From: Catenuloplanes niger
GTDB taxonomy: Bacteria > Actinomycetota > Actinomycetes > Mycobacteriales > Micromonosporaceae
DNA length: 64,000 nucleotides
Assembly (NCBI RefSeq): GCF_031458255.1
Contig: NZ_JAVDYC010000001.1
Coordinates: 8,914,501-8,978,500 of the forward strand
Reading direction: 5' to 3'
A program made the position numbers and the translations under genes. The notes beneath the pieces are model-generated. The model ran no database searches and was not told where the DNA came from. It saw only the letters and a program-made list of their open reading frames with translations. Below, piece after piece: positions 1-64,000 of the stretch. The number at the start of each line of letters is the position of its first letter. Positions within the stretch are counted from its first letter, which is position 1.

Positions 1-375
1 TGAACGCTGGACCGGCCGACCGTCCGCCGTCGCCGGTTCGGCCCGCTCGCCCGAGGCCGGTCCGCCGTGACCCCGTGCCGTCACCGACCCCGGACCCCGG
101 CGCACCAACGGGGGCATGCGTTGCACCGGCTCCATGGCTGACAAAGACTCGTCACCGCGGCCGGCCCGCTCACTGTGGCCGACCCGGCCGCGGCGCGTCA
201 TCACCGGCCGGCACCGCGGCGCGTCATCACCGGCCGGCACCGCGCGGCTCCCTCGACCCGGTGGTGACCGGCTGTGCTTCGCGTCAACCGCATCAAGGCA
301 CGGCCGACGCCGGACGATACGCAATTCCGGGGGCATCCATGGACGTGCGGGCGTCGAGGGCCGATAGTCGAGCTC
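1..375. other. Stretch without a recognisable gene
   Basis: I see no convincing protein-coding gene here. Several open frames run across it, but their translations are arginine/proline-rich and resemble no family I know, as expected for random open frames in GC-rich DNA. The only structure I can support is a perfect tandem duplication at 189-240. The stretch leads into a broken SGNH hydrolase, so the whole left end may be decayed sequence. Confidence 0.6.
189..240. repeat. Two perfect tandem copies of a 26-bp unit
   Basis: Positions 189-214 and 215-240 are identical, each beginning CGCGGCGCGTC and ending GGCCGGCAC. Each unit contains ACCGGCCGGC-type palindromic sequence. It lies in non-coding DNA upstream of a degraded gene. 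I see no link to a mobile element; replication slippage is the simplest explanation. Confidence 0.85.
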
Positions 376-590
376 ATGATCTTGCGATCGCTCCCCGGGG
401 CCGCCGTCTCCCGCCCGACGATGGCGGCCGCGTCGCTCCTTCCGGCCGTACCCGCTGCGGCCTCCCCGGAGACGCTGGTCGACTTCGTGGCGCTCGGCGA
501 CTCGTACGCCGCCGGAACCGGCTCGCACCGTTCCCCGGCGGGCCTACCGCATTCTTGAAGCGGATCGGCCGGAGAGGTCGACGAGCGATG
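376..590 (+). pseudogene. N-terminal fragment of a secreted SGNH/GDSL hydrolase, frameshifted
   Basis: From ATG 376 the reading starts with a short hydrophobic, alanine-rich leader that looks like a weak signal peptide. It is followed by LVDFVALGDSYAAGTG, the block I motif (GDSY with nucleophile Ser) of secreted actinobacterial SGNH hydrolases. The frame stops at 558 after about 60 residues, whereas family members usually exceed 250. Around 537-538 one extra G appears. In the next frame the text continues as RAYRILEADRPE, which fits the usual Ser-Pro-Arg-Ala-Tyr stretch after block I. Homology then ends as the aldo/keto reductase begins, so this is a truncated and frameshifted remnant. The shift itself could be a sequencing error; the missing C-terminal two thirds could not. 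Confidence 0.6.
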
Positions 591-599
591 AGAGGTGTC

Positions 600-1566
600 A
601 TGGAGAGCGTGGAGCTGGGACGGACCGGGATGCGGGTCAGTCGGATGATCTTCGGTGCCGGTTCGATCGGCGGCGTCGGCAGCCCACCCGCGACGCGTGG
701 CCTCGGCCTGAGCGCCGGGCAAGGGCTGGAGCGGCTGGACGAGGCGTACCCGCCTGGGGATTCGCGCCGTCGACACCGGTGACGAGTACGGCGGCGGCGA
801 CAGCGAACGCGTGGTCGGCGAGTGGTTGCGCACTCGTGGGAAGGACGACGTCCTCGTCGTCACGAAGACCGGTGTGGCGCTCGACGGTGACCGGCGCCGC
901 GCCGATCTGTCGCCGGCGCGGATCGTGAGCCGGCTCGGCCGCAGCATCGACCGGATCGGCCGGGCCGACCTCTACCTGTCGCACGTGTTCGATCCCGGTA
1001 CGCCGGTCCGGCAGTGGCTCGAGGTGTTCGCGCAGGCTCAGCAGGACGGCAGGATCCGCGCGTACGGCGTGTGCAACGTGACCGGAGCGCAGCTGGCGGA
1101 GATTCTCGGCGCGGCCGACGACGCGGGGCTGCCCCGGCCGGTCTGCGTGCAGAGCTCGTTCAATCTGTTGCACCGTACGGACGAGAGCGAGGTGCTGCCC
1201 CTGGTGATCGGCGAGGGACTGGCGTATCTACCGGCGTCACCGTTGGCCGGTGGCGTGCTGTCGGATCGCTACCTCGACGGCGCACCGGTGCCGCCGGGCA
1301 GCCGCATCGCGGTGGCCGGCGATCTGCTCTACGCGGGTATGCACACCCCGGAGAACATCGCTCGCGTCGCACGGATGCGCGATGTGGCGAGGGAACTGGA
1401 CGTCAGCGTCGCCGGGCTCGCGCTCGCCTGGCTGCTGGCGACACCGGGCGTGACCGCGCCGATCATCGCGCCGAGCCGGTCCTCGCAGTGGGCCGCGGTC
1501 GAGGAAGCGTTACGCATCGGGCTCGACGAGCAGACCCGTGGCCGTCTCTCGGCGCTGTTCGACTGA
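600..1566 (+). pseudogene. Aldo/keto reductase with a one-base frameshift
   Basis: The N-terminal frame from ATG 600 (MESVELGRTGMRVSRMIFG) is the standard opening of NAD(P)H-dependent aldo/keto reductases and runs to a stop near 780. The continuation IRAVDTGDEYGGGDSERVVG, with the conserved catalytic Asp/Tyr region, lies in the next frame and runs on to the stop at 1566. Removing one C from the CCC at 749-751 restores one frame of about 320 residues, the normal family length. The C-terminal part is well preserved (cofactor-pocket region around APSRSSQW). It is therefore either a very recent pseudogene or an assembly error. The best-fitting relatives are sugar or aldose dehydrogenase-like AKRs; the substrate is unknown. 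Confidence 0.8.
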
Positions 1567-1838
1567 GACCCGAGCCGGGCACCGACGGCCGGCCCCGGCA
1601 CCCGCGCGCCTGCTCCTCCGGTCACGCACTGAGCCCTCCAGCCCGTCGTCCCGCCGGGCCCTCGCCTCGCACATCTCGTGAACGGACGTTCGACCTTGAC
1701 GCCCACCCCCACAACGCCGCTACGCCCGTCCGCCGTCGTCGTGCAGGATCCGCTGCGCCCCGCGCTTCCGGCCGGTGCGACAACCCCGGTCAAGATCGCC
1801 TCGACGGTACGGGTCGCCCGGCCCCTCGCCCGCGTCGC

Positions 1839-2372
1839 ATGATCGCCGCCGTCCTCGCGGCTCTCGTCATCGGCGCGGTGTCCGCCGTCGTCCCGGTCAC
1901 GCCGGTCGAGCCGTACCTGATCGGCGTCGTCGCCACCACCGGCACACCCGCCGTCCCGCTCGGCATCGCCGCGGGCATCGGGCAGACCGCCGGCAAACTG
2001 CTCCTCTTCGGTACGGTCCGGGGCGCGGTCAACTCCAGCCGGCTCCGCGCGCTCATCGCTCGCAAGGCCCCGGCCGTCGCGGCACCGCGCGGGCGCTGGG
2101 GCACGCTCCTGGAGCGCGGCCGCGTGGTCATGCAGACCCTGGACCGGCCACGGCAAGCGGTGCCGATCCTCTTCGTGAGCGCGTTCCTCGGCTTCCCGCC
2201 GCTCCTGCTGACCACCGTGTACGCGGCACGCGGGCCGATGCCGACGCCGACGTTCACGGCGGTGTGCCTGACGGGCCGGTGCGCACGGTTCATAGCGGTC
2301 GCGCTGCTGCCCGGCGTGGTGATGGAACTGCCGTTCGCCGCCCCGGCTACCTACCGGCCCGAGACTCGTTGA
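1839..2372 (+). CDS. Small VTT/DedA-like membrane protein
   Basis: This 177-aa protein is predominantly hydrophobic: an N-terminal helix (AAVLAALVIGAVSAVVPV), a Gly-rich segment with GIAAGIGQTAGK, a central basic loop, then FLGFPPLLLTTVYAA and a final hydrophobic helix around residues 145-165. The order resembles VTT-domain (DedA/SNARE-associated) proteins, in which a re-entrant loop, a P-P-L segment and an arginine-containing helix (here LTGRCARFIAVALLP) recur. ATG 1839 is the first start directly before hydrophobic sequence; the open frame extends further upstream but reads as noise. The transported substrate, if any, is unknown, and the assignment rests on pattern only. Confidence 0.6.
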   Translation: MIAAVLAALVIGAVSAVVPVTPVEPYLIGVVATTGTPAVPLGIAAGIGQTAGKLLLFGTVRGAVNSSRLRALIARKAPAVAAPRGRWGTLLERGRVVMQTLDRPRQAVPILFVSAFLGFPPLLLTTVYAARGPMPTPTFTAVCLTGRCARFIAVALLPGVVMELPFAAPATYRPETR

Positions 2373-3018
2373 GACCGGAATCCCGCGCGGCCATGCCGTA
2401 CCCGTCGCGTCTTCCTGTCCCAGGCGGGACCGAATGACTCGGCGTGGCGACAGATGATAGGTAAGTCGCAGCGGCGAATGCGGCCGGTCCTCGAGGCGCG
2501 GATTGAGCCACCGATCGATCGGGCGGGGTCGGCTGCGGTCACCATGCCGGCGGGCCCGGGGCATCGGTAAGCCGTGCGCAGCCGAGCTCGCGGAACGAGT
2601 CCAATACGTCCGCTCCCTCGCGCAAGACGACACTTCGGCAGCTTTGGATCACCTGAGAAATATCGCCTACGAGTCGATGGAGGCCGTCGCCAGAGCCTGA
2701 ACAGCGCACGCATCATCGGCTGCGTAGAAGTGCGGCACTGTTGCCGGGTATCGCCGATCCCACGAAGCGGTGCTGCGGTACTGGAAAGAATGCGACCGGT
2801 GCCCCGTCGGACGTGACGATCCGCAGTGGTGGCCGCTCCGGAAGGCAGGACGGTCCGGCCACTGGGGCATTTCTAGCGCGACCGCGCGTCCGGCGGCAAT
2901 CGCCCTCAGGTGGATCTAGAAAACTCCCTAGAGAACCCGGAAGCCTCCTCGCAAACCGCTTCGCACCAGTTTGAATGACCGGTGTCCCCAAGACCCACAA
3001 CTCACCCGTGGAGCCTCC
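2373..3018. other. Intergenic stretch, possible remnant ORF only
   Basis: No gene can be assigned. One short frame ending at 2700 reads AELAERVQYVRSLAQDD and then a helical, ordinary-looking stretch (…ALDHLRNIAYESMEAVARA). This has more natural composition than a random frame and could be the C-terminal remnant of a small helical protein. It has no convincing start or ribosome-binding site. The rest (2701-3018) is lower in GC than its surroundings and holds the upstream region of the methyltransferase gene. Confidence 0.35.
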
Positions 3019-3669
3019 GTGCACGACGACGCCTTCGACCACGTCACCCGAATCCTCGCGGACCCGCCGTTGGTCCACCCCACCGCTGATGCGAATCCCG
3101 ACGCCCCGCCGGACGGCGTCTGGCGTACCGAGCAGGACTGCTACGAGTTCATGGCCCGACACTGCCCGCCGGGAACCCGTACCCTCGAAACGGGTCTGGG
3201 TGTCTCCACGGCCCTCTTCGCCCTGTGGAAGTGCGAACACACCTGCGTCACGCCCGCCCGCCGGGAGAAGGAACACCTGTTCGCCTACCTGGAATCCCGG
3301 GCCATAGACACCTCCCACCTCCGGATAGAGGTCGGCCCTTCCCAGTTCGTCCTACCGGCCCTGAGCCGCACTCCGCTGGACCTGGTCTTCATAGACGGAT
3401 GTCACGGTTTCCCCGTGCCGATAATCGACTGGTTCTACGCCGCTCAACGCCTCCGGCCCGGCGGGATACTGGTGATGGACAACCTCAACGCCCCATCGGT
3501 ACGCCTGGGCCTTCTCGACTTCCTGCACGCCGACCCGCGCTGGACCCTCCTCGCCCGCGGTTCCTGGTGGGCGGCCTGGCAACGCGAGACGTCGGATTCG
3601 CTGAACGAGGAGTGGATCACTCAACCCTTCCTGGGCCCGGTGACCGCCACCTGGGAACTGGCCAGCTGA
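3019..3669 (+). CDS. Class I SAM-dependent methyltransferase (Methyltransf_24-like)
   Basis: This 216-aa protein has the order expected of a class I methyltransferase: a Gly-rich SAM-binding strand-loop (TRTLETGLGVSTALFALWK), a central acidic strand LDLVFIDGCHGFPVPIIDW, and a later RPGGILVMDNLNAP stretch. FIDGxH followed by LxPGGxxxxDD/DN is typical of Methyltransf_24-type enzymes acting on small molecules or sugars. I chose GTG 3019 because it begins the family-like sequence; an in-frame TTG at 2971 would add 16 unremarkable residues. It stands alone on the plus strand facing the convergent esterase. The substrate is unknown. Confidence 0.75.
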   Translation: MHDDAFDHVTRILADPPLVHPTADANPDAPPDGVWRTEQDCYEFMARHCPPGTRTLETGLGVSTALFALWKCEHTCVTPARREKEHLFAYLESRAIDTSHLRIEVGPSQFVLPALSRTPLDLVFIDGCHGFPVPIIDWFYAAQRLRPGGILVMDNLNAPSVRLGLLDFLHADPRWTLLARGSWWAAWQRETSDSLNEEWITQPFLGPVTATWELAS

Positions 3670-3777
3670 GGGCGTCGCCCGCCGACGACGAGGGTGCCGC
3701 CGGCGGTGAAACGACGGGCCGGGCCCGGGCCGATGCCGGAGATCCCCGCAGGTGTGGCGGCGCCGGCTCGCGGTGAC

Positions 3778-5247
3778 TCAGCCGATGCCCCACCGGGGCA
3801 GGAGGTCGGCGTACGGGTGGTCGACCGGCCGGCTGTCGGCGTCGAAGAGCATGGTGGTGCGCGTTGCCGGGTGGTACGGCGCCCAGCCGGGGTCGAGGTC
3901 CGTGACGAACGAGACCCAGGCCGCGTGCATGACGGCCGCGACCTTCGGCGGCGCGTCCTCGCCGGCCAGCAGCGCGGCGTCGGGGGTGTCCAGCGCGTCG
4001 AACGTGAACGCGAGGTCCACCGCGTGCGCGGCGCCCAGCAGCCCGCCCGCCGCGGTGGAGCGCAGGTCGAAGCGGTACATCCAGGTGGGCGCGGTCGCGG
4101 CCCGTGCCTCGGCCAGCCGCAGCGCCGGGATCCGGTAGAACGAGTCGGTCAGCACCCGGGCCAGGACGTCACCCGGGGAGTCACCCGGCGCCGGCCGCGG
4201 CGCGATCCCGTGCGCGGACGCGGTGGCCCGCACGTCCGCCTCGGTCACGTGCGGGAGCGCACCGGAGGTGACCAGCGGCAGGCGGGCCTCCTCCTCGGTG
4301 GTGCCGGTCAGCAGCGCGACGCCGTGACCGGCGCCGTCGGTGATCGCCGCGAGCGGGTCGCGGGGCAGCACGTCGCCGTCGACCACCGGCGCGAACGGCA
4401 GCGACGTGAGCGGCAGACGCCCCCACTCGGCCGGGTCGGCCGAGGACTGGATGCGTCGCGTCACCGCTTCCGCGGCCGCGACCACGCGCGCGGGTGGGAC
4501 CGCGGCGATCGCGTCCCGGGAGACCGCCACACCGAGCTCGTCGGCGAGCGCGGCGGCCACCTTCGCGCCGGTCCCGGCGTCCAGCGTGTTCCAGGCGGCG
4601 CCGCTCTGCGTGATGGCGGCGCGGAACAGCCCGGCGGCGCGCGGCACGGCCAGCAGCGTGGCGACGCTCATCGCGCCGGCCGACTGGCCCGCGACCGTGA
4701 CCCGGCCGGGATCGCCGCCGAACGCCGCGATGTTGTCCCGCACCCACTCCAGCGCGGCGATCTGGTCGAGCAGCCCCAGGTTGCTGACACCGTCCGGTGT
4801 GTGCAGGAAACCCTCGGCCTGGAGGCGGTAGTTGATGGTCACGCACACCACGCCGTCCCGGGCGAAGGCCGAGCCACGGAACGCGCCCACCGCGCCCGAC
4901 CCGCTGGTGAAGCCACCGCCGTGGATCCAGACCAGCACCGGCAGCCCGCCCGCGCCCGGGTCCGGCGTCCACACGTTCAGGTTCAGGCAGTCGTCCCCGG
5001 CGATGGTGGGCTCGATCAGGTACTGCCGCAGCGTCGCCGGATATTCGCTCTTCGGGACGGTCGGCCCGTACCGGGTCGCGTCCCGCACGCCGTCCCAGGG
5101 CTCGGCGGGGTGAGGCGGCCGCATCCGGCGCGCACCGAACGGTGGTGCCGCGTAGGGGATCCCGAGGTAGGCGGGCACTCCGTGATCGAGTGTGCCGCGC
5201 AGCAGCCCGCCGCGCACGCGTACCTCGGGAATCGATCGGTCGGTCAT
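3778..5247 (-). CDS. Type B carboxylesterase (para-nitrobenzyl esterase family)
   Basis: This 489-aa alpha/beta hydrolase has all the landmarks of type B carboxylesterases. These are an N-terminal GIPYAAPPFG, the DCLNLNVWTP block near 86-95, the oxyanion-hole HGGGF at 109-113, and the nucleophile elbow GQSAGA with Ser189. The GGDPGRVTV strand lies just before the elbow. No signal peptide is visible, so it is probably cytoplasmic. It is divergently transcribed from an AraC-type regulator only 71 bp away, with inverted repeats between them, so that regulator very likely controls it. Natural substrates are unknown; the family hydrolyses carboxylic esters. Confidence 0.9.
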   Translation of the reverse strand: MTDRSIPEVRVRGGLLRGTLDHGVPAYLGIPYAAPPFGARRMRPPHPAEPWDGVRDATRYGPTVPKSEYPATLRQYLIEPTIAGDDCLNLNVWTPDPGAGGLPVLVWIHGGGFTSGSGAVGAFRGSAFARDGVVCVTINYRLQAEGFLHTPDGVSNLGLLDQIAALEWVRDNIAAFGGDPGRVTVAGQSAGAMSVATLLAVPRAAGLFRAAITQSGAAWNTLDAGTGAKVAAALADELGVAVSRDAIAAVPPARVVAAAEAVTRRIQSSADPAEWGRLPLTSLPFAPVVDGDVLPRDPLAAITDGAGHGVALLTGTTEEEARLPLVTSGALPHVTEADVRATASAHGIAPRPAPGDSPGDVLARVLTDSFYRIPALRLAEARAATAPTWMYRFDLRSTAAGGLLGAAHAVDLAFTFDALDTPDAALLAGEDAPPKVAAVMHAAWVSFVTDLDPGWAPYHPATRTTMLFDADSRPVDHPYADLLPRWGIG

Positions 5248-5250
5248 GTG

Positions 5251-5307
5251 TCGACCGTAACGACGTCGGTGTGCGACGGTCGATGCTCGGTCGGCTCGCG
5301 TCGTTAC
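5251..5307. promoter_or_regulatory. Nested inverted repeats in the esterase/AraC divergent promoter
   Basis: Two inverted repeats occupy the 71-bp gap. TCGACCGT (5251-5258) pairs with ACGGTCGA (5276-5283). The overlapping GTAACGACG (5257-5265) pairs with CGTCGTTAC (5299-5307). Both are perfect, with arms of 8 and 9 bp. Their placement between divergent start codons makes them candidate operators for the adjacent AraC-family protein, although AraC-type sites are more often direct repeats. No experiment is implied. Confidence 0.5.
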
Positions 5308-5318
5308 CCTTACGTCTC

Positions 5319-6266
5319 ATGGTGGATCTTGTCTCCGACGTCCTGGCGGTCTCCGGCGTGCGCGGCGCGATCGGGGCCCGGATCGAGGCCGGCGGCGCCT
5401 GGGCGACCCGGGTCGAGGACGACGCGCACGTCTCGCTGCACGCGGTCACCGACGGCCGGGCCACGCTGACCGTCGCCGGCGACCGGCCGCGGGAGCTGGC
5501 CGAGGGCGACGTCGTGCTGCTCCCGGTCGGCGTCCCGCACGTGCTGAGCAGCGCGCCCGGCCTGCGCGCCGGGCCCCTCGACCGGCGGGCGTTCACGCAC
5601 ACGGAGGCGGTCACGCTCGGTACGCCGCCGGTGCACACCCGGATCGTCACCATGCACTACACCTGCGACCGCCGGTCCCGTACCCAGGTGCTGGAGTCAC
5701 TGCCCGATCTGATCCACATCGGGCCGGGTCAGAGCACGCCGGGTCTGGCCGGCACGGTCCGGCTGATCGGGCACGAGCTCGCCCATCCGCAGCTCGCCGC
5801 GTCCGCGGTCCTCAACAGCCTCGTCGACGTGACGCTGATCCAGCTGGTCCGCGCGTGGCTGCCGACCCGCCCGGCCGGTCAACGCGTCGGCTGGCTGAAC
5901 GCGCTGGACGACCCGATCGTGCTCCGCGCGGTGCACCACATCCATGCCCGGCCCGCGCTGCCGTGGACGATCGCGTCGCTGGCCGCGGCCGCCAAGGTGT
6001 CCCGCGCGACGCTGTGCCGCCGGTTCGCCGCGACGATCGGCCTGGCCCCGGCCGCCTACCTGACCCAGTGGCGCCTGGACCTCGCCGCCCGCCGCCTGCG
6101 CACCACCCGGGACCCGGTGGCCGCGATCGCCGCGGCGGTCGGATACGGCACGGTGCCGGCCTTCAGCCGCGCGTTCACCCGCTCCCACGGCCAGACCCCC
6201 GCCCACTACCGGTCACGGTTCCGCGGGAGCACCGCCGTGGGCCTCGACGCCACCGCTCTGCGCTGA
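5319..6266 (+). CDS. AraC-family transcriptional regulator with cupin sensor domain
   Basis: The N-terminal half of this 315-aa protein is a cupin-type AraC_binding_2 domain: GGAWATRVEDDAHVSLHAVTDGRATL, then GDVVLLPVGVPHVLSS. The C-terminal hundred residues form two helix-turn-helix units (WTIASLAAAAKVSRATLCRRF and DPVAAIAAAVGYGTVPAFSRAF), followed by the family signature GQTPAHYR. ATG 5319 opens the cupin domain. The open frame extends upstream to 5142, but that part lies inside the divergent esterase gene. It probably senses a small ligand and regulates the esterase and itself. The ligand cannot be read from sequence. Confidence 0.88.
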   Translation: MVDLVSDVLAVSGVRGAIGARIEAGGAWATRVEDDAHVSLHAVTDGRATLTVAGDRPRELAEGDVVLLPVGVPHVLSSAPGLRAGPLDRRAFTHTEAVTLGTPPVHTRIVTMHYTCDRRSRTQVLESLPDLIHIGPGQSTPGLAGTVRLIGHELAHPQLAASAVLNSLVDVTLIQLVRAWLPTRPAGQRVGWLNALDDPIVLRAVHHIHARPALPWTIASLAAAAKVSRATLCRRFAATIGLAPAAYLTQWRLDLAARRLRTTRDPVAAIAAAVGYGTVPAFSRAFTRSHGQTPAHYRSRFRGSTAVGLDATALR

Positions 6267-6304
6267 CCTCCCGAGCCGGACCGCTCGGCGGGTAGCGTGG
6301 TGCG

Positions 6305-6859
6305 GTGGACTGGAACGCTTTCGAGGCAGCCTGGCACGAGCAGGGCTGCCGGGCGCTCGCCACGCTGGCCACGGCGCACCCGGACGAACGCGTCTACGCG
6401 GCCGCCTTCCACCTCTTCTACGGCGACGGCGTCCAGATCCTGCCGCCGGCGCTCGCCGCCAACGCCGAGTCGGCCGTCGACGACGCCGACGGCTGCTCGA
6501 CGCGTTTCGCCGCACCCGAGTGGCGCTGGCCGGTCCTCGACGCCGCGACCGAGGCGATGCGTCCCTGGTATCACCGTCTCACCGACGAGTTCCTCGCCGC
6601 CGCGCGCACCGACGCCGAGCAGCTCACGGCGATGGCCGCGCTCGAGGCAGCCCACGACACCGCCATGGCCGCCGTCTGCCGGGCGATCACCACGTCGGTA
6701 CGCCAGGACGGCGTCCACCCGCTGCTCCCGCCCGACTTCGTCGTCCTCGTCCTGGAACCTCAGCGCGACGACCAGGCCGGCCTGCTGCGCGCCAGCGTCG
6801 ACCCGCACATCCTGGCCACGGTCCCCGCCCTGACCGACTTTCTGGCCGAGATCGAGTGA
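6305..6859 (+). CDS. DUF4303-like protein
   Basis: This 184-aa soluble protein starts at GTG 6305 and ends 13 bp before the convergent P450 gene. The opening (a helix, then RVYAAAFHLFYGDGVQILPPALAAN) resembles DUF4303 proteins, which begin with an acidic helix followed by an F/Y-rich strand and a mention of expected values. The middle has many acidic and aromatic residues (WRWPVLDAATEAMRPWY). DUF4303 members often accompany toxin-immunity genes. No partner toxin is adjacent here, so I do not infer function. The family assignment is tentative. Confidence 0.5.
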   Translation: MDWNAFEAAWHEQGCRALATLATAHPDERVYAAAFHLFYGDGVQILPPALAANAESAVDDADGCSTRFAAPEWRWPVLDAATEAMRPWYHRLTDEFLAAARTDAEQLTAMAALEAAHDTAMAAVCRAITTSVRQDGVHPLLPPDFVVLVLEPQRDDQAGLLRASVDPHILATVPALTDFLAEIE

Positions 6860-6872
6860 CGGCCGCCGGTGC

Positions 6873-8048
6873 TCAGGTGGTGCGGACGGGCAGGCTGCGC
6901 AGACTGCGCATCAGGGTCGTCGGGCGCCAGGACAGCTCGCCGGGGTCGACCGCCAGGGTGAGGCCGGGGACGCCGGTGAGCAGCTTGTCGAAGGCGACCA
7001 GCCCCTCCACGCGGGCCAGCGGCGCGCCCAGGCAGTGGTGGATGCCGTGGCCGAAGGCGACGTGCGGGTTGCGCGGGCGCTCGACGATCAGCTCGTCGGG
7101 GGACTCGAAGTGCGCCGGGTCCCGGTTCGCGGCGAGGAGGTTGACCATGACGATGTCGCCCGCCCGGATCCGCTGACCGCCGAGCGTGAAGTCCTCGGTG
7201 GCGACGCGTCCGGTGGACAGCTCGACCGGGCTCTCGTAGCGGAGGAACTCCTCGATCGCGGCCGGGAGTAGCGCCCGGTCCGCGCGCAGCCGCTCCCACT
7301 GCCGCCGGTCGCGCAGCAGCAACAGGTAGACGCCGTTGCCGATGAGGTTCATGGTGGTCTCGTGACCGGCGGCCAGCAGCAGGAACGCCATCGACGTCAG
7401 CTCGTCGGCGGAGAGGCGGTCCTCGTCGTCGCGCGCGCTGACCAGGGCGGAGAGCAGATCGTCGCCGGGGTGGGCGTGGCGGTGGGCGATCAGGCCCCGC
7501 AGGTAGGCGATGAATTCCTCGACGGTGGTCCGCAGATCCTCGCCGGTGATCTCGCCGGTCGGGTCGATGCCCGCGGCGATGGTGCCGGACCAGGCGCGGA
7601 AGGTGTCGCGTTCCGCCGGCGGGATGCCCAGCAGCAGGCAGATGACCTGTACGGGGAGCGGGAACGCGTACGCGCTGATCAGATCCACCCGGTCGGATCC
7701 GCGCATCTCGTCGAGCAGCGCGTCCGCGATCCCCTCGATCCGCGGGCGCAGCTCCTCGACGCGCCGGGTGGTGAAGGCCGCGGCCACCAGCCGGCGCAAC
7801 CGGGTGTGGTCGGGCGGGTCGGCGGACAGCATGTGCCGGTTGATCGCGTTGCCGGCGTCGGAGTAGGAGTCCTGGTCACGGGGCGCCTTGGACAGCCGGC
7901 CGTCGGTCAGCGCCGCCCGCGCCACGTGGTATCCGGTGACCATCCACACCTCCTCCCCGGACGGCAGCTGCACGCGCCGCACCGGGCCTTCGGCACGCCA
8001 CGCGGCGTACACCGGATGTGGATTCGTGAGAATGTCGCTGTCGTTCAC
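6873..8048 (-). CDS. Cytochrome P450 (CYP107-like)
   Basis: A 391-aa soluble bacterial P450. The oxygen-activating I-helix AGHETT is at residues 227-232, the K-helix ExxR is EFLR (267-270), and the heme ligand loop is FGHGIHHCLGAPLAR with Cys339. GTG 8048 is chosen because GGAGG lies just upstream and the protein then begins normally (NDSDILTNPHPVYAAW). The class needs ferredoxin and reductase partners; none is encoded nearby. The neighbours do not reveal its substrate. It is 38 kb from the PTM operon and in no apparent operon with it, so a role as PTM tailoring enzyme is unsupported. Confidence 0.92.
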   Translation of the reverse strand: MNDSDILTNPHPVYAAWRAEGPVRRVQLPSGEEVWMVTGYHVARAALTDGRLSKAPRDQDSYSDAGNAINRHMLSADPPDHTRLRRLVAAAFTTRRVEELRPRIEGIADALLDEMRGSDRVDLISAYAFPLPVQVICLLLGIPPAERDTFRAWSGTIAAGIDPTGEITGEDLRTTVEEFIAYLRGLIAHRHAHPGDDLLSALVSARDDEDRLSADELTSMAFLLLAAGHETTMNLIGNGVYLLLLRDRRQWERLRADRALLPAAIEEFLRYESPVELSTGRVATEDFTLGGQRIRAGDIVMVNLLAANRDPAHFESPDELIVERPRNPHVAFGHGIHHCLGAPLARVEGLVAFDKLLTGVPGLTLAVDPGELSWRPTTLMRSLRSLPVRTT

Positions 8049-8165
8049 GATGCCTCCGCTCAGGGGCCGACCGTGCGGACACCTCCCATCAGACCGCAAC
8101 GGTCGTCGATGGAACAGGGCTCGCCGTGGCGGATCTGCTCGGCGGCGCCGGTCGCGGGGCGCCCG

Positions 8166-8191
8166 GGCCCGGGTCACCCATGACCCGGGCC
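8166..8191 (-). terminator. Strong hairpin downstream of arsC
   Basis: GGCCCGGGTCA (8166-8176) and TGACCCGGGCC (8181-8191) form a perfect 11-bp stem with a CCCA loop, 18 nt beyond the arsC stop codon. There is no T-tract, which is usual for actinomycete terminators. It would end transcripts of the ars operon before the P450 gene. Confidence 0.6.
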
Positions 8192-8208
8192 GCCGACGAG
8201 GGGTGGGC

Positions 8209-8610
8209 TCAGGCGGTGAGCTCGGCGAGGAGCTTCTCCACGCGGGCGCGGATCTCGTCGCGGATCGGGCGGACCGAGTCCACGCCCTTGCCGGCCGGGT
8301 CGTCGAGTTTCCAGTCCTCGTAGCGTTTGCCGGGGAAGACCGGGCAGGCGTCGCCGCAGCCCATGGTGATGATCACGTCGGAGTCCCGCGCGGTCTCGTA
8401 CTCGAGGAGGGTCGGGGTCCGGCCGGTGATGTCGATGCCGACCTCGCGCATCGCCTCGACCGCGGCCGGGTTGATCGTCTCGGCGGGTGCGGAACCGGCG
8501 GAGCGGACCTCGACGGTGTCGCCGGCGAGGTGGCGCAGCCAGCCGGCGGCCATCTGGGAACGGCCGGCGTTGTGCACGCAGACGAACAACACGCTGGGCT
8601 TGTCACTCAT
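8209..8610 (-). CDS. arsC: Arsenate reductase, low-molecular-weight phosphatase type
   Basis: This 133-aa protein carries the phosphatase-like anion loop CVHNAGR (C11 to R17), which binds arsenate and forms the Cys-arsenate intermediate. A downstream MGCGDACP gives Cys85 and Cys89, the extra cysteines that relay the disulfide in thioredoxin-linked ArsC. ASp-Pro-type general acid sequence follows near the C-terminus (KLDDPAGK). AGGAG precedes ATG 8610. It is the last gene of the leftward ars operon, 14 bp after acr3. It reduces As(V) to As(III), which Acr3 then exports. Confidence 0.93.
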   Translation of the reverse strand: MSDKPSVLFVCVHNAGRSQMAAGWLRHLAGDTVEVRSAGSAPAETINPAAVEAMREVGIDITGRTPTLLEYETARDSDVIITMGCGDACPVFPGKRYEDWKLDDPAGKGVDSVRPIRDEIRARVEKLLAELTA

Positions 8611-8624
8611 GGGGATTCTCCTGC

Positions 8625-9689
8625 TCAGACGGTGGTGGGGAAGAAGCGGCGGCGGGCCCACAGGGAGACGTAGACCAGGCCGACGAGGACCGGCACCTCG
8701 ATCAGCGGGCCGACGACACCGGCGAGGGCCTGGCCGGACGTGACGCCGAAGGTGCCGATCGCGACGGCGATGGCCAGCTCGAAGTTGTTGCCCGCGGCGG
8801 TGAAGGCGAGGGTGGTGGTGCGCGCGTAGCCGAGGCCGATGGCCTTGCCGAGCAGGTACGAGCCGGCCCACATGAGCGCGAAGTAGGCCAGTAGCGGCAG
8901 CGCGATCCGCGCGACGTCCCACGGCCGGCCGGTGATGGCGTCACCCTGCAGGGCGAACAGGACGACGATCGTGAACAGCAGCCCGTAGAGAGCGGCCGGC
9001 CCGATCACCGGCAGGAACCGCTCCTCGTACCAGTCGCGTCCGCGGGCGCGCTCGCCGAGCCGGCGGGTGAGGTAGCCGGCCAGCAACGGGATGCCGAGGA
9101 AGACCAGCACGTTGCCGGCGATGTCCCAGCCGGAGACGTCGAGGGCGGCGCCGTCCAGGCCGAGCCAGCCGGGGAGGACGGCCAGGTAGAACCAGCCGAG
9201 CAACCCGAAGGCGAACACCTGGAACACGGAGTTGAGCGCGACCAGCACGGCCGCGGCCTCCCGGTCGCCGCAGGCCAGGTCGTTCCAGATGATCACCATG
9301 GCGATGCAGCGGGCCAGCCCGACGATGATCAGGCCGGTACGGTACTCCGGCTGGTCCGGAAGGAAGAGCCAGGCCAGGGCGAACATCACCGCGGGGCCGA
9401 CCAGCCAGTTGAGCGCCAGCGAGGAGACGAGCAGCCGGCGGTCGCCGGTGACGGTGTCCAGGCGGTCGTAGCGGACCTTCGCCAGCACCGGGTACATCAT
9501 GATCAGCAGGCCGAGCGCGATCGGCAGCGAGATCCCGCCGACCTGCACCGCGTCCAGCGCGCCGTTCACGCCCGGCACGAGACGGCCGAGCAGCAGCCCG
9601 GCCGCCATCGCGACGCCGATCCACACGGGCAGGAACTGATCGAGGCGGGACAGCCGGCCGACAACGGGGCTGGGACTGGTCGTACTCAC
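8625..9689 (-). CDS. acr3: Arsenite efflux transporter Acr3
   Basis: A 354-aa membrane protein with about ten hydrophobic helices. Acr3 signatures include MMYPVLAKVRYD near residue 64 and GLARCIAMVIIWNDLACGDR around 124-143. That stretch contains the conserved Cys128 needed for arsenite transport in characterised Acr3 proteins. Late helices contain TLAFTAAGNNFELAIAVAI, the Acr3/BASS-fold crossover. The start is GTG 9689 with AGGAG 8 bp upstream. It exports the arsenite produced by ArsC using the proton motive force. It lies between the ArsR-ArsC fusion and arsC on the same strand; the 145-bp gap upstream may hold its own promoter. Confidence 0.95.
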   Translation of the reverse strand: MSTTSPSPVVGRLSRLDQFLPVWIGVAMAAGLLLGRLVPGVNGALDAVQVGGISLPIALGLLIMMYPVLAKVRYDRLDTVTGDRRLLVSSLALNWLVGPAVMFALAWLFLPDQPEYRTGLIIVGLARCIAMVIIWNDLACGDREAAAVLVALNSVFQVFAFGLLGWFYLAVLPGWLGLDGAALDVSGWDIAGNVLVFLGIPLLAGYLTRRLGERARGRDWYEERFLPVIGPAALYGLLFTIVVLFALQGDAITGRPWDVARIALPLLAYFALMWAGSYLLGKAIGLGYARTTTLAFTAAGNNFELAIAVAIGTFGVTSGQALAGVVGPLIEVPVLVGLVYVSLWARRRFFPTTV

Positions 9690-9834
9690 GGTCGGTGCTC
9701 CTGAACCTGGGCGGGTGGGGCGGCCCGCCGGCCGGTCGGCCGGCGAACGGGTGCGGGACTGACTGGCGGCGGGAATCTCGAGTCGCTCGAGCGCGGTCCG
9801 CGGGTTCCCGTCGTCATCCGGCAGGAGGTGCCGG

Positions 9835-10509
9835 TCACGGCGCGATCGCCGGGGCCAGGCGGTCTATGCGCCCGGCCAGGTCGGTGTAGGCGGCCTCGAA
9901 CGCGTCGTCGGTGTCGACCCGGGCCGGGTCCGGCACCGACCAGTGCAGCCGGGGACGGACCGGGCCGGTGAGGTCCTCGTGGGCGTTGTCGCACACCGCG
10001 ATGACCAGGTCGCCGTCGTGGACGACCGCGTCGACGTGCGCGGTGCCGGCCGGGTCGAGGTCCAGCCCGTGCCGGTGGGCGACCGTGACCGCGCGGGGGT
10101 GCACCCGCGCGGCGGGTCGCGTGCCGGCGGACGCGGCCGGGGCGCCGGAGCGATGCCGCCAGAGCGCGGCGGCCAGCTGGGAGCGGGCGGAGTTGTGGGT
10201 GCAGACGAAGACCACCCGCTCGGCCGGCGGTAGCGGCGGCGACGCCAGCGACGCCAACGCGGCCGGGTCCAGTCGCAGGTAGGTGCGGCGCCGGTCGCCC
10301 TCCGAGCGGGTGCGCACGAGCAGGCCCGCGTCGCGCAGCACCCTCACGTGATGCGCGACGAGATTGGTCGGCAGGTCCAGGTCCGCGGCGAGTTCCCCGG
10401 GCGAGGCGTCCCCCAGGGTGAGCGCGTCGACGATCGCCAGCCGGGTCGGGTCGCCGAGGGCGGCGTGGATCCGCGCCCGGCCTTGCAGGGTCATCCGCTC
10501 AGCGTCCAT
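9835..10509 (-). CDS. ArsR-ArsC fusion: HTH repressor joined to arsenate-reductase-like domain
   Basis: This 224-aa protein has an N-terminal winged-helix ArsR-type domain (residues 8-90: IHAALGDPTRLAIVDAL, then TNLVAHHVRVLRDAGLL). It is fused to a low-molecular-weight phosphatase/ArsC domain (about 97-224). The latter has the anion loop CTHNSAR with C103 and R109, a second cysteine C173 in AVCDNAHED, and a WSVPDPA general-acid loop. The HTH part lacks the ELCVCDL metalloid motif. ATG 10507-10509 is chosen because the family sequence follows it; it overlaps a palindrome, so the message may be leaderless. Such fusions occur in actinobacterial ars loci. It may couple arsenate chemistry to repression, or simply carry both activities. 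Confidence 0.85.
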   Translation of the reverse strand: MDAERMTLQGRARIHAALGDPTRLAIVDALTLGDASPGELAADLDLPTNLVAHHVRVLRDAGLLVRTRSEGDRRRTYLRLDPAALASLASPPLPPAERVVFVCTHNSARSQLAAALWRHRSGAPAASAGTRPAARVHPRAVTVAHRHGLDLDPAGTAHVDAVVHDGDLVIAVCDNAHEDLTGPVRPRLHWSVPDPARVDTDDAFEAAYTDLAGRIDRLAPAIAP

Positions 10510-10527
10510 TGACTCAATACTTGCTGA
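10508..10527. promoter_or_regulatory. Palindrome and operator-like site at the start of the ArsR-ArsC gene
   Basis: ATTGACTCAAT (10508-10518) is a perfect odd-centred palindrome overlapping the ATG. It runs into TCAATACTTGCTGA (10514-10527). The latter matches 10 of 14 positions with a site upstream of the ArsO-like gene (11047-11060, reverse strand), in the same orientation relative to each gene. This fits binding by one ArsR-type repressor. Confidence 0.45.
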
Positions 10528-10584
10528 GCGATTCCACGAGGGCAAGGTGCGCCCGGGTGAACATCAGGTGCCGTCGGGGCCGGC

Positions 10585-10965
10585 TCAGGACGGTGAAGGC
10601 GCGTCCACGGCGAGGAGGCCGCCGAGCCGGCGCATCATCTCCGGCCGTGGCCGGTAGTAGACCCAGGTGCCGCGCCGCTCGGCGTCGACCAGTCCGGCCT
10701 CGCGCAGGATCCGCAGGTGGTGGGAGATCGTCGGCCCCGACAGGGCGAACGCCGGCGTGAGGTCGCAGACGCAGATCTCGCCCTCGGCCGCCGACGCGAT
10801 CATCGACATCAGCTGCAACCGCACCGGGTCGCCCAGCGCCTTGAACGCCGGCGCCAGCGCCGCCGCGGCCTCCGCGGGGATCCGGCGCACGGAGATCGGC
10901 GGGCAGCACCCGCCCGCGGTGGTCGCGGGGCCGGCGAGGGTCACCGGTTCGGACTGATTCGACAT
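10585..10965 (-). CDS. arsR: ArsR-family arsenite-responsive repressor
   Basis: A 126-aa winged-helix repressor. The DNA-binding part reads LSGPTISHHLRILREAGLV (75-93), followed by a beta-wing RRGTWVYYRP. Helix alpha-3 carries EICVCDLT with Cys65 and Cys67, the As(III)/Sb(III) site of classical ArsR. A second unusual thiol pair, Cys20-Cys21, lies in the N-terminal extension (GGCCPP). It may provide the third ligand, as in some actinobacterial ArsR variants. It is transcribed away from the ArsO-like gene across a 112-bp gap and upstream of the fusion gene. It should derepress the ars genes when arsenite binds. Confidence 0.92.
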   Translation of the reverse strand: MSNQSEPVTLAGPATTAGGCCPPISVRRIPAEAAAALAPAFKALGDPVRLQLMSMIASAAEGEICVCDLTPAFALSGPTISHHLRILREAGLVDAERRGTWVYYRPRPEMMRRLGGLLAVDAPSPS

Positions 10966-11046
10966 GCGTCTAGGTTGACAGACATCTAATCACCGGGCAA
11001 CCTTTGATTCGAGCAACGTCGAGACAGCCTCGTCCGCCCCTCTGCT

Positions 11047-11060
11047 TCGACAAGTATCAA
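11047..11060. promoter_or_regulatory. ArsR operator-like site upstream of the ArsO-like gene
   Basis: TCGACAAGTATCAA lies 18 bp before the start codon, just upstream of an AAAGGAG ribosome-binding site. Its reverse complement, TTGATACTTGTCGA, shares the ATACTTG core and 10 of 14 bases with the site at 10514-10527. It is a weak match, supported mainly by recurrence at two ars promoters. Confidence 0.4.
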
Positions 11061-11077
11061 GACAAAGGAGATCCGCT

Positions 11078-12472
11078 GTGAGCGTCAGCCCGCACGAACT
11101 ACCCGTCGTCGTCATCGGTGCCGGACCCGTCGGCCTCGCCGCCGCCGCCCACCTGCACGAGCGTGATCTGCCGTTCCTCGTCCTGGAAGCGGGGGAGGGG
11201 CCGGCCGCGGCCGTGCGGCAGTGGGCGCACGTCCGGCTGTTCTCGCCGTGGCGGTTCAACCTCGACGCCGCCGCGAAGCGGCTGCTCGACGGCACCGGAT
11301 GGGCCGAACCCGAGCCGGACGAGCTCCCGACCGGCGGCCAGCTCGCCGCCGACTACCTGCAGCCGCTCGCGGACCTGCCCGCGCTGAAGCCGCACGTGCG
11401 CTACGGCGCCCGGGTGGTCGCGGTGACCCGGCTCGGCATGGACCGGCTCCGCACCGAGGGCCGCGAGTCCGTGCCGTTCCTCGTCCGCCTCGACGGCGGG
11501 GAGGACGTCCTCGCCTCCGCCGTGATCGACGCGTCCGGCACCTGGCAGACCCCGAACCACCTCGGCGCCTCCGGCATCCCGGCGCACGGCGAGACCGGCG
11601 CCGCCGCCTTCGTCGCGCACGCGCTGCCCGACGTGACCGGCGCCGATCGCGACCGGTTCGCCGGCCGGCACACCCTCGTCGTCGGCGCCGGGCACTCCGC
11701 CGCCAACACCCTCCTCTCCCTCGCCGAACTCGCCGAACGGGCACCGGACACGCGCATCACCTGGGCGATCCGCGCGGCCGGCCCCGCCCGCACCTACGGC
11801 GGCGAGGACGCCGACGCGCTGCCGGCCCGCGGCGCACTCGGCTCCCGGCTGCGCGCACACGTCGAGTCCGGCGCCATCACGCTGCTCACCGGCTTCTCCG
11901 TCCGGTCGGTCGGCGTCACCGGCGACCGGGTGAGCGTCTCGGACGGCACCCGCACCGTGACGGTCGACCGGATCGTCGGCGCCACCGGGTTCCGGCCCGA
12001 CCACTCCTTCGTCTCCGAGCTGCGCCTCGACCTCGACCCGATCATGGGCTCCACCCGGGCGCTCGCACCGCTGATCGACCCGAACGAGCACTCCTGCGGC
12101 ACCGTCCCGCCGCACGGCGTCGACGAACTCACCCACCCCGAGCCCGGGTACGTCGCCATCGGCGTGAAGAGCTACGGCCGCGCGCCGACGTTCCTGCTGG
12201 CCACCGGGTACGAGCAGGCCCGCTCCGTGGTGGCCGCGCTCGCCGGCGACTGGGACGCGGCCCGCGACGTACAGCTGGATCTGCCCGAGACCGGCGTCTG
12301 CAACAGCAACCCCGTCACCGGCGACGACACCATCGCGGCCGGCGGTTGCTGCGGCGCACCCGAACCGGCCACGGCCGGACGCGGGCTCGCCACCGGCATC
12401 GGCGGCGGGCTGCTCTCCGCGCCACTGCCACTGATCACCGTTGGCACCGGCGAGCAGCCCGGCTGCTGCTGA
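11078..12472 (+). CDS. arsO: ArsO-like FAD/NAD(P)-dependent monooxygenase with Cys-rich tail
   Basis: A 464-aa flavoprotein. An N-terminal FAD-binding Rossmann motif (VVVIGAGPVGLAAAAHL, 10-26) is followed by a second nucleotide fold (HTLVVGAGHSAANTLLSLAE, about 207-226), giving the two-dinucleotide architecture of flavin monooxygenases. The tail carries clustered cysteines: GVCNSN, AGGCCGAPEP, and a terminal QPGCC. These suggest binding of trivalent arsenic. GTG 11078 has an excellent AAAGGAG site 7 bp away. Homologues called ArsO sit in actinobacterial ars operons with a proposed but poorly defined oxidative role. It is divergent from arsR and probably controlled by it. Confidence 0.8.
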   Translation: MSVSPHELPVVVIGAGPVGLAAAAHLHERDLPFLVLEAGEGPAAAVRQWAHVRLFSPWRFNLDAAAKRLLDGTGWAEPEPDELPTGGQLAADYLQPLADLPALKPHVRYGARVVAVTRLGMDRLRTEGRESVPFLVRLDGGEDVLASAVIDASGTWQTPNHLGASGIPAHGETGAAAFVAHALPDVTGADRDRFAGRHTLVVGAGHSAANTLLSLAELAERAPDTRITWAIRAAGPARTYGGEDADALPARGALGSRLRAHVESGAITLLTGFSVRSVGVTGDRVSVSDGTRTVTVDRIVGATGFRPDHSFVSELRLDLDPIMGSTRALAPLIDPNEHSCGTVPPHGVDELTHPEPGYVAIGVKSYGRAPTFLLATGYEQARSVVAALAGDWDAARDVQLDLPETGVCNSNPVTGDDTIAAGGCCGAPEPATAGRGLATGIGGGLLSAPLPLITVGTGEQPGCC

Positions 12473-12551
12473 CCGCGGCGGCCGCCCCGCAGCGGGTCAC
12501 CGCACCGCCGAAAACCAGGCTGCCGGCGTACGCGGGTGACACTGCGCCTTT

Positions 12552-13412
12552 TCAGGTCGTGCGGTGGTTGTCGGCCTGCAGGAGCCGCTGGGTCTCGCGC
12601 CAGAGGCGGCCCTGGAGCTCCGGGTCGTCGCCGGGCGGGGCGGGCGAGATCCGGCGGGTGCCGCGGACGGTGTAATAGCCGCCGGTACGCCCGGCGAAGC
12701 CCGGGTCGGTGGCCAGGGCGACGATCAGGCCGGCGCCGCGGGCCGGGTCACCGATGCCGAGCCGGGTGAGGAGGCTCCCGAGCGGGCCGGCGAACCGCAG
12801 TTCGCGGCCCAGGCCCGTTGTGTTGAACCCCGGGTCGAGGCAGTTCGCGGTGACGGTGCTGCCGGCCAGCCGCCGGGCGAGTTCCATCGTGAACATGATG
12901 TCCAGCAGCTTCGTCCTGCCGTAGAACTCGGCGGAGCCGCGGGCGGTGAACGGGACCGACTCGGTCAGGTCCTGGGGGATCCGCAGGGTGCCGTGGCGGC
13001 GGGACGCCTCGGAGGCGACGGTGACGATCCGGGCGGCGGGGGCTCGGTGCAGGGCGGGAAGCAGGGCCTGGGTCAGCAGCCACGGGGCGAGGTAGTTGAC
13101 GGCCACCATCTCGGGGAAGCCGTCCGGGGTGGTGCGCGGCGCGAACGCGTGGATGCCGGCGTTGTTGACGAGCACGTCGATGCGCGTGTAGCGGTCGGCG
13201 ATCCCGGCACCGATGCGCCGCACGTCGTCCAGGCGGGTGAAGTCGCCGTGGAACACGTCGACCAGGCCGGAGCCGATGTCGCGCCGGGCCAGCGCGGCCT
13301 TCTCCGGGTCGCGGGCGGTGATAACGACGCGGGCACCGCGGCGGGCGAGGTCGATGGCGGCGCGCCGGCCGATTCCGTTGGTGGCGCCGGTGATGACGAT
13401 CGTGGGTGGCAT
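12552..13412 (-). CDS. Short-chain dehydrogenase/reductase (retinol dehydrogenase-like)
   Basis: A 286-aa classical SDR. The cofactor motif TGATNGIG is at residues 8-15, the NNAG motif in VLVNNAGIHAF, the catalytic Ser in IVTVASEAS, and YGRTK gives the Tyr-x-x-x-Lys pair. The basic residue after the second strand (ITARDPEK) favours NADP(H). It is divergent from a MarR regulator whose promoter carries a perfect 12-bp inverted repeat. This implies MarR-controlled expression, perhaps in response to a phenolic or other lipophilic compound. The substrate is unknown. Confidence 0.92.
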   Translation of the reverse strand: MPPTIVITGATNGIGRRAAIDLARRGARVVITARDPEKAALARRDIGSGLVDVFHGDFTRLDDVRRIGAGIADRYTRIDVLVNNAGIHAFAPRTTPDGFPEMVAVNYLAPWLLTQALLPALHRAPAARIVTVASEASRRHGTLRIPQDLTESVPFTARGSAEFYGRTKLLDIMFTMELARRLAGSTVTANCLDPGFNTTGLGRELRFAGPLGSLLTRLGIGDPARGAGLIVALATDPGFAGRTGGYYTVRGTRRISPAPPGDDPELQGRLWRETQRLLQADNHRTT

Positions 13413-13510
13413 GCCAGGGGTCCTGTTCGACGCTGCGGCGGGGTGGTGGTGCGGGGGCGGGCCACCACCTGGCCGCCCGGCGTTCGGCCGGGCGGCGCTG
13501 CCCCTCAGAT

Positions 13511-13560
13511 GGTTTGCATATGTCCATCACGTTAGGCGTTATAGTGGGCATATGCAAACC
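13511..13560. promoter_or_regulatory. Perfect 12-bp inverted repeat, MarR operator candidate
   Basis: GGTTTGCATATG (13511-13522) and CATATGCAAACC (13549-13560) are exact reverse complements separated by 26 bp. Each arm contains the palindrome CATATG, so each could itself be a half-occupied TTTGCATATGCAAA-like site. The right arm overlaps the MarR start codon at 13552, and a TATAGT -10-like box lies at 13540-13545. That spacing implies a leaderless marR message. Binding here would shut both divergent genes. Confidence 0.8.
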
Positions 13561-14016
13561 ACCTCTGGGGTCGGTGCGCCACGGCGCGACGATCTGGAAC
13601 GGGCGCTCGGCGAACAGATCAACGCGGTTGTCAGCGCGACCCGCGCGTTGGGCGAGCGCAGCGCCGCGCACTTCCACCCGCGGTTACAGCCGGCGGCGTT
13701 CCACATCGCCCGGTGGCTCTACGCGTTCGGGCCCGCCACACCCAGCGTGGTGGCCGAGGCCGTGCACATGGACCGCAGCTCCACCAGCACCCTGATCGGC
13801 AAGATGCGCGCCCTGGGCCTGCTCGACGCCGCACCCAACCCGGAGGACAGGCGCAGCATCATCGTCGGACTCAGCACGGACGGCCGCGACCGGGTCGCCG
13901 CGACGCTGGCCGACCGCGGCGCCGTCTTCCGCGAGCACACCCGGAACTGGTCCGACGACGACCTCGCCCAACTCGTCGCCCTGCTCAGCCGGCTCACATC
14001 CGAACAACACCCCTGA
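13552..14016 (+). CDS. MarR-family transcriptional regulator
   Basis: A 154-aa winged-helix protein. After an N-terminal dimerisation helix comes the recognition region PSVVAEAVHMDRSSTSTLIGKMRALGLL, then the wing with NPEDRRSIIVGLSTDGRDR. The DRRS/DxR wing residues are the MarR hallmark. ATG 13552 lies inside the right arm of an inverted repeat and 7 nt after a -10-like box, so translation is probably leaderless. It most likely represses itself and the adjacent SDR gene until an aromatic-type ligand binds. The ligand is unknown. Confidence 0.92.
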   Translation: MQTTSGVGAPRRDDLERALGEQINAVVSATRALGERSAAHFHPRLQPAAFHIARWLYAFGPATPSVVAEAVHMDRSSTSTLIGKMRALGLLDAAPNPEDRRSIIVGLSTDGRDRVAATLADRGAVFREHTRNWSDDDLAQLVALLSRLTSEQHP

Positions 14017-14201
14017 CCGGGGTACGCCGACGTCAACCCACCCGCCACCGGAGCGGTGCGGGTCGACGCGGCACCGACACCGGCCCCTCCGGCCAGTCGG
14101 CCACGACGACCAGAGGCGTCGTCACCGGGAAAGTACTCGATGCGCTGATGCCGGCTTTCCGCGACTCGCCGAGGCAACGCGCCGCCGGCGGTGTGTGGGA
14201 G

Positions 14202-14738
14202 TCAGGCGCGCCGTAGCTGGTCGATGCGGCGCAGGTCGTACGCGGTCATCGAGGCGATGAAGTCGGCGAAGTGGGTGAACCGGTCGGTTTCCTTGCCGCT
14301 GCCGATCCAGGACACCTGGCCGGCGCCGGGCCGGCCCTCGCGAATGATCAGGAAGAGGGTGGTCGAGCCGCGGCCGGCGCCGACCGGCATCACGTCGTCC
14401 GGGTCGAGGCCGGCGTCGTCGAGCACCTCCTCGTCGACGTACGTGTCGAGCAGTTGCTCGGCGATCGGCCAGGCGCCGCCGCCGACCAGCTCGTCGAGGC
14501 CGAACAGGTCGACGTCGTAGTAGAAACCCCGCCAGCCGTTGGCGTGCAGCAGGAACGAGCGGTACACAGCGGGAAGCCGCTCACCGAACGCGCGCTCGAA
14601 CTCGGCGACGTCGGCCTCGGTGGCCTTGACGTTGGGCAGTGAGTCCGGCTCGCTGCCGTCGAGCGCGTGCAGCTGCTGCCGGACCATGATGGCGTGCCCG
14701 ATCGTCGCCGGCCAGTCGAGCTGCTGCGGGTCGGTCAT
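14202..14738 (-). CDS. SUKH (SMI1/KNR4) family immunity protein
   Basis: This 178-aa acidic protein carries the SMI1/KNR4 pattern: ATEADVAEFERAFGERLPAVYRSFLLHANGW (the L-P-x-x-Y-x-x-F-L core), an acidic GLDELVGGG segment, and a late TTLFLIIREG strand. SUKH proteins neutralise polymorphic toxins, often nucleases. It is the last gene of a five-gene cassette and overlaps the preceding toxin candidate by 4 bp (ATGA). That arrangement is classic for toxin-immunity pairs and makes the upstream protein its likely target. Confidence 0.88.
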   Translation of the reverse strand: MTDPQQLDWPATIGHAIMVRQQLHALDGSEPDSLPNVKATEADVAEFERAFGERLPAVYRSFLLHANGWRGFYYDVDLFGLDELVGGGAWPIAEQLLDTYVDEEVLDDAGLDPDDVMPVGAGRGSTTLFLIIREGRPGAGQVSWIGSGKETDRFTHFADFIASMTAYDLRRIDQLRRA

Positions 14739-15373
14739 CGTCTGCTCCGTCTGCTCGGCGGGTCGTTGCCGCTGTCCGGCTCCCGGTGCTCGGCCGGTAT
14801 GTCGTCGTCGCCCTCGAGATAGAAGCGCGTCGGCTGGTAACCCTCGGGATACTTCTCCGACTGTGAGCCCAGGCTGCTGTTAAGCCTACCGTCATGCCGG
14901 CCCCAGCCCCCGGGCGGCTCGGCCGTGCCGCTCCACGTCGTGTCGGGTAGATGAGCGGCGACCTTGTCGCCGTAGGACTCGTCACGGTCCTCCGCGGCGT
15001 TGCGCTCGTTCCTGGCGGCCCGCTCCTTGGCCCGCTCCAGCTCGCCGTCGACGGTGACCCGCCCCGGCGCGAGCCGGCCCTCGTCCAGGGCCTTGTTCGC
15101 CGCGTTCACGTACTCCCTGGCCTGGTCCTCCATCTCCGGCGTGTGATCGCGCGGCATGCGGAAGATGACCGGGCCGCTCGTCGCGCCCGCCTGGCGCTGC
15201 CGGGCACCGTGCCCCGGCCGCCGGCGGCGGCGCGGTGGTGAGATCGGCGAGACCGCGCGCGCCAGCATGCCGCCCGACGGCCGCTGCGGCGTACCACCGT
15301 CGTCCGTGGAGCCGCGGCGCGGCCGGTCGCCGCCGTCCGGGGAGGAGGAACCGGCTCCGGAGCGCCTAGGCAT
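14735..15373 (-). CDS. Candidate polymorphic toxin (C-terminal toxin module)
   Basis: A 212-aa protein with a disordered, Arg/Ser/Gly-rich first third. A helical charged linker follows (MEDQAREYVNAANKALDEG and an ERAKERAARNERNAAEDRD stretch). The C-terminal module contains AAHLPDTTWSG, then GRLNSSLGSQ and YPEGYQPTRFYLEG. The His/Asp/Asn pattern looks catalytic but I cannot name the family. The start ATG lies inside the last codons of the upstream CpnT-like gene (8-bp overlap), and the stop overlaps the SUKH immunity gene. Context, not homology, supports calling it a toxin. The loose N-terminal region would suit a passenger delivered with the CpnT-like partner. Confidence 0.6.
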   Translation of the reverse strand: MPRRSGAGSSSPDGGDRPRRGSTDDGGTPQRPSGGMLARAVSPISPPRRRRRPGHGARQRQAGATSGPVIFRMPRDHTPEMEDQAREYVNAANKALDEGRLAPGRVTVDGELERAKERAARNERNAAEDRDESYGDKVAAHLPDTTWSGTAEPPGGWGRHDGRLNSSLGSQSEKYPEGYQPTRFYLEGDDDIPAEHREPDSGNDPPSRRSRR

Positions 15374-15860
15374 TGAGCAGCTCCGTGACCGCCATCATGA
15401 TCAGCTCCTCGATGACCACCTTGGCGATCGCACGCGCGATCGGGATCCACGCCAGCGACGCCCCGAACGTCGGGCCGGCGCTGGCGATCGCGGTCGCGAT
15501 CTGCACGACCAGCAGTACCAGCTGGACGATGACCTGGATCTTCAAGGCGAGCACGATCGCGGCGCAGGCCATCAGGCCGGCACCGAGCGCGGTCGCCGCG
15601 GGAGAACCGGGCTGCAGCACCGAGACCGGGCTGCCGTCCCCCTGCCACCAGGCGTCGAACGCCTGGATCGCGGCCCCCTCGTTCGCCGCGACCACCGCCT
15701 GCGCCGTCGACTGTGCCGCGGTGACGGTCGCGTCCAGCGTGCCGGCGAACTGCATCCACGCCTGTCCCAGCTCGAACAGCGCGGTCTCGTCCGACTCCGG
15801 CCAGCTCAGGCCCAGCACATCGAGTACGGCGACCAGCTCACCCGGTAGCTCCAGCCCCAT
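15366..15860 (-). CDS. WXG100-like / CpnT N-domain protein with membrane-type helices
   Basis: This 164-aa protein opens MGLELPGELVAVLDVLGLSW followed by PESDET. The W-P-x-x-D-E signature is that of the WXG100-like N-terminal domain found in CpnT-type type VII secretion substrates. Helix-rich sequence (residues 25-75) follows. Two long hydrophobic stretches come next (LMACAAIVLALKIQVIVQLV and LVVQIATAIASAGPTFGASL), able to insert into membranes. In large polymorphic toxins this part is fused to the toxin. Here it stops and the toxin module continues as a separate, overlapping gene, so the two may act as a split toxin. It follows the WXG100 gene by 4 bp. Confidence 0.75.
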   Translation of the reverse strand: MGLELPGELVAVLDVLGLSWPESDETALFELGQAWMQFAGTLDATVTAAQSTAQAVVAANEGAAIQAFDAWWQGDGSPVSVLQPGSPAATALGAGLMACAAIVLALKIQVIVQLVLLVVQIATAIASAGPTFGASLAWIPIARAIAKVVIEELIMMAVTELLNA

Positions 15861-15864
15861 GCCG

Positions 15865-16188
15865 TCACAGCCCTCGGCTCATGCCGGTGAACCGGTCCTC
15901 GTTCTGCTTCTCGGTGTCGTCGTAGGCCGCGGCCATCACGGTGAGGTCCTCGCCGGCGGCGGCCATCTCGTCGGCGGCGATGTAGAAGCAGTCCATCGCG
16001 TACCCGACCGCCGCTTGGTACGCCTGGCCGATCAACGCGCCGATCTCGTCGCCACCCCACGGCGTGCCGTACGAGGCCAGCGTCGCGTCGAAGCCGTCGA
16101 GCTGCACCGCGAAGTCGTCACCGACGCGCTGCAACGCCTCGCCACCACGGCGCAGCGACTCCGGCTCGACCGAGAACCCGCCGCTCAT
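15865..16188 (-). CDS. WXG100-family (EsxA-like) protein
   Basis: A 107-aa all-helical protein with the size and shape of type VII secretion substrates. It has helix, a WGGDEIG turn at the expected centre (a WxG variant), helix, and a C-terminal AAAYDDTEKQNEDRF, where Tyr-x-x-x-Glu matches the YxxxD/E export signal. Its start overlaps the YbaB-like gene by 4 bp (ATGA). Such partners pair with the N-terminal domain of larger substrates and guide them to the ESX/T7SS apparatus. No secretion ATPase is encoded in this window, so the machine must lie elsewhere. Confidence 0.85.
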   Translation of the reverse strand: MSGGFSVEPESLRRGGEALQRVGDDFAVQLDGFDATLASYGTPWGGDEIGALIGQAYQAAVGYAMDCFYIAADEMAAAGEDLTVMAAAYDDTEKQNEDRFTGMSRGL

Positions 16189-16589
16189 CGTCCCTCCGGT
16201 GCGATCCGGCGCATGGCCTCACCGATCGTGGTGGTGATCTGCCGCATCTGCCGCAGGCCCTCGTCCTGCGCCCGCTCGACCGTGGCGAACAGCGTCGCGA
16301 TGTCCGGCACCGCGCCCACCGGCACCTCCGGTGCCTGCGCGTCGAGCGCCGCGTTGACCGCGGCCATGATCTCACCGGTCACGAACTCGACGCCCTCGCG
16401 CAGCACGGCCGGATGCGCGTCCAGCGAGGTCAGTCGCCCGTCCGGGCCGACCGTCACGCTGATCAGGCCGTTGGCCCGCTCGACCGTGACCGGTTCGGGC
16501 GGTGCGGCGGCCTGCACGGACGCCTGCAGTTCGTGCAGCGACGCCCGCGCCGTGCGCAGCTGCTGATCGAGCGCGGATTCGTCCAACAC
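16185..16589 (-). CDS. YbaB/EbfC-family protein at the head of a T7SS cassette
   Basis: A 134-aa protein: an N-terminal coiled helix (LDQQLRTARASLHELQASV), two strands with NGLISVTVGPDGRLTSLDAHP, then helices through residue 130. This is the tweezer fold pattern of YbaB/EbfC nucleoid-associated proteins. In actinobacteria, copies of this family open WXG100 toxin operons and may act as chaperone or regulator rather than as general DNA binders; that role is inferred from context. It begins a chain of five genes with overlaps of 4 bp, a gap of 4 bp, then overlaps of 8 and 4 bp, implying one transcript. Confidence 0.75.
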   Translation of the reverse strand: MLDESALDQQLRTARASLHELQASVQAAAPPEPVTVERANGLISVTVGPDGRLTSLDAHPAVLREGVEFVTGEIMAAVNAALDAQAPEVPVGAVPDIATLFATVERAQDEGLRQMRQITTTIGEAMRRIAPEGR

Positions 16590-16713
16590 GTTGAGCCTCC
16601 CCGTGGCGAGCTACCGGCTGGCAGCCTATCGGCCGCCGTCCACCCCGGTGACGACCGCGCATCCCGCGTGGTGGTCCTCCGGCAGAGCCCGGACGGCTCC
16701 ACCGGAGGACGGT

Positions 16714-17784
16714 TCAGCCGGGCGGCGCGTTCCACAACACGATGTGCGACGTGTAGTCGGTGAACGCGATGGTGCCGATCACGCAGCCGTGCACGTCCAG
16801 GCTCACCGTCGTACTCCAGGTGATCTGGTCACTTGTCAGGCGGTAGATCTTCGGGTCTCCCTGCCGCCGGCGGAACGGGTTCGTGATGGCCCAGTCACCG
16901 TCGATGCGTTCCAGGACGCCGGCGATCTCGCCGCGCTCGTTCACCGCCGTCGCGCGCCCGGAACTACCGGGAGCGAGGAAGGTAGCCCTGCCGTCCCGCC
17001 ACAGTACGGGGCTGTAGTTGGCCTGACCGACGATGTCACCGCGCTCGCTGAGCGCGAACACCAGGCCGCTGGTGATCTCGTAGCCGTCGGTGAGCGGTGT
17101 CAGTACGCCGTTCTGCCACCGGAACGGCCTCATGAAGTCGCTGTAGCCGATCACCATGCCCCGGTCGTTGATCGCCACCGCGTCGGTGTCCGTGCCGCCG
17201 AGGTCGATGATCCGGTCCTGGGACCAGATCACGGACCGCCGGGAGTGATCCGTGTCGTCGTGAAGATTGACGAGCACCTGACCGCGGTTGTTGACGTCCA
17301 CCGCGCTACCGGCCGTCATCCCCTGCCAGCCCGGGAAGTCGACGATCTCACCGTTCCGGAGAACCGCGGGGTGCACGACCTGGGAGTCGCCGATGGAGCG
17401 GTGCCCGACGACCACGCCGTGGTCGTTGAGCGCCAGACCGACCATCGGAGTGCCGGCACGGTCCTGCAACACGGTCAGCCGTCCGTCGCGCCAGAGGTGG
17501 CCGCCGAACACCATGTCCCCTCGTTCGTTGATGTCCACCTTGTCGGATAGCTGACCCTGGTAGGGCACCTCCACCGGGTCGTGGTGACGGTGGTTCAGCA
17601 TGAGGTACTTCTGGTCGTCACCGGACCGGATCAGCGCGTCACCGCGCCCGTTCGTCGCGATCACCGATCCGGGTCCGAGATCGAACAGTTCCGGCTGTGA
17701 CCGGGCCGTCGCCGGTGCGGCGGCCGCCGGCCAGGTGAGCAGACCGGCGAGCAGCGCGGCCGTCCATGACTGTCCTGGGCGCAT
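16714..17784 (-). CDS. Secreted HAF-repeat / beta-propeller-like protein
   Basis: A 356-aa protein starting at ATG 17784, after a GGAGGAG site. Residues 1-29 form a signal peptide (basic start, LLAGLLTWPAAAAPATA, Ala-x-Ala cleavage). The remainder is a string of about seven units of the type VDVNNRGQVLV…, VAINDRGMVIGYS, FALSERGDIVGQA and AVNERGEIAGVL. Each ends in a Trp-Arg-Asp-Gly or similar turn (LWRDGRATFL). This N-x-x-G repeat with the tripeptide H/N-A-F surroundings is the extracellular HAF repeat. The function is unknown; proteins of this kind are exported and probably fold as a propeller. Confidence 0.8.
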   Translation of the reverse strand: MRPGQSWTAALLAGLLTWPAAAAPATARSQPELFDLGPGSVIATNGRGDALIRSGDDQKYLMLNHRHHDPVEVPYQGQLSDKVDINERGDMVFGGHLWRDGRLTVLQDRAGTPMVGLALNDHGVVVGHRSIGDSQVVHPAVLRNGEIVDFPGWQGMTAGSAVDVNNRGQVLVNLHDDTDHSRRSVIWSQDRIIDLGGTDTDAVAINDRGMVIGYSDFMRPFRWQNGVLTPLTDGYEITSGLVFALSERGDIVGQANYSPVLWRDGRATFLAPGSSGRATAVNERGEIAGVLERIDGDWAITNPFRRRQGDPKIYRLTSDQITWSTTVSLDVHGCVIGTIAFTDYTSHIVLWNAPPG

Positions 17785-18051
17785 GGCCTTCTCCTCCTTC
17801 GCGCGCCGTGCGTCGCGGAACGTCGCCCCCTCGTCACCGCTGGACCCAGCACAGCGCGACCGGTCTCGCCGGCACAGGGCCGTTCGGCCCGGCCGGACGC
17901 CGGCGTGGCGGGCCCGCCGGCCGGCCGTGGCGAGTCCGTGGCCGCGTACCGCCCGGATCGTCGTTGCGCGGCGATCGACGGGACCATCGACCCTTCTCCA
18001 TGGGCGGCGTTCGGTGCACGCTGACGGTGACGACAGGACGAGGTGAGGACC

Positions 18052-18507
18052 ATGAAGCACTCCTACCTGATCACCGTCGGCGTCGACGGATCCGACGGCG
18101 GCCGGCGGGCACTCGACTGGGCGGTCCGTGAAGCCGTGGCCCGCGGCGGCGCGGTCCGGGCGGTCTCCGTCTGGCTGTGGGACGGCTACGCCGACGGCGC
18201 CGTGGTCGGCCTCACCCCGCGGGAGCAGGCGGCGTACGTGACCGAGGTGCTGCACCGGGACATCGAGGACGTCACCCGCCGGTACGGCTCGAGCGTCCCG
18301 ATCACCGCCGAGGTGGTCGAGGGAACTCCCGCCGCGGTGCTGACCACCGCGGCCCGCGACGGCGACCTGCTGGTGCTCGGTAGCCACGGGCACGGCCGGA
18401 TCAGGCACGGACTGCTCGGCTCGGTCAGCGAGAGCTGCATCCACGCCGGCCCCTGCCCGGTGGTGGTCATTCCCGTGCCGGCCCCGGCCGGTGCCGCGGC
18501 GGCCTGA
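18052..18507 (+). CDS. Universal stress protein, single domain
   Basis: This 151-aa Usp protein begins with LITVGVDGSDGGRRALDWAVREA and ends with GSHGHGRIRHGLLGSVSESCIHAGPCPVVVIP. The G-2x-G-9x-G-S pattern in the latter marks an ATP-binding Usp. ATG 18052 follows an AGGTGAGGA site. It heads three plus-strand genes (Usp, split-barrel flavoprotein-like, flavodoxin) with small gaps. That grouping recalls actinobacterial redox/hypoxia (DosR-type) gene sets, but no DosR box was confirmed. Confidence 0.92.
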   Translation: MKHSYLITVGVDGSDGGRRALDWAVREAVARGGAVRAVSVWLWDGYADGAVVGLTPREQAAYVTEVLHRDIEDVTRRYGSSVPITAEVVEGTPAAVLTTAARDGDLLVLGSHGHGRIRHGLLGSVSESCIHAGPCPVVVIPVPAPAGAAAA

Positions 18508-18512
18508 CCGCG

Positions 18513-18905
18513 ATGCCCACCACCGCGGTGGCACCGAGGTTGTTGCTGCACACTCCGCTGCTGCGCAGGCTGCTCGACGACCACGTGTGCGAGCTGACCT
18601 TCACCGTGCGGGCCGGGACCACCCGTACCGCCATGCCGGTCCGCTACGTCGGTACCGGCACGGAGATAGTGGTCAACGCTCCGGAAGCCGATCGCGACCC
18701 GTGGTGGATCGCGTTCCGGGACCCGGCGCCGGTGCGGCTGTGGCTGGCGGGCGAGCGGAGGCAGGGCCGCGGCCGGGCGGTCTGCCGCGGGCAGCCCGGC
18801 TGGGACCAGGCACGCCTGCTCTACCAACGACGATTCGCGCGCCCTTCCGTCACCGCACTGGACGTCCTTGTGGTGATCACGCTTGACCCGCGCGCGATCG
18901 AGTGA
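18513..18905 (+). CDS. Split-barrel (flavin/F420-binding-like) small protein
   Basis: A 130-aa protein starting 6 bp after the Usp gene. The pattern LTFTVRAGTTRTAMPVRYVG, then IVVNAPEADRDPWWIAFRDPAPVRLWLAGE and a C-terminal helix with YQRRF resembles the pyridoxamine-oxidase/deazaflavin split beta-barrel (DUF385-like nitroreductase family). Those proteins have an R-x-x-P-V strand, a W-W turn and a barrel-closing strand. Binding of FMN or F420 is plausible but no diagnostic residue set is complete. The family assignment is moderate; alternatives are a general stress flavoprotein or an enzyme that has lost its cofactor site. Confidence 0.6.
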   Translation: MPTTAVAPRLLLHTPLLRRLLDDHVCELTFTVRAGTTRTAMPVRYVGTGTEIVVNAPEADRDPWWIAFRDPAPVRLWLAGERRQGRGRAVCRGQPGWDQARLLYQRRFARPSVTALDVLVVITLDPRAIE

Positions 18906-18937
18906 GAGACGATGGCTGGTGAGGGGAAGTGTGTGAC

Positions 18938-19447
18938 ATGACGGTCCTGGTGGCGTACGCGTCCGTGACCGGTGGAACGGCGGAGATCGCCGAATGGATC
19001 GCGGACGAGCTTCGTGCGACCGGTCTCGACGCGCACTCGGTCCCGGCCGGCGCGGTGCCCGATATCGCCCCCTACGAAGCGGTGGTCCTGGGCAGCGCGT
19101 TGCACATGTCCGGATGGCACGCGGACGCCCGTCGGTTCGCCCAGCGGTTCGGGCCGGTGCTCGCCGGCCGGCCCGCCTGGGTGTTCAGCAGCGGACCGCT
19201 GGAGGACGCCGGCGTCTGCGCGGCGGTGCCGCCCTGCACGCAGGCCGTCAACGCCATGCGGATGATGGGTACGCGTGACCATGCCACGTTCGGCGGCCGG
19301 CTGAGCGAGGAAGCGCACGGCTGGCTGGGTTTCGTGTCCCGGCGGATGGCCGCGAGCGGGCACGGCGGCGACTTCCGGGATCCCGCCCGGGTCCGTGCCT
19401 GGGCTCGTGAGATCGCCGGAGCCGTCCAGACCGCACAACGCACGTGA
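18938..19447 (+). CDS. Flavodoxin-domain protein
   Basis: A 169-aa protein with VLVAYASVTGGTAEIAEWIADEL at the N-terminus, matching the flavodoxin phosphate loop (here S-V-T-G-G-T). AVVLGSALHMSGWHADARRF follows, as in flavodoxin_5/protoporphyrinogen-oxidase-like HemG folds. A FSSGPLED segment forms the isoalloxazine loop. ATG 18938 follows a GAGGGG site. It probably carries FMN and takes part in one- or two-electron transfer. It completes the Usp/split-barrel/flavodoxin trio on the plus strand. Confidence 0.85.
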   Translation: MTVLVAYASVTGGTAEIAEWIADELRATGLDAHSVPAGAVPDIAPYEAVVLGSALHMSGWHADARRFAQRFGPVLAGRPAWVFSSGPLEDAGVCAAVPPCTQAVNAMRMMGTRDHATFGGRLSEEAHGWLGFVSRRMAASGHGGDFRDPARVRAWAREIAGAVQTAQRT

Positions 19448-19568
19448 CCGGCAGGCGCGCACCCCGGGTCATGCTCGCAGGCCGTGACCCGCGGGCTCAG
19501 CATGCATGCGCCGGATGATGCTGGACGCATGGACCGCCACCGGCTCCCGAAGGCCGTGTCATGATGCG

Positions 19569-20225
19569 GTGGTGGCGGCGGAGCAGACCGACTGGGGCGA
19601 CCTGCTCGATGCCGTCGACTGGGTCGGCCCGGCGGACGAGTACTGGCCGTCGCACGCCGGCACGCGGACGTTGCTGCGCGGCCTGGCCGCCGATGATGCG
19701 CGGTCGGTGACGATGGGCCTGTCGCATCTGTGGGACTCGTTCGTCGAATATCCGAACGTGTTCCCGCCGACGGCGCCCGCCGTCGGGTACGTGCTGGCGC
19801 TGCTGGATCACCGGCCGGGCGGCGACTCGGTGATCCGGAGCCCGCGCGGGCAACTCCGGCCGTTGCGTGCCCATCTGCTGGCCTGGCTGTCCGCCGTGGC
19901 CGAGGCGGTCGGTGACGTTCGCGAGCGCGAGTTCGTCGAGCTCGCGGGGTACTCACCGGTGGAGTACCCGGCTTCGCCATGGCACACGATCAGGCAGCTG
20001 CGTCCCCGGATGTACGACACCGTCGCCGCGTTCCTGGACGACCCGCACCCGGCCGTACGGCAGGAGGCGATCGCCGCGGCGGCGGTGCTCGTACGAGTTC
20101 CGGAACTGGCCGTTCACCACCGGCGTATCGCTGCCGCGGCGCGGGCCTTCCTGGCCGCATGCACCGATCCGATCCGCAGGCGATGGGCGGAGGAAGCCTT
20201 CGGCGAGCTGACGGCCGGGAACTGA
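19569..20225 (+). CDS. Uncharacterised HEAT-like helical protein
   Basis: A protein of about 218 aa, depending on which of two adjacent GTG codons (19569, 19572) starts it. It is helical throughout. WVGPADEYWPSHAGTRTLLRGLAADDA, SVTMGLSHLWDSFVEYPNVF and DPHPAVRQEAIAAAAVLV look like HEAT/ARM-type repeats, and the last is a textbook HEAT unit. I do not recognise the exact family. Similar proteins accompany SUKH or Imm genes as immunity factors, but no toxin is adjacent. It converges on the lipase gene with a hairpin spanning both stop codons. Confidence 0.6.
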   Translation: MVAAEQTDWGDLLDAVDWVGPADEYWPSHAGTRTLLRGLAADDARSVTMGLSHLWDSFVEYPNVFPPTAPAVGYVLALLDHRPGGDSVIRSPRGQLRPLRAHLLAWLSAVAEAVGDVREREFVELAGYSPVEYPASPWHTIRQLRPRMYDTVAAFLDDPHPAVRQEAIAAAAVLVRVPELAVHHRRIAAAARAFLAACTDPIRRRWAEEAFGELTAGN

Positions 20226-20247
20226 TCCGGGCTGGGCGCCGGATCAG
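20222..20247. terminator. Bidirectional hairpin covering two convergent stop codons
   Basis: CTGATCCGG (20222-20230) pairs perfectly with CCGGATCAG (20239-20247) around an 8-nt loop. The stop codon of the HEAT-like gene (20223-20225) lies in one arm and that of the convergent lipase gene (20244-20246) in the other. It can serve both directions. Confidence 0.65.
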
Positions 20248-21575
20248 GGCCGGCGGGCCGGTGCGGCGCAGTTCGTGGTGGCCGGGAAGCCGGCCAGGCG
20301 GTGGCTGAGCCAGCGCACGGCGGTGTCCTGGTCGGTGAGCAGCGGCCCGAAGTGGTTGAGCAGCGCGCTGCTGCCCGGGGGCAGGGTGACCGGGGCGTAG
20401 ACGACGGCGCCGCCGAGGCCGCACCAGGCGGTGGCCATCGCGCGGGCCTGGGCGTGCGGGACGAGGTTGTCGTTGACGCCGGTGGCGACGCGGACCACGC
20501 CGGTGGGCCGGCGGGTGCCGATGAGCTGGTCGTCGACGAAGTCCCGCAGGACGGGTTCGGCGGCGATGATCTCGGCCACCGATTCGCCGCCGGTGGTCCA
20601 GGTGGTGCTGCGCCGTCCCGCGTAGGTGAGGATGGCGTCGCCGACGCACATGGTGGACAGGTCCGCGAGTACGGCGCGGCCGGTGTCGTTGAGGTAGCGG
20701 TCGACCAGCGGCGCCAGGTCCGGCCGTGACTGCAGGAAGCCGTTGACCGACCAGCCGAGCGCGCCGAGCAGTTCGCTGCCGTCGATCGCGGCGGTGACCT
20801 GGGCGAGGTCGGCTGGTGGTGCGCCCGCGTAGGTGGCGCGCAGCGGGACGTCGGGGGCGTAGGTGGAGTGGAGTTCCGCGGCCGCGGCGGTCGCTCCGCC
20901 GCCCTGGCTGTAGCCGTACAGGCCGACCGCGGACCGGGCGGTGACCGAGGCGTACGGCAGTGCCACGGCGGCGCGGGCGGCGTCGAGGACGGCGTGGGCG
21001 CTGTCGACACGGTTGACGTAGGTGTGCAGCCGGTCGGTGGTGCCGAGGCCCACGTAGTCGGTCTGCACGACGGCGATGCCCCTGGCCAGCAGCCGGTAGA
21101 TCGCCAGGATCTCGTAGCCGACGGAGACGGTGCTCCGCTCCGTACCGATGCCGAGGATAAGCCCTTTCTGCAGGGCCAGGGAGGTGGAGCACTGGTCGCC
21201 CTGGCCCATGGTGCCGGGTGCGAGCACGGCCAGCGGTCGCGGTCCGGGGCCGGGCCAGGGGAGTGCCGGTTCCAGGTAGGCGCCGGTGACGGCGACGGGC
21301 TCGCCCGCGGAGTCGGTGGACTTGTACATGATCCGGGTCGCGCTGCCCGGCATCGGGGAGGTGATGCCCGGCAGGCGCAGTGCGAGCGGCAGCGGCTCGG
21401 TGCGGACCAGCGCACCGTCGGCCGCGGGAAGGGTGGCCGGTGGGGTGTAGAAGGCGGGGATCGGGACGCCGCGCGACGTGACCGGCGGGTCGGCGGCGGC
21501 GGGGCGTGCGGCCAGGCCCGGTCCGGCGACGGTGGCGGCGAGCAGGGCGGCGCAGATGCGCGTACGCAGGGGCAT
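20244..21575 (-). CDS. Secretory lipase (LIP family)
   Basis: A 443-aa exported hydrolase. Residues 1-28 are a signal peptide (MPLRTRICAALLAATVAGPG…AAAD). The mature part shows IPAFYTPPATLP, LAVLAPGTMGQGDQC (oxyanion region), VVQTDYVGLGT, and the nucleophile elbow GLYGYSQGGGA. A late Asp (TGVNDNLVP) and His (LNHFGPL) complete a triad. This order is that of the fungal/actinobacterial secretory lipase family (Pfam LIP). It presumably degrades extracellular lipid esters. The gene stands alone; its 3' hairpin is shared with the convergent neighbour. Confidence 0.9.
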   Translation of the reverse strand: MPLRTRICAALLAATVAGPGLAARPAAADPPVTSRGVPIPAFYTPPATLPAADGALVRTEPLPLALRLPGITSPMPGSATRIMYKSTDSAGEPVAVTGAYLEPALPWPGPGPRPLAVLAPGTMGQGDQCSTSLALQKGLILGIGTERSTVSVGYEILAIYRLLARGIAVVQTDYVGLGTTDRLHTYVNRVDSAHAVLDAARAAVALPYASVTARSAVGLYGYSQGGGATAAAAELHSTYAPDVPLRATYAGAPPADLAQVTAAIDGSELLGALGWSVNGFLQSRPDLAPLVDRYLNDTGRAVLADLSTMCVGDAILTYAGRRSTTWTTGGESVAEIIAAEPVLRDFVDDQLIGTRRPTGVVRVATGVNDNLVPHAQARAMATAWCGLGGAVVYAPVTLPPGSSALLNHFGPLLTDQDTAVRWLSHRLAGFPATTNCAAPARRP

Positions 21576-21670
21576 GTCCGGCCTCTCGGTTCGGCGGGCC
21601 GTCGAGCGGGTGGCCTCGACGACTCCGGTTACCGGACGGTAACCCAGCCCTCCATGTGATTCAAGGCCAT

Positions 21671-22642
21671 CTATTTGTCGACGTGGTGTGCCGGATCGGT
21701 CAGGGCGGACCGCAGTGCGGCGGTGAGGTCCGCGAGGGCCCGCGGCGCGCCACGGCACAGCCTCGGGAAAGCGAGGAAGCCGTGCGGCATGCCGGCGTAG
21801 GCGACCGTGCGCACGGGTACGCCCGCGGCGTGCAGGACGTCGGCGTACCGCAGCCCGTCGTCGCGGATGGGGTCGTGCTCGGCGACCTGGATCAGGGCGC
21901 GGGGGAGTCCGTGGTGGTCGGCGGCGAACAGCGGCGAGGCGTAGGGCTGCGTCGGGTCCGCGCCGCCCAGGTAGTGGTCGCGGTAGGTGACGATGTCGTC
22001 CCTGGTGAGGATCGGGGCGTCGGCATTCTCGTCGATCGACGGGCTGGCACCGGTGAGGTCGGTGGCCGGGTAGATCAGCGCCTGGAAGGAGATGGCCGGT
22101 CCCGAACGGTCGCGCGCCATCAGGGTGGTGACCGCGGCGAGGTTGCCGCCGGCACTGTCGCCCATGACGGCGAGCCGGCGCGGATCGGCGCCGAACTCCG
22201 CGGCGCGACCGGCCACGTCGGTCAGCGCGGCGTAGCAGTCCTCGGCGGCGGCCGGGAACCGGTGCGTCGGCGCGAGCCGGTAGTCGACCGACACGACGAC
22301 CGCGCCCACCGCCGCGGCGACGTTGCTGCACAGCCAGTCGGCGGTGTCGAGAGAACCGACGACCCAGCCGCCGCCGTGGAAGTTCACGATCAGCGGCAGC
22401 GGTGTCCCGTCGTGCGTGGCGGGGCGGTAGCTGCGGATGCGCAGCGGGCCGGTCTCGCCGGCGGCGTGCGAGTCGGCGAGGGTGACGCCGCTCGCGACCG
22501 CGCCGAGCAGCAGGTCGGTGAGCGGATTGTGGCCGACCCGTACCCGCTGGTTGCGCAGGATCTGCTCGGTGCTCTGCCCGGTGATCGAGTTCCTGCGCAG
22601 CAGCCGGCCGAGCAGGCGTACGCGCAGATCGAGCTTTGCCAT
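21671..22642 (-). CDS. Alpha/beta hydrolase, hormone-sensitive-lipase family
   Basis: A 323-aa esterase with the HSL signature NFHGGGWVVGS (oxyanion HGGGW) and the nucleophile elbow MGDSAGGNLAA. A C-terminal Asp in AEHDPIRDDG and His in MPHGFLAF complete the triad. ATG 22642 is preferred; TTG 12 bp upstream would also fit. It follows the TetR gene by 45 bp, and a palindrome in that gap suggests TetR control. No signal peptide is visible. The substrates are probably short or medium-chain esters. Confidence 0.92.
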   Translation of the reverse strand: MAKLDLRVRLLGRLLRRNSITGQSTEQILRNQRVRVGHNPLTDLLLGAVASGVTLADSHAAGETGPLRIRSYRPATHDGTPLPLIVNFHGGGWVVGSLDTADWLCSNVAAAVGAVVVSVDYRLAPTHRFPAAAEDCYAALTDVAGRAAEFGADPRRLAVMGDSAGGNLAAVTTLMARDRSGPAISFQALIYPATDLTGASPSIDENADAPILTRDDIVTYRDHYLGGADPTQPYASPLFAADHHGLPRALIQVAEHDPIRDDGLRYADVLHAAGVPVRTVAYAGMPHGFLAFPRLCRGAPRALADLTAALRSALTDPAHHVDK

Positions 22643-22670
22643 GGAGGCAGTCAACGCGCGCGGGACACGT

Positions 22671-22685
22671 CTGTCAACGCTGTTG
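22671..22685. promoter_or_regulatory. TetR operator candidate before the HSL-type hydrolase
   Basis: GTCAACGCTGTTGAC is a palindrome with 6-bp arms around GCT, placed between the TetR stop codon and the hydrolase start. A related half-site, GTCAACGCG, lies at 22650-22658. The position suits autonomous control of the hydrolase by the upstream TetR protein. Confidence 0.5.
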
Positions 22686-22687
22686 AC

Positions 22688-23236
22688 TCAGGCGTCCGGC
22701 GTGATCAGTTGCTGCAGCAGACCGCCGTACCGGCGGACGAACGCGGCCCGGTCGGTGGTGAGCCGGCCGTCACCGACGACCCAGAGCGCGTACAGCATCC
22801 CGCCGACCATCGCGGCCGCCATCCGCGCCCGCGCGTCGGCGTCCGGTCCGGACATCCGGGACCGCAGCGGCACCACGAACTCCCGCTCGTGCAGGCCGCG
22901 AAGATGCTCGGCGATCCGCGCCTCGGCGCTGCCCTGCAGCAGGGCGACGTAGGCCGGCCGGAACTGCTCACCGACGTCCAGCAGCATCTCGACGAGCCGG
23001 GTGCCCAGCGTCCCCAGCGGGGCGTCGAACGCCGACTCGTCGAGCCGCGGCCGTACGGCGTCCAGGAACAGCAGTTCCTTGCTGCCGAAATGACGGATGA
23101 CCAGAGCGGGGTCGGCCTGGGCCGCCGCGGCGATGTCCCGGACCGAGGTGCCGGCGAAGCCGCGCTCCCGGAACAGCCGGGAGGCGGCCAGGTGGATCCG
23201 GTCGCGGGTCGGCGTGCCGGATCGTTGTCGGGTCAT
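22688..23236 (-). CDS. TetR-family transcriptional regulator
   Basis: A 182-aa regulator with an N-terminal HTH (RDRIHLAASRLFRERGFAG, then TSVRDIAAAAQADPALVIRHF and GSKELLFLDAV) and an all-helical ligand domain. The wing motif Y-x-H/F-F is read here as IRHFGSKE. ATG 23236 opens the usual short basic arm. It precedes the HSL-type hydrolase on the same strand and probably represses it. The ligand is unknown. Confidence 0.92.
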   Translation of the reverse strand: MTRQRSGTPTRDRIHLAASRLFRERGFAGTSVRDIAAAAQADPALVIRHFGSKELLFLDAVRPRLDESAFDAPLGTLGTRLVEMLLDVGEQFRPAYVALLQGSAEARIAEHLRGLHEREFVVPLRSRMSGPDADARARMAAAMVGGMLYALWVVGDGRLTTDRAAFVRRYGGLLQQLITPDA

Positions 23237-23322
23237 GCCGCATCCTAGGCCCGGGTCCGGTGTCCGGCGGCGTGTACGGTGACGGCGGTGTGCCACAGCC
23301 GATGTGAGGCGGGAACGACGAC

Positions 23323-23451
23323 GTGAAGCGGAAACTTGTCACCCTGCGACGCCGTCACCGGGCCCCGTCGCTGATCGTTCTGGTTGCCACGTTGTGGATC
23401 GTCCTCATCGTCGTGCTCGTCACGGTGCAGCCGGTCCCCGCCCCCAAGTAG
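23323..23451 (+). CDS. Small single-span membrane protein
   Basis: A 42-residue frame starts at GTG 23323 with MKRKLVTLRRRHR, continues with a 23-residue hydrophobic span (LIVLVATLWIVLIVVLVTV) and ends in VPAPK. The basic N-terminus and strongly hydrophobic centre give a confident one-helix, N-in topology. Codon third positions are GC-rich as in real genes of the window. The ribosome-binding site is weak. It lies between the divergent TetR gene and corA. The function is unknown; the reading frame itself is the only evidence. Confidence 0.5.
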   Translation: MKRKLVTLRRRHRAPSLIVLVATLWIVLIVVLVTVQPVPAPK

Positions 23452-23568
23452 TCCCGCGCGCCGACCGCCGCACCGTGCCGGACCTGCCCGGCACCCGCTC
23501 GCCGTACGGGCCATAGGCTTGCCGTTCGGCCGGTATGGGGCCGGCTCACCGGCGATGGGAAAGGCACC

Positions 23569-24576
23569 GTGCACACAACAGAGGGAATCGTCGACTGCGC
23601 ACTGTACGTCGGCGGTGTCCGCGCCCCCGGAAAGCATGATCTCGCCGCGCTGTACGAGCAGGCGCGGCAGACCCCAGGCGCGTTCGTGTGGATCGGGCTG
23701 CACGAGCCCGGCACCGCGCTGCTCGCCGAGGTCGCCGGGACGTTCGCCCTGCACCCGCTCGCCGTCGAGGACGTGGTGCACCAGGAGCAGCTGCCGAAGC
23801 TCGAACGGTACGGCGACACGGCGTTCCTCGTCCTGCGGGCCGCCGCCTACGTCGAGCACACCGAGCTGACCGAGAGCAGCGAGATCGTCGACACCGGCTC
23901 GGTACGCATGTTCGTCGGCCCGCGGTTCGTCGTCACCGTCCGGCACGGCCACGTCGGTGCGCTGCGCCAGGTCCGCGACGAGCTCGAGGCCACACCGGAG
24001 CAGCTGGCCGAAGGGCCGTGGGCGGTCGCGCACGGGGTGTGCGACCGGATCGTCGACGAGTACGTGCGGATCGCCGCCGCGATGCGCGCCGACGTCGACA
24101 CGGTGGAGCGGGGCGTCTTCGCCCGCGACCGGGCGCTGCGCATCGAGCACATCTACCAGCTGAAACGGGAGCTGCTGGAGTTCCGCAGCGCCGTGCTGCC
24201 GTTGCAACAGCCGCTGGCGGCGCTGCAGGAGCCGCAGACCGCCGAGCTGCCCACCGAGATCCGGCGGTACTTCCGCGACGTCCGCGATCACCACTCGCGC
24301 GTGGTCGACCAGATCACCAAGTACGACGACCTGCTCAACTCGCTGCTCCAGGCACGCCTGGCGCAGGTGACCGTGGAACAGAACAACGACATGCGCAAGA
24401 TCGCTTCGTGGGCGGCCATCGCCGCGATGCAGACCGCCATCGCCGGCATCTACGGCATGAACTTCACATTCATGCCCGAGCTGAAATGGCGGTACGGATA
24501 CCCGGGCGTGCTGACGCTGATGCTGGTCGGCTCCGTCTTCCTGTACCGCCGGCTGCGCCGCGTCGGCTGGCTGTAG
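23569..24576 (+). CDS. corA: CorA-family magnesium/cobalt transporter
   Basis: A 335-aa CorA protein. The N-terminal cytosolic domain (HPLAVEDVVHQEQLPKLERYGD) and the long helical stalk precede two C-terminal membrane helices. The pore signature YGMNF lies at about residues 295-299, and the C-terminus is basic (YRRLRRVGWL), as in CorA. It forms pentameric Mg2+ (or Co2+/Ni2+) channels. GTG 23569 is the best start, with a GGGAAAGG site before it. No Mbox riboswitch was recognised upstream. Confidence 0.95.
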   Translation: MHTTEGIVDCALYVGGVRAPGKHDLAALYEQARQTPGAFVWIGLHEPGTALLAEVAGTFALHPLAVEDVVHQEQLPKLERYGDTAFLVLRAAAYVEHTELTESSEIVDTGSVRMFVGPRFVVTVRHGHVGALRQVRDELEATPEQLAEGPWAVAHGVCDRIVDEYVRIAAAMRADVDTVERGVFARDRALRIEHIYQLKRELLEFRSAVLPLQQPLAALQEPQTAELPTEIRRYFRDVRDHHSRVVDQITKYDDLLNSLLQARLAQVTVEQNNDMRKIASWAAIAAMQTAIAGIYGMNFTFMPELKWRYGYPGVLTLMLVGSVFLYRRLRRVGWL

Positions 24577-24715
24577 CCGCGCGCGGGGCCGGCCACCGGC
24601 GATCGGCCACCGGCGTACCGGCGGGAACGGTTCTGGATCGTCGGCTGCCCACCTTCGTGAACACCGTGGTCGCCAGTGGGCGAGGATCTGTGTAGATAAG
24701 AATCGAGAATACGCC

Positions 24716-25807
24716 GTGAGTGACAACATCCGAGCGCTTCGTCAAGTGACCAGCTGGTCGGCTGCGGTGCGGGCGATCGACTGGACCCATCTGTCCGGGC
24801 AGCTCGACATCGCTTTTCCCGACGAGTACAAGGCGCTGGTCGAAGCTTTTCCACCCGGCGAGTTCCAGACCTTCATAAAGGTTCTGCATCCGGAAGCATC
24901 CTCGGACGCCGACGCTTTTCGCGAAGAGGTGGCGGGCTATGCCGCTATTGTCGCCGACTGGGCAGCGGAACAGCCCCTTTCGTATCCGGTATATCCGGCC
25001 GTCGACGGGCTGATCCCCTGGGCGATCGTGGGATTCGATTACGTGTTCTGCTGGCGTCCGGGGGCAGGAGGCCCGGACACCTGGCCGACGATCGTCTGTA
25101 ATGACGATGAAGAGCCGTGGCCGATTGTCGACCTGCCGACCGCAGCGGTTCTGAACGTACTGGTTACCGACCGGTCCGGCATCGAAGAGATGCGATACAT
25201 CGCGGAGCATGTCCAGCCGCCGGACTTCACGCCGTTGCGAGGGTTCGAACCCGATCCGGCGGAGCCGGTGTCGAGACCTAGTGGGCAGTACTGGGTCAGC
25301 AACCTGCGGTCATACGCGCCGACGATCCTTGAGACCGTCCCCGTCGATGGACTTGCGCCGGTCGTCGAGGCCGTCGCGGTGCCCGGCTACGACATCTCCG
25401 AGTCCATGATGCGTGCGAAGCATGCGTTGCCCGGCGACTACTACGACATCGTCACAGCACTGGGCGCGGTGACAGCCGGCCCCGCTCGCCTCTGCGCACC
25501 CGATGGCTCCGTCAACGACTTCTTCGCGGTCGGCAAGGCCCTCGGCGACCGGGTCGCCGCCGAACGGAACCGCGGCGGCGGACCACCCGGAGCGATCGAC
25601 CCCGAGGCCGGCGGCCTGATCCCATGGGGCCGGCTCGGTGGCGGGTACCTCGGCTGGGCGCGGACGTCAGGCAACCCCCACGAGTGGCCGGTAGTGGCAC
25701 TCGATGCCTCACTCGGCCACCACGTGGCCTACCCGATGTCGACTTCGCGATTCCTCTATGAACTCGCCACGAACCCAGACGGGGTCGTGTTGCCGCCAGT
25801 GAGGTGA
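24716..25807 (+). CDS. Tandem SUKH (SMI1/KNR4) protein; stop supplied by an IS end
   Basis: This 363-aa acidic protein has two related SUKH-type halves (about 15-165 and 200-355). Each has a W-x-x-x, FPxEYKALVEAFPPGEF-like opening and an IPWAIVGFDYVFCWRPG or IPWGRLGGGYLGWARTSG core, then WPxxxxxDxxxxxW/H. The halves end alike (VLNVLVTDR, FLYELATNP). SUKH proteins are immunity factors. GC content is lower than in neighbouring genes, suggesting transfer. The present stop (25805-25807) lies inside the left inverted repeat of the following IS. The native stop is rebuilt when the IS and one AGT copy are removed, so only one residue was added. Confidence 0.82.
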   Translation: MSDNIRALRQVTSWSAAVRAIDWTHLSGQLDIAFPDEYKALVEAFPPGEFQTFIKVLHPEASSDADAFREEVAGYAAIVADWAAEQPLSYPVYPAVDGLIPWAIVGFDYVFCWRPGAGGPDTWPTIVCNDDEEPWPIVDLPTAAVLNVLVTDRSGIEEMRYIAEHVQPPDFTPLRGFEPDPAEPVSRPSGQYWVSNLRSYAPTILETVPVDGLAPVVEAVAVPGYDISESMMRAKHALPGDYYDIVTALGAVTAGPARLCAPDGSVNDFFAVGKALGDRVAAERNRGGGPPGAIDPEAGGLIPWGRLGGGYLGWARTSGNPHEWPVVALDASLGHHVAYPMSTSRFLYELATNPDGVVLPPVR

Positions 25808-26794
25808 TCTCAACGAGGACTTGCGGCGCGGTTCTGCTGTAGACACGGGCATATCGGGTCGAAGCGGATGGTGCTGGATATGGGCGTGGAGCCATCGATA
25901 GACAGGTTCTTGCGACGGAACAGGTCTACGAGAGGGCTCCACGTGATCGCTTATCCTGCCATGCTCGACGTGCCCAGGGAACTGGTGCGCTACCTTGCCC
26001 AGCTGCTGTCCGCCGAACGGCGGGCGAGGGGCACCCGTCGCGGGACACGGTCGTTGACCTGCTTCTACCAGGCGCTGCTGGTCATAGTGTGGTTCCGCAA
26101 AGCCGAAGACGCCACGGTGCTGGGCGCCGGGTTCGGGATCTCCCGGGCCACCGTTTACCGGTATCTCGCCGAAGGCATCACCGTGCTGTCCGCCCAGGCA
26201 CCTGATCTGCATGAGGCGTTACAACGGGCCGCCGACGAGGGCTGGGCGTTCGTCATTCTGGACGGCAAGCTGTTCGACTGTGACCGCCTCGCGGAGACCG
26301 CCACCAGCGTGAAGGGCGAGACGATCGACGCCTGGTACTCGGGAAAGCACCGGGACTTCGGCGCGAACGTCCAGGCCGTCATGCGCCCTGACGGGCTGAT
26401 CATCTGGACCTCACCGTCACTGCCCGGGCATATGCATGATCTCAGCTGCGCTCAGCAGCTGGGCGTCACCGCCGCGTTGAACTGGGCCGCCGCCGAACTG
26501 CAGCTGCCGGCCCTCGCCGACGCCGGCTACGAAGGAGCAGGTCACGGCATCAAAACCCCCACCAAACAACCGGCCGGCGGCCGGCAACTCGCGGTGGCGA
26601 ACCGGACGGTGAACCGGCTGCTACGCGGCCTGCGCTGGCAAGGCGAACGCGGCTTCGCCATCCTCGTCGGCCGCTGGAAAACGCTACGCCATACCACCGC
26701 CAGCCCACGACGAATCGGTGACATCGTCGCCGCCGCACTTCACCTCACCCACTTCGAATACCGAATCCTGCCCGAAACTCACTGAGATCACCTC
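25801..26794. mobile_element. IS5-family insertion sequence, 994 bp, with TSD
   Basis: The ends are 12-bp perfect inverted repeats, GAGGTGATCTCA (25801-25812) and TGAGATCACCTC (26783-26794). They are flanked by a 3-bp target duplication AGT at 25798-25800 and 26795-26797. Inside lies one DDE-type transposase gene whose stop codon is in the right repeat. The intact repeats, duplication and transposase imply a recent, possibly active insertion. The target was the last codon of the tandem-SUKH gene. Confidence 0.88.
25943..26785 (+). CDS. IS5-family DDE transposase
   Basis: A 280-aa transposase starting at GTG 25943 (VIAYPAMLDVPRELVRYLAQLL) after a GAGAGG site; upstream in-frame ATGs give non-family sequence. 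An N-terminal HTH (ATVLGAGFGISRATVYRYLAEG) precedes the DDE nuclease core: VILDGKLFDCDRL (first Asp), WTSPSLPGHMHDLS, LADAGYEGAGHGIKTP (second Asp), and a C-terminal VNRLLRGLRWQGERGFAIL with the catalytic Glu. This matches IS5-type (DDE_Tnp_4) proteins. The reading frame is intact, so it is probably functional. Confidence 0.9.
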   Translation: MIAYPAMLDVPRELVRYLAQLLSAERRARGTRRGTRSLTCFYQALLVIVWFRKAEDATVLGAGFGISRATVYRYLAEGITVLSAQAPDLHEALQRAADEGWAFVILDGKLFDCDRLAETATSVKGETIDAWYSGKHRDFGANVQAVMRPDGLIIWTSPSLPGHMHDLSCAQQLGVTAALNWAAAELQLPALADAGYEGAGHGIKTPTKQPAGGRQLAVANRTVNRLLRGLRWQGERGFAILVGRWKTLRHTTASPRRIGDIVAAALHLTHFEYRILPETH

Positions 26795-26836
26795 AGTGTG
26801 AGGCGGATTGTGATTTCTATCTGGGGGAGAACTGTA

Positions 26837-26914
26837 GTGAAATCGATACGAGGAACGACAGCTGTACTTCTGGCTGCGATTCTTGGCGGCGGGGGAATGA
26901 TGGCCGGTGCGTAA
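26837..26914 (+). pseudogene. Signal-peptide stub of a lost secreted protein
   Basis: GTG 26837 sits behind a good GGGGGAG site and reads 25 residues: basic start (KSIRGTT), hydrophobic core (AVLLAAILGGGG), then MMAGA and a stop. It looks like an exported protein's leader with no mature part. The following DNA to 27149 contains another short stretch (PHRYMPDDHVVAGSATVVRR, in frame with a stop near 27121) that could be the tail of a different remnant. Composition is less GC-rich than the rest. It could also be a genuine microprotein, but I favour a truncated gene. Confidence 0.4.
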
Positions 26915-27149
26915 CACGTCGGGTCCTCGTTCCCTTGTTGATGAGGTTGCTTCGACTGATCACCTTACTTCTCGTTGTGCCTCGGAGCGGCGCACGCCGG
27001 CGCCGTGGAAGCCGGACATACCGAGGCGTTGCCGCACCGGTACATGCCGGATGACCACGTCGTCGCCGGCTCGGCCACCGTGGTGCGCCGGGTCATGACA
27101 CGACACCGAGCGGGCCGCTGACGCCCAGTCGACTCTGCCTTCGCGGTGG

Positions 27150-30100
27150 TCAGCCGGTGTGGTGGGCTTCCTGTGGTGTTCGGGTGCCGGGCGGGTGTAC
27201 GAAGGCGCGGACGCGGTTGAGGAGTTCCTGGCTGGTGAAGGGCTTCTCGACGATGGTGACGCCGTCGGGCAGGGTGCCGTTGCCGGTGAGGACGGGTTCG
27301 GCGTAGCCGGACATGTACAGCACGGGGATGCCGGGCCGGATGGCGCGGACGCGGGCGGCGACCTCGTTGCCGGTCATCTTCGGCATGATCACGTCGGTGA
27401 GCAGCAGGTCGATCCGGTCGGGGTGGGTCTGGGCCAGGTGCAGGGCCTGCTCGCCGCCGCTGGCGGAGAGGACGTGGTAGCCGGCGCGGGTCAGGATGCG
27501 GCCGGTGATCACGCGCAGGTCGTCCTCGTCCTCGACCATCAGGATGGTCTCGTGCGGTGCCTCGGCGGCGGCGGGCTCGGCGATCACCGTGGCGTCGGCG
27601 GGGGAGCCGGGCTCGGGGCGGCGGGCGTCGACGGCGGGCAGGACGACGGTGACGGTGGTGCCGATGCCGTTCTCGGAGTAGAGGTGCACGTCGCCGCCGG
27701 CGGCGGTGGCGATGCCGTAGACGGTGGCCAGGCCGAGGCCGGTGCCGGAGCCCTTGGGTTTGGTGGTGTAGAACGGCTCGAAGGCGCGTTCGATGACCTC
27801 CGGTGGCATGCCGGTGCCGGTGTCGCTGATCCGGACCCGCACGTACCGGCCCACCGGCAGGGGTGAGCTGGTGAGGTCGGCGTCGCCGATCTCGGCGTTG
27901 CTGGTGTCGATGGACAGGGTGCCGCCGCCGGGCATCGCGTCGCGGGCGTTGACGGCGAGGTTGACCAGGATCTGCTCGACCTGCCCGGGGTCGGCGTAGA
28001 CCGGCCACAGATCCCGGTGCAGCGTGGTCATCAGGTGGATGTGTTCGCCGATCGCGCGGCGCAGCATCTGCTCGACGTCGCCGATGACGTGGTTGAGGTT
28101 GATCACCTCGGCTTGGGTGATGTCGCGCCGGCCGAAGGCGAGCAGCTGTTTCGTCAGCCGGGTGGCGCGTTCCGCGGCGCGGCTGATCTGGCCGAGGTCG
28201 ACGCGGGCGGCGGCCATGTCCTCGGGAGCGGGGTCCGGCGACCCGATCACCTCGGCGATCATCGTGGAGTAGTTGCTGATCACGGCGAGGATGTTGTTGA
28301 AGTCGTGCGCGACACCGCCGGCGAGCTGGCCGAGGCTCTCCAGCCGGCGGGTGTGCTGCAGGCGTTTCTCGGCCGCGTCGCGTTCGGCCTGGGTGATGAG
28401 GCGTTCGCGTTCGGCCTGGGCGATCAGCCGGTCGGTGACGTCACGGATCGCGGTGGTGACGATCATGCCCTGGTCGGTGGTCACCGAGGACAGGCTGATC
28501 TCGGCGGGGAACTCGCTGCCGTCCTTGCGCACCGCGGCCAGGGCGGCGCCGGCGCCCATCGGGCGGCTGCGGGGATGCGCGAAGTAACGGTCGCGATGAT
28601 GATGGTGCCCGCCACGATGGCGCTCGGGCACCAGGATGTCGACCGACTGGCCCACCAACTCGTCGCGCTGGTAGCCGAACAGCCGTTCGGCCTGCGCGTT
28701 GACCAGGGTGATGGTGCCCTCGTCGGTGACCCCGATCATCGCGTCCGGGGCTGCTTCCAGCACCTCTTCGAACATCGCCTCGGCGCGCTGGCGTTCGCTG
28801 ATGTCGCGCGACACCGACGCCACGCCGGTGACCCGGCCGTCCGCGTCGGTGATCGGTGACATGGTCAGCACCGCGGTGATCACCGCACCGTCGCGGCGCC
28901 GGCGGGTCACCCGCTGCTGGTCGACGCGTTCACCCCGGGCGATGCGGGCCATGAACTGCGCTTCGACCGCTTCCTGGCCCGGCGGGAAGAGCATGGACGC
29001 GTGCCGGCCGACCGCTTCGCCGGCGGAGTACCCGTAGAGCCGTGCGGCACCGGCGTTCCAGCTGGTGATCACACCGTCCAGGGACTTGCCGATGATCGCG
29101 TCGTGTGACGATTCCACGATCACCGCCAGCTGTTCCCGTTCCGCGAGGGTCTGCGCCCGCTCGGCCAGCGCCGCGGCGTGCCTGGCCGGGATGGTGAACG
29201 CGGCGACGTCGTCCTCGGCGAACAGGCTGCGGTACCGGTTGAGCAGCAGTACCGCACCGCGGCCGTCCGCGCCCGGTACCGGTGCGACGGTGACGTATCG
29301 CGTGCCGGTGGCCTGGGCGAACCTGACCGCCACCGCGGGTGGATGAGCCCATCCCGCCAGCGCGTCGATCGTCGCGCCGACGTCCAGCAGCTCGTCGAGG
29401 CCCCGCCGGGTGCATACCAGGTCGACGAGCGTGCCGGCGCAGCCGGCCACGCGGACCATCTCGCCGGCGCCCGGCATCAGCACCACCACGGCATCCGTCC
29501 CGAGGACGCGTACGGCGCCCTCGCAGTAGCGCCGCCAGGTGCGCGCCGCCGGTTCCGCGGTCGGCGCGTCCAGCAGCAGATCGGTCACCGCGTACGCCGC
29601 ACCGCGCGCCCAGATCCGGCGCAGCCAGCGCGGGGGCGCGAACGCCACCAGGTACAGCAGGCCGGAGACCACCGCCAGCACCCGGGATTGCAGCCACGTC
29701 TCCCGGCCGCCGGCGGACAGCAGCACCGCGACACCGAAGAGGCCGGTGCCGGCGGTCGCACACCACAACCGGGCGCGGGCGGCGCCGCCACGCCGGCGCG
29801 CCTGGGTGCCGAGCAGCCACGTCGCCACCGTCTCCAGGACGAAGAAGACCACCAGCGCCGGCCACAACTGCGGCCGGGGCAGCGGCCCGGCCGACGACGC
29901 CACGGCCGGCGCCACGCTCACCAGCCACGCCAGGACCGCCGCGTACCACCACCACGCCGGGACCGGGCAGAGCCAGCTCACCAGCCGCAGGGTGAACAGC
30001 GGTTTGGCCATCAGCAGCGCGACCGCCAGCATCGTCACCGGCTGTGGCAGCGGGCCGGTGAGCAGCCGGACCGCCCCGAGCACGAAGAGCATCGCGACCG

Positions 30101-30212
30101 AGGCGAACATCAACATCACGTCACGCATCAGCGGGTCCCGGCGGCGCAGGTACTGCCACGACACCCACGCCAGGATCACCGCGAACACCGACGTCACCAG
30201 GATCAACGCCAT
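27150..30212 (-). CDS. Hybrid sensor histidine kinase (7TM-GAF-PAS-PAS-HisKA-HATPase-REC)
   Basis: This 1020-aa kinase starts with about seven membrane helices (residues 1-195). It continues with a GAF-like domain (about 220-350), two PAS domains (about 360-475 and 480-595), and a HisKA box with His636 in GGVAHDFNN. The HATPase core is N-x-x-x-N (NLAVNARDAM), GTGTGM and GSGTGLGLATVYG. A C-terminal receiver has phospho-acceptor Asp940 (LLTDVIMPKMTG). The H-D-F-N-N type box marks the PAS-rich, FixL/hybrid kinase class. It can autophosphorylate and pass phosphate to its own receiver. A phosphotransfer partner is not apparent nearby. The ligand is unknown. Confidence 0.93.
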   Translation of the reverse strand: MALILVTSVFAVILAWVSWQYLRRRDPLMRDVMLMFASVAMLFVLGAVRLLTGPLPQPVTMLAVALLMAKPLFTLRLVSWLCPVPAWWWYAAVLAWLVSVAPAVASSAGPLPRPQLWPALVVFFVLETVATWLLGTQARRRGGAARARLWCATAGTGLFGVAVLLSAGGRETWLQSRVLAVVSGLLYLVAFAPPRWLRRIWARGAAYAVTDLLLDAPTAEPAARTWRRYCEGAVRVLGTDAVVVLMPGAGEMVRVAGCAGTLVDLVCTRRGLDELLDVGATIDALAGWAHPPAVAVRFAQATGTRYVTVAPVPGADGRGAVLLLNRYRSLFAEDDVAAFTIPARHAAALAERAQTLAEREQLAVIVESSHDAIIGKSLDGVITSWNAGAARLYGYSAGEAVGRHASMLFPPGQEAVEAQFMARIARGERVDQQRVTRRRRDGAVITAVLTMSPITDADGRVTGVASVSRDISERQRAEAMFEEVLEAAPDAMIGVTDEGTITLVNAQAERLFGYQRDELVGQSVDILVPERHRGGHHHHRDRYFAHPRSRPMGAGAALAAVRKDGSEFPAEISLSSVTTDQGMIVTTAIRDVTDRLIAQAERERLITQAERDAAEKRLQHTRRLESLGQLAGGVAHDFNNILAVISNYSTMIAEVIGSPDPAPEDMAAARVDLGQISRAAERATRLTKQLLAFGRRDITQAEVINLNHVIGDVEQMLRRAIGEHIHLMTTLHRDLWPVYADPGQVEQILVNLAVNARDAMPGGGTLSIDTSNAEIGDADLTSSPLPVGRYVRVRISDTGTGMPPEVIERAFEPFYTTKPKGSGTGLGLATVYGIATAAGGDVHLYSENGIGTTVTVVLPAVDARRPEPGSPADATVIAEPAAAEAPHETILMVEDEDDLRVITGRILTRAGYHVLSASGGEQALHLAQTHPDRIDLLLTDVIMPKMTGNEVAARVRAIRPGIPVLYMSGYAEPVLTGNGTLPDGVTIVEKPFTSQELLNRVRAFVHPPGTRTPQEAHHTG

Positions 30213-30329
30213 CGGAGCCTCAGTCCCGCCGGCAGGTCGGCCGACAATAGGGGCGAATTCCCCTCAGGCTACGACATAATGGTGAGCCTCGTTCGGAAAG
30301 CCGGGCCACCGGTCACGCCGTGCCGGGCC

Positions 30330-32504
30330 TCAGGTCGCGTACGCGACGGACCGGGACGGTGCCGCCGCGCTGTCGGCCGCGGTGTCGGCGGCGGGGACGG
30401 TGAACGTGATGACGGTGCCGGTGCCGGCCGGGTTGTCGGAGGCGGTGATGGTGCCGCCGTGCCGTTCGACGATGCGTTCGCAGATGGCCAGGCCCAGCCC
30501 GGTGCCGGTGTAGCCGGCGGTCGGGTGGGCGCGGTGGAAGTTGCCGAACACGGCCCGGTGCTCGCCGGCGGGGATGCCGATGCCGTTGTCGCCGACGGCG
30601 ACCTCGACCACGTCGTCGTGACGGCTGGTGGTGACGGTGATGTGCGGGGTGATCCCCGGGGCGGTGTACTTGATCGCGTTGCTGATCAGATTCTCCAGCA
30701 GCTGGCGGATCAGCGCCGGGTCCGCGTGGACGGCGTGCAGGTCGCCGATGGTGAAGCGCGGGACGGGCGCGTCGACGCCCTTGGCCTGGTCGACGCGGGC
30801 GGCCGCGATGCCGGTCGCCGTCGCGGTCAGGTCGGTGCGGGTGGTTCTGAGCGTGGCGTCGCGTGCGGTGGTGTAGTCCAGGAGATCCACGATGAGGGTG
30901 CGCATGCGGGCGGCCGCGCGGTTGATGCGGCCGATCGCGTCGAGCGCGCGCTCCGGCGCGGTGCGGATCAGCTCGGGCAGGTCCTCGCCCCATCCCTCGA
31001 CGGTGGTCAGCGGATTGGCGAGGTCGTGCGCGACCACCCCCGCGAAGGCGGCCAGCTCGTCGCGGTGGCGGCGTTCGGCGGTCACGTCGTGGAAGATGCT
31101 CAGCGCGTACGCCGTACCGGCGATCGGCTCCGGAAGTGGTGTCGCGTTGACCGCGAGGACACGGCCGGCGGGGAGCGCGGCGTTGCGTACCACCATGTCC
31201 ATGCCCTGCGGTTGACCGGTGCGCAGGGCGCGCCGGAACGGCATTTCGTCGGCGGCGATCGGCCTGCCGTCGGTGTGGAACAGGCCGTAGAAGGAACTGT
31301 CGGCCATCCTGCCGGTCGGGCTGGTCACGCCACCGAGCAGCGTGGCGGCGGCCGGATTGCGCATCAGGAACCGGCCGTCGGCGTCCATCACGGCCAGGCC
31401 CTCGCCCATGGAGTCCACGATGGTGCGCAGCACGGTGGCCTGTTCGGCGGCGGTGGTCCGGGCCAGCCGCAGCGTGCGCAGAAGCTCCGCGCGCTCGTCG
31501 CGGCCGAGGGCGACGGCCAGGCCCACGACGGCGACGATACCGACGAACAGCTGCACGATGAGGGCCCGGGTGGGGTACGACTCGATCGCGGCGAACGGGC
31601 CGAGGCCGAGCAGGGTGTAGCTGACGGCGAGGCTGCCGAAGGCGAGGTCGTGCAGCACGACGAAGGTGGTGTGCAGGCGCAGGCCGGCCCAGACGGTCAT
31701 GACGATCAGCGGGAACGCCAGCGGAAGGCCATGATCGATGCCGAAGGCGACGATGTACGCCGCGGCCGACACCGTCACGACGGCCGCGTACTCCGCCCGG
31801 CGCGGCCAGGACGTCGCACGCCACACCGCACGCAGCGCGGTACGCCGCGACGACGCCGTGGGGCCGGCGGCCGGGTAGGCGCTCAGCAGGTATCCGAGGC
31901 GCAGCCCGGCCGCGCCGATGAGCAGCATGCTGGCGGTGTTCCGGGTCAGCCACACGGCGGCGGCCGGCACCGAGTAGGCGCCGTCGACCAGCCACACCGC
32001 GGTGGGCCCGATCAGCGCGCCGCAGACCGTGCTGATCACGGAGACGGCCAGCAGCCGCCACAGGTGGGTGAGCCGGCTCAGCGGCCGGTCGCCACCGCCG
32101 CCCCACAGACCGGGCAGCCAGCGACGGAACAGGTGGGCGAAGATGAGCGCCTGCGCCAGATTCGCCAGGACGAACATGACGGCCATGACCGTGGGCGCGC
32201 CGGTGGCGACGTTCACCGCCATGGTGACGGCGGACAGACACAGCATGTCGAGCCGGCGCCATCGCGGATGCCGCGCGGTGAGGAACCACAGCGCGGCGAC
32301 GCCGGCTGCGGGCCACACCATGCTCAGGTTCGTGCCGTCCATGACCGTCAGGCGGCCGGCCCACGTGGCCGCCAGATACAGGACCGAGAACCCGGCGGTA
32401 CGCGCCAGCGCCGTGGCGACGCCGGGCCCGGCCCGCGCGTGCGGTGTCGCGTCGGCGTGAGCACCCGGGCCGGCGGTGCCCGTCGAGTCGTGGCCGAGAT
32501 TCAT
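30330..32504 (-). CDS. MASE1-type membrane sensor histidine kinase with PAS
   Basis: A 724-aa kinase. Residues 35-335 form eight or so membrane helices with the MASE1 pattern (NLSMVWPAAGVAALWFLTAR). A PAS domain follows (about 355-480, DSMGEGLAVMDADGRFLMRNP). The HisKA box has His493 in AGVVAHDLANPLTTV, and the ATPase region has NLISNAIKYTAPG, DNGIGIPA and GLGLAICERIVERHGG. It is divergent from the degenerate HD-GYP regulator (95 bp between starts), so the two may form a pair. The N-terminal domain suggests sensing at the membrane of an unknown signal. Confidence 0.92.
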   Translation of the reverse strand: MNLGHDSTGTAGPGAHADATPHARAGPGVATALARTAGFSVLYLAATWAGRLTVMDGTNLSMVWPAAGVAALWFLTARHPRWRRLDMLCLSAVTMAVNVATGAPTVMAVMFVLANLAQALIFAHLFRRWLPGLWGGGGDRPLSRLTHLWRLLAVSVISTVCGALIGPTAVWLVDGAYSVPAAAVWLTRNTASMLLIGAAGLRLGYLLSAYPAAGPTASSRRTALRAVWRATSWPRRAEYAAVVTVSAAAYIVAFGIDHGLPLAFPLIVMTVWAGLRLHTTFVVLHDLAFGSLAVSYTLLGLGPFAAIESYPTRALIVQLFVGIVAVVGLAVALGRDERAELLRTLRLARTTAAEQATVLRTIVDSMGEGLAVMDADGRFLMRNPAAATLLGGVTSPTGRMADSSFYGLFHTDGRPIAADEMPFRRALRTGQPQGMDMVVRNAALPAGRVLAVNATPLPEPIAGTAYALSIFHDVTAERRHRDELAAFAGVVAHDLANPLTTVEGWGEDLPELIRTAPERALDAIGRINRAAARMRTLIVDLLDYTTARDATLRTTRTDLTATATGIAAARVDQAKGVDAPVPRFTIGDLHAVHADPALIRQLLENLISNAIKYTAPGITPHITVTTSRHDDVVEVAVGDNGIGIPAGEHRAVFGNFHRAHPTAGYTGTGLGLAICERIVERHGGTITASDNPAGTGTVITFTVPAADTAADSAAAPSRSVAYAT

Positions 32505-32598
32505 CGCGCACCTCGCTCTCCCATATGCAGGCTAGGAGCAAGTGCAGCGGTTTATTGTCATTCCGACGCATGTGTGCCGGATCGGTGCGGGGGCAGAG

Positions 32599-33783
32599 AT
32601 GGCTGGACCGGGTGGCTCGCCGCGCATTCTGCTGGTGGACGACGAGCCGGATCTGCTCGACGGGTTGCGGCGGCAGCTGCGGCGGGAGTTCGACGTGGAG
32701 ACGGCGGTCGGTGCCGCGAACGGGCTCTTCACGCTCGGCAAGGGTGCGCCGTTCGAGGTCATCGTGTCGGACTTCATGATGCCCGGGATCAACGGCGCGC
32801 AGTTCCTGGCCGCGGCGAAGAAGGCGGTGCCGTCCGCGACCCGGATGCTGCTCACCGGGCACACGAACCTCGCGGACGCGGCGCTCACCGTCAACCAGGG
32901 CGGCGTGTTCCGGATGCTGCTCAAGCCGGTCGACCACGAGACGATGTGCGCGGCGCTGCGTGACTGCGTGGCACAGCACCGGCTGGTGGTCGCGGAGCGC
33001 GAGCTGCTGGAGCAGACGCTGCGGGGGAGCGTGCAGGCGCTGACCGAGGTGCTCTCGCTGGTCAGCCCCGCGGGTTTCGGCCGGGGTACGCGCATGCGCC
33101 GGGTCGCGTCGGCGATGCTGGACCTCGTCGAGGTGGAGGACCGGTGGGCGGCCGAGCTCGCCGTGCAGATGTCCCAGCTCGGCGTGGTGTCGCTGCCGCC
33201 GGTGGTGGCCGACCGGCTGGCCGCGGGGGACACGCTCAGCGACGCCGAGCAGGCGATGGCCGACCGGATGACCGAGGTCGCCGAGCAGCTGATCTCGCCG
33301 ATCCCGCGACTGGGCCCGGTCGCGGAGGCGATCAGGTACTCACGGAAGGGCTTCGACGGCTCGGGAACACCCCAGGACGGGACGGCCGGCGAGTCGATCC
33401 CGTTCGGCGGCCGGCTGCTGCACCTGGTCGAGGACCACGACGAGCTCCTGGCCCGCGGCACCGTGCCGGCCGTCGCGATCGCGACGCTGCGGTCCCGGGC
33501 CGGCCGCTACGACCCGGTGCTGCTGGACGCACTGGCCACGGTCGCCGCCGCGGCCGGTGGGGTGCGCGGCGTCGCCCTGGCCGAGCTGCAGTGCGGGATG
33601 GTGCTGGCCGCGCCGGTGACCAGCCTCTCCGGCGTGCTGCTGGTCGGCGCCGGGCCGGAGGTCACACCGGGCCTGCTGACCCGGCTGCGGAACTTCGCGG
33701 AACTGGAGGACGGGGTGGCCGAGCCGCTGATGGTGGTGGACGCGCCGGACGCCGGACCGGCCGACCCCGGCGCCACCGGCTGA
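32599..33783 (+). CDS. Response regulator with degenerate HD-GYP output
   Basis: A 394-aa protein. The receiver (about 8-125) has Asp58 in VIVSDFMMPGING and Lys in LLKPVDHE. The C-terminal part resembles RpfG-like HD-GYP domains but has lost the catalytic set. Where active enzymes have an HD pair, this reads LAVQMSQLGVVSLPP, and GYP is replaced by GTP in FDGSGTPQDGTAGESIPFGG. Cyclic-di-GMP hydrolysis is therefore unlikely; it may still bind the nucleotide or act through protein contacts. ATG 32599 follows a GGGGG-rich site; an upstream ATG at 32542 is less likely. Confidence 0.82.
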   Translation: MAGPGGSPRILLVDDEPDLLDGLRRQLRREFDVETAVGAANGLFTLGKGAPFEVIVSDFMMPGINGAQFLAAAKKAVPSATRMLLTGHTNLADAALTVNQGGVFRMLLKPVDHETMCAALRDCVAQHRLVVAERELLEQTLRGSVQALTEVLSLVSPAGFGRGTRMRRVASAMLDLVEVEDRWAAELAVQMSQLGVVSLPPVVADRLAAGDTLSDAEQAMADRMTEVAEQLISPIPRLGPVAEAIRYSRKGFDGSGTPQDGTAGESIPFGGRLLHLVEDHDELLARGTVPAVAIATLRSRAGRYDPVLLDALATVAAAAGGVRGVALAELQCGMVLAAPVTSLSGVLLVGAGPEVTPGLLTRLRNFAELEDGVAEPLMVVDAPDAGPADPGATG

Positions 33784-33788
33784 CGAGC

Positions 33789-33813
33789 CGCCCGGACGAT
33801 CGCGGGCCGGGCG
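33789..33813. terminator. Hairpin between convergent regulator genes
   Basis: CGCCCGG (33789-33795) pairs with CCGGGCG (33807-33813) around an 11-nt loop, midway between two convergent stop codons. The stem is short but GC-only; it can serve both strands. Confidence 0.4.
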
Positions 33814-33823
33814 TACCGCTCGG

Positions 33824-35005
33824 TCAGTGTGCGCGCTCCCGGCGCCACCGGCTGACGGCCGCCCGCGTGCTCGCGTCGAGCTCGTCCTCGTCCAGGGCGG
33901 TGCCGGTGTGCGGGCCGCAGACGGGCCCGAGGTCGGCCTCGGTGATCCGGTGGGCCAGGGCGACCGCTGAGGCGGGATCCGTGGCCGGGCCGGGGCCGGG
34001 CACCGTGGTGTGGCCGCCGACCGCGTCGATCACCGCCGTCGGCAGGCCCCACAGACCCAGCAGGCTCACCCCCACCTGGACGTGCGAGGCGTCGAAGGCG
34101 GTCTGCTCGTACACGTGCAGGTCGCGGTCCCCGGACGTCCAGTTGCCGAGTGCGTCGCAGAAGTCACCCGGCCGGGCCGACGCCAGCACCAGCTGGCCGA
34201 CCTCGTGCAGCAGGCCCGCGGTGAACGCGTCGCTCTGCCAGCCGGCTCCGGCGCCGAGCAGCCGGGCCAGTCTGGACGTCTCGACGGCGTGCAGCGTGAG
34301 CGCGTCGATCCAGGTGGCCGGCAGGGCGGCGTCGGCGTCGAAGACCCGGATCAGGTCGTGCATCATCACGAGGCCACGCACGGTGTGCAGGCCGAGCAGC
34401 GTGACCGCCTGTGCCACGTCGCTGACCTTGTGGCCCGCGGTGTAGGCCGACGAGTTCACCAGGTGCAGGACCTTCGCCGCGGCGGCGGGATCCTTCTCGA
34501 TCACCGTACCGACGGATTGTGCCGACGCCTCCTCGTCTTCGAGCGCCGCCAGCAGTTCGACGAACGTGTGGGACGGGCTGGGCAGGGACTCCACGAAGGC
34601 CACGGCGCTGTGCTGACCGCTGCCGGTCCGCATGCGCGCGTCCAGGAGGCGTTCGATGACGGCGATCAGCACCTCGGGCGTGGTGGGTTTGCTCAGCATC
34701 TCGTGTGCCAGCACCATGATCCGCAGCAGGTTGCTCTCGTTGGTCTGGCCGGACAGGATGACGCGCACCACGCCGGGGAATTCGGTACGTACCTGTTCCA
34801 GCAGGGCCGCGCCGTCCATCTCCGGCATCCGGTAGTCCGTCACCACCACGTCGCACGGCCGGGATCGCATGATGTCGAGCGCCGCCGCGCCGCTCTCCGC
34901 GAACGACATGGTCCAGCGGTCCCGGCAGATACGCAGCATGCGGCGCAGACCGTCGATGATCATCGGCTCGTCGTCGACGAACAGCACGTGCGGTCGCTGC
35001 GTCAC
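33824..35005 (-). CDS. Response regulator with HDOD output
   Basis: A 393-aa protein. The N-terminal receiver has Asp57 (CDVVVTDYRMPEMDG) and the switch Lys in MLSKPTTPE. A HDOD domain follows, starting with LPSPSHTFVELLAALEDEEASA and KDPAAAAKVLHLVNSSAY. TWIDALTLHAVETSRLARLLG and FTAGLLHEVGQLVLASARP are the hallmark positions of HDOD. HDOD proteins are regulators lacking phosphodiesterase residues. It overlaps the upstream kinase gene by 4 bp (ATGA), so the pair is cotranslated. It has a paralogous pair on the opposite side of the divergent promoter. Confidence 0.9.
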   Translation of the reverse strand: MTQRPHVLFVDDEPMIIDGLRRMLRICRDRWTMSFAESGAAALDIMRSRPCDVVVTDYRMPEMDGAALLEQVRTEFPGVVRVILSGQTNESNLLRIMVLAHEMLSKPTTPEVLIAVIERLLDARMRTGSGQHSAVAFVESLPSPSHTFVELLAALEDEEASAQSVGTVIEKDPAAAAKVLHLVNSSAYTAGHKVSDVAQAVTLLGLHTVRGLVMMHDLIRVFDADAALPATWIDALTLHAVETSRLARLLGAGAGWQSDAFTAGLLHEVGQLVLASARPGDFCDALGNWTSGDRDLHVYEQTAFDASHVQVGVSLLGLWGLPTAVIDAVGGHTTVPGPGPATDPASAVALAHRITEADLGPVCGPHTGTALDEDELDASTRAAVSRWRRERAH

Positions 35006-37182
35006 CGTTGCGCCTCCAGCGACTTCGCGGACACGGCGGCCACGTCACCCGGGGAGATCGGCAGCCGGACGGTGAAGACCGTGCCCACCCCCACCTCACT
35101 GGTGAAGTCGACCGTGCCGCCGTGCCGGTCGGCCACCAGGCTCCGTACCAGCGCAAGACCCTGGCCCGTGCCGGTGCCGACCTCCTTGGTGGTGAAGAAC
35201 GGCTCGAAGAGCTTGTCGGCGATCTCGGGCGGTACCCCGGTACCGGTGTCCGCGACGTTGATCACGACATGTCCGCGGTCCACGGTGGTGGAGACCCGGA
35301 TGGTGCCCCGGCCGCGGTTCGCGGCGGCGATCGCGTGCGCGGCGTTGACGAGGAGGTTCAGCAGCACCTGGTTGATGTCGCCCAGGTGGCAGTAGACGAG
35401 CGGCAGGTCGGCCAGGTCGGTCTCGACGTCGGCGACGTACTTGATCTCGTTGTTGGCGACCACGAGCGTGTTCTGGATAGCTTCGGTGAGGTTCGCCGGC
35501 GCCTTCTCCTCGGTGCCGGGGTGACCGAACGCCTTCATCGCCCGGACGATCCCGGCCACCCGGTTGACGCCCTTGAGCGTCTGGGCGATCGCCTTCGGCA
35601 CCTCGTCCATCAGGTAGTCCATCTCGAGTTCCTCGGCCAGCTCGTCGATGCGCCGCCTCGTCTCGGCCAGGTCGTCCGGCCCGGTCGCCGCCGCGGCCAG
35701 CTCGCGGTAGGTGTCCCACAGCCGTACCAGGTCCGCGAACGAGTTCTCCATGAAACGGACGTTGTCCCCGATGAACTGGATGGGCGTGTTGATCTCGTGC
35801 GCGATGCCGGCGGCGAGCCGGCCGATCGACTCGAGTTTCTGCGCGTGCCGCAGCTCCAGCTCCAGGCGCTGCCGTTCGGAGATGTCGCGTGCGGTCAGGA
35901 CGATGCTGCGGGAGCCGTCGTGCTCGGTCGCGTGCTCGAGCAGGGCCTCGACCTCGACCCACGGCATGTCGTCGGTGCCGCGCATCCGGCACACGCGGGG
36001 GGACGGGCCCTCCGCCCTCGTCTCCAGCAGGGAGGCCACGTCCTGCGGGTGGAGCAGGCTCCACACGGGGGCGCCGACGAGTTCGTCCCGGCTCCGGCCG
36101 AACATGGCCTCCGCCGCCGGATTGACGAACCGGATGGTGCCGGCCTCACCGGCCAGCAGCAGCGCGTCCGGCAGGTGCTCGACGACCACGCTCAGCCGGG
36201 ATCTGACCAGCATCTGGTCCAGCGTGAGGGCGGTCTCGCCGGCCAGGGTGAGCACCGCGGCGGACAGGTCGTCGATGGGGTGCCGGTCGAGCGCGAGCAC
36301 CAGCATGCCGAACGTGCTCTCGTGCGCGACCAGCGGCGCCATGCCGATCGCGTGGTGTCGCGGCAGCCGCAGCACGTCGGCCAGCGAGCCCGCCGCGTCG
36401 TCCGTGACGACGGTGTAGCCGCCGGAGCGCAGCGTCTCCCGCGCCTGCGGGGGCAGCCGGTCGAGTTCGGTCACCCAGCCGACCGCTTCGGTGCCGACGT
36501 GCCCGGCCGCGGCGACCACGTGCAGGGCCGGCCCGGCGACGGTGAAGATCAGCGCGGCGTGCACCCGGCGGTCCAGGGCCAGCGCCGCGCCCAGGGCGAC
36601 ATCCAGCACGTCCGCCCGGCTGGTCGAGGCCGCGAGCCCCGCGCCGGCCGAGGCCATGGCGCTCTCCCGGGCGGCGGCGCGGTCCCGGGCCCGGCTGACG
36701 CGGGCCAGGAAGTGAGTGACGGTCAACGACAGCAGGGCGGTGAACATCAGCGACATGGCGCTGCCGGAGCCGGTGTGGAACACCTCGAACCCGGTCGCCA
36801 TGATGCCGGCCACCACGCCCGCGCCGAGCAGCTTCTCCCGTGCCTGGCCGTAGAGCGCGCGGAAGCTGACCCAGATGAAACACAGCCCGACGGCGGCGAC
36901 GAAGTCCGAGGCGCCGAGCACGAGCAGGACGCACAGGCCTTCGGGAATCCAGCTCCAGACGGGGAAACCCTGCCGGCGATATCCGGCGTACGACCATGCC
37001 TGCAGCACCACGATCAGGACGACCACGGTCACGGCCCGGGTCAGGTCGCCGTGTGCCTCCACGCCCCACAGGCCGAACGCCGGCCACAGCATCAGCAGCC
37101 CGAGGAAGAGGGTCCGGATCTGGCCGAGCATCGTGTCGGTCCCGGAGAGCCATCGATGCACGAACATATCTCTGGACAGCAT
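35002..37182 (-). CDS. Sensor histidine kinase (membrane-GAF-PAS-HisKA-HATPase)
   Basis: A 726-aa kinase. Residues 20-165 hold about six membrane helices, then a GAF-like domain (about 185-325) and a PAS domain (about 330-440). The HisKA box is [17 protein letters not shown] with His462, followed by a long linker and then an ATPase module ([52 protein letters not shown]). HEINTPIQF marks a distinct subclass in which the helices after the His are lengthened. ATG 37182 is preferred because GGGAGG lies just upstream; a GTG 15 bp earlier is in frame. It overlaps the HDOD regulator by 4 bp. Confidence 0.92.
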   Translation of the reverse strand: MLSRDMFVHRWLSGTDTMLGQIRTLFLGLLMLWPAFGLWGVEAHGDLTRAVTVVVLIVVLQAWSYAGYRRQGFPVWSWIPEGLCVLLVLGASDFVAAVGLCFIWVSFRALYGQAREKLLGAGVVAGIMATGFEVFHTGSGSAMSLMFTALLSLTVTHFLARVSRARDRAAARESAMASAGAGLAASTSRADVLDVALGAALALDRRVHAALIFTVAGPALHVVAAAGHVGTEAVGWVTELDRLPPQARETLRSGGYTVVTDDAAGSLADVLRLPRHHAIGMAPLVAHESTFGMLVLALDRHPIDDLSAAVLTLAGETALTLDQMLVRSRLSVVVEHLPDALLLAGEAGTIRFVNPAAEAMFGRSRDELVGAPVWSLLHPQDVASLLETRAEGPSPRVCRMRGTDDMPWVEVEALLEHATEHDGSRSIVLTARDISERQRLELELRHAQKLESIGRLAAGIAHEINTPIQFIGDNVRFMENSFADLVRLWDTYRELAAAATGPDDLAETRRRIDELAEELEMDYLMDEVPKAIAQTLKGVNRVAGIVRAMKAFGHPGTEEKAPANLTEAIQNTLVVANNEIKYVADVETDLADLPLVYCHLGDINQVLLNLLVNAAHAIAAANRGRGTIRVSTTVDRGHVVINVADTGTGVPPEIADKLFEPFFTTKEVGTGTGQGLALVRSLVADRHGGTVDFTSEVGVGTVFTVRLPISPGDVAAVSAKSLEAQR

Positions 37183-37354
37183 CGTCGCCTCCCGCACCGG
37201 CCGAGACCGAACACCCCTGTCAGTGGCATCGGCACCGTAACCGGCACAGCTGAGTCAAACCCGCCGATCAGCGAACTCAACTGTCACCCGTCCAGGCCGA
37301 TGGGCCCCGCAGGAGGCCGGTTCGTGACGGCGTGTCCCGGGAGGGGAGTTCCGC

Positions 37355-38563
37355 ATGTCGAAGCAGGCGGAGGAGTTCCGCTCCATCGCCGTGGACAACA
37401 TGGCGGACGGCCTGTACACCACGGACGAGCAGGGTCGCCTCACCGTCGTCAACCCGGCCGCGGCCCGGATGCTCGGCTGGGCGGAGCGGGAGCTTCTCGG
37501 CCGGAACGTGCACGAGACGGTGCACACGTGCGTCCCGCTGTCGCCCACCGGATGCCCGCTGACGCGGGTGTACGCCACCGGCGAGCCGGCGGAGATCGAC
37601 AACGAGACGTACGTCCGCAGGGACGGCTCCGTCTTCCCGGTCCGGTACTCGGCCGCGCCGCTGCACGCCGGTGCGGTGGTCACCGGCGTCGTCGTGGTCT
37701 TCCGGGACACCACGGAGCAACGCCGCCGGCAGCGGCGCGAGGTCGAGGACCGCCACGACCAGAAGCTGGAATCCCTCGGCCGGCTCTCCGCCGGGCTGGC
37801 CCACGAGATCAACACGCCGATCCAGTTCGTCGGCGACAACACCCGGTTCCTCGCCGAGGCGTACCGGCAGATGCTGGAACTGCTGGTGGTCTACCGGGAC
37901 TGCCTGGAGCCGGACTCCGGGCAACTGCCGTGGGAGGAGCGCAAGCGCCGGGCGACGGAGGCCGAGCGGGCCGCCGACATGGAGTACCTGACGTCCGAGG
38001 TGCCGACCGCGGTCGCGCAGAGCCTCGAGGGCATCGAGCGCGTCGCGTCGCTGGTGAAGGCGATGAAGGCGTTCAGTTTCAAGGGTACGGAGGACCGCGC
38101 GTACGCCGACCTGAACGAGGCGATCCGGACCACGCTCGCGGTGGTCCGTAACGAGGTCAAGTACGTCGCCGACGTCGTGCTCGACCTGGGCGAGATCCCC
38201 GAGATGCTGTGCCATGTCGGCGACCTCAACCAGGTCTTCCTGAATCTGCTGGTGAACGCGGCCGACGCCATGGAGGGCCGGGAGCGGCGTGGTGAGATCC
38301 GGGTGAGCACACGCGTCGAGGACCGGACCGTCGTGATCACCTTCGCCGACGACGGAGCCGGCATCCCCGAGGAGATCCAGAAATTGATCTTCGAGCCGTT
38401 CTTCACCACCAAGGCGGTCGGCAAGGGCACCGGTCAGGGCCTCGCGCTGGCCGTGGCGATCTGCGAGAAACACGGCGGCACCATCGACGTCGACTCCCGG
38501 CCCGGTGCGGGAGCCACGTTCACCCTCCGCCTGCCCATCGTCGGAAGGCGTACAGCGGCATGA
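37355..38563 (+). CDS. PAS sensor histidine kinase, paralogue of the opposite-strand kinase
   Basis: A soluble 402-aa kinase. The PAS domain (about 8-125, [20 protein letters not shown]) contains two cysteines in [18 protein letters not shown]. The HisKA box is [17 protein letters not shown] with His150, and the ATPase core reads [36 protein letters not shown] and [14 protein letters not shown]. The kinase core clearly resembles that of 35002-37182, down to EVPxAxAQxLxGxxRVAxxVxAMKAF. It overlaps the following HDOD regulator by 4 bp. GGGAGGGGAG precedes ATG 37355. Confidence 0.93.
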
Positions 38564-39750
38564 GCACGCCCCGGATCGTCTTCGTCGACGACGAACCGAA
38601 CATCCTCGACGGCCTGCGCCGGTCGCTGCGCGCCAAACGGCACGAATGGGACATGTCCTTCGTCCCGGGCGGGGAGCCGGCGCTCGAGATCCTCGCCGAA
38701 TCACCCTGTGCGGTGATCGTGTCCGACATGCGGATGCCCGGCATGGACGGGGCCCAACTGCTGACCGAGGTCAGCCGGCTGCACCCCGGGACCGCCCGGG
38801 TCGTGCTCTCCGGGCACACGGAGCAGGACGCCGCGATCAAGGCGGCCATCGCCGGTCACCGGTTCCTGCCGAAGCCGATCGAGGGCGAAGCCGTCATCGA
38901 CGTCATCGACCAGCTGATGATCCGCACGTCACCGAGGCACGGGGAACAGGCCCGTCGAGTCGCCGGGTCGGTACGGATGCTGCCCACGCTTCCCCAGCAG
39001 GACGCCGAACTCATCGACCTGCTCAGCGCGGCGGAGGTGGACCACGACCGGCTGGCCGGCGCGGTCGTCCGGCACATCGGGTTGACCGCCAAGGTGCTCC
39101 AGTTGTCCAGTTCGGGGTTCTTCGGGTCCCGGCCCAAGAACGCCTCCGTCACCGCGGTGATCAGCGCCGTGGGGATCTCGACGGTCCGGGCCCTGGCGCG
39201 GGCCGGCGCGGCGCACCGGGAACCGGTCACCCGGTCCCCGGCGGTCGCCGCGTCCGTCCGGTCGATCTGGCGGCACGCGGTGGCCACCATGCTGCTCGCG
39301 GAACAGGTCGCCTCGCCGGCCCACCGCCCGCACGCGCAGGCCGCGGCCATGCTCCAGGACGTCGGCCGGCTCGCCGCGATCGCGGCCCCGCCCGAGATCA
39401 CCGAGGCGCGCACCCCGCCCGACACCCCGGGCGGCGACGCCGGGGTGCCGTTCCGGGACATCGGCGTGGAGCTGTTGCACCTGTGGGGACTGCCCTCGCC
39501 GATCGTGGCCGCGGTCGCCGAACGCGACCTGCCGCACGAGCCGGCCGAGTCGGGCCTCGGCGTGCCCGGAGCCCTGCGCACCGCCCACCTTCTGGTGCAA
39601 CAGACCGATTCCTGTGACCCGGCCGACGGACAGCACGAGGATGAACTGGCACGGCTGCTGTCCCACCCGCAACTGGCCGCCCGCGACACCGACTGGCACC
39701 GGGCGGCCCACGCGGCATCCGCGCGCGCCACCGAGCGCCTCGAGTCCTGA
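38560..39750 (+). CDS. Response regulator with HDOD output (second copy)
   Basis: This 396-aa protein pairs a receiver (Asp56 in CAVIVSDMRMPGMDG; Lys in RFLPKPIEGE) with an HDOD domain. The latter shows LPTLPQQDAELIDLLSAAEVDHD, LTAKVLQLSSSGFFGSRP, IWRHAVATMLLAEQVAS and AAMLQDVGRLAAIAAPPE. The LxHxxG position of the opposite copy has become LQDVG. It shares 4 bp with the kinase gene and is the clear paralogue of 33824-35005. Output is probably by protein-protein contact. Confidence 0.9.
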   Translation: MSTPRIVFVDDEPNILDGLRRSLRAKRHEWDMSFVPGGEPALEILAESPCAVIVSDMRMPGMDGAQLLTEVSRLHPGTARVVLSGHTEQDAAIKAAIAGHRFLPKPIEGEAVIDVIDQLMIRTSPRHGEQARRVAGSVRMLPTLPQQDAELIDLLSAAEVDHDRLAGAVVRHIGLTAKVLQLSSSGFFGSRPKNASVTAVISAVGISTVRALARAGAAHREPVTRSPAVAASVRSIWRHAVATMLLAEQVASPAHRPHAQAAAMLQDVGRLAAIAAPPEITEARTPPDTPGGDAGVPFRDIGVELLHLWGLPSPIVAAVAERDLPHEPAESGLGVPGALRTAHLLVQQTDSCDPADGQHEDELARLLSHPQLAARDTDWHRAAHAASARATERLES

Positions 39751-39775
39751 CCACAGCGCAGACGACGGAGAGAAC

Positions 39776-40195
39776 ATGGCGACGATCCTGGTGGTGGACG
39801 ACGACCCGGGGATCCGGCAACTGCTCACCGACCTGCTGGAGATGGACGGCCACGTCGTCGCGGTGGCCGTGGACGGCCATGACGGCCTGCGGGCCCTGGA
39901 GGTCGTCCGCCCCGACTTCGTGATCCTGGACGTGATGATGCCGGGCCTGGACGGCTACGGCGTGCTGCGCAGCATCCGCGCCCAGGAGGGCGATCCCGTG
40001 CCCGTCCTGATGCTCACCGCCGCCGCCGACCCGGACTCGGCATCCCGCGGCTGGGCCGACGGGGTCGACTACTACCTGGCCAAACCCTTCACCGCCGAGG
40101 ACGTACTGGACCTGGTCGAGGGAGCGCTCGGCACCCGCGTCCCGACCGTCGGTGAGGACTTTCCCGGCGCGTTCCGCCCGGAATCGCGACCGTGA
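39776..40195 (+). CDS. Single-domain response regulator (REC only)
   Basis: A 139-aa protein that is just a receiver: acidic pair in VVDDDPGIRQL, phospho-acceptor Asp52 (FVILDVMMPGLDGYG), Thr in LMLTAAADPDS, and Lys in YYLAKPFTAEDVL. The C-terminal 20 residues are not a DNA-binding domain. ATG 39776 follows a GGAGAG site, 25 bp after the HDOD regulator gene, so they may share a transcript. It could shuttle phosphate or sink it from a nearby kinase. Confidence 0.9.
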   Translation: MATILVVDDDPGIRQLLTDLLEMDGHVVAVAVDGHDGLRALEVVRPDFVILDVMMPGLDGYGVLRSIRAQEGDPVPVLMLTAAADPDSASRGWADGVDYYLAKPFTAEDVLDLVEGALGTRVPTVGEDFPGAFRPESRP

Positions 40196-40336
40196 TGACG
40201 GCGCGTTCGGCGGTGCCGTCGTAGTCGGAGGGTTAGCGCCGTGGTTGCGATCCGGGGGTTTCCTCAGACACCCGACCGGGGCGCCGATGCTCAGCTCACC
40301 TATCGAATCCAGCACACCCCCGAAGGTGGCAGGAGC

Positions 40337-42010
40337 ATGGAACGTAGCGATCGTCCGACCCGCCGCAGAGGCGCACTCATGGCGGCGGCCCTCATCATCA
40401 CCTCCACCGCCGTCCCCCTGACGGCGACCCCCGCCGGTGCCCACGCCGCACCGACCTGGCGTGACGTCGTCGTCACCGGCCCGCCCGGAGCCGCGGACGC
40501 GGTCACGGCAGCCGGTGGCGAGATCATCGCGTCCCTGCCGGTCGCGGGCGGAGTCGCCGCCCGGCTGCCCGCCGCCGCCCGGCTCGACGCGCGCTGGGTC
40601 GTGGCTCCCCAGCGCGAACTGCGGGTCGCCGCCGCGTCCGACGCCACCACGGCCACGGCCGCGGCCACCCTGCGCGACACCCTCGGCCTGCCGGACGACG
40701 CGACCGGGGGCGCCGGGGTCACCGTCGCGGTGGTCGACACCGGCATCGCCGACGTGCCGGACCTGGCCGGCCGGATCAGCCGACGCCTCGACTTCACCGG
40801 GACCGGCAACGGCGACGGCTACGGGCACGGCACGTTCATGGCCGGCCTGATCGCCGGCTCGGGCGAGGCCTCCGGCGGCGCCTACCGCGGCGTCGCACCG
40901 GCCGCGTCGCTGATCGACATCAAGGTCGCCGACGCCACCGGCAGCACGGACCTCATCACCGTCCTGCGCGGCCTGCAGTGGGTCAGCGACCACTCCCGGC
41001 AGGTGCAGGTGCTCAACCTGTCGCTGTCCTCCGGCAGCACGCTGCCGTACCAGGTCGACCCGCTCAACCAGGCGCTGCGATCACTGTGGTTCCGCGGCGT
41101 CACGGTCGTCGTCCCCGCCGGCAACGACGGCCCGGGCACCGGCACGGTCACCGCGCCGGGCAACGACCCGCTGCTGCTCACCGTCGGCGGCCTCGACGAC
41201 GGTGGTACCGCCGCCCGGGACGACGACGTCGTCGGGGTGTGGTCGGGGCGCGGGCCCACCGCGCAGGGCGACGCCAAGCCGGACCTGGTCGCACCGGGTG
41301 GCCACGTGGTCAGCCTGCGCTCGCCGGGCAGCGTCGTGGACACCGCCGCGCCGCAGGCCCGCGTCGGTGACCGGTACTTCAAGGGTTCCGGCACGTCGAT
41401 GGCGACGGCGGTGGCCTCCGGCCTCGTCGCGGTGACGCTCGGCGAGCAGCCGAAGCTCCGTCCCGACTCGGTGAAGAGCCTGTTCACCAGCACCGCGTAC
41501 GCCGCACCGGGTCTGACCCGGGCCGCGGGCGGCGGTGCCGGCGGGCTCGACGCGGCCCGCATCCTGAGCGAAGCGCCCGAATGGCGGTCAACCGGGGTCG
41601 AGCACGCGCAGACTCGGGACATGGCAACCTTGGCCCGCGACGCGAAGCAGTGGGCGGCCTTCGAAACGGTGCTGCTGAAGGGCGACGCGGCCGCGTCGGC
41701 CGCGCTCTGGGAGAAGCTCAGCCCCGCCTCCCGGGAATGGGCGGCCCGCGCCTGGGCGCAACTCGACCCGGCCGCCCGCGCCTGGGCGGCTCGCGCGTGG
41801 GCGGCACGGGCCTGGGCCGGCGCCGGCGCGGAGTGGGCCGCGCGGGCCTGGGCGGCCCGCGCCTGGGCGACCCGCACCTGGACGTCCGACGAGTGGTCCG
41901 CACGCGCCTGGGCCGCCCGGTCCTGGGCCGGCGCCGACTGGGCGGCCCGGTCCTGGGCCGCCGACCGCTGGAGCGCCCGGTCCTGGGCCTGGATCCACCC
42001 GGATCGGTGA
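40337..42010 (+). CDS. Secreted subtilisin-type (S8) protease with Trp-pentad C-terminal repeat
   Basis: A 557-aa protein. A Tat-like N-terminus (DRPTRRRGAL, then a hydrophobic core and Ala-x-Ala near 37) directs export. The S8 catalytic triad is complete: Asp134 (VAVVDTGIAD), His164 (GYGHGTFMAG), Ser354 (GTSMATAVASG), with oxyanion Asn263 (PAGNDGP). Residues about 467-552 are an unusual repeat in which Trp recurs every five residues, W-(A/S)-A-R-(A/S). No sortase or membrane anchor follows. Its stop overlaps the next gene, a membrane kinase (GTGA), so the two are cotranslated. ATG 40337 has AGGAG immediately upstream. Confidence 0.9.
   Translation: MERSDRPTRRRGALMAAALIITSTAVPLTATPAGAHAAPTWRDVVVTGPPGAADAVTAAGGEIIASLPVAGGVAARLPAAARLDARWVVAPQRELRVAAASDATTATAAATLRDTLGLPDDATGGAGVTVAVVDTGIADVPDLAGRISRRLDFTGTGNGDGYGHGTFMAGLIAGSGEASGGAYRGVAPAASLIDIKVADATGSTDLITVLRGLQWVSDHSRQVQVLNLSLSSGSTLPYQVDPLNQALRSLWFRGVTVVVPAGNDGPGTGTVTAPGNDPLLLTVGGLDDGGTAARDDDVVGVWSGRGPTAQGDAKPDLVAPGGHVVSLRSPGSVVDTAAPQARVGDRYFKGSGTSMATAVASGLVAVTLGEQPKLRPDSVKSLFTSTAYAAPGLTRAAGGGAGGLDAARILSEAPEWRSTGVEHAQTRDMATLARDAKQWAAFETVLLKGDAAASAALWEKLSPASREWAARAWAQLDPAARAWAARAWAARAWAGAGAEWAARAWAARAWATRTWTSDEWSARAWAARSWAGADWAARSWAADRWSARSWAWIHPDR
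41738..41992 (+). repeat. Tandem 15-bp coding repeat: Trp-pentad array of the S8 protease
   Basis: In the translated protein Trp occurs at residues 468, 473, 483, 488, 493, 500 and then every five to 550. The units are of the form WAARA, WSARS, WAGAD and WATRT. The fixed five-residue period continues without break from W500 to W550. The underlying DNA shows recurring TGGGCGGCCCG/CGCCTGGGC units, indicating expansion by duplication. Confidence 0.9.
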
Positions 42011-44277
42011 CGACGACGCCGACACCGGCCGGCCACCCGGGCATGTTCGCCCGGGTGGCCGCCGCCGTGCGGGACGCGAGCAAGGACCCGGTCCTGCGCC
42101 GGGTCGCCGCGGTGAGCCTGCTCGGTGCCGTTCTGACCACCGCGGTGCTGTGGCTGACCGGGGACCGCGTCAGCGTCGTCGACGGCGTCGGTCTGCCGGA
42201 CGGCTGGCTGCTGCTCGGGCTCACCGCGCTGACCTGCGCGGCGGAACTGACCGTGGTGCGGCTGCGGCACGGCGACGCGGTGGAGGAACTCAGCCTGTAC
42301 GAGGCCGCGCTCGTGGTCGTCGTCCTGCTCCTGCCGCCCGGGCAGGCGCTCCTGGCGGCACTGTCGGCTCTGGTCGTGGCCAGCGCCGTCCAGCGTCGCC
42401 CCCCGGTCAAGGCGGTGTTCAACCTCGGCACGTACGCCGCGGCCGTCTCCAGCCTGATTCTGGTGGTCTACGCCCTCGCCGGAACGCCGGGCCACATGAC
42501 CGCCCGAGTCCTGGTCGGCGTCCTGCTGGGCACCCTGCTGTTCACCATGGTCAACCTCGGCTGCCTGGCCCAGATCCTCGGCGTGGTCGGTGGCGTCTCC
42601 CCGTGGCGGATCATCCGGGACGAGGTGCGGCTGTCGGCGTACATGGCCGTCGGTACGGTGGCCACCGGCCTGACCACCGTCGAGATCGCGCGGCACAGCC
42701 CGATGCTGCTGCCGTTCATGGCGATGCCGGCGCTGGCGCTCACCTACGCGTACCGGGCCGCGGCGCAGGAGGCGGAAGAGCGCACCCGGTCGGCGCGCCT
42801 GCTGGAACTGTCACAGGTCCTCGCCGAGCGGGAGGATCTGGTCCGCCGCTTCCTGCTTCTCGTGCGGGAGGCGTTCGGCGCCGACCTGGCCGTCGCCGAC
42901 CTCGCCGACACCGGTGCGGCCGTGAGCGTCGACGTGAACGCGCCCACCGAGATCATGACCGGCCCGGTGCCGCCCTATCTCGCCCGGCTCCGGCACGGTG
43001 ACCGGCCCGAACACCTGAGCAAAGGGCTCCCCGCGGACCTGCGCGACCTGCTGGTCGTGCCGGTCGAAGCGGGCGGACACCGGTTCGGGACGGTCGCGCT
43101 GGGCAGCCGTACCCGGCGCGGGCGGCACCGGTCGACGCGGGACATGACGCTGCTGGCGCCGCTGGGCGGTGCCCTGGCGGTCGCCCTTCGTGGCGCCGAG
43201 CACCTGGACCGGCTGGTGGAGGAGTCGAGCAAGCTGCACGCCGTCGTCGAGCAGTCCTCGGCGGGCATCGTGATGGTGGAGGGCGACGGCATCGTCCGGA
43301 TGTGGAACGAGGCCTTCGCCGACCTGACCGGCATCAGCGCGGCCGAGGCCGGCGGCCGGCGGCTGGCCGACCTGCTGGACGTGCCGGACGCCGACGACCG
43401 CGCCCGGCTGTTGCCGGTGACACCGGGGTCCCCGAAGACCGCGGCCGAGCTCAGCATCCGCCGTGCCGACGGTGAGCCGCGCCGGTTGCGGCTCGCGCAC
43501 TCCGCGGTCTTCCAGGCCGGCCGGCTCGTCCGCGACGTCATCGTGATCACCGACCTGACCCGGGAGTACCGCGCGGAACGGCTGAAGTCCGACTTCATCG
43601 CGACGGTGTCGCACGAGCTGCGCACCCCGCTCACACCGATCATCGGCTACCTGGATCTGCTGCGTACCCGCGGCGCGCGGATGACGCCGGAGAAGCGCGC
43701 CCAGGCGCTGGACCTCGTCGCCGACCGGGCCCGGCACATGTCCCGGCTGGTGGAGGACCTGCTGCTGGCATCGCGCATGGACGACGGGCAGGACGAGCCG
43801 GCGTTGCGAACGGATCTCGGCGTGCACGATCTGGTCACGCTCGTGCGTCAGGTGGCCGAGGACATGGGCGGCGCCGACGGCCGCGTCGTGACGGACCTGC
43901 CCGGCGAGCCGGTCGAGGTCCGGTGCGATGCCGGGCGCACGATCCAGGTGGTGGGCAACCTGGTCGGCAACGCCCTCAAGTACTCGCCGGCCGCCGAGCG
44001 GGTCGAGGTCCGCCTGCGCGCGTGTGACGGGCGAGCGTCGGTGGAGGTCGTCGACCGGGGGCGGGGCATCCCGGCGGACCAGCTGACGAAGGTGTTCGAG
44101 AAGTTCCACCGCGTCGAGGACCCGATGACGATGAGCACCGGCGGCACCGGCCTGGGCCTGTTCATCGCGCGCCGCCTCGCCCACGCGATGGGCGGGGACA
44201 TCTCGCTGATCTCGACGCTCGGCAGCGGGTCGACCTTCACGCTGGTGCTGCCGCTGGCCCGTACCGACGCCGGGTAG
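42007..44277 (+). CDS. Membrane sensor histidine kinase coupled to the S8 protease
   Basis: A 756-aa kinase starting at GTG 42007, whose TG overlaps the protease stop codon (GTGA). Residues about 25-255 form seven or eight membrane helices, followed by a GAF-like domain (about 280-400) and a PAS domain (about 410-520). The HisKA box is FIATVSHELRTPLTPIIGY with His536, and the ATPase domain reads NLVGNALKYSPAAERV, DRGRGIPADQL and GGTGLGLFIARRLAH. This is the common OmpR-partner kinase class. The coupling to a secreted protease suggests sensing of, or response to, extracellular proteolysis; that is inference. Confidence 0.92.
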   Translation: MTTTPTPAGHPGMFARVAAAVRDASKDPVLRRVAAVSLLGAVLTTAVLWLTGDRVSVVDGVGLPDGWLLLGLTALTCAAELTVVRLRHGDAVEELSLYEAALVVVVLLLPPGQALLAALSALVVASAVQRRPPVKAVFNLGTYAAAVSSLILVVYALAGTPGHMTARVLVGVLLGTLLFTMVNLGCLAQILGVVGGVSPWRIIRDEVRLSAYMAVGTVATGLTTVEIARHSPMLLPFMAMPALALTYAYRAAAQEAEERTRSARLLELSQVLAEREDLVRRFLLLVREAFGADLAVADLADTGAAVSVDVNAPTEIMTGPVPPYLARLRHGDRPEHLSKGLPADLRDLLVVPVEAGGHRFGTVALGSRTRRGRHRSTRDMTLLAPLGGALAVALRGAEHLDRLVEESSKLHAVVEQSSAGIVMVEGDGIVRMWNEAFADLTGISAAEAGGRRLADLLDVPDADDRARLLPVTPGSPKTAAELSIRRADGEPRRLRLAHSAVFQAGRLVRDVIVITDLTREYRAERLKSDFIATVSHELRTPLTPIIGYLDLLRTRGARMTPEKRAQALDLVADRARHMSRLVEDLLLASRMDDGQDEPALRTDLGVHDLVTLVRQVAEDMGGADGRVVTDLPGEPVEVRCDAGRTIQVVGNLVGNALKYSPAAERVEVRLRACDGRASVEVVDRGRGIPADQLTKVFEKFHRVEDPMTMSTGGTGLGLFIARRLAHAMGGDISLISTLGSGSTFTLVLPLARTDAG

Positions 44278-44373
44278 ACCGGCGCGACGATCACGTCGCT
44301 GCTCTTCGCCGGCGACGCCGTGGCAACGTACGGCGGCCATGGTCTGGGTATCCCGTTCCCGAGAGAAGGTGCC

Positions 44374-44730
44374 ATGGCGACGATAGTCATTGCCGACGAC
44401 GATCCGGACGCCGCTGACCTGGTGGCATACGCGTTCGAAGAGGCCGGGCACACGGTACGGACGGTGCTGGACGGCGCGAGCGCGCTCCGCCTCATCACGG
44501 AGCTGGAGCCGGACGTCGCCGTGCTCGACCAGAACATGCCGAAGATGACGGGGACGGAGGTCGTCTCCGCGATGCGCACGCACCGGCCGGCCCTGGCGAC
44601 ACGGATCCTGATGATCACCGGTCGCAGTCACTGCGAGATGACGGTCGACCGGTTCCTCATCAAACCCGTCACCCCACGCCAGCTGACGCTCGTCGTCGCC
44701 GACATGCTGCGCGAGTCCGCCGACCGGTGA
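44374..44730 (+). CDS. Single-domain response regulator (REC only)
   Basis: This 118-aa receiver has the acidic pair in IADDDPDAAD, Asp52 in VAVLDQNMPKMTG, Thr in LMITGRSHCEM and Lys in FLIKPVTPRQL. No output domain follows. It lies 96 bp after the membrane kinase on the same strand and is a plausible partner. GAAGG precedes ATG 44374. Confidence 0.9.
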   Translation: MATIVIADDDPDAADLVAYAFEEAGHTVRTVLDGASALRLITELEPDVAVLDQNMPKMTGTEVVSAMRTHRPALATRILMITGRSHCEMTVDRFLIKPVTPRQLTLVVADMLRESADR

Positions 44731-44740
44731 CCACCCGCCC

Positions 44741-44772
44741 GCCGGGACGGGCCACCGCCGGGACGGGCCACC
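44741..44772. repeat. Two perfect tandem copies of a 16-bp unit
   Basis: GCCGGGACGGGCCACC occurs at 44741-44756 and again at 44757-44772, just after the receiver gene. It lies between convergent transcripts. The first five bases of a third copy follow. Likely slippage; no known role. Confidence 0.75.
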
Positions 44773-44853
44773 GCCGGCCGGTGATCGCGACCACGCCGGG
44801 CCGGCCGGCAGGTCCGCGCCTCGGTCCCCGGTCGTGCCGGGAGAACTCGGGCG

Positions 44854-44873
44854 ACGCCGCGGGTCCGCGGCGT
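44854..44873 (-). terminator. Hairpin after the SRPBCC gene
   Basis: ACGCCGCGG (44854-44862) pairs perfectly with CCGCGGCGT (44865-44873) across a 2-nt gap, 2 bp past the SRPBCC stop codon on the minus strand. It would end the cupin-BKACE-SRPBCC transcript. Confidence 0.5.
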
Positions 44874-44875
44874 GG

Positions 44876-45283
44876 TCAGCGGACCAGGCGGCGCAGCGCC
44901 GAACGCGCGATCGGCAGGTAGCCGAGCACCACCGGTGCGGGGCCCTCGAGCGTCAACCCGGTCCGGGTGCCGGTGGCGACCGCCTCCACGGTGTGCCGCA
45001 GAACGAGGCGCAGGCCGGCCGCGGACACTGCCCAAGACCAGCTGCGCACCGGGCCGGTCCCGTCGACGGCCACCACCCGGAACCGGACCCGCAGACCCAG
45101 CGGGCCGTGCACGATGCCGGTGCGGCCGGCCCCGAGCAGGTCGGCGGGGTAGTCCACGGACCGGATCTGCGGCGCCCACTCGGGCCAGCGCCGCGGCCGC
45201 ACGTAGCGGTCCCACACGTCGTCCGCGGCACGCGCGCCGCACACCATCGCACTGCGGCGCGCGGTCGGCCAGGTCAGCAGCAT
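44876..45283 (-). CDS. SRPBCC-fold protein (polyketide cyclase/START-like)
   Basis: A 135-aa protein with the START/Bet v 1 layout: an opening strand, helix ADDVWDRYVRPRRWPEWAPQ, then strands IRSVDYPADLLGAGRTGIVHGPLGLRVRFRV, TGPVRSWSWAV, and a C-terminal LPIARSALRRLV helix. W-x-x-W-A-P and RxG are common in the SRPBCC superfamily of small-molecule binding proteins. The start at ATG 45283 is chosen because sequence before it is noise. It follows the BKACE gene by 29 bp. The ligand is unknown. Confidence 0.72.
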   Translation of the reverse strand: MLLTWPTARRSAMVCGARAADDVWDRYVRPRRWPEWAPQIRSVDYPADLLGAGRTGIVHGPLGLRVRFRVVAVDGTGPVRSWSWAVSAAGLRLVLRHTVEAVATGTRTGLTLEGPAPVVLGYLPIARSALRRLVR

Positions 45284-45312
45284 GCCCACGGGATTCCCCC
45301 GGGCCGGCCGGG

Positions 45313-46098
45313 TCAACCGGTGCGCGCCCCGACGTCGCCGCGCGCGGACGCGGTCCACACGGTGAGCGCGTGGCGGACCAGGGCCGCGTTGCCGGCGACG
45401 GGTTCACCGGCCGGGCCGGTGACGGTGTCCTCCAGGCCGATCCGGGTGGGCAGGCCCCGGCGGCCGGCCTCGGCGATCAGCGGCCAGCAGGTCGCGTTCT
45501 CGCCGTGCAGCAGGCGCGGCCCGGGTACGCCGAGGTCGTCCAGGCGGGTGAGGATCGCGTCCGCGTCGCCGGCCGTACCGTCGATGATCTCGACCAGGAC
45601 GCGGAACCAGGTGGCCCGCCCGGACGCGGCCAGCGTCTCGGCGTCGGCGGTCGACCACACGCCGGCCTCCACGCCGATCCCGGCCCGGCGCAGCGTCGCG
45701 CTCAGCTCGGCGAAGCCGGGCTCGCCGACGTTGACCGAGGCGAAGTCGGGCCGGGCCGCGGGCGGCAGGCCGGCCCAGCGCGCGACCGCGGCCAGCCGCC
45801 GGCCCGCGTCGCCGCCACCGATCCACAGCCCGGTCGTCACCCCGACCGGCACCTCGGGGCAGGCCCGGCGTACCGCGGCGACGGCCGCACCCACGTCGCC
45901 GGCGTCCAGCGACTCGTCGCCGGCGCGATCGCGCGGGTGCAGGTGCAGCGCCTCCGCGCCGGCGGCCACCGCGTCGGCGGCCTGCCCGGCCAGGTCCGCG
46001 GGCGTGATCGGCACGGCCGGGTGCTCGCCGGGCCGCCGGCCGCCGTTCAGGCAGGCCTTGATCCGTTCGAGCGGCGATCGCACGCGGTCCCCCTCCAC
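45313..46098 (-). CDS. BKACE (beta-keto acid cleavage, DUF849) family protein
   Basis: A 261-aa TIM-barrel protein: ERIKACLNGGRRPGEHPAVPITP at the start, then the metal-site HLHPRD motif (GAEALHLHPRDRAG), GVTTGLWIGGG, ASVNVGEP and a C-terminal RIGLEDTV. In BKACE enzymes, two His and a Glu bind Zn2+. The reaction condenses a beta-keto acid with acetyl-CoA; the substrate varies widely. Length is at the low end of the family. It forms an operon with the cupin (13 bp upstream) and SRPBCC (29 bp downstream) genes. Confidence 0.85.
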   Translation of the reverse strand: MEGDRVRSPLERIKACLNGGRRPGEHPAVPITPADLAGQAADAVAAGAEALHLHPRDRAGDESLDAGDVGAAVAAVRRACPEVPVGVTTGLWIGGGDAGRRLAAVARWAGLPPAARPDFASVNVGEPGFAELSATLRRAGIGVEAGVWSTADAETLAASGRATWFRVLVEIIDGTAGDADAILTRLDDLGVPGPRLLHGENATCWPLIAEAGRRGLPTRIGLEDTVTGPAGEPVAGNAALVRHALTVWTASARGDVGARTG

Positions 46099-46111
46099 CG
46101 ACGCCGGCGGC

Positions 46112-46615
46112 CTAGGCGGTCAGCCCGAACCGTTCGATGACGTCCGGTAGCCAGTCCGGCTCGGCGAACCGCAGGCCGTAGCGTTCCGCGAGGTCGCCGC
46201 CCTGTCCGGTTGCCGCCGGGCCGGCCGCGATCAGCTCCGCCACCTCGCGGAAGAAGTGTTCGAAGCCGGCCGGGGTGATGATCTCGATCATCCGGGCGGG
46301 GACCGCGCCGGCGTTCCACATCGCGTGCAGCTCGCCGCGCGGCTTGGTGATGTAGCCGCCCGGCCCGAGGACCGCCTCCCGGTCGCCGGACCGGAAACCG
46401 ATCTCGCCCTCGACGACGATCGAGTACTCGTCCTCCCGGGTGTGCAGGTGCGGCGCCACCAGCGCGCCGACCGGGAACGGGTGCTCGACGATCGCCAGCG
46501 CACCGCCGGTGTCCGCACCCCACAGCTTGAAGTGCACGCCGATGTCGCCGAGCTCGCCCACCTGCCCACCGCCCGGCTGCACCACGGTCAACGGCGGAGG
46601 TTTCGATGTCGTCAT
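46112..46615 (-). CDS. Cupin-domain protein
   Basis: A 167-aa single-cupin protein. The first cupin motif is present: PHLHTREDEYSIVVEGEIGF has two His and the Glu of G-x5-HxHx3-4Ex6G. A second reads YITKPRGELHAMWNAGAVPARMIEI with the fourth ligand. A metal-bound fold is therefore likely. The C-terminal helix region (FEHFFREVAELIAAG) is typical of small-molecule cupins. It is first in a three-gene leftward operon. The substrate is unknown, and no link to the PTM operon is proven despite its position. Confidence 0.82.
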   Translation of the reverse strand: MTTSKPPPLTVVQPGGGQVGELGDIGVHFKLWGADTGGALAIVEHPFPVGALVAPHLHTREDEYSIVVEGEIGFRSGDREAVLGPGGYITKPRGELHAMWNAGAVPARMIEIITPAGFEHFFREVAELIAAGPAATGQGGDLAERYGLRFAEPDWLPDVIERFGLTA

Positions 46616-46706
46616 GTGCCGTGCCTACCGCATCGCGCGGGCCGCAGCCAGCGAATTCGGCACACCAGCCGCTCCGCCGGCGTTGCGATGGCGGTCGCGG
46701 TGACCG

Positions 46707-46740
46707 GCCGGCCACGCCGGACGAGTCCGGCGTGGCCGGC
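46707..46740 (-). terminator. Strong hairpin ending the PTM operon
   Basis: GCCGGCCACGCCGGA (46707-46721) pairs perfectly with TCCGGCGTGGCCGGC (46726-46740): a 15-bp stem with a CGAG loop, 5 bp beyond the reductase stop codon. It is the strongest hairpin I found in the window and separates the PTM operon from the downstream cupin operon. Confidence 0.75.
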
Positions 46741-46745
46741 GGCGG

Positions 46746-47801
46746 TCAGATCTCCACCAGGACCTTGCCGCGGTTGCCGGAGCGGTCCACGTAGAGGCTC
46801 TGGTACGCGGCCGGGATCTCGTCGAACCCGCGGTAGACGGTCTGCCGGTAGCTGAGCTCGCCGCGCCGGATCATGCCGCCGAGCTCGTCGCGCATCGCCG
46901 TGAGGTTCTCCTCGGTGAACCACTCGTGGGCGAAGATCCCGCGGATCGTGGTGCGCGGCTGCATGATGTGCGGCAGCAGGCGCGGGCCGGTGTAGTCCCG
47001 GTTGACCTGGGTGGCCCACTGCCAGCAGACCGCGACCTGGCTGTGCACCGTGAGCATGCCGAAGACCACGTCGGTGATCGTGCCGCCCAGGTTGTCGAAG
47101 TACCGGTCGACGCCGTCCGGCGCGGCCTTGACCAGCGCCTCGCGCACCTGCTGCGGGTCGTCGCCGAGCCGGTACGGGACGACGGCGTCGAAGCCGAGCT
47201 CGGTCAGGAACGCGGTCTTGTCCGGTGACGACGTCGTGCCGACCACCCGCGCGCCGGCCCGCTTCGCGAGCTGGCCCACCAGCGTGCCGACCGCACCCGA
47301 CGCACCGCTGATCACCAGCGTGTCGCCCGGCCGGATCGTCATGAAGTGCGTCAGCGTGCCCCAGGCGGTGATGCCCGGCCCGCCCATGATGCCGAGCGCG
47401 GTCGACACCGGCAGGACGTCGTCGTAGTGGTCCGGGTTCAGCAGCCGGTACGCCGGGAACACCATCGGGAACGACTCGCCCTGCCACAGCACCTCGCTGC
47501 CGGTCCCGATGACGTGGCTGCGCCAGCCGCCGTACCCCTGGACGAGGTCGCCGACCTGGAAGGCGGCGTCCGGCCCGGCCTCGAGCACCTCCATGATCGA
47601 GTCGGCGACCATGTGTGTGCCGACCGGGGTCTCCAGGGCGAGCCCGTGCAGGTACGGGTCGACCGACACGTACCGGGTCCGGAACAGCATCTCGTCGTCC
47701 CGGAGCGCGACCGGCACGTCCTCGGTGACCTTCTCGTAGATCTTCTCGGCGTCCGGCAGCCCGTCGAGGTGCGCGCGGACGACCCATTTGTCGATCTTCA
47801 T
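46746..47801 (-). CDS. ftdE: Medium-chain NADP-dependent reductase (PTM ring-closing type)
   Basis: A 351-aa zinc-free medium-chain reductase of the prostaglandin-reductase/LTB4-dehydrogenase type. The cofactor loop is SGASGAVGTLVGQLAK (about 168-183), and GTTSSPDK follows as in NADP-binding members. YVSVDPYLHGL opens the catalytic half. In PTM clusters (IkaC, FtdE, PtmC, Ox4) this family closes the last ring after the FAD enzymes. In ikarugamycin it makes the inner five-membered ring. Here it follows the FAD oxidoreductase by 1 bp and is the last gene of the operon. Its specific ring chemistry is inferred from context. Confidence 0.88.
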   Translation of the reverse strand: MKIDKWVVRAHLDGLPDAEKIYEKVTEDVPVALRDDEMLFRTRYVSVDPYLHGLALETPVGTHMVADSIMEVLEAGPDAAFQVGDLVQGYGGWRSHVIGTGSEVLWQGESFPMVFPAYRLLNPDHYDDVLPVSTALGIMGGPGITAWGTLTHFMTIRPGDTLVISGASGAVGTLVGQLAKRAGARVVGTTSSPDKTAFLTELGFDAVVPYRLGDDPQQVREALVKAAPDGVDRYFDNLGGTITDVVFGMLTVHSQVAVCWQWATQVNRDYTGPRLLPHIMQPRTTIRGIFAHEWFTEENLTAMRDELGGMIRRGELSYRQTVYRGFDEIPAAYQSLYVDRSGNRGKVLVEI

Positions 47802-47802
47802 G

Positions 47803-49536
47803 TCAGGCTCCTTGCCGGGTGAGGGCGGTCGGCCGTGCGCCGGCCGGGCGGTCCGGTGCGGGCACGGGTATCACGATCTGGGTGGGCTCGGGGGCGGTCT
47901 CGTCGATGCCGGCCGTGAACGGCCGGCCGTCGTCCCGGCAGATGAACTGGACGACGTGCCGCCCGCTGGCGGCGGCCCGGATCAGGCCGCCGATGGTGGT
48001 CCACACGCCGGAGAGGTAGAAGTTCGACAGGCCGGGCAGCACCGGGCCGTTGCGCTCCAGTTCCTGCTCCATGGTCTCGCCGCCGTCGACGAACGGCAGC
48101 CAGCCGGCGATCGACCCGTCGTAGTTGGCGGTGTAGCGGATCTGGGTCAGCGGCGTGGAGACGTCGTAGGTCACGATGGAGTCGGCGAACCCGGGGAAGC
48201 GCGCGTCCAGCAGCCGGATCAGGGTGTCCCGGATCTGGCGCTTGGCCGTGTAGTAGGCCCGGCCGCGGCGTACCCGCAGGGTGTGCAGTTCCTCGCCCTT
48301 GCGGACGCGGCTGGCCTGTTCCGGTCCGTCGGCCAGCTCCCGCCAGGTGGCGGTGTCGGAGAAGTACGTCACGAAGACGACGGACGTCTGCTCCGGCGAG
48401 TGCTCGGGATAGTGCCGGCTGCGGAACTGCACGTTGATGCCCGGGTGCGCGCCCATCCCGACCAGGCCGGCGGACTCCTCCTCGGTCAGCAGGTGCGTGG
48501 TGCACGGGTCCTCGTCCGGGAACGGCCGGTTGAGGGCGAAGAAGGCGCTGACGTACCCGGGGTAGGTCTGACCCGGCTCGTTGATCGTCTCCTCGTACAG
48601 CCGCCGGTAGGTCTCGTTGAGGTAGCGGCCCTTCAGCATCCGGGTGACCGCGGTGTGCCCGTCGCAGGCGGCGACCACGATGTCCGCGTGGTACTCGCGC
48701 CCGTCGCTGAGCCGGACCCCCGTCGCGCGGTCGTCCTCGACCAGGATCTCCTCCACCTTCGCGTTGTACGTGATCTCGCCGCCGAGCCGCTGGTAACGAC
48801 GCTCGATCGACCGGGCCAGCTCCAGGGACCCGCCCTCGGGCACCCCGGCGGTCTGCCCGGCGTGCGCGCCGAGCTGGAAGTAGAACGGCAGCAGCGGGAA
48901 GGCGGGGTGCCGTTCGTACAGGATGAAGTTGAACGCCTCGCGCAGCAGCGGGTCCTTGAACCGCGCCGAGTAGTCGGTCATCAGCGTGGTGAGGGACTTG
49001 CGCACGGTGTTCCAGTACGGGAGGAAGACCGCCAGCATCCGCCAGCGTTCCAGCCGGCCCATCAGGCCCGGGGGCTTCAGGAACGGGTACGCGTTGAGCA
49101 GCTTCTTGAACGTGCGCACCCCGGAGCAGAACTCGCGGATCAGTCGCGCGTCCGCGGGGGAGTGCTCCAGCAGGTGCGCCTCCAGCCGGTCCGGGTCGGA
49201 GTAGAAGTAGACGGTCCGGCCGTCCCGGCCGCGTACGTTGTTGAACGTCTCGAAGGTGCGCATCTGCTTGCCCTGCAACGCGCCGAGCTCGAGCCAGATC
49301 TGGTACATGTCGTTGCCCGGCCCGCTGCCGAGCAGCCAGCTCACGCACCAGTCGAACGTGAACCTGCCCTGGTCCCAGGAGGTGCAGCAGCCGCCGGGCA
49401 GTTCGTGCATCTCCAGGATCTGCGTGCGGTACCCGTTCATCCGCGCGTAGCAGCCGGTGGCGAGGCCGGCGAGACCACCACCGATGATGATCATCGTTTC
49501 CCGCTGGGAAACCCGTTCTGACATGTGCGTCGACAT
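47803..49536 (-). CDS. Phytoene-desaturase-like FAD oxidoreductase (PTM cyclase type)
   Basis: A 577-aa FAD protein. The Rossmann motif GGGLAGLATGCYARMNG lies near residue 20, then LEMHELPGGCCTSW (GG-motif) and, late, ATRTxxGLIRAAASG-like ends (VWTTIGGLIRAAASG). This is the CrtI/phytoene-dehydrogenase superfamily. In PTM clusters such enzymes (IkaB, FtdC/D, PtmB) reductively cyclise the polyene. A single copy here, instead of two as in most PTM clusters, matches ikarugamycin-type loci. ATG 49536 touches the GAGGGG site; ATG 49524 is a plausible alternative start. It follows the PKS-NRPS by 23 bp. Confidence 0.9.
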   Translation of the reverse strand: MSTHMSERVSQRETMIIIGGGLAGLATGCYARMNGYRTQILEMHELPGGCCTSWDQGRFTFDWCVSWLLGSGPGNDMYQIWLELGALQGKQMRTFETFNNVRGRDGRTVYFYSDPDRLEAHLLEHSPADARLIREFCSGVRTFKKLLNAYPFLKPPGLMGRLERWRMLAVFLPYWNTVRKSLTTLMTDYSARFKDPLLREAFNFILYERHPAFPLLPFYFQLGAHAGQTAGVPEGGSLELARSIERRYQRLGGEITYNAKVEEILVEDDRATGVRLSDGREYHADIVVAACDGHTAVTRMLKGRYLNETYRRLYEETINEPGQTYPGYVSAFFALNRPFPDEDPCTTHLLTEEESAGLVGMGAHPGINVQFRSRHYPEHSPEQTSVVFVTYFSDTATWRELADGPEQASRVRKGEELHTLRVRRGRAYYTAKRQIRDTLIRLLDARFPGFADSIVTYDVSTPLTQIRYTANYDGSIAGWLPFVDGGETMEQELERNGPVLPGLSNFYLSGVWTTIGGLIRAAASGRHVVQFICRDDGRPFTAGIDETAPEPTQIVIPVPAPDRPAGARPTALTRQGA

Positions 49537-49559
49537 CCCCTCGATGTGTGAGCCGGTGG

Positions 49560-52500
49560 TCAGCTGGGGTCGCCCAGGACCTGGCGGATCAGGGCGGCGT
49601 TGCGGACGGCGTGCTCCTGGTCGAGCATCTCGGCGTGCGTGCCGGAACCGGCCAACAGCTCGTCCCGGTGGGCCGACGCGCCGGTCCAGCTCCCGCGCTC
49701 GCCGGCCGCGTAGAACGCGGTCTTGTCCTGATCACTGAGGACCGTCACGGTCGCCCGGACCGTGCCGGTGTTCGGCGTCCGGCTGCAGAACTCGATGTAG
49801 TCCCGGGCCTGCTCCCGGGTCTCCCGGGCGACGATCTCCGACCCGGTGTGCCGGAACAGGTGCTCGGCCAGCTCCCGCTCGAACGCCGCGAACTCGTCCG
49901 GCCCGAACTCGAACGTCTCCGCGATCCGGTACGAGTCGACGACGATCACGTGGCGCACGGTCCGGCCGCGGCCCTCCAGCTCCTTCGCCACCTCGAAGGC
50001 CAGGTTCCCGCCGAGGGAGTAGCCGAGGAGCAGGCAGGGCCCCGCGGGCTGGAGCCGCTCGACCAGGTCCGCGTAGCGGGCGACCTTGTCGTCCCCGGCC
50101 AGGTAGTTCAGCCCGACCGTCCGCCACCGCGGCAGCTGCGCCGCGAACTGGCGGTACACCAGCCCGTGCCCGCCGGCCGGCGGGAAGCAGAACAGGGTCG
50201 CCCCGCCGTCGGGGTTGAACGTCAGGTAGGGCTGCCCGCCGCTGAGCCGGCCGGTGACGATCTGCTCGACCGTGCCGGCCATGCCGCGCAGCGTGGTGAT
50301 CCGGAACAGCCGGCTCACCTGGATGTCGATGTTGAACTCCTGCCGGAGCCGGTAGATCAGCTCGACGAGCTTGATCGACGTACCGCCGGCCTCGAAGAAG
50401 TCCAGCCGCAGATCCGGTTCGCAGCCGAGCAGCGCGCGCCAGTGCTCGGCCGTCCGGACCTCGTACAGCGTGACCGGCGGTTCCGGTTCGCCGGCGCCGG
50501 CCTCCGGCCGCGGTGCCGGCAGCGCGGCGGCGTCGACCTTGCCGTTCGACGTCAGCGGCAACGCGTCCAGCGCCACCAGGTACGCCGGGATCATGAAGGT
50601 CGGCAGCCGGTCGGCGAGCCAGCGGCGCAGCTCCCGACCGTCGGGCGGGCTCTCGCCGGCCGGCACCCAGTAGGCGGCGAGCGCGGGCTCACCGGTGGCG
50701 TCCGGCCGGACCACGACCACCGCGTCCGCGACCTCCGGCCGGCTCAGCAGGTGTGACTCCACCTCGCCGGTCTCGATCCGGTGCCCGCGCACCTTGACCT
50801 GGTTGTCGGCCCGGCCCAGCAGGTGCAGCACGCCGTCGGCGTCCCACCGGCCGAGGTCACCGGTGCGGTAGAGCCGCAGCGCGGCCGCGTCCGGGCGGCG
50901 GCTCAGCGTCCGGGTGACGAACCGCCGCGCGGTCTGCTCCTCGTCGCCCGGATAGCCGGCGGCCACCCCGTCCCCGCCGACCCACACCTCACCGGGTACG
51001 CCGGGCGGGACCGGCTCGCCGTGCCGGTCGAGCAGATAGACCGCGCTGTTCGGGAACGGCCGGCCGATCGGCACCATCCGGCCGGGTTCCAGCCCGTCCG
51101 CCGGGCCCTCGAAGTACGTGGTGTCGATGGTGGCCTCGGTCAGCCCGTACGAGTTGACCACCCGGGTGCCGGGACCGCAGACCGCGCGCAGCCGCTCGTA
51201 CTCCTCCACCTTCCACACGTCCGAGCCGACCACCAGCAGGCGCATGAAGTCCAGCCGCTGCTCGTCCCGTTCGCAGTGGGCGAGCAGGCCGCGGACGATC
51301 GCGGGCACGAACTCGCCGCAGTCCACCCGCTCCTCGGTCATCGTGCGGTACAGCCGGCCGGTGTCGAGCAGCAGGTTGCGGTCCGCGAGCACGAGCGTGC
51401 CGCCGGAGCAGAGCGCGCGGGTCAGGTCGCCGGTGAAGACGTCGAACGCGACGCCGGCCATCTGCAGGTGCACCCGGACGTCGGAGTCCAGGCCGTACTC
51501 GGTGCGCCAGCCCGCGTACACGGCGGCCAGGTTGCCGTGGGTGACCCGGACCGGCTTCGGCACGCCGGTCGACCCGGAGGTGTAGACCACGTAGGCCGGG
51601 TCGTCGCGCGTCACCCGCACGTCGAGCTCGGCCGTGGGCTCCCGGTCCGCCTCCGCCAGCAGCGCCGCCACGTCGCGTACGTCGCCGGACGCGGCCGACA
51701 GGCGGGCCAGTCCGGTGTCGTCGGCGAGCACCAGCGCCGCACCGGCGTTGCCCACCAGGTACGCGAGGCGCTCCGGCGGGTATCCCGGGTCCAGCGGCAG
51801 GTAGGCGCCGCCGGCCCGGAGCACCGCGAGGATCGACGTGACCAGGTCCGCGGACTTCTCCTGGCACAGCGCGACCACGGTGCCGTTGCCCACCCCGAGC
51901 CGCCGCAGCCGGTGTGCGAGCGCGCGGGACCGGCGTTCCAGCGCGGCATAGGTCAGCCGGTGCGCCGGCCCGGACCCGGCCGGTGACACGACCGCGTCGG
52001 TGCCGGGCCGCGCCGCGGCGGCCGCGACGATCAGCTCGTGCACCGGTGGGCCGTACTCGGCGTGCCGGTCCGCGCCGCTCCACGCGGTGAGCAGCCGCTC
52101 GCGCTCGTCGTCGGCGAGCAGTTCCAGCCGGGCGACCGGGGTGTCCGCGGCTGCCGTGGTCAGCGAGTCCAGCAGCCGCACGTAGTGCCCGGACAGCCGC
52201 CGGACCGTCTCCGGCAGGAACAGGTCGGTGTTGTACTTGAACACGCAGTGGAAGCGCTGGTCGGCCTCCTCCTCGTACACCGACAGGGTCAGGTCGAACT
52301 GGCCCTCCTCCTCCGGCAGTTCGATGTACTCCAGCCGATAGCCGTACTTCTCCGTCGCCACCTTGTGCGTGAGCAGGATGAACATCGCCTGGAAGACCGC
52401 CGACCGGCTCGGGTCGTGCTGCAGGCCGAGCTGCTCCACCAGCAGCACGAACGGGTACTCCTGGTTGTCGAGTCCGTTGAGGACGGTCTCGCGCACCTGG

Positions 52501-55500
52501 GCGAGCAGCTCGCCGACGGCCGGGTCACCGGCCAGGTTCGCCCGCAGCGGCAGCGGGTTGACGAAGTAGCCGTAGACCGACCCGAACTCCTCCTGGGTAC
52601 GACCGGTCACCGGGCTGCCCACGATGACGTCGTCCTGCCCGCTGTAGCGGTGCAGCAGCACGTAGTAGGCGGAGAGCAGCACCATGAACGGGGTGACGTG
52701 GTGCTCCCGGGCCGTGGCGTGCACCCGCGCGCTGAGCTCCGCGTCGAGCGTGAAGAACTCGGACGCGCCGTTGTGGGTCTGCACCGCGGGCCGCGGATGG
52801 TCCGTGGTCAGCTGGAGCGCCGGGATTTCGGCCGGCAGGTGCGCCGTCCAGTAGTCCAGCGAGCGCTTCGCCTGCGGACTCGCCAAGAACCGGTTCTGCC
52901 AGTTGAGGAAGTCGAGGTACGACGACGCCACCGGCGGCAGCGACACGGTCTCGCCGCGCCGCAGCCCCTCGTAGACGGCGAGCAGCTCCTCGATGAACGT
53001 GAACGTGGAGATGGCGTCCGAGACGATGTGGTGGACGGCCTTCATGATGATCCAGCGGTCCTCGCCGCGCCGGAACAGCCGGAACCGCAGCAGCGGATCG
53101 TGCTCCAGGTCGTACGGGCGGCGGTACTCCCGGATGATCGCCTGGTAGACGTCGTCCCACTCCGCGCCGCGGACGTCGAACAGCGCCACGTCGGCCCGGG
53201 GCTCCGCGGAGATGCGCTGGACCGGCCGGCCCTGCTCCATCAGGAAGTTCGCCCGCAGGCTCGGGTGCCGGGCGATCAGCACCCGCACCGCCTCGAACAT
53301 GAGGTCCGGCTCGATCGCGACGCGGACCTCGACCGCACCGCCGATGTTGTAGGCGAAGCCGTCCGGGTCCAGCTGCTTGAGGAACCACAGCGCGTTCTGG
53401 TTCTGGGTGAGCGGATACCGCGCCTCGTCCGCGTGGACCGTCACGTCCGCGGCGGTGACGTCGCCGGCGTCCAGCGCGTCGAGCAGGCCCTCGTGCACCT
53501 GCCCGATCAGGTCGGTGACCGAGACGCCGCTGAGCAGCGCGACCACCGGCAGGGTGACGTGCAGCTCGGCGGAGATCCGGGCGCGCAGCTCCATGGCCAG
53601 CAGCGAGTCGAGGCCGAGCGCGGTGACGCCGGCCGACGGGTCCACCGTCTCGGCGGGCGTGCGGAGCACGTCGGCGACGACCGCGACGAACCGCTCGCTC
53701 AGCAGCCGGTGCCGCTCGTCCTCGCCCGCGTCCCGGAACTCCTCCAGGAAGCTGCTGTGCGTGGTGTCCGCCGGCTGCGCGGCCGCGGCGGCCAGCTCGG
53801 CCACCAGCGCGGGCGGCCGGTCGTACCAGGAGAGGAAGGCCGGCCAGTTGACCACGGTCGCCACCATCAGCTGCGGGTGGCGCTCGCCGGCGACCCGTTC
53901 CAGCACCGCCATGCCGGCGGCCGGGGACAGCGAACTCATGCCGCGGTTGTTCCGGTAGTGGTCGACCAGGCCCAGCTCCTCGATCATGCCGGTGGCCCAC
54001 GGCCCCCAGTCCAGGCTCAGCGCCGGCCGGCCGGTGGCCCGCCGGTGGTGGGCGAGGGCGTCCAGGAACGCGTTGCCGGCGGCGTAGTTCGCCTGCCCGG
54101 CCGTGGTCAGCAGCGAGGCGATCGACGCGAACAGCACGAAGTGGTCCAGCGGCTCGTCGCCCAGGTGCCGGTGCAGCAGGTAGGCGCCGGTCACCTTCGG
54201 GTCGTACGCGGCGTCGAACGTCTCCCGGTCCATCTGCGCAACGCGGGTGTCCCGGACCTGGCCGGCGAGGTGGAACACGCCCCGGATCGGCGCGGACCGC
54301 AGCCGCCGGTACTCGTCCAGCCAGCCGGTCAGCGCGCGCTCGTCGGTGACGTCCACCCGGGCCACGAGCGGCTGGCAGCCGAGCGTCTCCAGCTCGGTCA
54401 GGAACGCGATCCGGTCCCGGGTCGCGGCGTCCCAGCCGGGTTCGTCCCACCGCTCACGGGGCGGCACCGGCGTGCGCCCGGCGAGGACGAGCCGTCGCGC
54501 GCCGCGGCGCACCAGGGTCCGGCACAGCAGCCGGCCGAGCGCGCCGAACGCGCCGGTGACCAGGTAGGCGCCGTCCGGCCGCAGCCGCAGCGGCAACGGG
54601 CGGTGCAGCTCCGCCGCGGGCCGCAGCCGGCAGGTGAACCGGTCACCGCCGCGCAGCGCGACCTCGTCCTCGTCGTCGTGGGTCAGCTCCCGCCACAGCG
54701 CCACGGCCTCCGCCCGGCGGTCCGGGTCCGGCACGCCGAGATCCACGATCTTGCCGCGGTGGCCGGGCAGTTCCTGGTCCCGCAGCACGCGGGCGACACC
54801 CCAGGCGGGCGCGGCCGCCGGCTGCGGGACGCCGGCCCCGTCCACCGGCTGGCTGTTGCGGGTCACGACGTGCAGCCGCTCGCCGGTCTCCCGGCCGGAC
54901 AGTGCCCGGGCGAGCGCGATCAGGGAGTAGGCGCCGAGCGTGCCGCAGCCGGGCAGGTCCGGGGCGGTCAGGTCGCCGAAGTCCGGCAGGTCGAGGTTCC
55001 ACAGGTGCAGCACGTGATCGGCCGGGCCGCCGCTCTCGGCGAGCACGCGGCGCAGGTCGTCGGCGGAGTCCGGCCGTACCGTCGAGCGTCCCGCGGCCGC
55101 GTCGACGTGCGGCGCGGTGCCGGGCCGGACCAGGTGGCACCGTCCGCCGTGCGCGGTGACCAGGGCGGCGAACTCCTCCGCCAGGCCGGTGCCGTCGGCC
55201 AGGATCAGCCATCGCGCCCCGGCCGGCGTCGCGTCCGCCGCCGGTGCGGGCAGCGGCGGGAGCGGCACCCACGCCGGTGCGGCCAGCCAGCCGTCGATCG
55301 TGGCGACGCTGACCGCGGCCGACGCCTTCTCCACGTCGGCGGCCCGGAACGCGCGGACCGTGCCCACCGGTGTGCCGTCCGTGGCGTACACCGCCAGGTC
55401 GCCGACGAGCTCGTCCGCGGTCCGCCGGGTGACCGTGGCGTGCACCCACAGCTCCCGGTCGCCGAACGCGTCGAGGGAGACCTCCCCGATGGACAGCGGC

Positions 55501-58500
55501 AGCCGGATGCCGCGCCGGCCGTCGTCCCCGGCCGGCTCCAGCAGTTGCGGGGTGAGCAGCGTCTGGAAGGCGGCGTCGAGCAGCGCCGGGTGGGCGTGGA
55601 GCGCGGTGGCGTCGCCGCCCAGCGCGGCCGGCGGCCGGAGCCGGGCCAGTGCCTCGTCCGGCCCGATCCACACCTCGGCGATGGCCTGGAACGCCGGGCC
55701 GTACCCGTATCCCTGCGCGGCGAGCCCGGTGTAGCACTCCGCGGACGTCAGGTGCAGCGCGGTGCGGTCGCGGATCGCCGCCACGTCCAGCGGCGGCGTG
55801 TCCCCGCGCGGCCGGCCCGCGGTCAGCGCCCCGGTCGCGTGCACGGCGGGCTCGGCGGCGTCCGCGGTCAGCGAGGCCACCGTGAACACGCCGTCCTCCG
55901 CGGCGACCGCGGTCTGCACGGTCCGGGTGTCGCCGCCGGTGAGGAACAGCGCCTTGCGCAGCTCGACGCCGGTCAACGTGACCCCGGCCCCGCCGGTGAC
56001 CGCGCGGGCCGCCTGCGCCGCCATCTCGAGGTAGCCGGCGGCGGGGAAGACGACGTTGTCCTGGATCCGGTGATCGTCGAGGTAGGGTGCGGCCTCGGTG
56101 TCCAGTTTCGCCTCCCAGACCGGGCCCGCGGTGGCCAGCCGCCGCCCCAGCAGCGGGTGGTCGCGCCGGCCGAGCCGGATCTGGGCCACCGGTGCCGGCT
56201 CCACCCAGAAGCGGTCGGTCCGGAACGGGTACGGCGGAAGCGGCACCGTGGACCCGGCCGGCTGCAGCACGTCCCAGGCGATCGGGAAACCCTCGGTGAA
56301 CAGCGCCGCGAGCGACATGATCATCCGCTCCGGCTCGTTCTCGGCGCGCCGGATCGACGGCAGCGTCCGGCCCGTCACGTCGCGGTCGGCCAGGCACTCC
56401 TGGATCGAGTGGCCCAGCACCGGGTGCGGGCCGATCTCCAGGAAGAGCCGGTAGCCGTCGCCGATCAGCCGGTCGGCCGCGGCACCGAACCGGACGGTGT
56501 CCCGCACGTTGCGCCACCAGTACCCGGCGTCGAGCTCCGGCCCGTCCGCCACGCCGTCCGTCGCGGTCAGGTAGAGCGGCACCCGGGCCTGCCTCGGGGC
56601 CAGCCCGGCGAGCGAGGTCAGCAGTTCGTCCTTGATCGCCTGCATCCGCGCGCTGTGGTACGGCACCCGCACCGCGAGGAACTTCGCGAACGTCTGCTCG
56701 GCCGCCAGCCGCCCGGCGAGGTCGGTGAGCGCGTCCTCGTCACCGGCGAGCGTGACGGCGCCGGGGCTGTTCACCGCGGCCACCGAGATCGCGTCGCCGT
56801 AGGGCTGCACCCGTTGCCGCGCCTCGGGTTCGGTCAGGCCGACCGCGAGCATGGTGCCGGTGCCGACCAGCTTCTGCTGGAGCCGGCTGCGGTGGACGAC
56901 CACGCGCACCGCGTCCTCCAGCGTGTACACGCCGGCCTCGTAGAACGCCGCCACCTCGCCGGTGCTGTGCCCGACGATCGCGTCCGGCCGGATGCCGTAG
57001 CTGCGCCACAGCGCGGCGAGACCGATCTGGACCGCGAAGTTGGCCGGCTGGGCCAGCCAGGTCTCCGCCATGTGCGAGTCGACCTCGTCCGCGTTCAGCT
57101 CGTCGACCAGCGACCAGCCGGTGAGCCGGCGGAACACCCAGTCGCATCGTTCGACCGTGGCCCGGTAGACCGGCTCGGTCTCGAACAGCTGCCGGCCCAT
57201 CGCCCACCACTGCGGGCCCATGCCGGTGAACACCCACACCAGGCGCCGGTCCGCCGCGTCGCGGCGCTGGCCGGTCAGCACCCGGGGGTGTGGCTCGCCG
57301 CGCCCGTAGGCGGCCAGCGCCTCGTCCAGCGACTCGCGCGAGGAGTAGACGACCGACAGCCGGGAGTCGTGGTGCTGCCGCCGGTGCGCCAGCGTGTGCC
57401 CGAGGTCGGCCAGCGCGACACCACCCGCGTCGCCGCCGGTCAGTTCCGCGTGGACGCCGGCGGCCAGCCGCGGCAGCACGGCCGGATCGCGGGCGGTCAG
57501 CGGCAGCATCGTGTGACCCGGCACGGCGGACACCGCGGCCGGCCCGGTCACGGGCGGCGCCTCCTCCAGCAGCACGTGCGCGTTGGTGCCGCCGAACCCG
57601 AACGAGTTCACCCCGGCCCGTGCCGGCCCGGTGTGCGCCGGCCAGGGCGTCGGCTCGGTGGGGATCTCGAACGACAGCGACGCCTCGTCGATCGCGGGAT
57701 TGATCCGCTCCAGGTTGATGTGCGGCGGGATGATCCGGTGCTTGAGCGCCAGCGCGGTCTTGATCAGGCCGGCGACGCCCGCGGCCGACTCGGTGTGCCC
57801 GATGTTCGTCTTGACCGAGCCCACGTAGCAGCGCTCGCCCGGGGCGCGGCCGATGGCCAGCGCGCGGCTGAGCGCGTTCGCCTCGATCGGGTCACCCACC
57901 GGCGTGGAGGTGCCGTGCGCCTCGATGTACTGCAGGCTGCCGGGCGACACGCCGGCCTCGGCGCAGACCCGCTCGATCAGCGACGTCTGGGCGTCCGCGT
58001 TCGGGACCGTGATGCCGTTCGTGCGGCCGTCCTGGTTGACACCGCTGCCGGCGATCACGGCGTAGACCGGGTCGCCGTCGCGCACCGCGTCGGACAGCCG
58101 TTTCAGCACGACGACCCCGACCCCCTCCGCGCGTACGTAGCCGTTCGCGGACGCGTCGAACGTGCGCGACCGGCCCTCCGGCGACAGGAAACCGCCCTTG
58201 GTCTCGGCGATCGTGTACTGCGGGGTCAGGTGCAGCAGCGTGCCGCCGGCCAGCGCGACCCGGCTCTCCCCGCGCAGCAGGCTCTGCCGGGCCAGGTGCA
58301 CGGCGACCAGCGACGAGCTGCACGCGGTGTCGATCGACAGGCTCGGCCCGCGGAAGTCGAAGCAGTAGGAGATGCGGTTGGAGACCATCGTCATCATGGT
58401 TCCGGTCGCGGTGTGCGCGGCCAGGGTCTCGAAGCTCAGGTCGGCGAACTGCAGGATCTTGTAGTCCAGCGTGAACGCGCCGACGAACACGCCGACGTCC

Positions 58501-58871
58501 GTGCCGGCGAGGTCACCCGGGATCTGCCCGCCGTCCTCCAGCGCCTCCCAGGCGACCTCCAGCAGCTTGCGTTGCTGCGGATCCATGTGCTCGGCCTCGC
58601 GTGGGCTGATGCCGAAGAAGGCCGGGTCGAACTCGGCCACGCCGTCGATGTAACCGCCCCGGCCGCCGATCAGCCGGCCCGGCTTGGCCTTGTCCCGGCT
58701 GCCGAGCGTGCGTACGTCGTACCGGTCCGCGGGTGTGTCGGTGATGCAGTCCTTGCCGTCGAGCAGGTTGCGCCAGAACGACCGGTGGTCGGAGGCGCCG
58801 CCCGGCAGCCGGCAGCCGATGCCGACGATGGCGATCTTCTCCGGGGAGGTGGCGTCGAGGGAGTGCCTCAT
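49560..58871 (-). CDS. ftdB: Iterative type I PKS-NRPS hybrid (polycyclic tetramate macrolactam synthase)
   Basis: This 3103-aa one-module enzyme reads KS (12-435; Cys184, His319, His359), AT (545-840; Ser636 in GHSTGEV), DH (900-1180; His934, Asp1099), KR (1430-1690; TGAFGALG, Tyr1596), ACP (1720-1800; Ser1756 in LGLDSL), and C (1815-2250; HHIVSDA at 1947-1953). A follows (2280-2780; YTSGSTGVPKPV, Lys2778), then PCP (2800-2870; Ser2832) and TE (2890-3103; GYSLGG Ser2952, His3079). There is no ER, so it builds polyenes. The order and length match IkaA/FtdB/HSAF synthases, which iterate to make two polyenes and join both to ornithine. The A-domain code reads D-V-G-E-L-V-S-I-D-K, close to the known ornithine code. 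The TE region forms the tetramate and macrolactam. Confidence 0.95.
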   Translation of the reverse strand: MRHSLDATSPEKIAIVGIGCRLPGGASDHRSFWRNLLDGKDCITDTPADRYDVRTLGSRDKAKPGRLIGGRGGYIDGVAEFDPAFFGISPREAEHMDPQQRKLLEVAWEALEDGGQIPGDLAGTDVGVFVGAFTLDYKILQFADLSFETLAAHTATGTMMTMVSNRISYCFDFRGPSLSIDTACSSSLVAVHLARQSLLRGESRVALAGGTLLHLTPQYTIAETKGGFLSPEGRSRTFDASANGYVRAEGVGVVVLKRLSDAVRDGDPVYAVIAGSGVNQDGRTNGITVPNADAQTSLIERVCAEAGVSPGSLQYIEAHGTSTPVGDPIEANALSRALAIGRAPGERCYVGSVKTNIGHTESAAGVAGLIKTALALKHRIIPPHINLERINPAIDEASLSFEIPTEPTPWPAHTGPARAGVNSFGFGGTNAHVLLEEAPPVTGPAAVSAVPGHTMLPLTARDPAVLPRLAAGVHAELTGGDAGGVALADLGHTLAHRRQHHDSRLSVVYSSRESLDEALAAYGRGEPHPRVLTGQRRDAADRRLVWVFTGMGPQWWAMGRQLFETEPVYRATVERCDWVFRRLTGWSLVDELNADEVDSHMAETWLAQPANFAVQIGLAALWRSYGIRPDAIVGHSTGEVAAFYEAGVYTLEDAVRVVVHRSRLQQKLVGTGTMLAVGLTEPEARQRVQPYGDAISVAAVNSPGAVTLAGDEDALTDLAGRLAAEQTFAKFLAVRVPYHSARMQAIKDELLTSLAGLAPRQARVPLYLTATDGVADGPELDAGYWWRNVRDTVRFGAAADRLIGDGYRLFLEIGPHPVLGHSIQECLADRDVTGRTLPSIRRAENEPERMIMSLAALFTEGFPIAWDVLQPAGSTVPLPPYPFRTDRFWVEPAPVAQIRLGRRDHPLLGRRLATAGPVWEAKLDTEAAPYLDDHRIQDNVVFPAAGYLEMAAQAARAVTGGAGVTLTGVELRKALFLTGGDTRTVQTAVAAEDGVFTVASLTADAAEPAVHATGALTAGRPRGDTPPLDVAAIRDRTALHLTSAECYTGLAAQGYGYGPAFQAIAEVWIGPDEALARLRPPAALGGDATALHAHPALLDAAFQTLLTPQLLEPAGDDGRRGIRLPLSIGEVSLDAFGDRELWVHATVTRRTADELVGDLAVYATDGTPVGTVRAFRAADVEKASAAVSVATIDGWLAAPAWVPLPPLPAPAADATPAGARWLILADGTGLAEEFAALVTAHGGRCHLVRPGTAPHVDAAAGRSTVRPDSADDLRRVLAESGGPADHVLHLWNLDLPDFGDLTAPDLPGCGTLGAYSLIALARALSGRETGERLHVVTRNSQPVDGAGVPQPAAAPAWGVARVLRDQELPGHRGKIVDLGVPDPDRRAEAVALWRELTHDDEDEVALRGGDRFTCRLRPAAELHRPLPLRLRPDGAYLVTGAFGALGRLLCRTLVRRGARRLVLAGRTPVPPRERWDEPGWDAATRDRIAFLTELETLGCQPLVARVDVTDERALTGWLDEYRRLRSAPIRGVFHLAGQVRDTRVAQMDRETFDAAYDPKVTGAYLLHRHLGDEPLDHFVLFASIASLLTTAGQANYAAGNAFLDALAHHRRATGRPALSLDWGPWATGMIEELGLVDHYRNNRGMSSLSPAAGMAVLERVAGERHPQLMVATVVNWPAFLSWYDRPPALVAELAAAAAQPADTTHSSFLEEFRDAGEDERHRLLSERFVAVVADVLRTPAETVDPSAGVTALGLDSLLAMELRARISAELHVTLPVVALLSGVSVTDLIGQVHEGLLDALDAGDVTAADVTVHADEARYPLTQNQNALWFLKQLDPDGFAYNIGGAVEVRVAIEPDLMFEAVRVLIARHPSLRANFLMEQGRPVQRISAEPRADVALFDVRGAEWDDVYQAIIREYRRPYDLEHDPLLRFRLFRRGEDRWIIMKAVHHIVSDAISTFTFIEELLAVYEGLRRGETVSLPPVASSYLDFLNWQNRFLASPQAKRSLDYWTAHLPAEIPALQLTTDHPRPAVQTHNGASEFFTLDAELSARVHATAREHHVTPFMVLLSAYYVLLHRYSGQDDVIVGSPVTGRTQEEFGSVYGYFVNPLPLRANLAGDPAVGELLAQVRETVLNGLDNQEYPFVLLVEQLGLQHDPSRSAVFQAMFILLTHKVATEKYGYRLEYIELPEEEGQFDLTLSVYEEEADQRFHCVFKYNTDLFLPETVRRLSGHYVRLLDSLTTAAADTPVARLELLADDERERLLTAWSGADRHAEYGPPVHELIVAAAAARPGTDAVVSPAGSGPAHRLTYAALERRSRALAHRLRRLGVGNGTVVALCQEKSADLVTSILAVLRAGGAYLPLDPGYPPERLAYLVGNAGAALVLADDTGLARLSAASGDVRDVAALLAEADREPTAELDVRVTRDDPAYVVYTSGSTGVPKPVRVTHGNLAAVYAGWRTEYGLDSDVRVHLQMAGVAFDVFTGDLTRALCSGGTLVLADRNLLLDTGRLYRTMTEERVDCGEFVPAIVRGLLAHCERDEQRLDFMRLLVVGSDVWKVEEYERLRAVCGPGTRVVNSYGLTEATIDTTYFEGPADGLEPGRMVPIGRPFPNSAVYLLDRHGEPVPPGVPGEVWVGGDGVAAGYPGDEEQTARRFVTRTLSRRPDAAALRLYRTGDLGRWDADGVLHLLGRADNQVKVRGHRIETGEVESHLLSRPEVADAVVVVRPDATGEPALAAYWVPAGESPPDGRELRRWLADRLPTFMIPAYLVALDALPLTSNGKVDAAALPAPRPEAGAGEPEPPVTLYEVRTAEHWRALLGCEPDLRLDFFEAGGTSIKLVELIYRLRQEFNIDIQVSRLFRITTLRGMAGTVEQIVTGRLSGGQPYLTFNPDGGATLFCFPPAGGHGLVYRQFAAQLPRWRTVGLNYLAGDDKVARYADLVERLQPAGPCLLLGYSLGGNLAFEVAKELEGRGRTVRHVIVVDSYRIAETFEFGPDEFAAFERELAEHLFRHTGSEIVARETREQARDYIEFCSRTPNTGTVRATVTVLSDQDKTAFYAAGERGSWTGASAHRDELLAGSGTHAEMLDQEHAVRNAALIRQVLGDPS

Positions 58872-58909
58872 TGCTCAGTCCTTGGGGGTCGGTGGGATCG
58901 ACGGATGGC

Positions 58910-59815
58910 TCAGTAGCGGCGGTCGCCGCGGAGGGGGTGCAGCAGCGTCGCGCCGACCGCGCCGACCGGTGGGAACGACGCCGGGTCGGTCACCCCGATG
59001 GCCGCCGGCCGGCGGCCCGGCCGCCAGGTGAAACTGCCGAAGAGCTGGTCCCAGACGGACAGGTCGGAGCCGAAGTTGCCGGCCTCCGCGAGGTCCGTGC
59101 TGTGGTGCAGCCGGTGCTGTTCCGGGCTGGCCAGGACGTGGTTCAGCCAGCCGATCCGCACGTCGATGTTGGCGTGGGTGAAGTAGCCCTGCACGACCAC
59201 GAACAGGCCGACCAGGAAGACGGACGGCTCGGAGAACCCGGCGAACGCGAGCGTCAGCTGCACCGCGCCCTGGGCCAGCACGATGTCGAAGATGTGCGAG
59301 ACACCGTTGTTGCCGACGTTGACCTTGTCGGGCAGGTGGTGGACGCCGTGCAGCTTCCACAGCCAGCTGTTGGTGTGGCCGAGGCGGTGCATCACGTAGC
59401 TGCCCAGGGAGCCGGCGAGCAGGGCGAGCGGGATCTCGGCGGCCGGTGGCAGCGCCGGCTCGGCGGTCGCCAGCGCCGCCACCAGCCACGACACCGCGAG
59501 CTGCGCGATGCCGCCGCCGAGCAGCGTGAGCAGGAAGTAGGTCCCGTACCAGCGCCACTCCCGCCGGCTCGGATGCCAGGCCGGGTCGTACGGGATCAGG
59601 CGTTCGAGGATCGCGAAGTAGGCCAGCGTGCCGAGCAGGAACGCGAAGTTCGCGACGCCGAGGTCCCAGCCGAGCCGCGGGCCGGCCAGGCCGACGACGG
59701 CCATGGCGACCAGGAGCGCCGGGTAGGACAGCACCCGCAGGCCCGCGCGGACCACGGCGGCGGGCGTCGACGTCGACGTCGACGGTACGGGAGTGTGTTG
59801 GGCTGAGATGTCCAT
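58910..59815 (-). CDS. ftdA: Sterol desaturase/fatty-acid hydroxylase family (PTM hydroxylase)
   Basis: A 301-aa membrane di-iron protein with about six hydrophobic helices. It has three histidine boxes: HRLGH (143-147), HGVHH (156-160) and HRLHH (234-238). In HSAF and frontalamide clusters the homologous enzyme (SD, FtdA) hydroxylates the ornithine-derived carbon (C-3). Ikarugamycin clusters lack it. GGAGG lies 6 bp upstream of ATG 59815. It opens the operon, 38 bp ahead of the PKS-NRPS. The hydroxylation site in this molecule is inferred. Confidence 0.9.
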   Translation of the reverse strand: MDISAQHTPVPSTSTSTPAAVVRAGLRVLSYPALLVAMAVVGLAGPRLGWDLGVANFAFLLGTLAYFAILERLIPYDPAWHPSRREWRWYGTYFLLTLLGGGIAQLAVSWLVAALATAEPALPPAAEIPLALLAGSLGSYVMHRLGHTNSWLWKLHGVHHLPDKVNVGNNGVSHIFDIVLAQGAVQLTLAFAGFSEPSVFLVGLFVVVQGYFTHANIDVRIGWLNHVLASPEQHRLHHSTDLAEAGNFGSDLSVWDQLFGSFTWRPGRRPAAIGVTDPASFPPVGAVGATLLHPLRGDRRY

Positions 59816-60879
59816 ATCGCCTCCATTGCGAAATGAATGCCGGATGGCGCCATGAACCGTCCGCCGATCGGAGCGGAAGGCACTCAGGAACGGGTTGTGG
59901 TGACACCGCGGATAAGTCGTCGTCCCGATTGTTCTCGTAGTCCGCTTTCTTATCGACGAGAGCGAGGGGCGCCGCCGATGCCATTTCGGGTGAGCCTGCC
60001 CGTGTGCAGGCGACGCTACTTAACGGAGTGGCGCGAACACGTTGCACAGTCAACCGGAGGTGCCATGGAGATCGGAATATCCCGCGACGGGGAATCTAGG
60101 TCAGGAAGCTGACAGGTGATTCGCCGATTGATTCACATCATGTTGTTGCGCTTTTCTTCCGGGTCGGGTATCGGCCACGTGGATGTGCGAATGCGGATTT
60201 CGAACCGCGAGGAAATCCCACGCGGGCGTGGCCCGGATTGCAATGCGGTTTCCGGGGTCTTGCCGCCGGGTTGCGGTCGCGCGGAATGGCGAGAACTTGA
60301 ATTGGTGGCCAATTTGAGTGAATGAATAATTCGGTGTGACAATTTGAGAGGTGATCGGTGTGCGCGGCACTGCCGGCGGGCCCGCGTGCGACCTTCCGCC
60401 CGGAGCGCCGGCCGGCGACGCGGCCGGCCCCGGCACGTGGCCACCCACCTGCGCCGCTCCGACCGCCGTCCCGACCCGGCGGGCGGGGCGTCCCGGCATG
60501 CCGCGCCCACCGGGACGTCCCGCTGGGCGCGCCGGCGGCACCGCGGGGCTTCGCGACGTGCCGGCCCCGCCGTCCGGTGCCCGGCTCCGCCGCGACGGGC
60601 GCGGCACGCCGATCCCCGCCACCGCCCGGCGACCCCACGAGAGCCACGCCTACGCGGGATGATCGTCGGCCGCTACTTCTACGGCACCGCCGACATCGTC
60701 AGGTCCGGGTCCGGCTCGTCCGGCGGTGCTCGGCGCGGCGTTGATCCAGGGCCGGACGGCGCACAGCCCGCGCGATGCGATGCGCCGGACACGGCCACGT
60801 CGGAGTGTTTCTCCAGGTCAGGGTCGCACTGATCGAGACAGCGTCGCGCCCGGCCGGCCGGATGCGGCCTGTGCCGCGG
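59816..60879. other. 1.06-kb intergenic region with AT-rich island, PTM upstream DNA
   Basis: No gene can be assigned with confidence. The first 250 bp lead into the PTM operon and carry an AGTCAA (60048-60053), a TTGACT -35-like box when read toward ftdA. From about 60110 to 60350 the DNA turns strikingly AT-rich, with the repeats noted at 60296-60348. From 60360 to 60870 it is GC-rich again; its open frames (about 60344-60832) read as arginine/proline noise. I count it as the control region of the PTM operon plus an unexplained spacer. Confidence 0.5.
60296..60348. promoter_or_regulatory. AT-rich repeat cluster upstream of the PTM operon
   Basis: CTTGAATTGG (60296-60305) and CCAATTTGAG (60309-60318) form an imperfect inverted repeat (8 of 10) around TGG, with a perfect AATTGG/CCAATT core. 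The right half-site, CAATTTGAG, recurs at 60340-60348. Its start is exactly 30 bp from the first copy (60310), about three helical turns, on the same strand. The sites lie about 480-530 bp upstream of ftdA. A binding protein is not known. Confidence 0.45.
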
Positions 60880-61656
60880 CTATGTCGACAGCCGCTCACG
60901 AAGCCGGAGCATGATCCGGGACAGCAGGCGGGACACCTGCATCTGTGAGAGGCCGACGTCCGCGGCGATCCGGTGCTGCGGCAGTTCGGCCACGAAACGC
61001 AGGATGACGATCCGCCGTTCGCGCGCGGTCAGCTCGGCCAGGCAGGTGCGCAGCGCATCCCGGGTGGCGATGCCCTCGATGTCCGGATCCGCGGCGCCGA
61101 GCATCTCCCGCAGCGGCACCCGCCGGTCGTCCATGAGCTGGTCCAAGGAGCCGACCCACTGCACGCTGGCCTCGCGGCAGGCGGTGCGGGCGCGCTCGAC
61201 GTCGACACCGAGCGCGGCCGCCAGTTCACCGAGATCGAGCGTGCGCTGTTCCCGCTGCGCCAGCCGTTCACCGGCGGACGTCAGCCGCGCCCACAGCTCC
61301 TGCGATCCGCGCGGGATGCGAATGCGGCACACGCTGTCCCGGAAGTGCCGCTTGAGCGCACCGGTGATGGCCGGCGTCGCATAGCCGGCGAACGGCACAC
61401 CCAGCCCGGGGTCGAAACGGTCCACCGACAGGATCAGGGCTACGGCGGCGACCTGGCGAAGATCGTCGAGCGGCTCGCCGCGTCCTGCATAGCGGGCGGC
61501 GAGTCGGTTCGCCAACGGCAGCCAGTCCTCGATCACCCGTGCCCGCAGCAGGACGTGGAGGCTGTCGCCGGCTGGTAGCGCGGCAAGCCGGCGTAACCTG
61601 TCCGCGCGGGACTCCGCGGCACCGGGCGAGACCGGGGTACGTGTCGGACCAGCCAT
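60880..61656 (-). CDS. SigB/SigF-type alternative sigma factor
   Basis: A 258-aa sigma factor starting at ATG 61656 after a GGAGGT site. Region 2 reads ENWLPLANRLAARYAGRGEPLDDLRQVAAVALILSVDRF-like sequence (core D-x-x-Q-V/A), with PFAGYATPAITGALKRHFRD as in SigB/SigF. Region 3 has LGVDVERARTACREA, and region 4 is LTARERRIVILRFVAELPQHRIAADVGLSQMQVSRLL, with a clean HTH. Region 1.1 is absent. Such factors drive general stress or developmental genes and are normally held by an anti-sigma factor, which is not encoded here. Partner stress genes (tandem Usp) lie just upstream. Confidence 0.9.
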   Translation of the reverse strand: MAGPTRTPVSPGAAESRADRLRRLAALPAGDSLHVLLRARVIEDWLPLANRLAARYAGRGEPLDDLRQVAAVALILSVDRFDPGLGVPFAGYATPAITGALKRHFRDSVCRIRIPRGSQELWARLTSAGERLAQREQRTLDLGELAAALGVDVERARTACREASVQWVGSLDQLMDDRRVPLREMLGAADPDIEGIATRDALRTCLAELTARERRIVILRFVAELPQHRIAADVGLSQMQVSRLLSRIMLRLRERLST

Positions 61657-61719
61657 GATGCACCTCCGGGCGAGGCGGCGAGCTGTCGCCCTCTGGTTAC
61701 GGTGATTGCCGCCGGCGCG

Positions 61720-61739
61720 CCAGGGCCGATCGGCCCTGG
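61720..61739 (-). terminator. 20-bp palindrome between the Usp and sigma genes
   Basis: CCAGGGCC-GATC-GGCCCTGG (61720-61739) is fully palindromic, with partial extension into flanking GC. It lies about 40 bp past the Usp stop codon and upstream of the sigma-factor start, so it probably ends the Usp transcript. Confidence 0.55.
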
Positions 61740-61778
61740 CCCGCGCGTGCACCGAGGGAGGCGCCGTCCGCGCACGCC

Positions 61779-62618
61779 TCAGGGTCTGGAGATCAGGACG
61801 GGGCAGTCCGCATGGTGGATCAGCTGCAGCGCCACCGTGCCGAGGAGTGTCGCGGGGGTGCGCCCGGTACCGTGGTGGCCGACCACCACCAGCGTGGCGG
61901 TGTGTGACAGTTCCACCAGCATCCGCGCCGCGCCTTCCTGGACGGCGGCGGCCTGCACCGGCGTGTGTGGGTACCTGCGCCGCCACGGGGCCAGCGTCTC
62001 GGCCAGCGCGGCCTCCTCCGCCTCGGCCAGCCGCCGCAGGTCGGGCACCGGCGGGGACCCGGCCGAGCTGTGGGCGCGCACCGCCAGCAGCGTCGCACCT
62101 CGCGCCGCCGCCTCGGCGAAGGCCAGGCCCACCGCCTGTTCGCCACCGGGGGAGCCGTCCGTGCCGACGACGACCGGCCCGGCGCCGGGGTCGGCGTCGG
62201 ACCGTCCGCGGACGATCACCACCGGCCGGTCCGCGTGTGCCGCCACCCGCTGGCCCACCGAGCCGAGCAGCAGGCTGGCGAACCCGCCACGGCCGCGGTT
62301 GCCGACCACGACCAGCCGAGCGGACGAACGGCCCAGCAGCGCCGGGACCGTCTCCCCGACCACCACCTCGGCGCACACCGGCAGGCCGGGAGCGGTCTCC
62401 CGCGCGGCACGCTCCGCCTCGGCGGCGATCCGTCTGGCGTGCGCGTCCACTCCCTCCCGGTACTCGACCGCGCCGGCGAAGCGGTCGGCCAGCCAGCCGA
62501 AGTCGTAGGCGTGCACGACACGCAGGTGCACGTCGTCCCGGCGCGCCTGGCGTGCCGCCCACCGGACGGCGGCCCGGCCGTGCGTGGAGCCGTCCGTGCC
62601 CACCACGATCTCATCCAT
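61779..62618 (-). CDS. Tandem-domain universal stress protein
   Basis: A 279-aa protein made of two Usp domains. The first (1-145) starts IVVGTDGSTHGRAAVRWAARQA and ends VVVGNRGRGGFASLLLGSVGQRVAAHADRPVVIV. The second (150-279) starts VVVGTDGSPGGEQAVGLAFAEA and ends VVVGHHGTGRTPATLLGTVALQL and CPVLIS. Both contain the G-x2-G-x9-G-(S/T) ATP-binding motif. GGAGGT lies 8 bp before ATG 62618. It may be part of the stress regulon of the nearby sigma factor. Confidence 0.93.
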   Translation of the reverse strand: MDEIVVGTDGSTHGRAAVRWAARQARRDDVHLRVVHAYDFGWLADRFAGAVEYREGVDAHARRIAAEAERAARETAPGLPVCAEVVVGETVPALLGRSSARLVVVGNRGRGGFASLLLGSVGQRVAAHADRPVVIVRGRSDADPGAGPVVVGTDGSPGGEQAVGLAFAEAAARGATLLAVRAHSSAGSPPVPDLRRLAEAEEAALAETLAPWRRRYPHTPVQAAAVQEGAARMLVELSHTATLVVVGHHGTGRTPATLLGTVALQLIHHADCPVLISRP

Positions 62619-62641
62619 CGACGTCCACCTCCGCCTTCACC

Positions 62642-62666
62642 GTCCGCCGGCGGTGACCCGGCGGAC
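62642..62666. terminator. Hairpin between the WS/DGAT and Usp genes
   Basis: GTCCGCCGG (62642-62650) pairs perfectly with CCGGCGGAC (62658-62666), a 9-bp stem with a 7-nt loop, about 100 bp past the acyltransferase stop codon. It may end that transcript; it also lies within the Usp upstream region. Confidence 0.4.
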
Positions 62667-62767
62667 AGGGGCGTTCGTCCCGGAGCCGCCGCACCGGTCG
62701 GCCCTGCCGTTGCGAAGGCGTGCGGCGCCGGCCACGCCGGCCGTACCGGCGAAGGTGGTGGCGGGAT

Positions 62768-64000
62768 TCATGACCGCTGTCGCAGGGTGTGCGAGACTCC
62801 GCCGGTGCGGGCGCCGGGGTCCAGCACCGTCCAGTCCTTGCACATGCCGGCCATCATCACCGGCAGGTCCGGGAACCGGCCGGCGTCGGCCTGGACGGTG
62901 ATGCTCAGCCGGCCGGCGTACGACATCGCCAGAACGGACACGGCCAGGTTCCCCGCCAGGCTCCCGACCGGCACGATGTCCTGGACCGGCAAACCGAGCA
63001 CCCGGACCGGCTCCGCGGGACCGATCAGGTCGCTCTCCACCAGGTTGACCAGGTGCTGGTGCAGCGCGAACCAGCGAGCCACACCGAGCCGGGACAGCAG
63101 CGTCAGCAGCCGGTTGCCGGCGTCGGCCGCCTGCTCGCGCTTGGCCCGGCCGGTCTCGCGGGCGATCTCCCGCAGCCGGGCACCCGGATCCGGCTCACAG
63201 ACCGGAAGCCGCACCAGGAACCCGCCGGCCCGGTTGCCGGTCGCCGGCCCGGCCGCGTTCCCCGGGCGCAGCGACACCGCGACCGAGGTGTGCAGCCGGA
63301 CACCGTCCACCGGCTCGTGCCGCCCCCGCAACAACGCGCGGAGCCCACCCGTGGCCAGCGCCAGCACGAGATCGTTGATGGTGGCACCGTGCCGGTGCGC
63401 GGCCCGGCGTGCGTCGGCCAGGTCGACCCGCAGCACGGCCAGCCGGTGCTCACGCCCGACCGGCCCGTTCAGCGACGTCCGCGGTGCGCCCCGGGCCCGG
63501 CGAAGGATCCCGGCCGCCGGCCACCGGCCGCCCGGCCACCGTGCCCGGATCCGCCGGCTGCGCGGGTCGTCCCGGATCGGGTTCCGCCGGCACCGTACGT
63601 TGTCCAGGACCACGTCTCGCCACGGCGGCGCGGGTTCCGGCAGCCATGGCGCCGTGGATTCCGGGCCGTTCAGCAGGGCCGAGACCAGCCGGATCGCGCC
63701 GAGGCCGTCGGTCACCACGTGGTGCAGGACGAGGACGACCGCGACGGCCTCGCCGGCCGGCCCGGTGACCAGCCACAGGCGCCACAGCGGATGCGCGCGG
63801 TCCAGCAGCGGCATCATCAGGCGTTCGGTGAGCCGCAGCAACGCCGGTTCGTCACCGGGCGGCGGCGCGGCGACCTGGTGCACGTGCCGCGCGACCGCGA
63901 AGTCCGGGTCGTCGATCCACAGCGGCCGGCCGCCCGGGGACCACGGCCGATGGATGATCTGCCGCAGTCGGGGTGCCGCCGCCAGCCGCCGCTCGACCCG
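62768..64000 (-). CDS. Wax ester synthase/diacylglycerol acyltransferase (WS/DGAT), 5'-truncated by window
   Basis: The reading frame stays open to base 64000, so the gene continues outside the window; 410 codons are visible. The motif LVLHHVVTDGLGAIRLV carries HHxxxDG, the catalytic site of WS/DGAT. The C-terminal domain shows NDLVLALATGGLRALL, VAVSLRP and VSVLAMSYAGRLSITVQADAG, the usual WES_acyltransf and DUF1298 blocks. Codons upstream of 63883 (DDPDFAVARHVHQV) are family-like, confirming truncation rather than a local start. It would make triacylglycerol or wax esters from acyl-CoA. Confidence 0.9.
   Translation of the reverse strand, partial: RVERRLAAAPRLRQIIHRPWSPGGRPLWIDDPDFAVARHVHQVAAPPPGDEPALLRLTERLMMPLLDRAHPLWRLWLVTGPAGEAVAVVLVLHHVVTDGLGAIRLVSALLNGPESTAPWLPEPAPPWRDVVLDNVRCRRNPIRDDPRSRRIRARWPGGRWPAAGILRRARGAPRTSLNGPVGREHRLAVLRVDLADARRAAHRHGATINDLVLALATGGLRALLRGRHEPVDGVRLHTSVAVSLRPGNAAGPATGNRAGGFLVRLPVCEPDPGARLREIARETGRAKREQAADAGNRLLTLLSRLGVARWFALHQHLVNLVESDLIGPAEPVRVLGLPVQDIVPVGSLAGNLAVSVLAMSYAGRLSITVQADAGRFPDLPVMMAGMCKDWTVLDPGARTGGVSHTLRQRS

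Follow-up and report, generated by a model that had tools for sequence, protein, structure and literature searches.

Four genes of Catenuloplanes niger, located within the 64,000-nucleotide (64-kb) stretch of DNA analysed here (the window), form a compact polycyclic tetramate macrolactam (PTM) operon which likely directs the biosynthesis of a 5-6-5 macrolactam hydroxylated at C-3, with butremycin or a near relative of it as the most probable product. The operon thus represents a concrete candidate gene cluster for butremycin, a hydroxylated ikarugamycin for which a search of open-access papers returned no native gene cluster. A hydroxylase, a PKS-NRPS, one FAD cyclase and one reductase follow each other on the minus strand with intergenic gaps of 38, 23 and 1 bp, all four at the positions given in the preliminary description, and its assignment of the genes to the PTM family agrees with the gene set, the Pfam domains and the adenylation (A)-domain code. 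The features are as follows.

59816..60300, minus strand: intergenic stretch upstream of the hydroxylase, presumed promoter region
58910..59815, minus strand: SD hydroxylase, first gene of the operon (translation; Pfam FA_hydroxylase)
49560..58871, minus strand: PKS-NRPS, 3103 aa (translation; Pfam domains)
57708..58841, minus strand: ketosynthase, residues 11-388 (PF00109/PF02801)
56298..57239, minus strand: acyltransferase, residues 545-858 (PF00698)
55323..56159, minus strand: dehydratase, residues 905-1183 (PF21089/PF14765)
53994..54572, minus strand: ketoreductase, residues 1434-1626 (PF08659)
53502..53693, minus strand: acyl carrier protein, residues 1727-1790 (PF00550)
52089..53423, minus strand: condensation domain, residues 1817-2261 (PF00668; HHIVSDA motif)
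50538..52022, minus strand: adenylation domain, residues 2284-2778 (PF00501/PF13193; code DVGELVSIDK)
50262..50474, minus strand: peptidyl carrier protein, approximate bounds around GGTSIKL at residue 2829 (PF00550 in two stretches)
49827..50198, minus strand: C-terminal thioesterase-type domain, residues 2892-3015 (PF00975; LGYSLGGN motif)
47803..49536, minus strand: PDH, the FAD cyclase (translation; trees)
46746..47801, minus strand: ADH, the reductase (translation; trees; separating positions)
46701..46748, minus strand: GC-rich hairpin without T-run, spanning the reductase stop codon, probable operon end

The synthase exhibits the domain order KS-AT-DH-KR-ACP-C-A-PCP-TE with its active-site motifs present, and presumably acts as a one-module enzyme used iteratively. 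Its A-domain code, which we take to resemble known ornithine codes, is the commonest among the compared PTM synthases (43 of 76, window included; eight of the 76 yielded no code, and the last K is set by rule). The hydroxylase matches PF04116 (FA_hydroxylase, E 6.1e-27), and the ten histidines of its metal motifs are conserved in all 47 aligned rows, a set that includes the window and two duplicate rows. By family, histidine motifs and location upstream of the PKS-NRPS, it resembles FtdA, SD and PtmD, and its sequence places it in the PTM C-3 hydroxylase family (sterol-desaturase/fatty-acid-hydroxylase family). In the accessible part of PMC11724479, PtmD, a PTM hydroxylase, is reported to convert ikarugamycin into butremycin; by likeness to PtmD, the window protein would hydroxylate C-3.

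The FAD enzyme carries amine-oxidase/NAD_binding_8 Pfam domains (best NCBIfam match crtI_fam, below its cut-off), and the reductase ADH_N_2 and ADH_zinc_N (AlphaFold model, pLDDT 87). Raw percent identity was tried as a classifier of cyclase type and discarded: the window cyclase has a mean identity of 71% to 14 one-PDH enzymes outside its family and of 68% to two-PDH enzymes, so that one-PDH and two-PDH cyclases are not separated and the type assignment rests on trees. In the cyclase tree, the window enzyme falls within a clade of 18 one-PDH rows (support 98/93) including the Streptomyces zhaozhouensis, S. harbinensis and S. avicenniae loci, and not with the 5-5 type cyclases; a quicker tree recovered a one-PDH clade of 19 rows, window included (SH-aLRT 95). 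Similarly, the window reductase lies within a clade formed by 18 one-PDH rows and PDB 9jp8 (99/96). When the cyclase was divided into thirds, each tree had a branch separating the one-PDH rows from all others (75/77, 93/84 and 88/90, none starred). An AU test in which the 13 other one-PDH cyclases were kept together without the window's five did not reject this arrangement (p 0.24); since it cannot distinguish a sister position from exclusion, tests on the concatenated cyclase and reductase were added. Under the simpler LG+G4 model, the concatenated pair gave a one-PDH clade with support 100/99, a single clade in 200 of the 200 bootstrap trees counted, and three alternative placements among two-PDH enzymes were rejected (p 1.8e-6, 5.0e-7 and 1.6e-5).

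L083, a distant relative, and L080, with a broken frame, were dropped before tree building. L061 (Kitasatospora aureofaciens CPD02) is an exception, with one PDH on a short contig and enzymes which group with those of two-PDH Kitasatospora; it was counted in the quicker cyclase tree and the first reductase tree, where it costs a second change, kept in the 99/96 reductase tree and left out of its last count, and omitted from the 98/93 cyclase tree, the concatenated tree, the trees of thirds and the residue comparison. L059, which lies at a contig start, and L061 were likewise excluded from the cyclase residue count. L074 is cut off by the end of its contig, with no ADH in view; it contributes its cyclase to the quick tree and the cyclase residue comparison but not to the careful cyclase trees, and is also present in the synthase trees.

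Four reductase positions (54, 57, 291 and 300) separate the two types, L/E/A/L in one-PDH and I/D/S/W in two-PDH systems, and the window enzyme carries the one-PDH residue at all four (L54, E57, A291, L300). It is 72% identical to the ADH of Kitasatospora purpeofusca (L016), itself 99% identical to PDB 9jp8, and PDB 9ji7 matches the ADH of Lysobacter sp. yr284 at 97% identity; both structures are assigned through these identities to loci, as their PDB titles name neither organism nor pathway, and the literature search found no paper naming 9jp8, 9ji7, 9jj4 or 9jlk.

Collectively, the sequences place the window pair inside the one-cyclase (ikarugamycin/capsimycin-type, 5-6-5) clade, whose ikarugamycin side is fixed through the names of species or strains rather than through verified IkaB/IkaC sequences. 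On this basis, 47803..49536 is predicted to encode a single FAD-dependent cyclase of the DH1/IkaB type, and 46746..47801 an NADPH-dependent medium-chain reductase/cyclase of the IkaC type. The operon hence holds DH1 and an adjacent oxidoreductase without DH2, a combination which yields 5-6-5 according to the rule published in PMC5705629, in the portion available. It has been considered whether the single FAD enzyme might instead act like DH1 of two-PDH clusters and produce another ring pattern (monocyclic, 5-5, 5-5-6-like or new). By raw identity, two-PDH enzymes come almost equally close (at most 70.8% for the 20 listed), and neither the PKS nor the hydroxylase joins its ikarugamycin-type counterparts; the cyclase, reductase and combined trees, the rejected two-PDH placements and the four reductase residues nevertheless make such an outcome very unlikely.

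The proposed pathway to butremycin would begin with the synthesis of two polyene chains by the iterative PKS. The NRPS half would couple both chains to ornithine and release a tetramate polyene, the outer rings of which would be formed by the single FAD enzyme, after which a Michael-type reductive cyclisation by the NADPH reductase would close the inner five-membered ring; roles for IkaB and IkaC are described in the excerpted text of PMC11724479. Finally, the di-iron-type hydroxylase would add a hydroxyl group at C-3, the ornithine-derived carbon. The preliminary description had predicted a hydroxylated, butremycin-like 5-6-5 system, which is what the trees and the PtmD precedent (PMC11724479, in the part available) point to.

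The same four-gene order occurs in four further genomes of the window's family, which argues against a chance arrangement. Among window ORFs starting beyond 38000, those with relatives in these four genomes are found only inside the operon; conservation in five genomes with surroundings unlike those of the window argues that the operon is used. One of the five genomes, G169, is probably a Micromonospora, a large genus and, as stated in the consulted section of PMC3944527, the source genus of butremycin. It is improbable that the operon is silent or its hydroxylase inefficient, with the strain yielding chiefly ikarugamycin or no product at all. PMC11724479 (from the text at hand) describes many PTM clusters as silent and reports that addition of PtmD left ikarugamycin as the main product; moreover, no sigma-70 consensus was found in 59816..60300, a region sharing short conserved blocks with a same-genus relative. 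Against this, all four frames are open and the checked motifs are present. At the other end, the hairpin (-45.3 kcal/mol, z -5.75; none of 200 shuffles as stable) probably marks the operon end; it is absent from the output of a terminator scan which requires a T-run.

The combination of one FAD cyclase with a hydroxylase, noted in the preliminary description, was confirmed but is not as unusual as it had suggested, since five of the 13 named one-cyclase loci (L009, L011, L014, L016 and L017) have both, all five with a P450. What was seen only in the window's family (five of five loci) is the hydroxylase, one cyclase, reductase and PKS without a P450 motif. Within the stretches read, none of the five family operons has a P450 heme motif nearby, except for the window's distant one: the closest window ORF with this motif lies ~38 kb from the operon (6873-8177; best NCBIfam match pentalenolactone synthase, below cut-off), the operon and its near flanks contain none, and Pfam searches of ten flanking ORFs found none. 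Among named one-PDH loci, a same-strand P450 lies inside the operon in eight of 13, and L043 is a ninth, with a P450 on the opposite strand just beyond it. Given this frequency, and as a P450 encoded elsewhere in the genome, such as the distant one, could act in trans, further oxidation of the 3-hydroxylated core to a clifednamide B- or capsimycin-like product has to be weighed; with no other P450 motif in the stretches read around the five family operons, we consider it unlikely, and butremycin remains the favored product.

The synthase and hydroxylase do not share the history of the ring-forming pair. For the PKS, monophyly is rejected (p ~1e-7), the hydroxylase tree does not follow the cyclase pair, and neither protein of the window groups with its ikarugamycin-type counterparts. 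Synthase trees were built under LG+G4 from the C-terminal 1650 residues only, as the flanks were cut; the quick one (66 rows) joined the window's five to three two-PDH rows (SH-aLRT 99), a grouping not recovered with support in the careful one, which holds 35 of these 66 rows. The cyclase-reductase pair therefore looks like an exchanged cassette, and the sequences suggest that the two genes moved between PTM pathways as a unit. In raw identity, the first third of the L011 cyclase lies nearer to its two-PDH counterparts in L010 (83%) and L007 (82%) than to the window cyclase (77%), which argues against a simple whole-gene swap, although the trees of the three thirds each kept the one-PDH rows together; sliding identity showed no sharp breakpoint for a switch. 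When L009-type cyclases were grouped with two-PDH relatives, the AU test gave a borderline result for the whole protein (L010 only, p 0.04) and no significant one for single thirds (with L010 and L015; p 0.29, 0.15 and 0.07). Tentatively, the 5-6-5 pair may have had a single origin and later passed as a cassette from one PTM operon to another, meeting different synthases and hydroxylases and changing the ring system made; the four reductase positions would mark, and perhaps decide, a five- versus six-membered inner ring, and the window operon would be one recombined pathway, serving the Micromonospora family as its native route to butremycin. With pair and synthase differing in history, four candidate residues and structures of both types (9jp8, 9ji7), the question of ring pattern becomes testable.

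Butremycin, the predicted product of the window operon, comes from Micromonospora sp. K310, whose genus is probably shared by G169, where this operon is also found; open-access papers yielded no K310 gene cluster. Like ikaABC of the ikarugamycin producers (S. xiamenensis group, Streptomyces sp. Tu6239), the window operon combines a PKS-NRPS with a single FAD cyclase and a single reductase, both of which share a clade with their counterparts from S. zhaozhouensis, S. harbinensis and S. avicenniae. Unlike the window operon, the ika clusters have no hydroxylase gene next to them (PMC5705629, as far as its available text goes), and the same holds for the ikarugamycin-type loci L043, L050, L053, L058 and L082; the synthases of the first four of these loci also occupy another place in the PKS tree. 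The operons of K. purpeofusca and relatives, which we infer to be clifednamide-type, similarly combine a hydroxylase with a one-PDH pair, but also contain a P450, positioned either following the ADH or between PKS and PDH, and none is seen in the operons of the window's family. Finally, frontalamide, HSAF and pactamide clusters (FtdA-F, SD-OX1-4, ptm) share with the window the leading hydroxylase, the synthase architecture and a homologous reductase, while they differ by two or more PDHs, a reductase of the other residue type and, in the accessible portions of PMC5705629 and PMC8399814, 5-5-6 products.

The preliminary description had placed four minus-strand genes of a polycyclic tetramate macrolactam (PTM) operon in the window, with gaps of 38, 23 and 1 bp, and exactly this arrangement is present:

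58910-59815, minus strand, hydroxylase, expected Pfam family
49560-58871, minus strand, PKS-NRPS synthase, 3103 aa, Pfam order KS-AT-DH-KR-ACP-C-A-PCP-TE
47803-49536, minus strand, FAD enzyme (cyclase), 577 aa, expected Pfam family
46746-47801, minus strand, reductase, 351 aa, expected Pfam family

A plausible ribosome-binding sequence precedes each gene, none of the four contains a TTA codon, and the last stop codon of the operon is overlapped by a very stable hairpin lacking a T-run (-45.3 kcal/mol, z -5.75). The A-domain code of the synthase, read from motifs, is DVGELVSIDK, which we take to resemble ornithine codes; no other code is as frequent in the PTM synthase comparison (43 of 76, the code not being extracted in 8). 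In the hydroxylase metal motifs, ten histidines are invariant in all 47 aligned rows, which take in the window itself and two loci repeating others.

The operon lies in a 9.74-Mb, single-contig genome. The xylose isomerase scores highest against the 1xim group of PDB entries (693 bits, other groups reaching 656 at most); 1xim is the Actinoplanes missouriensis enzyme, and the family is probably Micromonosporaceae. A wax-ester-synthase-like gene lies upstream of the operon and a short ORF of BKACE-like type downstream; further ORFs of the window, including the downstream sensor kinases, are:

60880-62562, upstream, ORF with SigB/F/G-type sigma domains; the C-terminal 220 residues hold the sigma factor, and the N-terminal 330 are perhaps not a real part of the protein
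41581-44277, 30330-32504 and 27150-30212, downstream side, sensor histidine kinases
33824-35005, downstream side, response-regulator-like ORF
6873-8177, roughly 38 kb away from the four genes, cytochrome P450 with pentalenolactone synthase as its top NCBIfam hit, which stays below cut-off

When window ORFs starting beyond 38000 were compared with stretches from a same-genus relative (G111, 38 kb) and three other genomes (G169, G318 and G322, 27 kb each), no relatives were found outside the four genes.

The ring type had been predicted as 5-6-5, and phylogeny of the cyclase and reductase supports this, the window enzymes falling inside the clade of loci with one FAD cyclase (one-PDH, ikarugamycin type). 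Of the 20 loci that carried the one-PDH label when an 86-row cyclase tree was built, 19 cluster in a single clade (SH-aLRT 95); in a more careful tree of 44 rows, all 18 one-PDH rows do so (98/93). The reductase tree unites 18 of 19 one-PDH rows with PDB chain 9jp8 (99/96), while chain 9ji7 groups with Lysobacter enzymes, and concatenation of both proteins again yields one clade of 18 rows (100/99). Holding the window's enzymes and those of the four other operons of its family with each of three sets of two-PDH enzymes was rejected on the concatenated proteins (p 1.8e-6, 5.0e-7 and 1.6e-5). The clade, which includes S. zhaozhouensis, S. harbinensis and S. avicenniae loci, is linked to ikarugamycin through species and strain names: a different strain classified as S. 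zhaozhouensis yielded ikarugamycin (PMC4306928), and the PTM cluster of S. avicenniae NRRL B-24776 is drawn next to that of S. xiamenensis (PMC5241641).

Four reductase positions separate 18 one-PDH from 41 two-PDH sequences: 54 (L in 18/18 versus I in 39/41), 57 (E in 17/18 versus D in 40/41), 291 (A in 18/18 versus S in 34/41) and 300 (L in 18/18 versus W in 39/41). The cyclase has a single such position, 393 (S in 18/19, with one gap, versus C in 52/59). Seven loci outside the set used for finding these positions were then checked: one-PDH L160 carries L/E/A/L in the reductase, five two-PDH loci carry I/D/S/W, and two-PDH L159 deviates at position 54 only (L/D/S/W). Since two-PDH L044 has I/E/A/W, position 300 is the more telling. 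Such residues are clade markers, and descent alone could explain them.

The scan of named genomes returned 77 loci, 76 of them close. One cyclase with a reductase occurs in 13 (L009, L011, L012, L013, L014, L016, L017, L031, L043, L050, L053, L058 and L082), a count excluding L074, truncated where its contig stops, and the exception L061. The latter (Kitasatospora aureofaciens CPD02, 8204-11233) pairs one cyclase with a reductase of two-PDH type, with a P450 upstream on the opposite strand and no synthase in view; either the contig is broken or the cluster has decayed. A hydroxylase adjoins the synthase in five of the 13 (L009, L011, L014, L016 and L017), all five also having a P450; the nearest hydroxylase relatives in six other genomes are distant (28-31% identity), and for L043 and L058 a homologue lies away from the cluster. 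S. harbinensis and S. avicenniae, whose one-PDH clusters lack an adjacent hydroxylase, carry stand-alone homologues (L166:9211-10038 and L167:16721-17461, both minus strand; 62% and 67% identical to the window hydroxylase where they align). No PTM synthase, cyclase or reductase was found near them in the 18-19 kb read, the L167 stretch stopping about 260 bases past the ORF; these hydroxylases could perhaps modify ikarugamycin-type products in trans. Lysobacter sp. yr284 (L072) likewise has a second hydroxylase copy (L125) away from its PTM cluster.

Within the window's family, a close cyclase (E <= 1e-150) was found in five of 354 searched genomes (44 genera). All five operons comprise hydroxylase, synthase, one cyclase and reductase, with a cyclase-reductase spacing of 1 bp (three with a TTG start) and no P450 nearby as judged by the heme motif only. 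One belongs to G169, of a genus (g23) that looks like Micromonospora. This P450-less set recurs in none of 12 further places in order (8/397) and class (8/394) samples, which overlap and both count the window's own genome, although a hydroxylase could be missed at L164, which begins at a contig end. Among these places, only L165 (without hydroxylase) and L160 (with P450) show one cyclase; judged by length, the contigs of L154, L156, L158 and L165 are those of the named loci L038, L034, L056 and L058. A cyclase homologue in genome G1033 (L149) was reported to contain one in-frame TAG.

The synthases of one-PDH loci form one clade in 0% of 200 bootstrap trees, and their monophyly (15 versus 20 rows) was rejected (p-AU 1e-7). 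They occupy four places in the tree, at least two being forced by starred branches alone, and one place adjoins two-PDH L010 and L015 (100/100). L009, L011, L013 and L074 were picked because they neighbor the window's five in the cyclase tree; holding the five synthases with theirs was rejected (p 4e-92). Hydroxylases of one-PDH loci fall into three groups, which costs three changes on their tree; starred branches require two or more of these. The simplest reading of these trees is that cyclase and reductase would have travelled jointly between operons. Against this, an AU test restricted to the cyclase gives a borderline result (p 0.04) and raw identity has no sharp breakpoint; convergent selection on the pair is a conceivable alternative to joint transfer.

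In searches of open-access papers, no description was found of a P450-less hydroxylase with a 5-6-5 pair in the window's family. This kind of PTM operon is already known. The proposed cyclase-reductase exchange and the four reductase positions are parts which a specialist might use.
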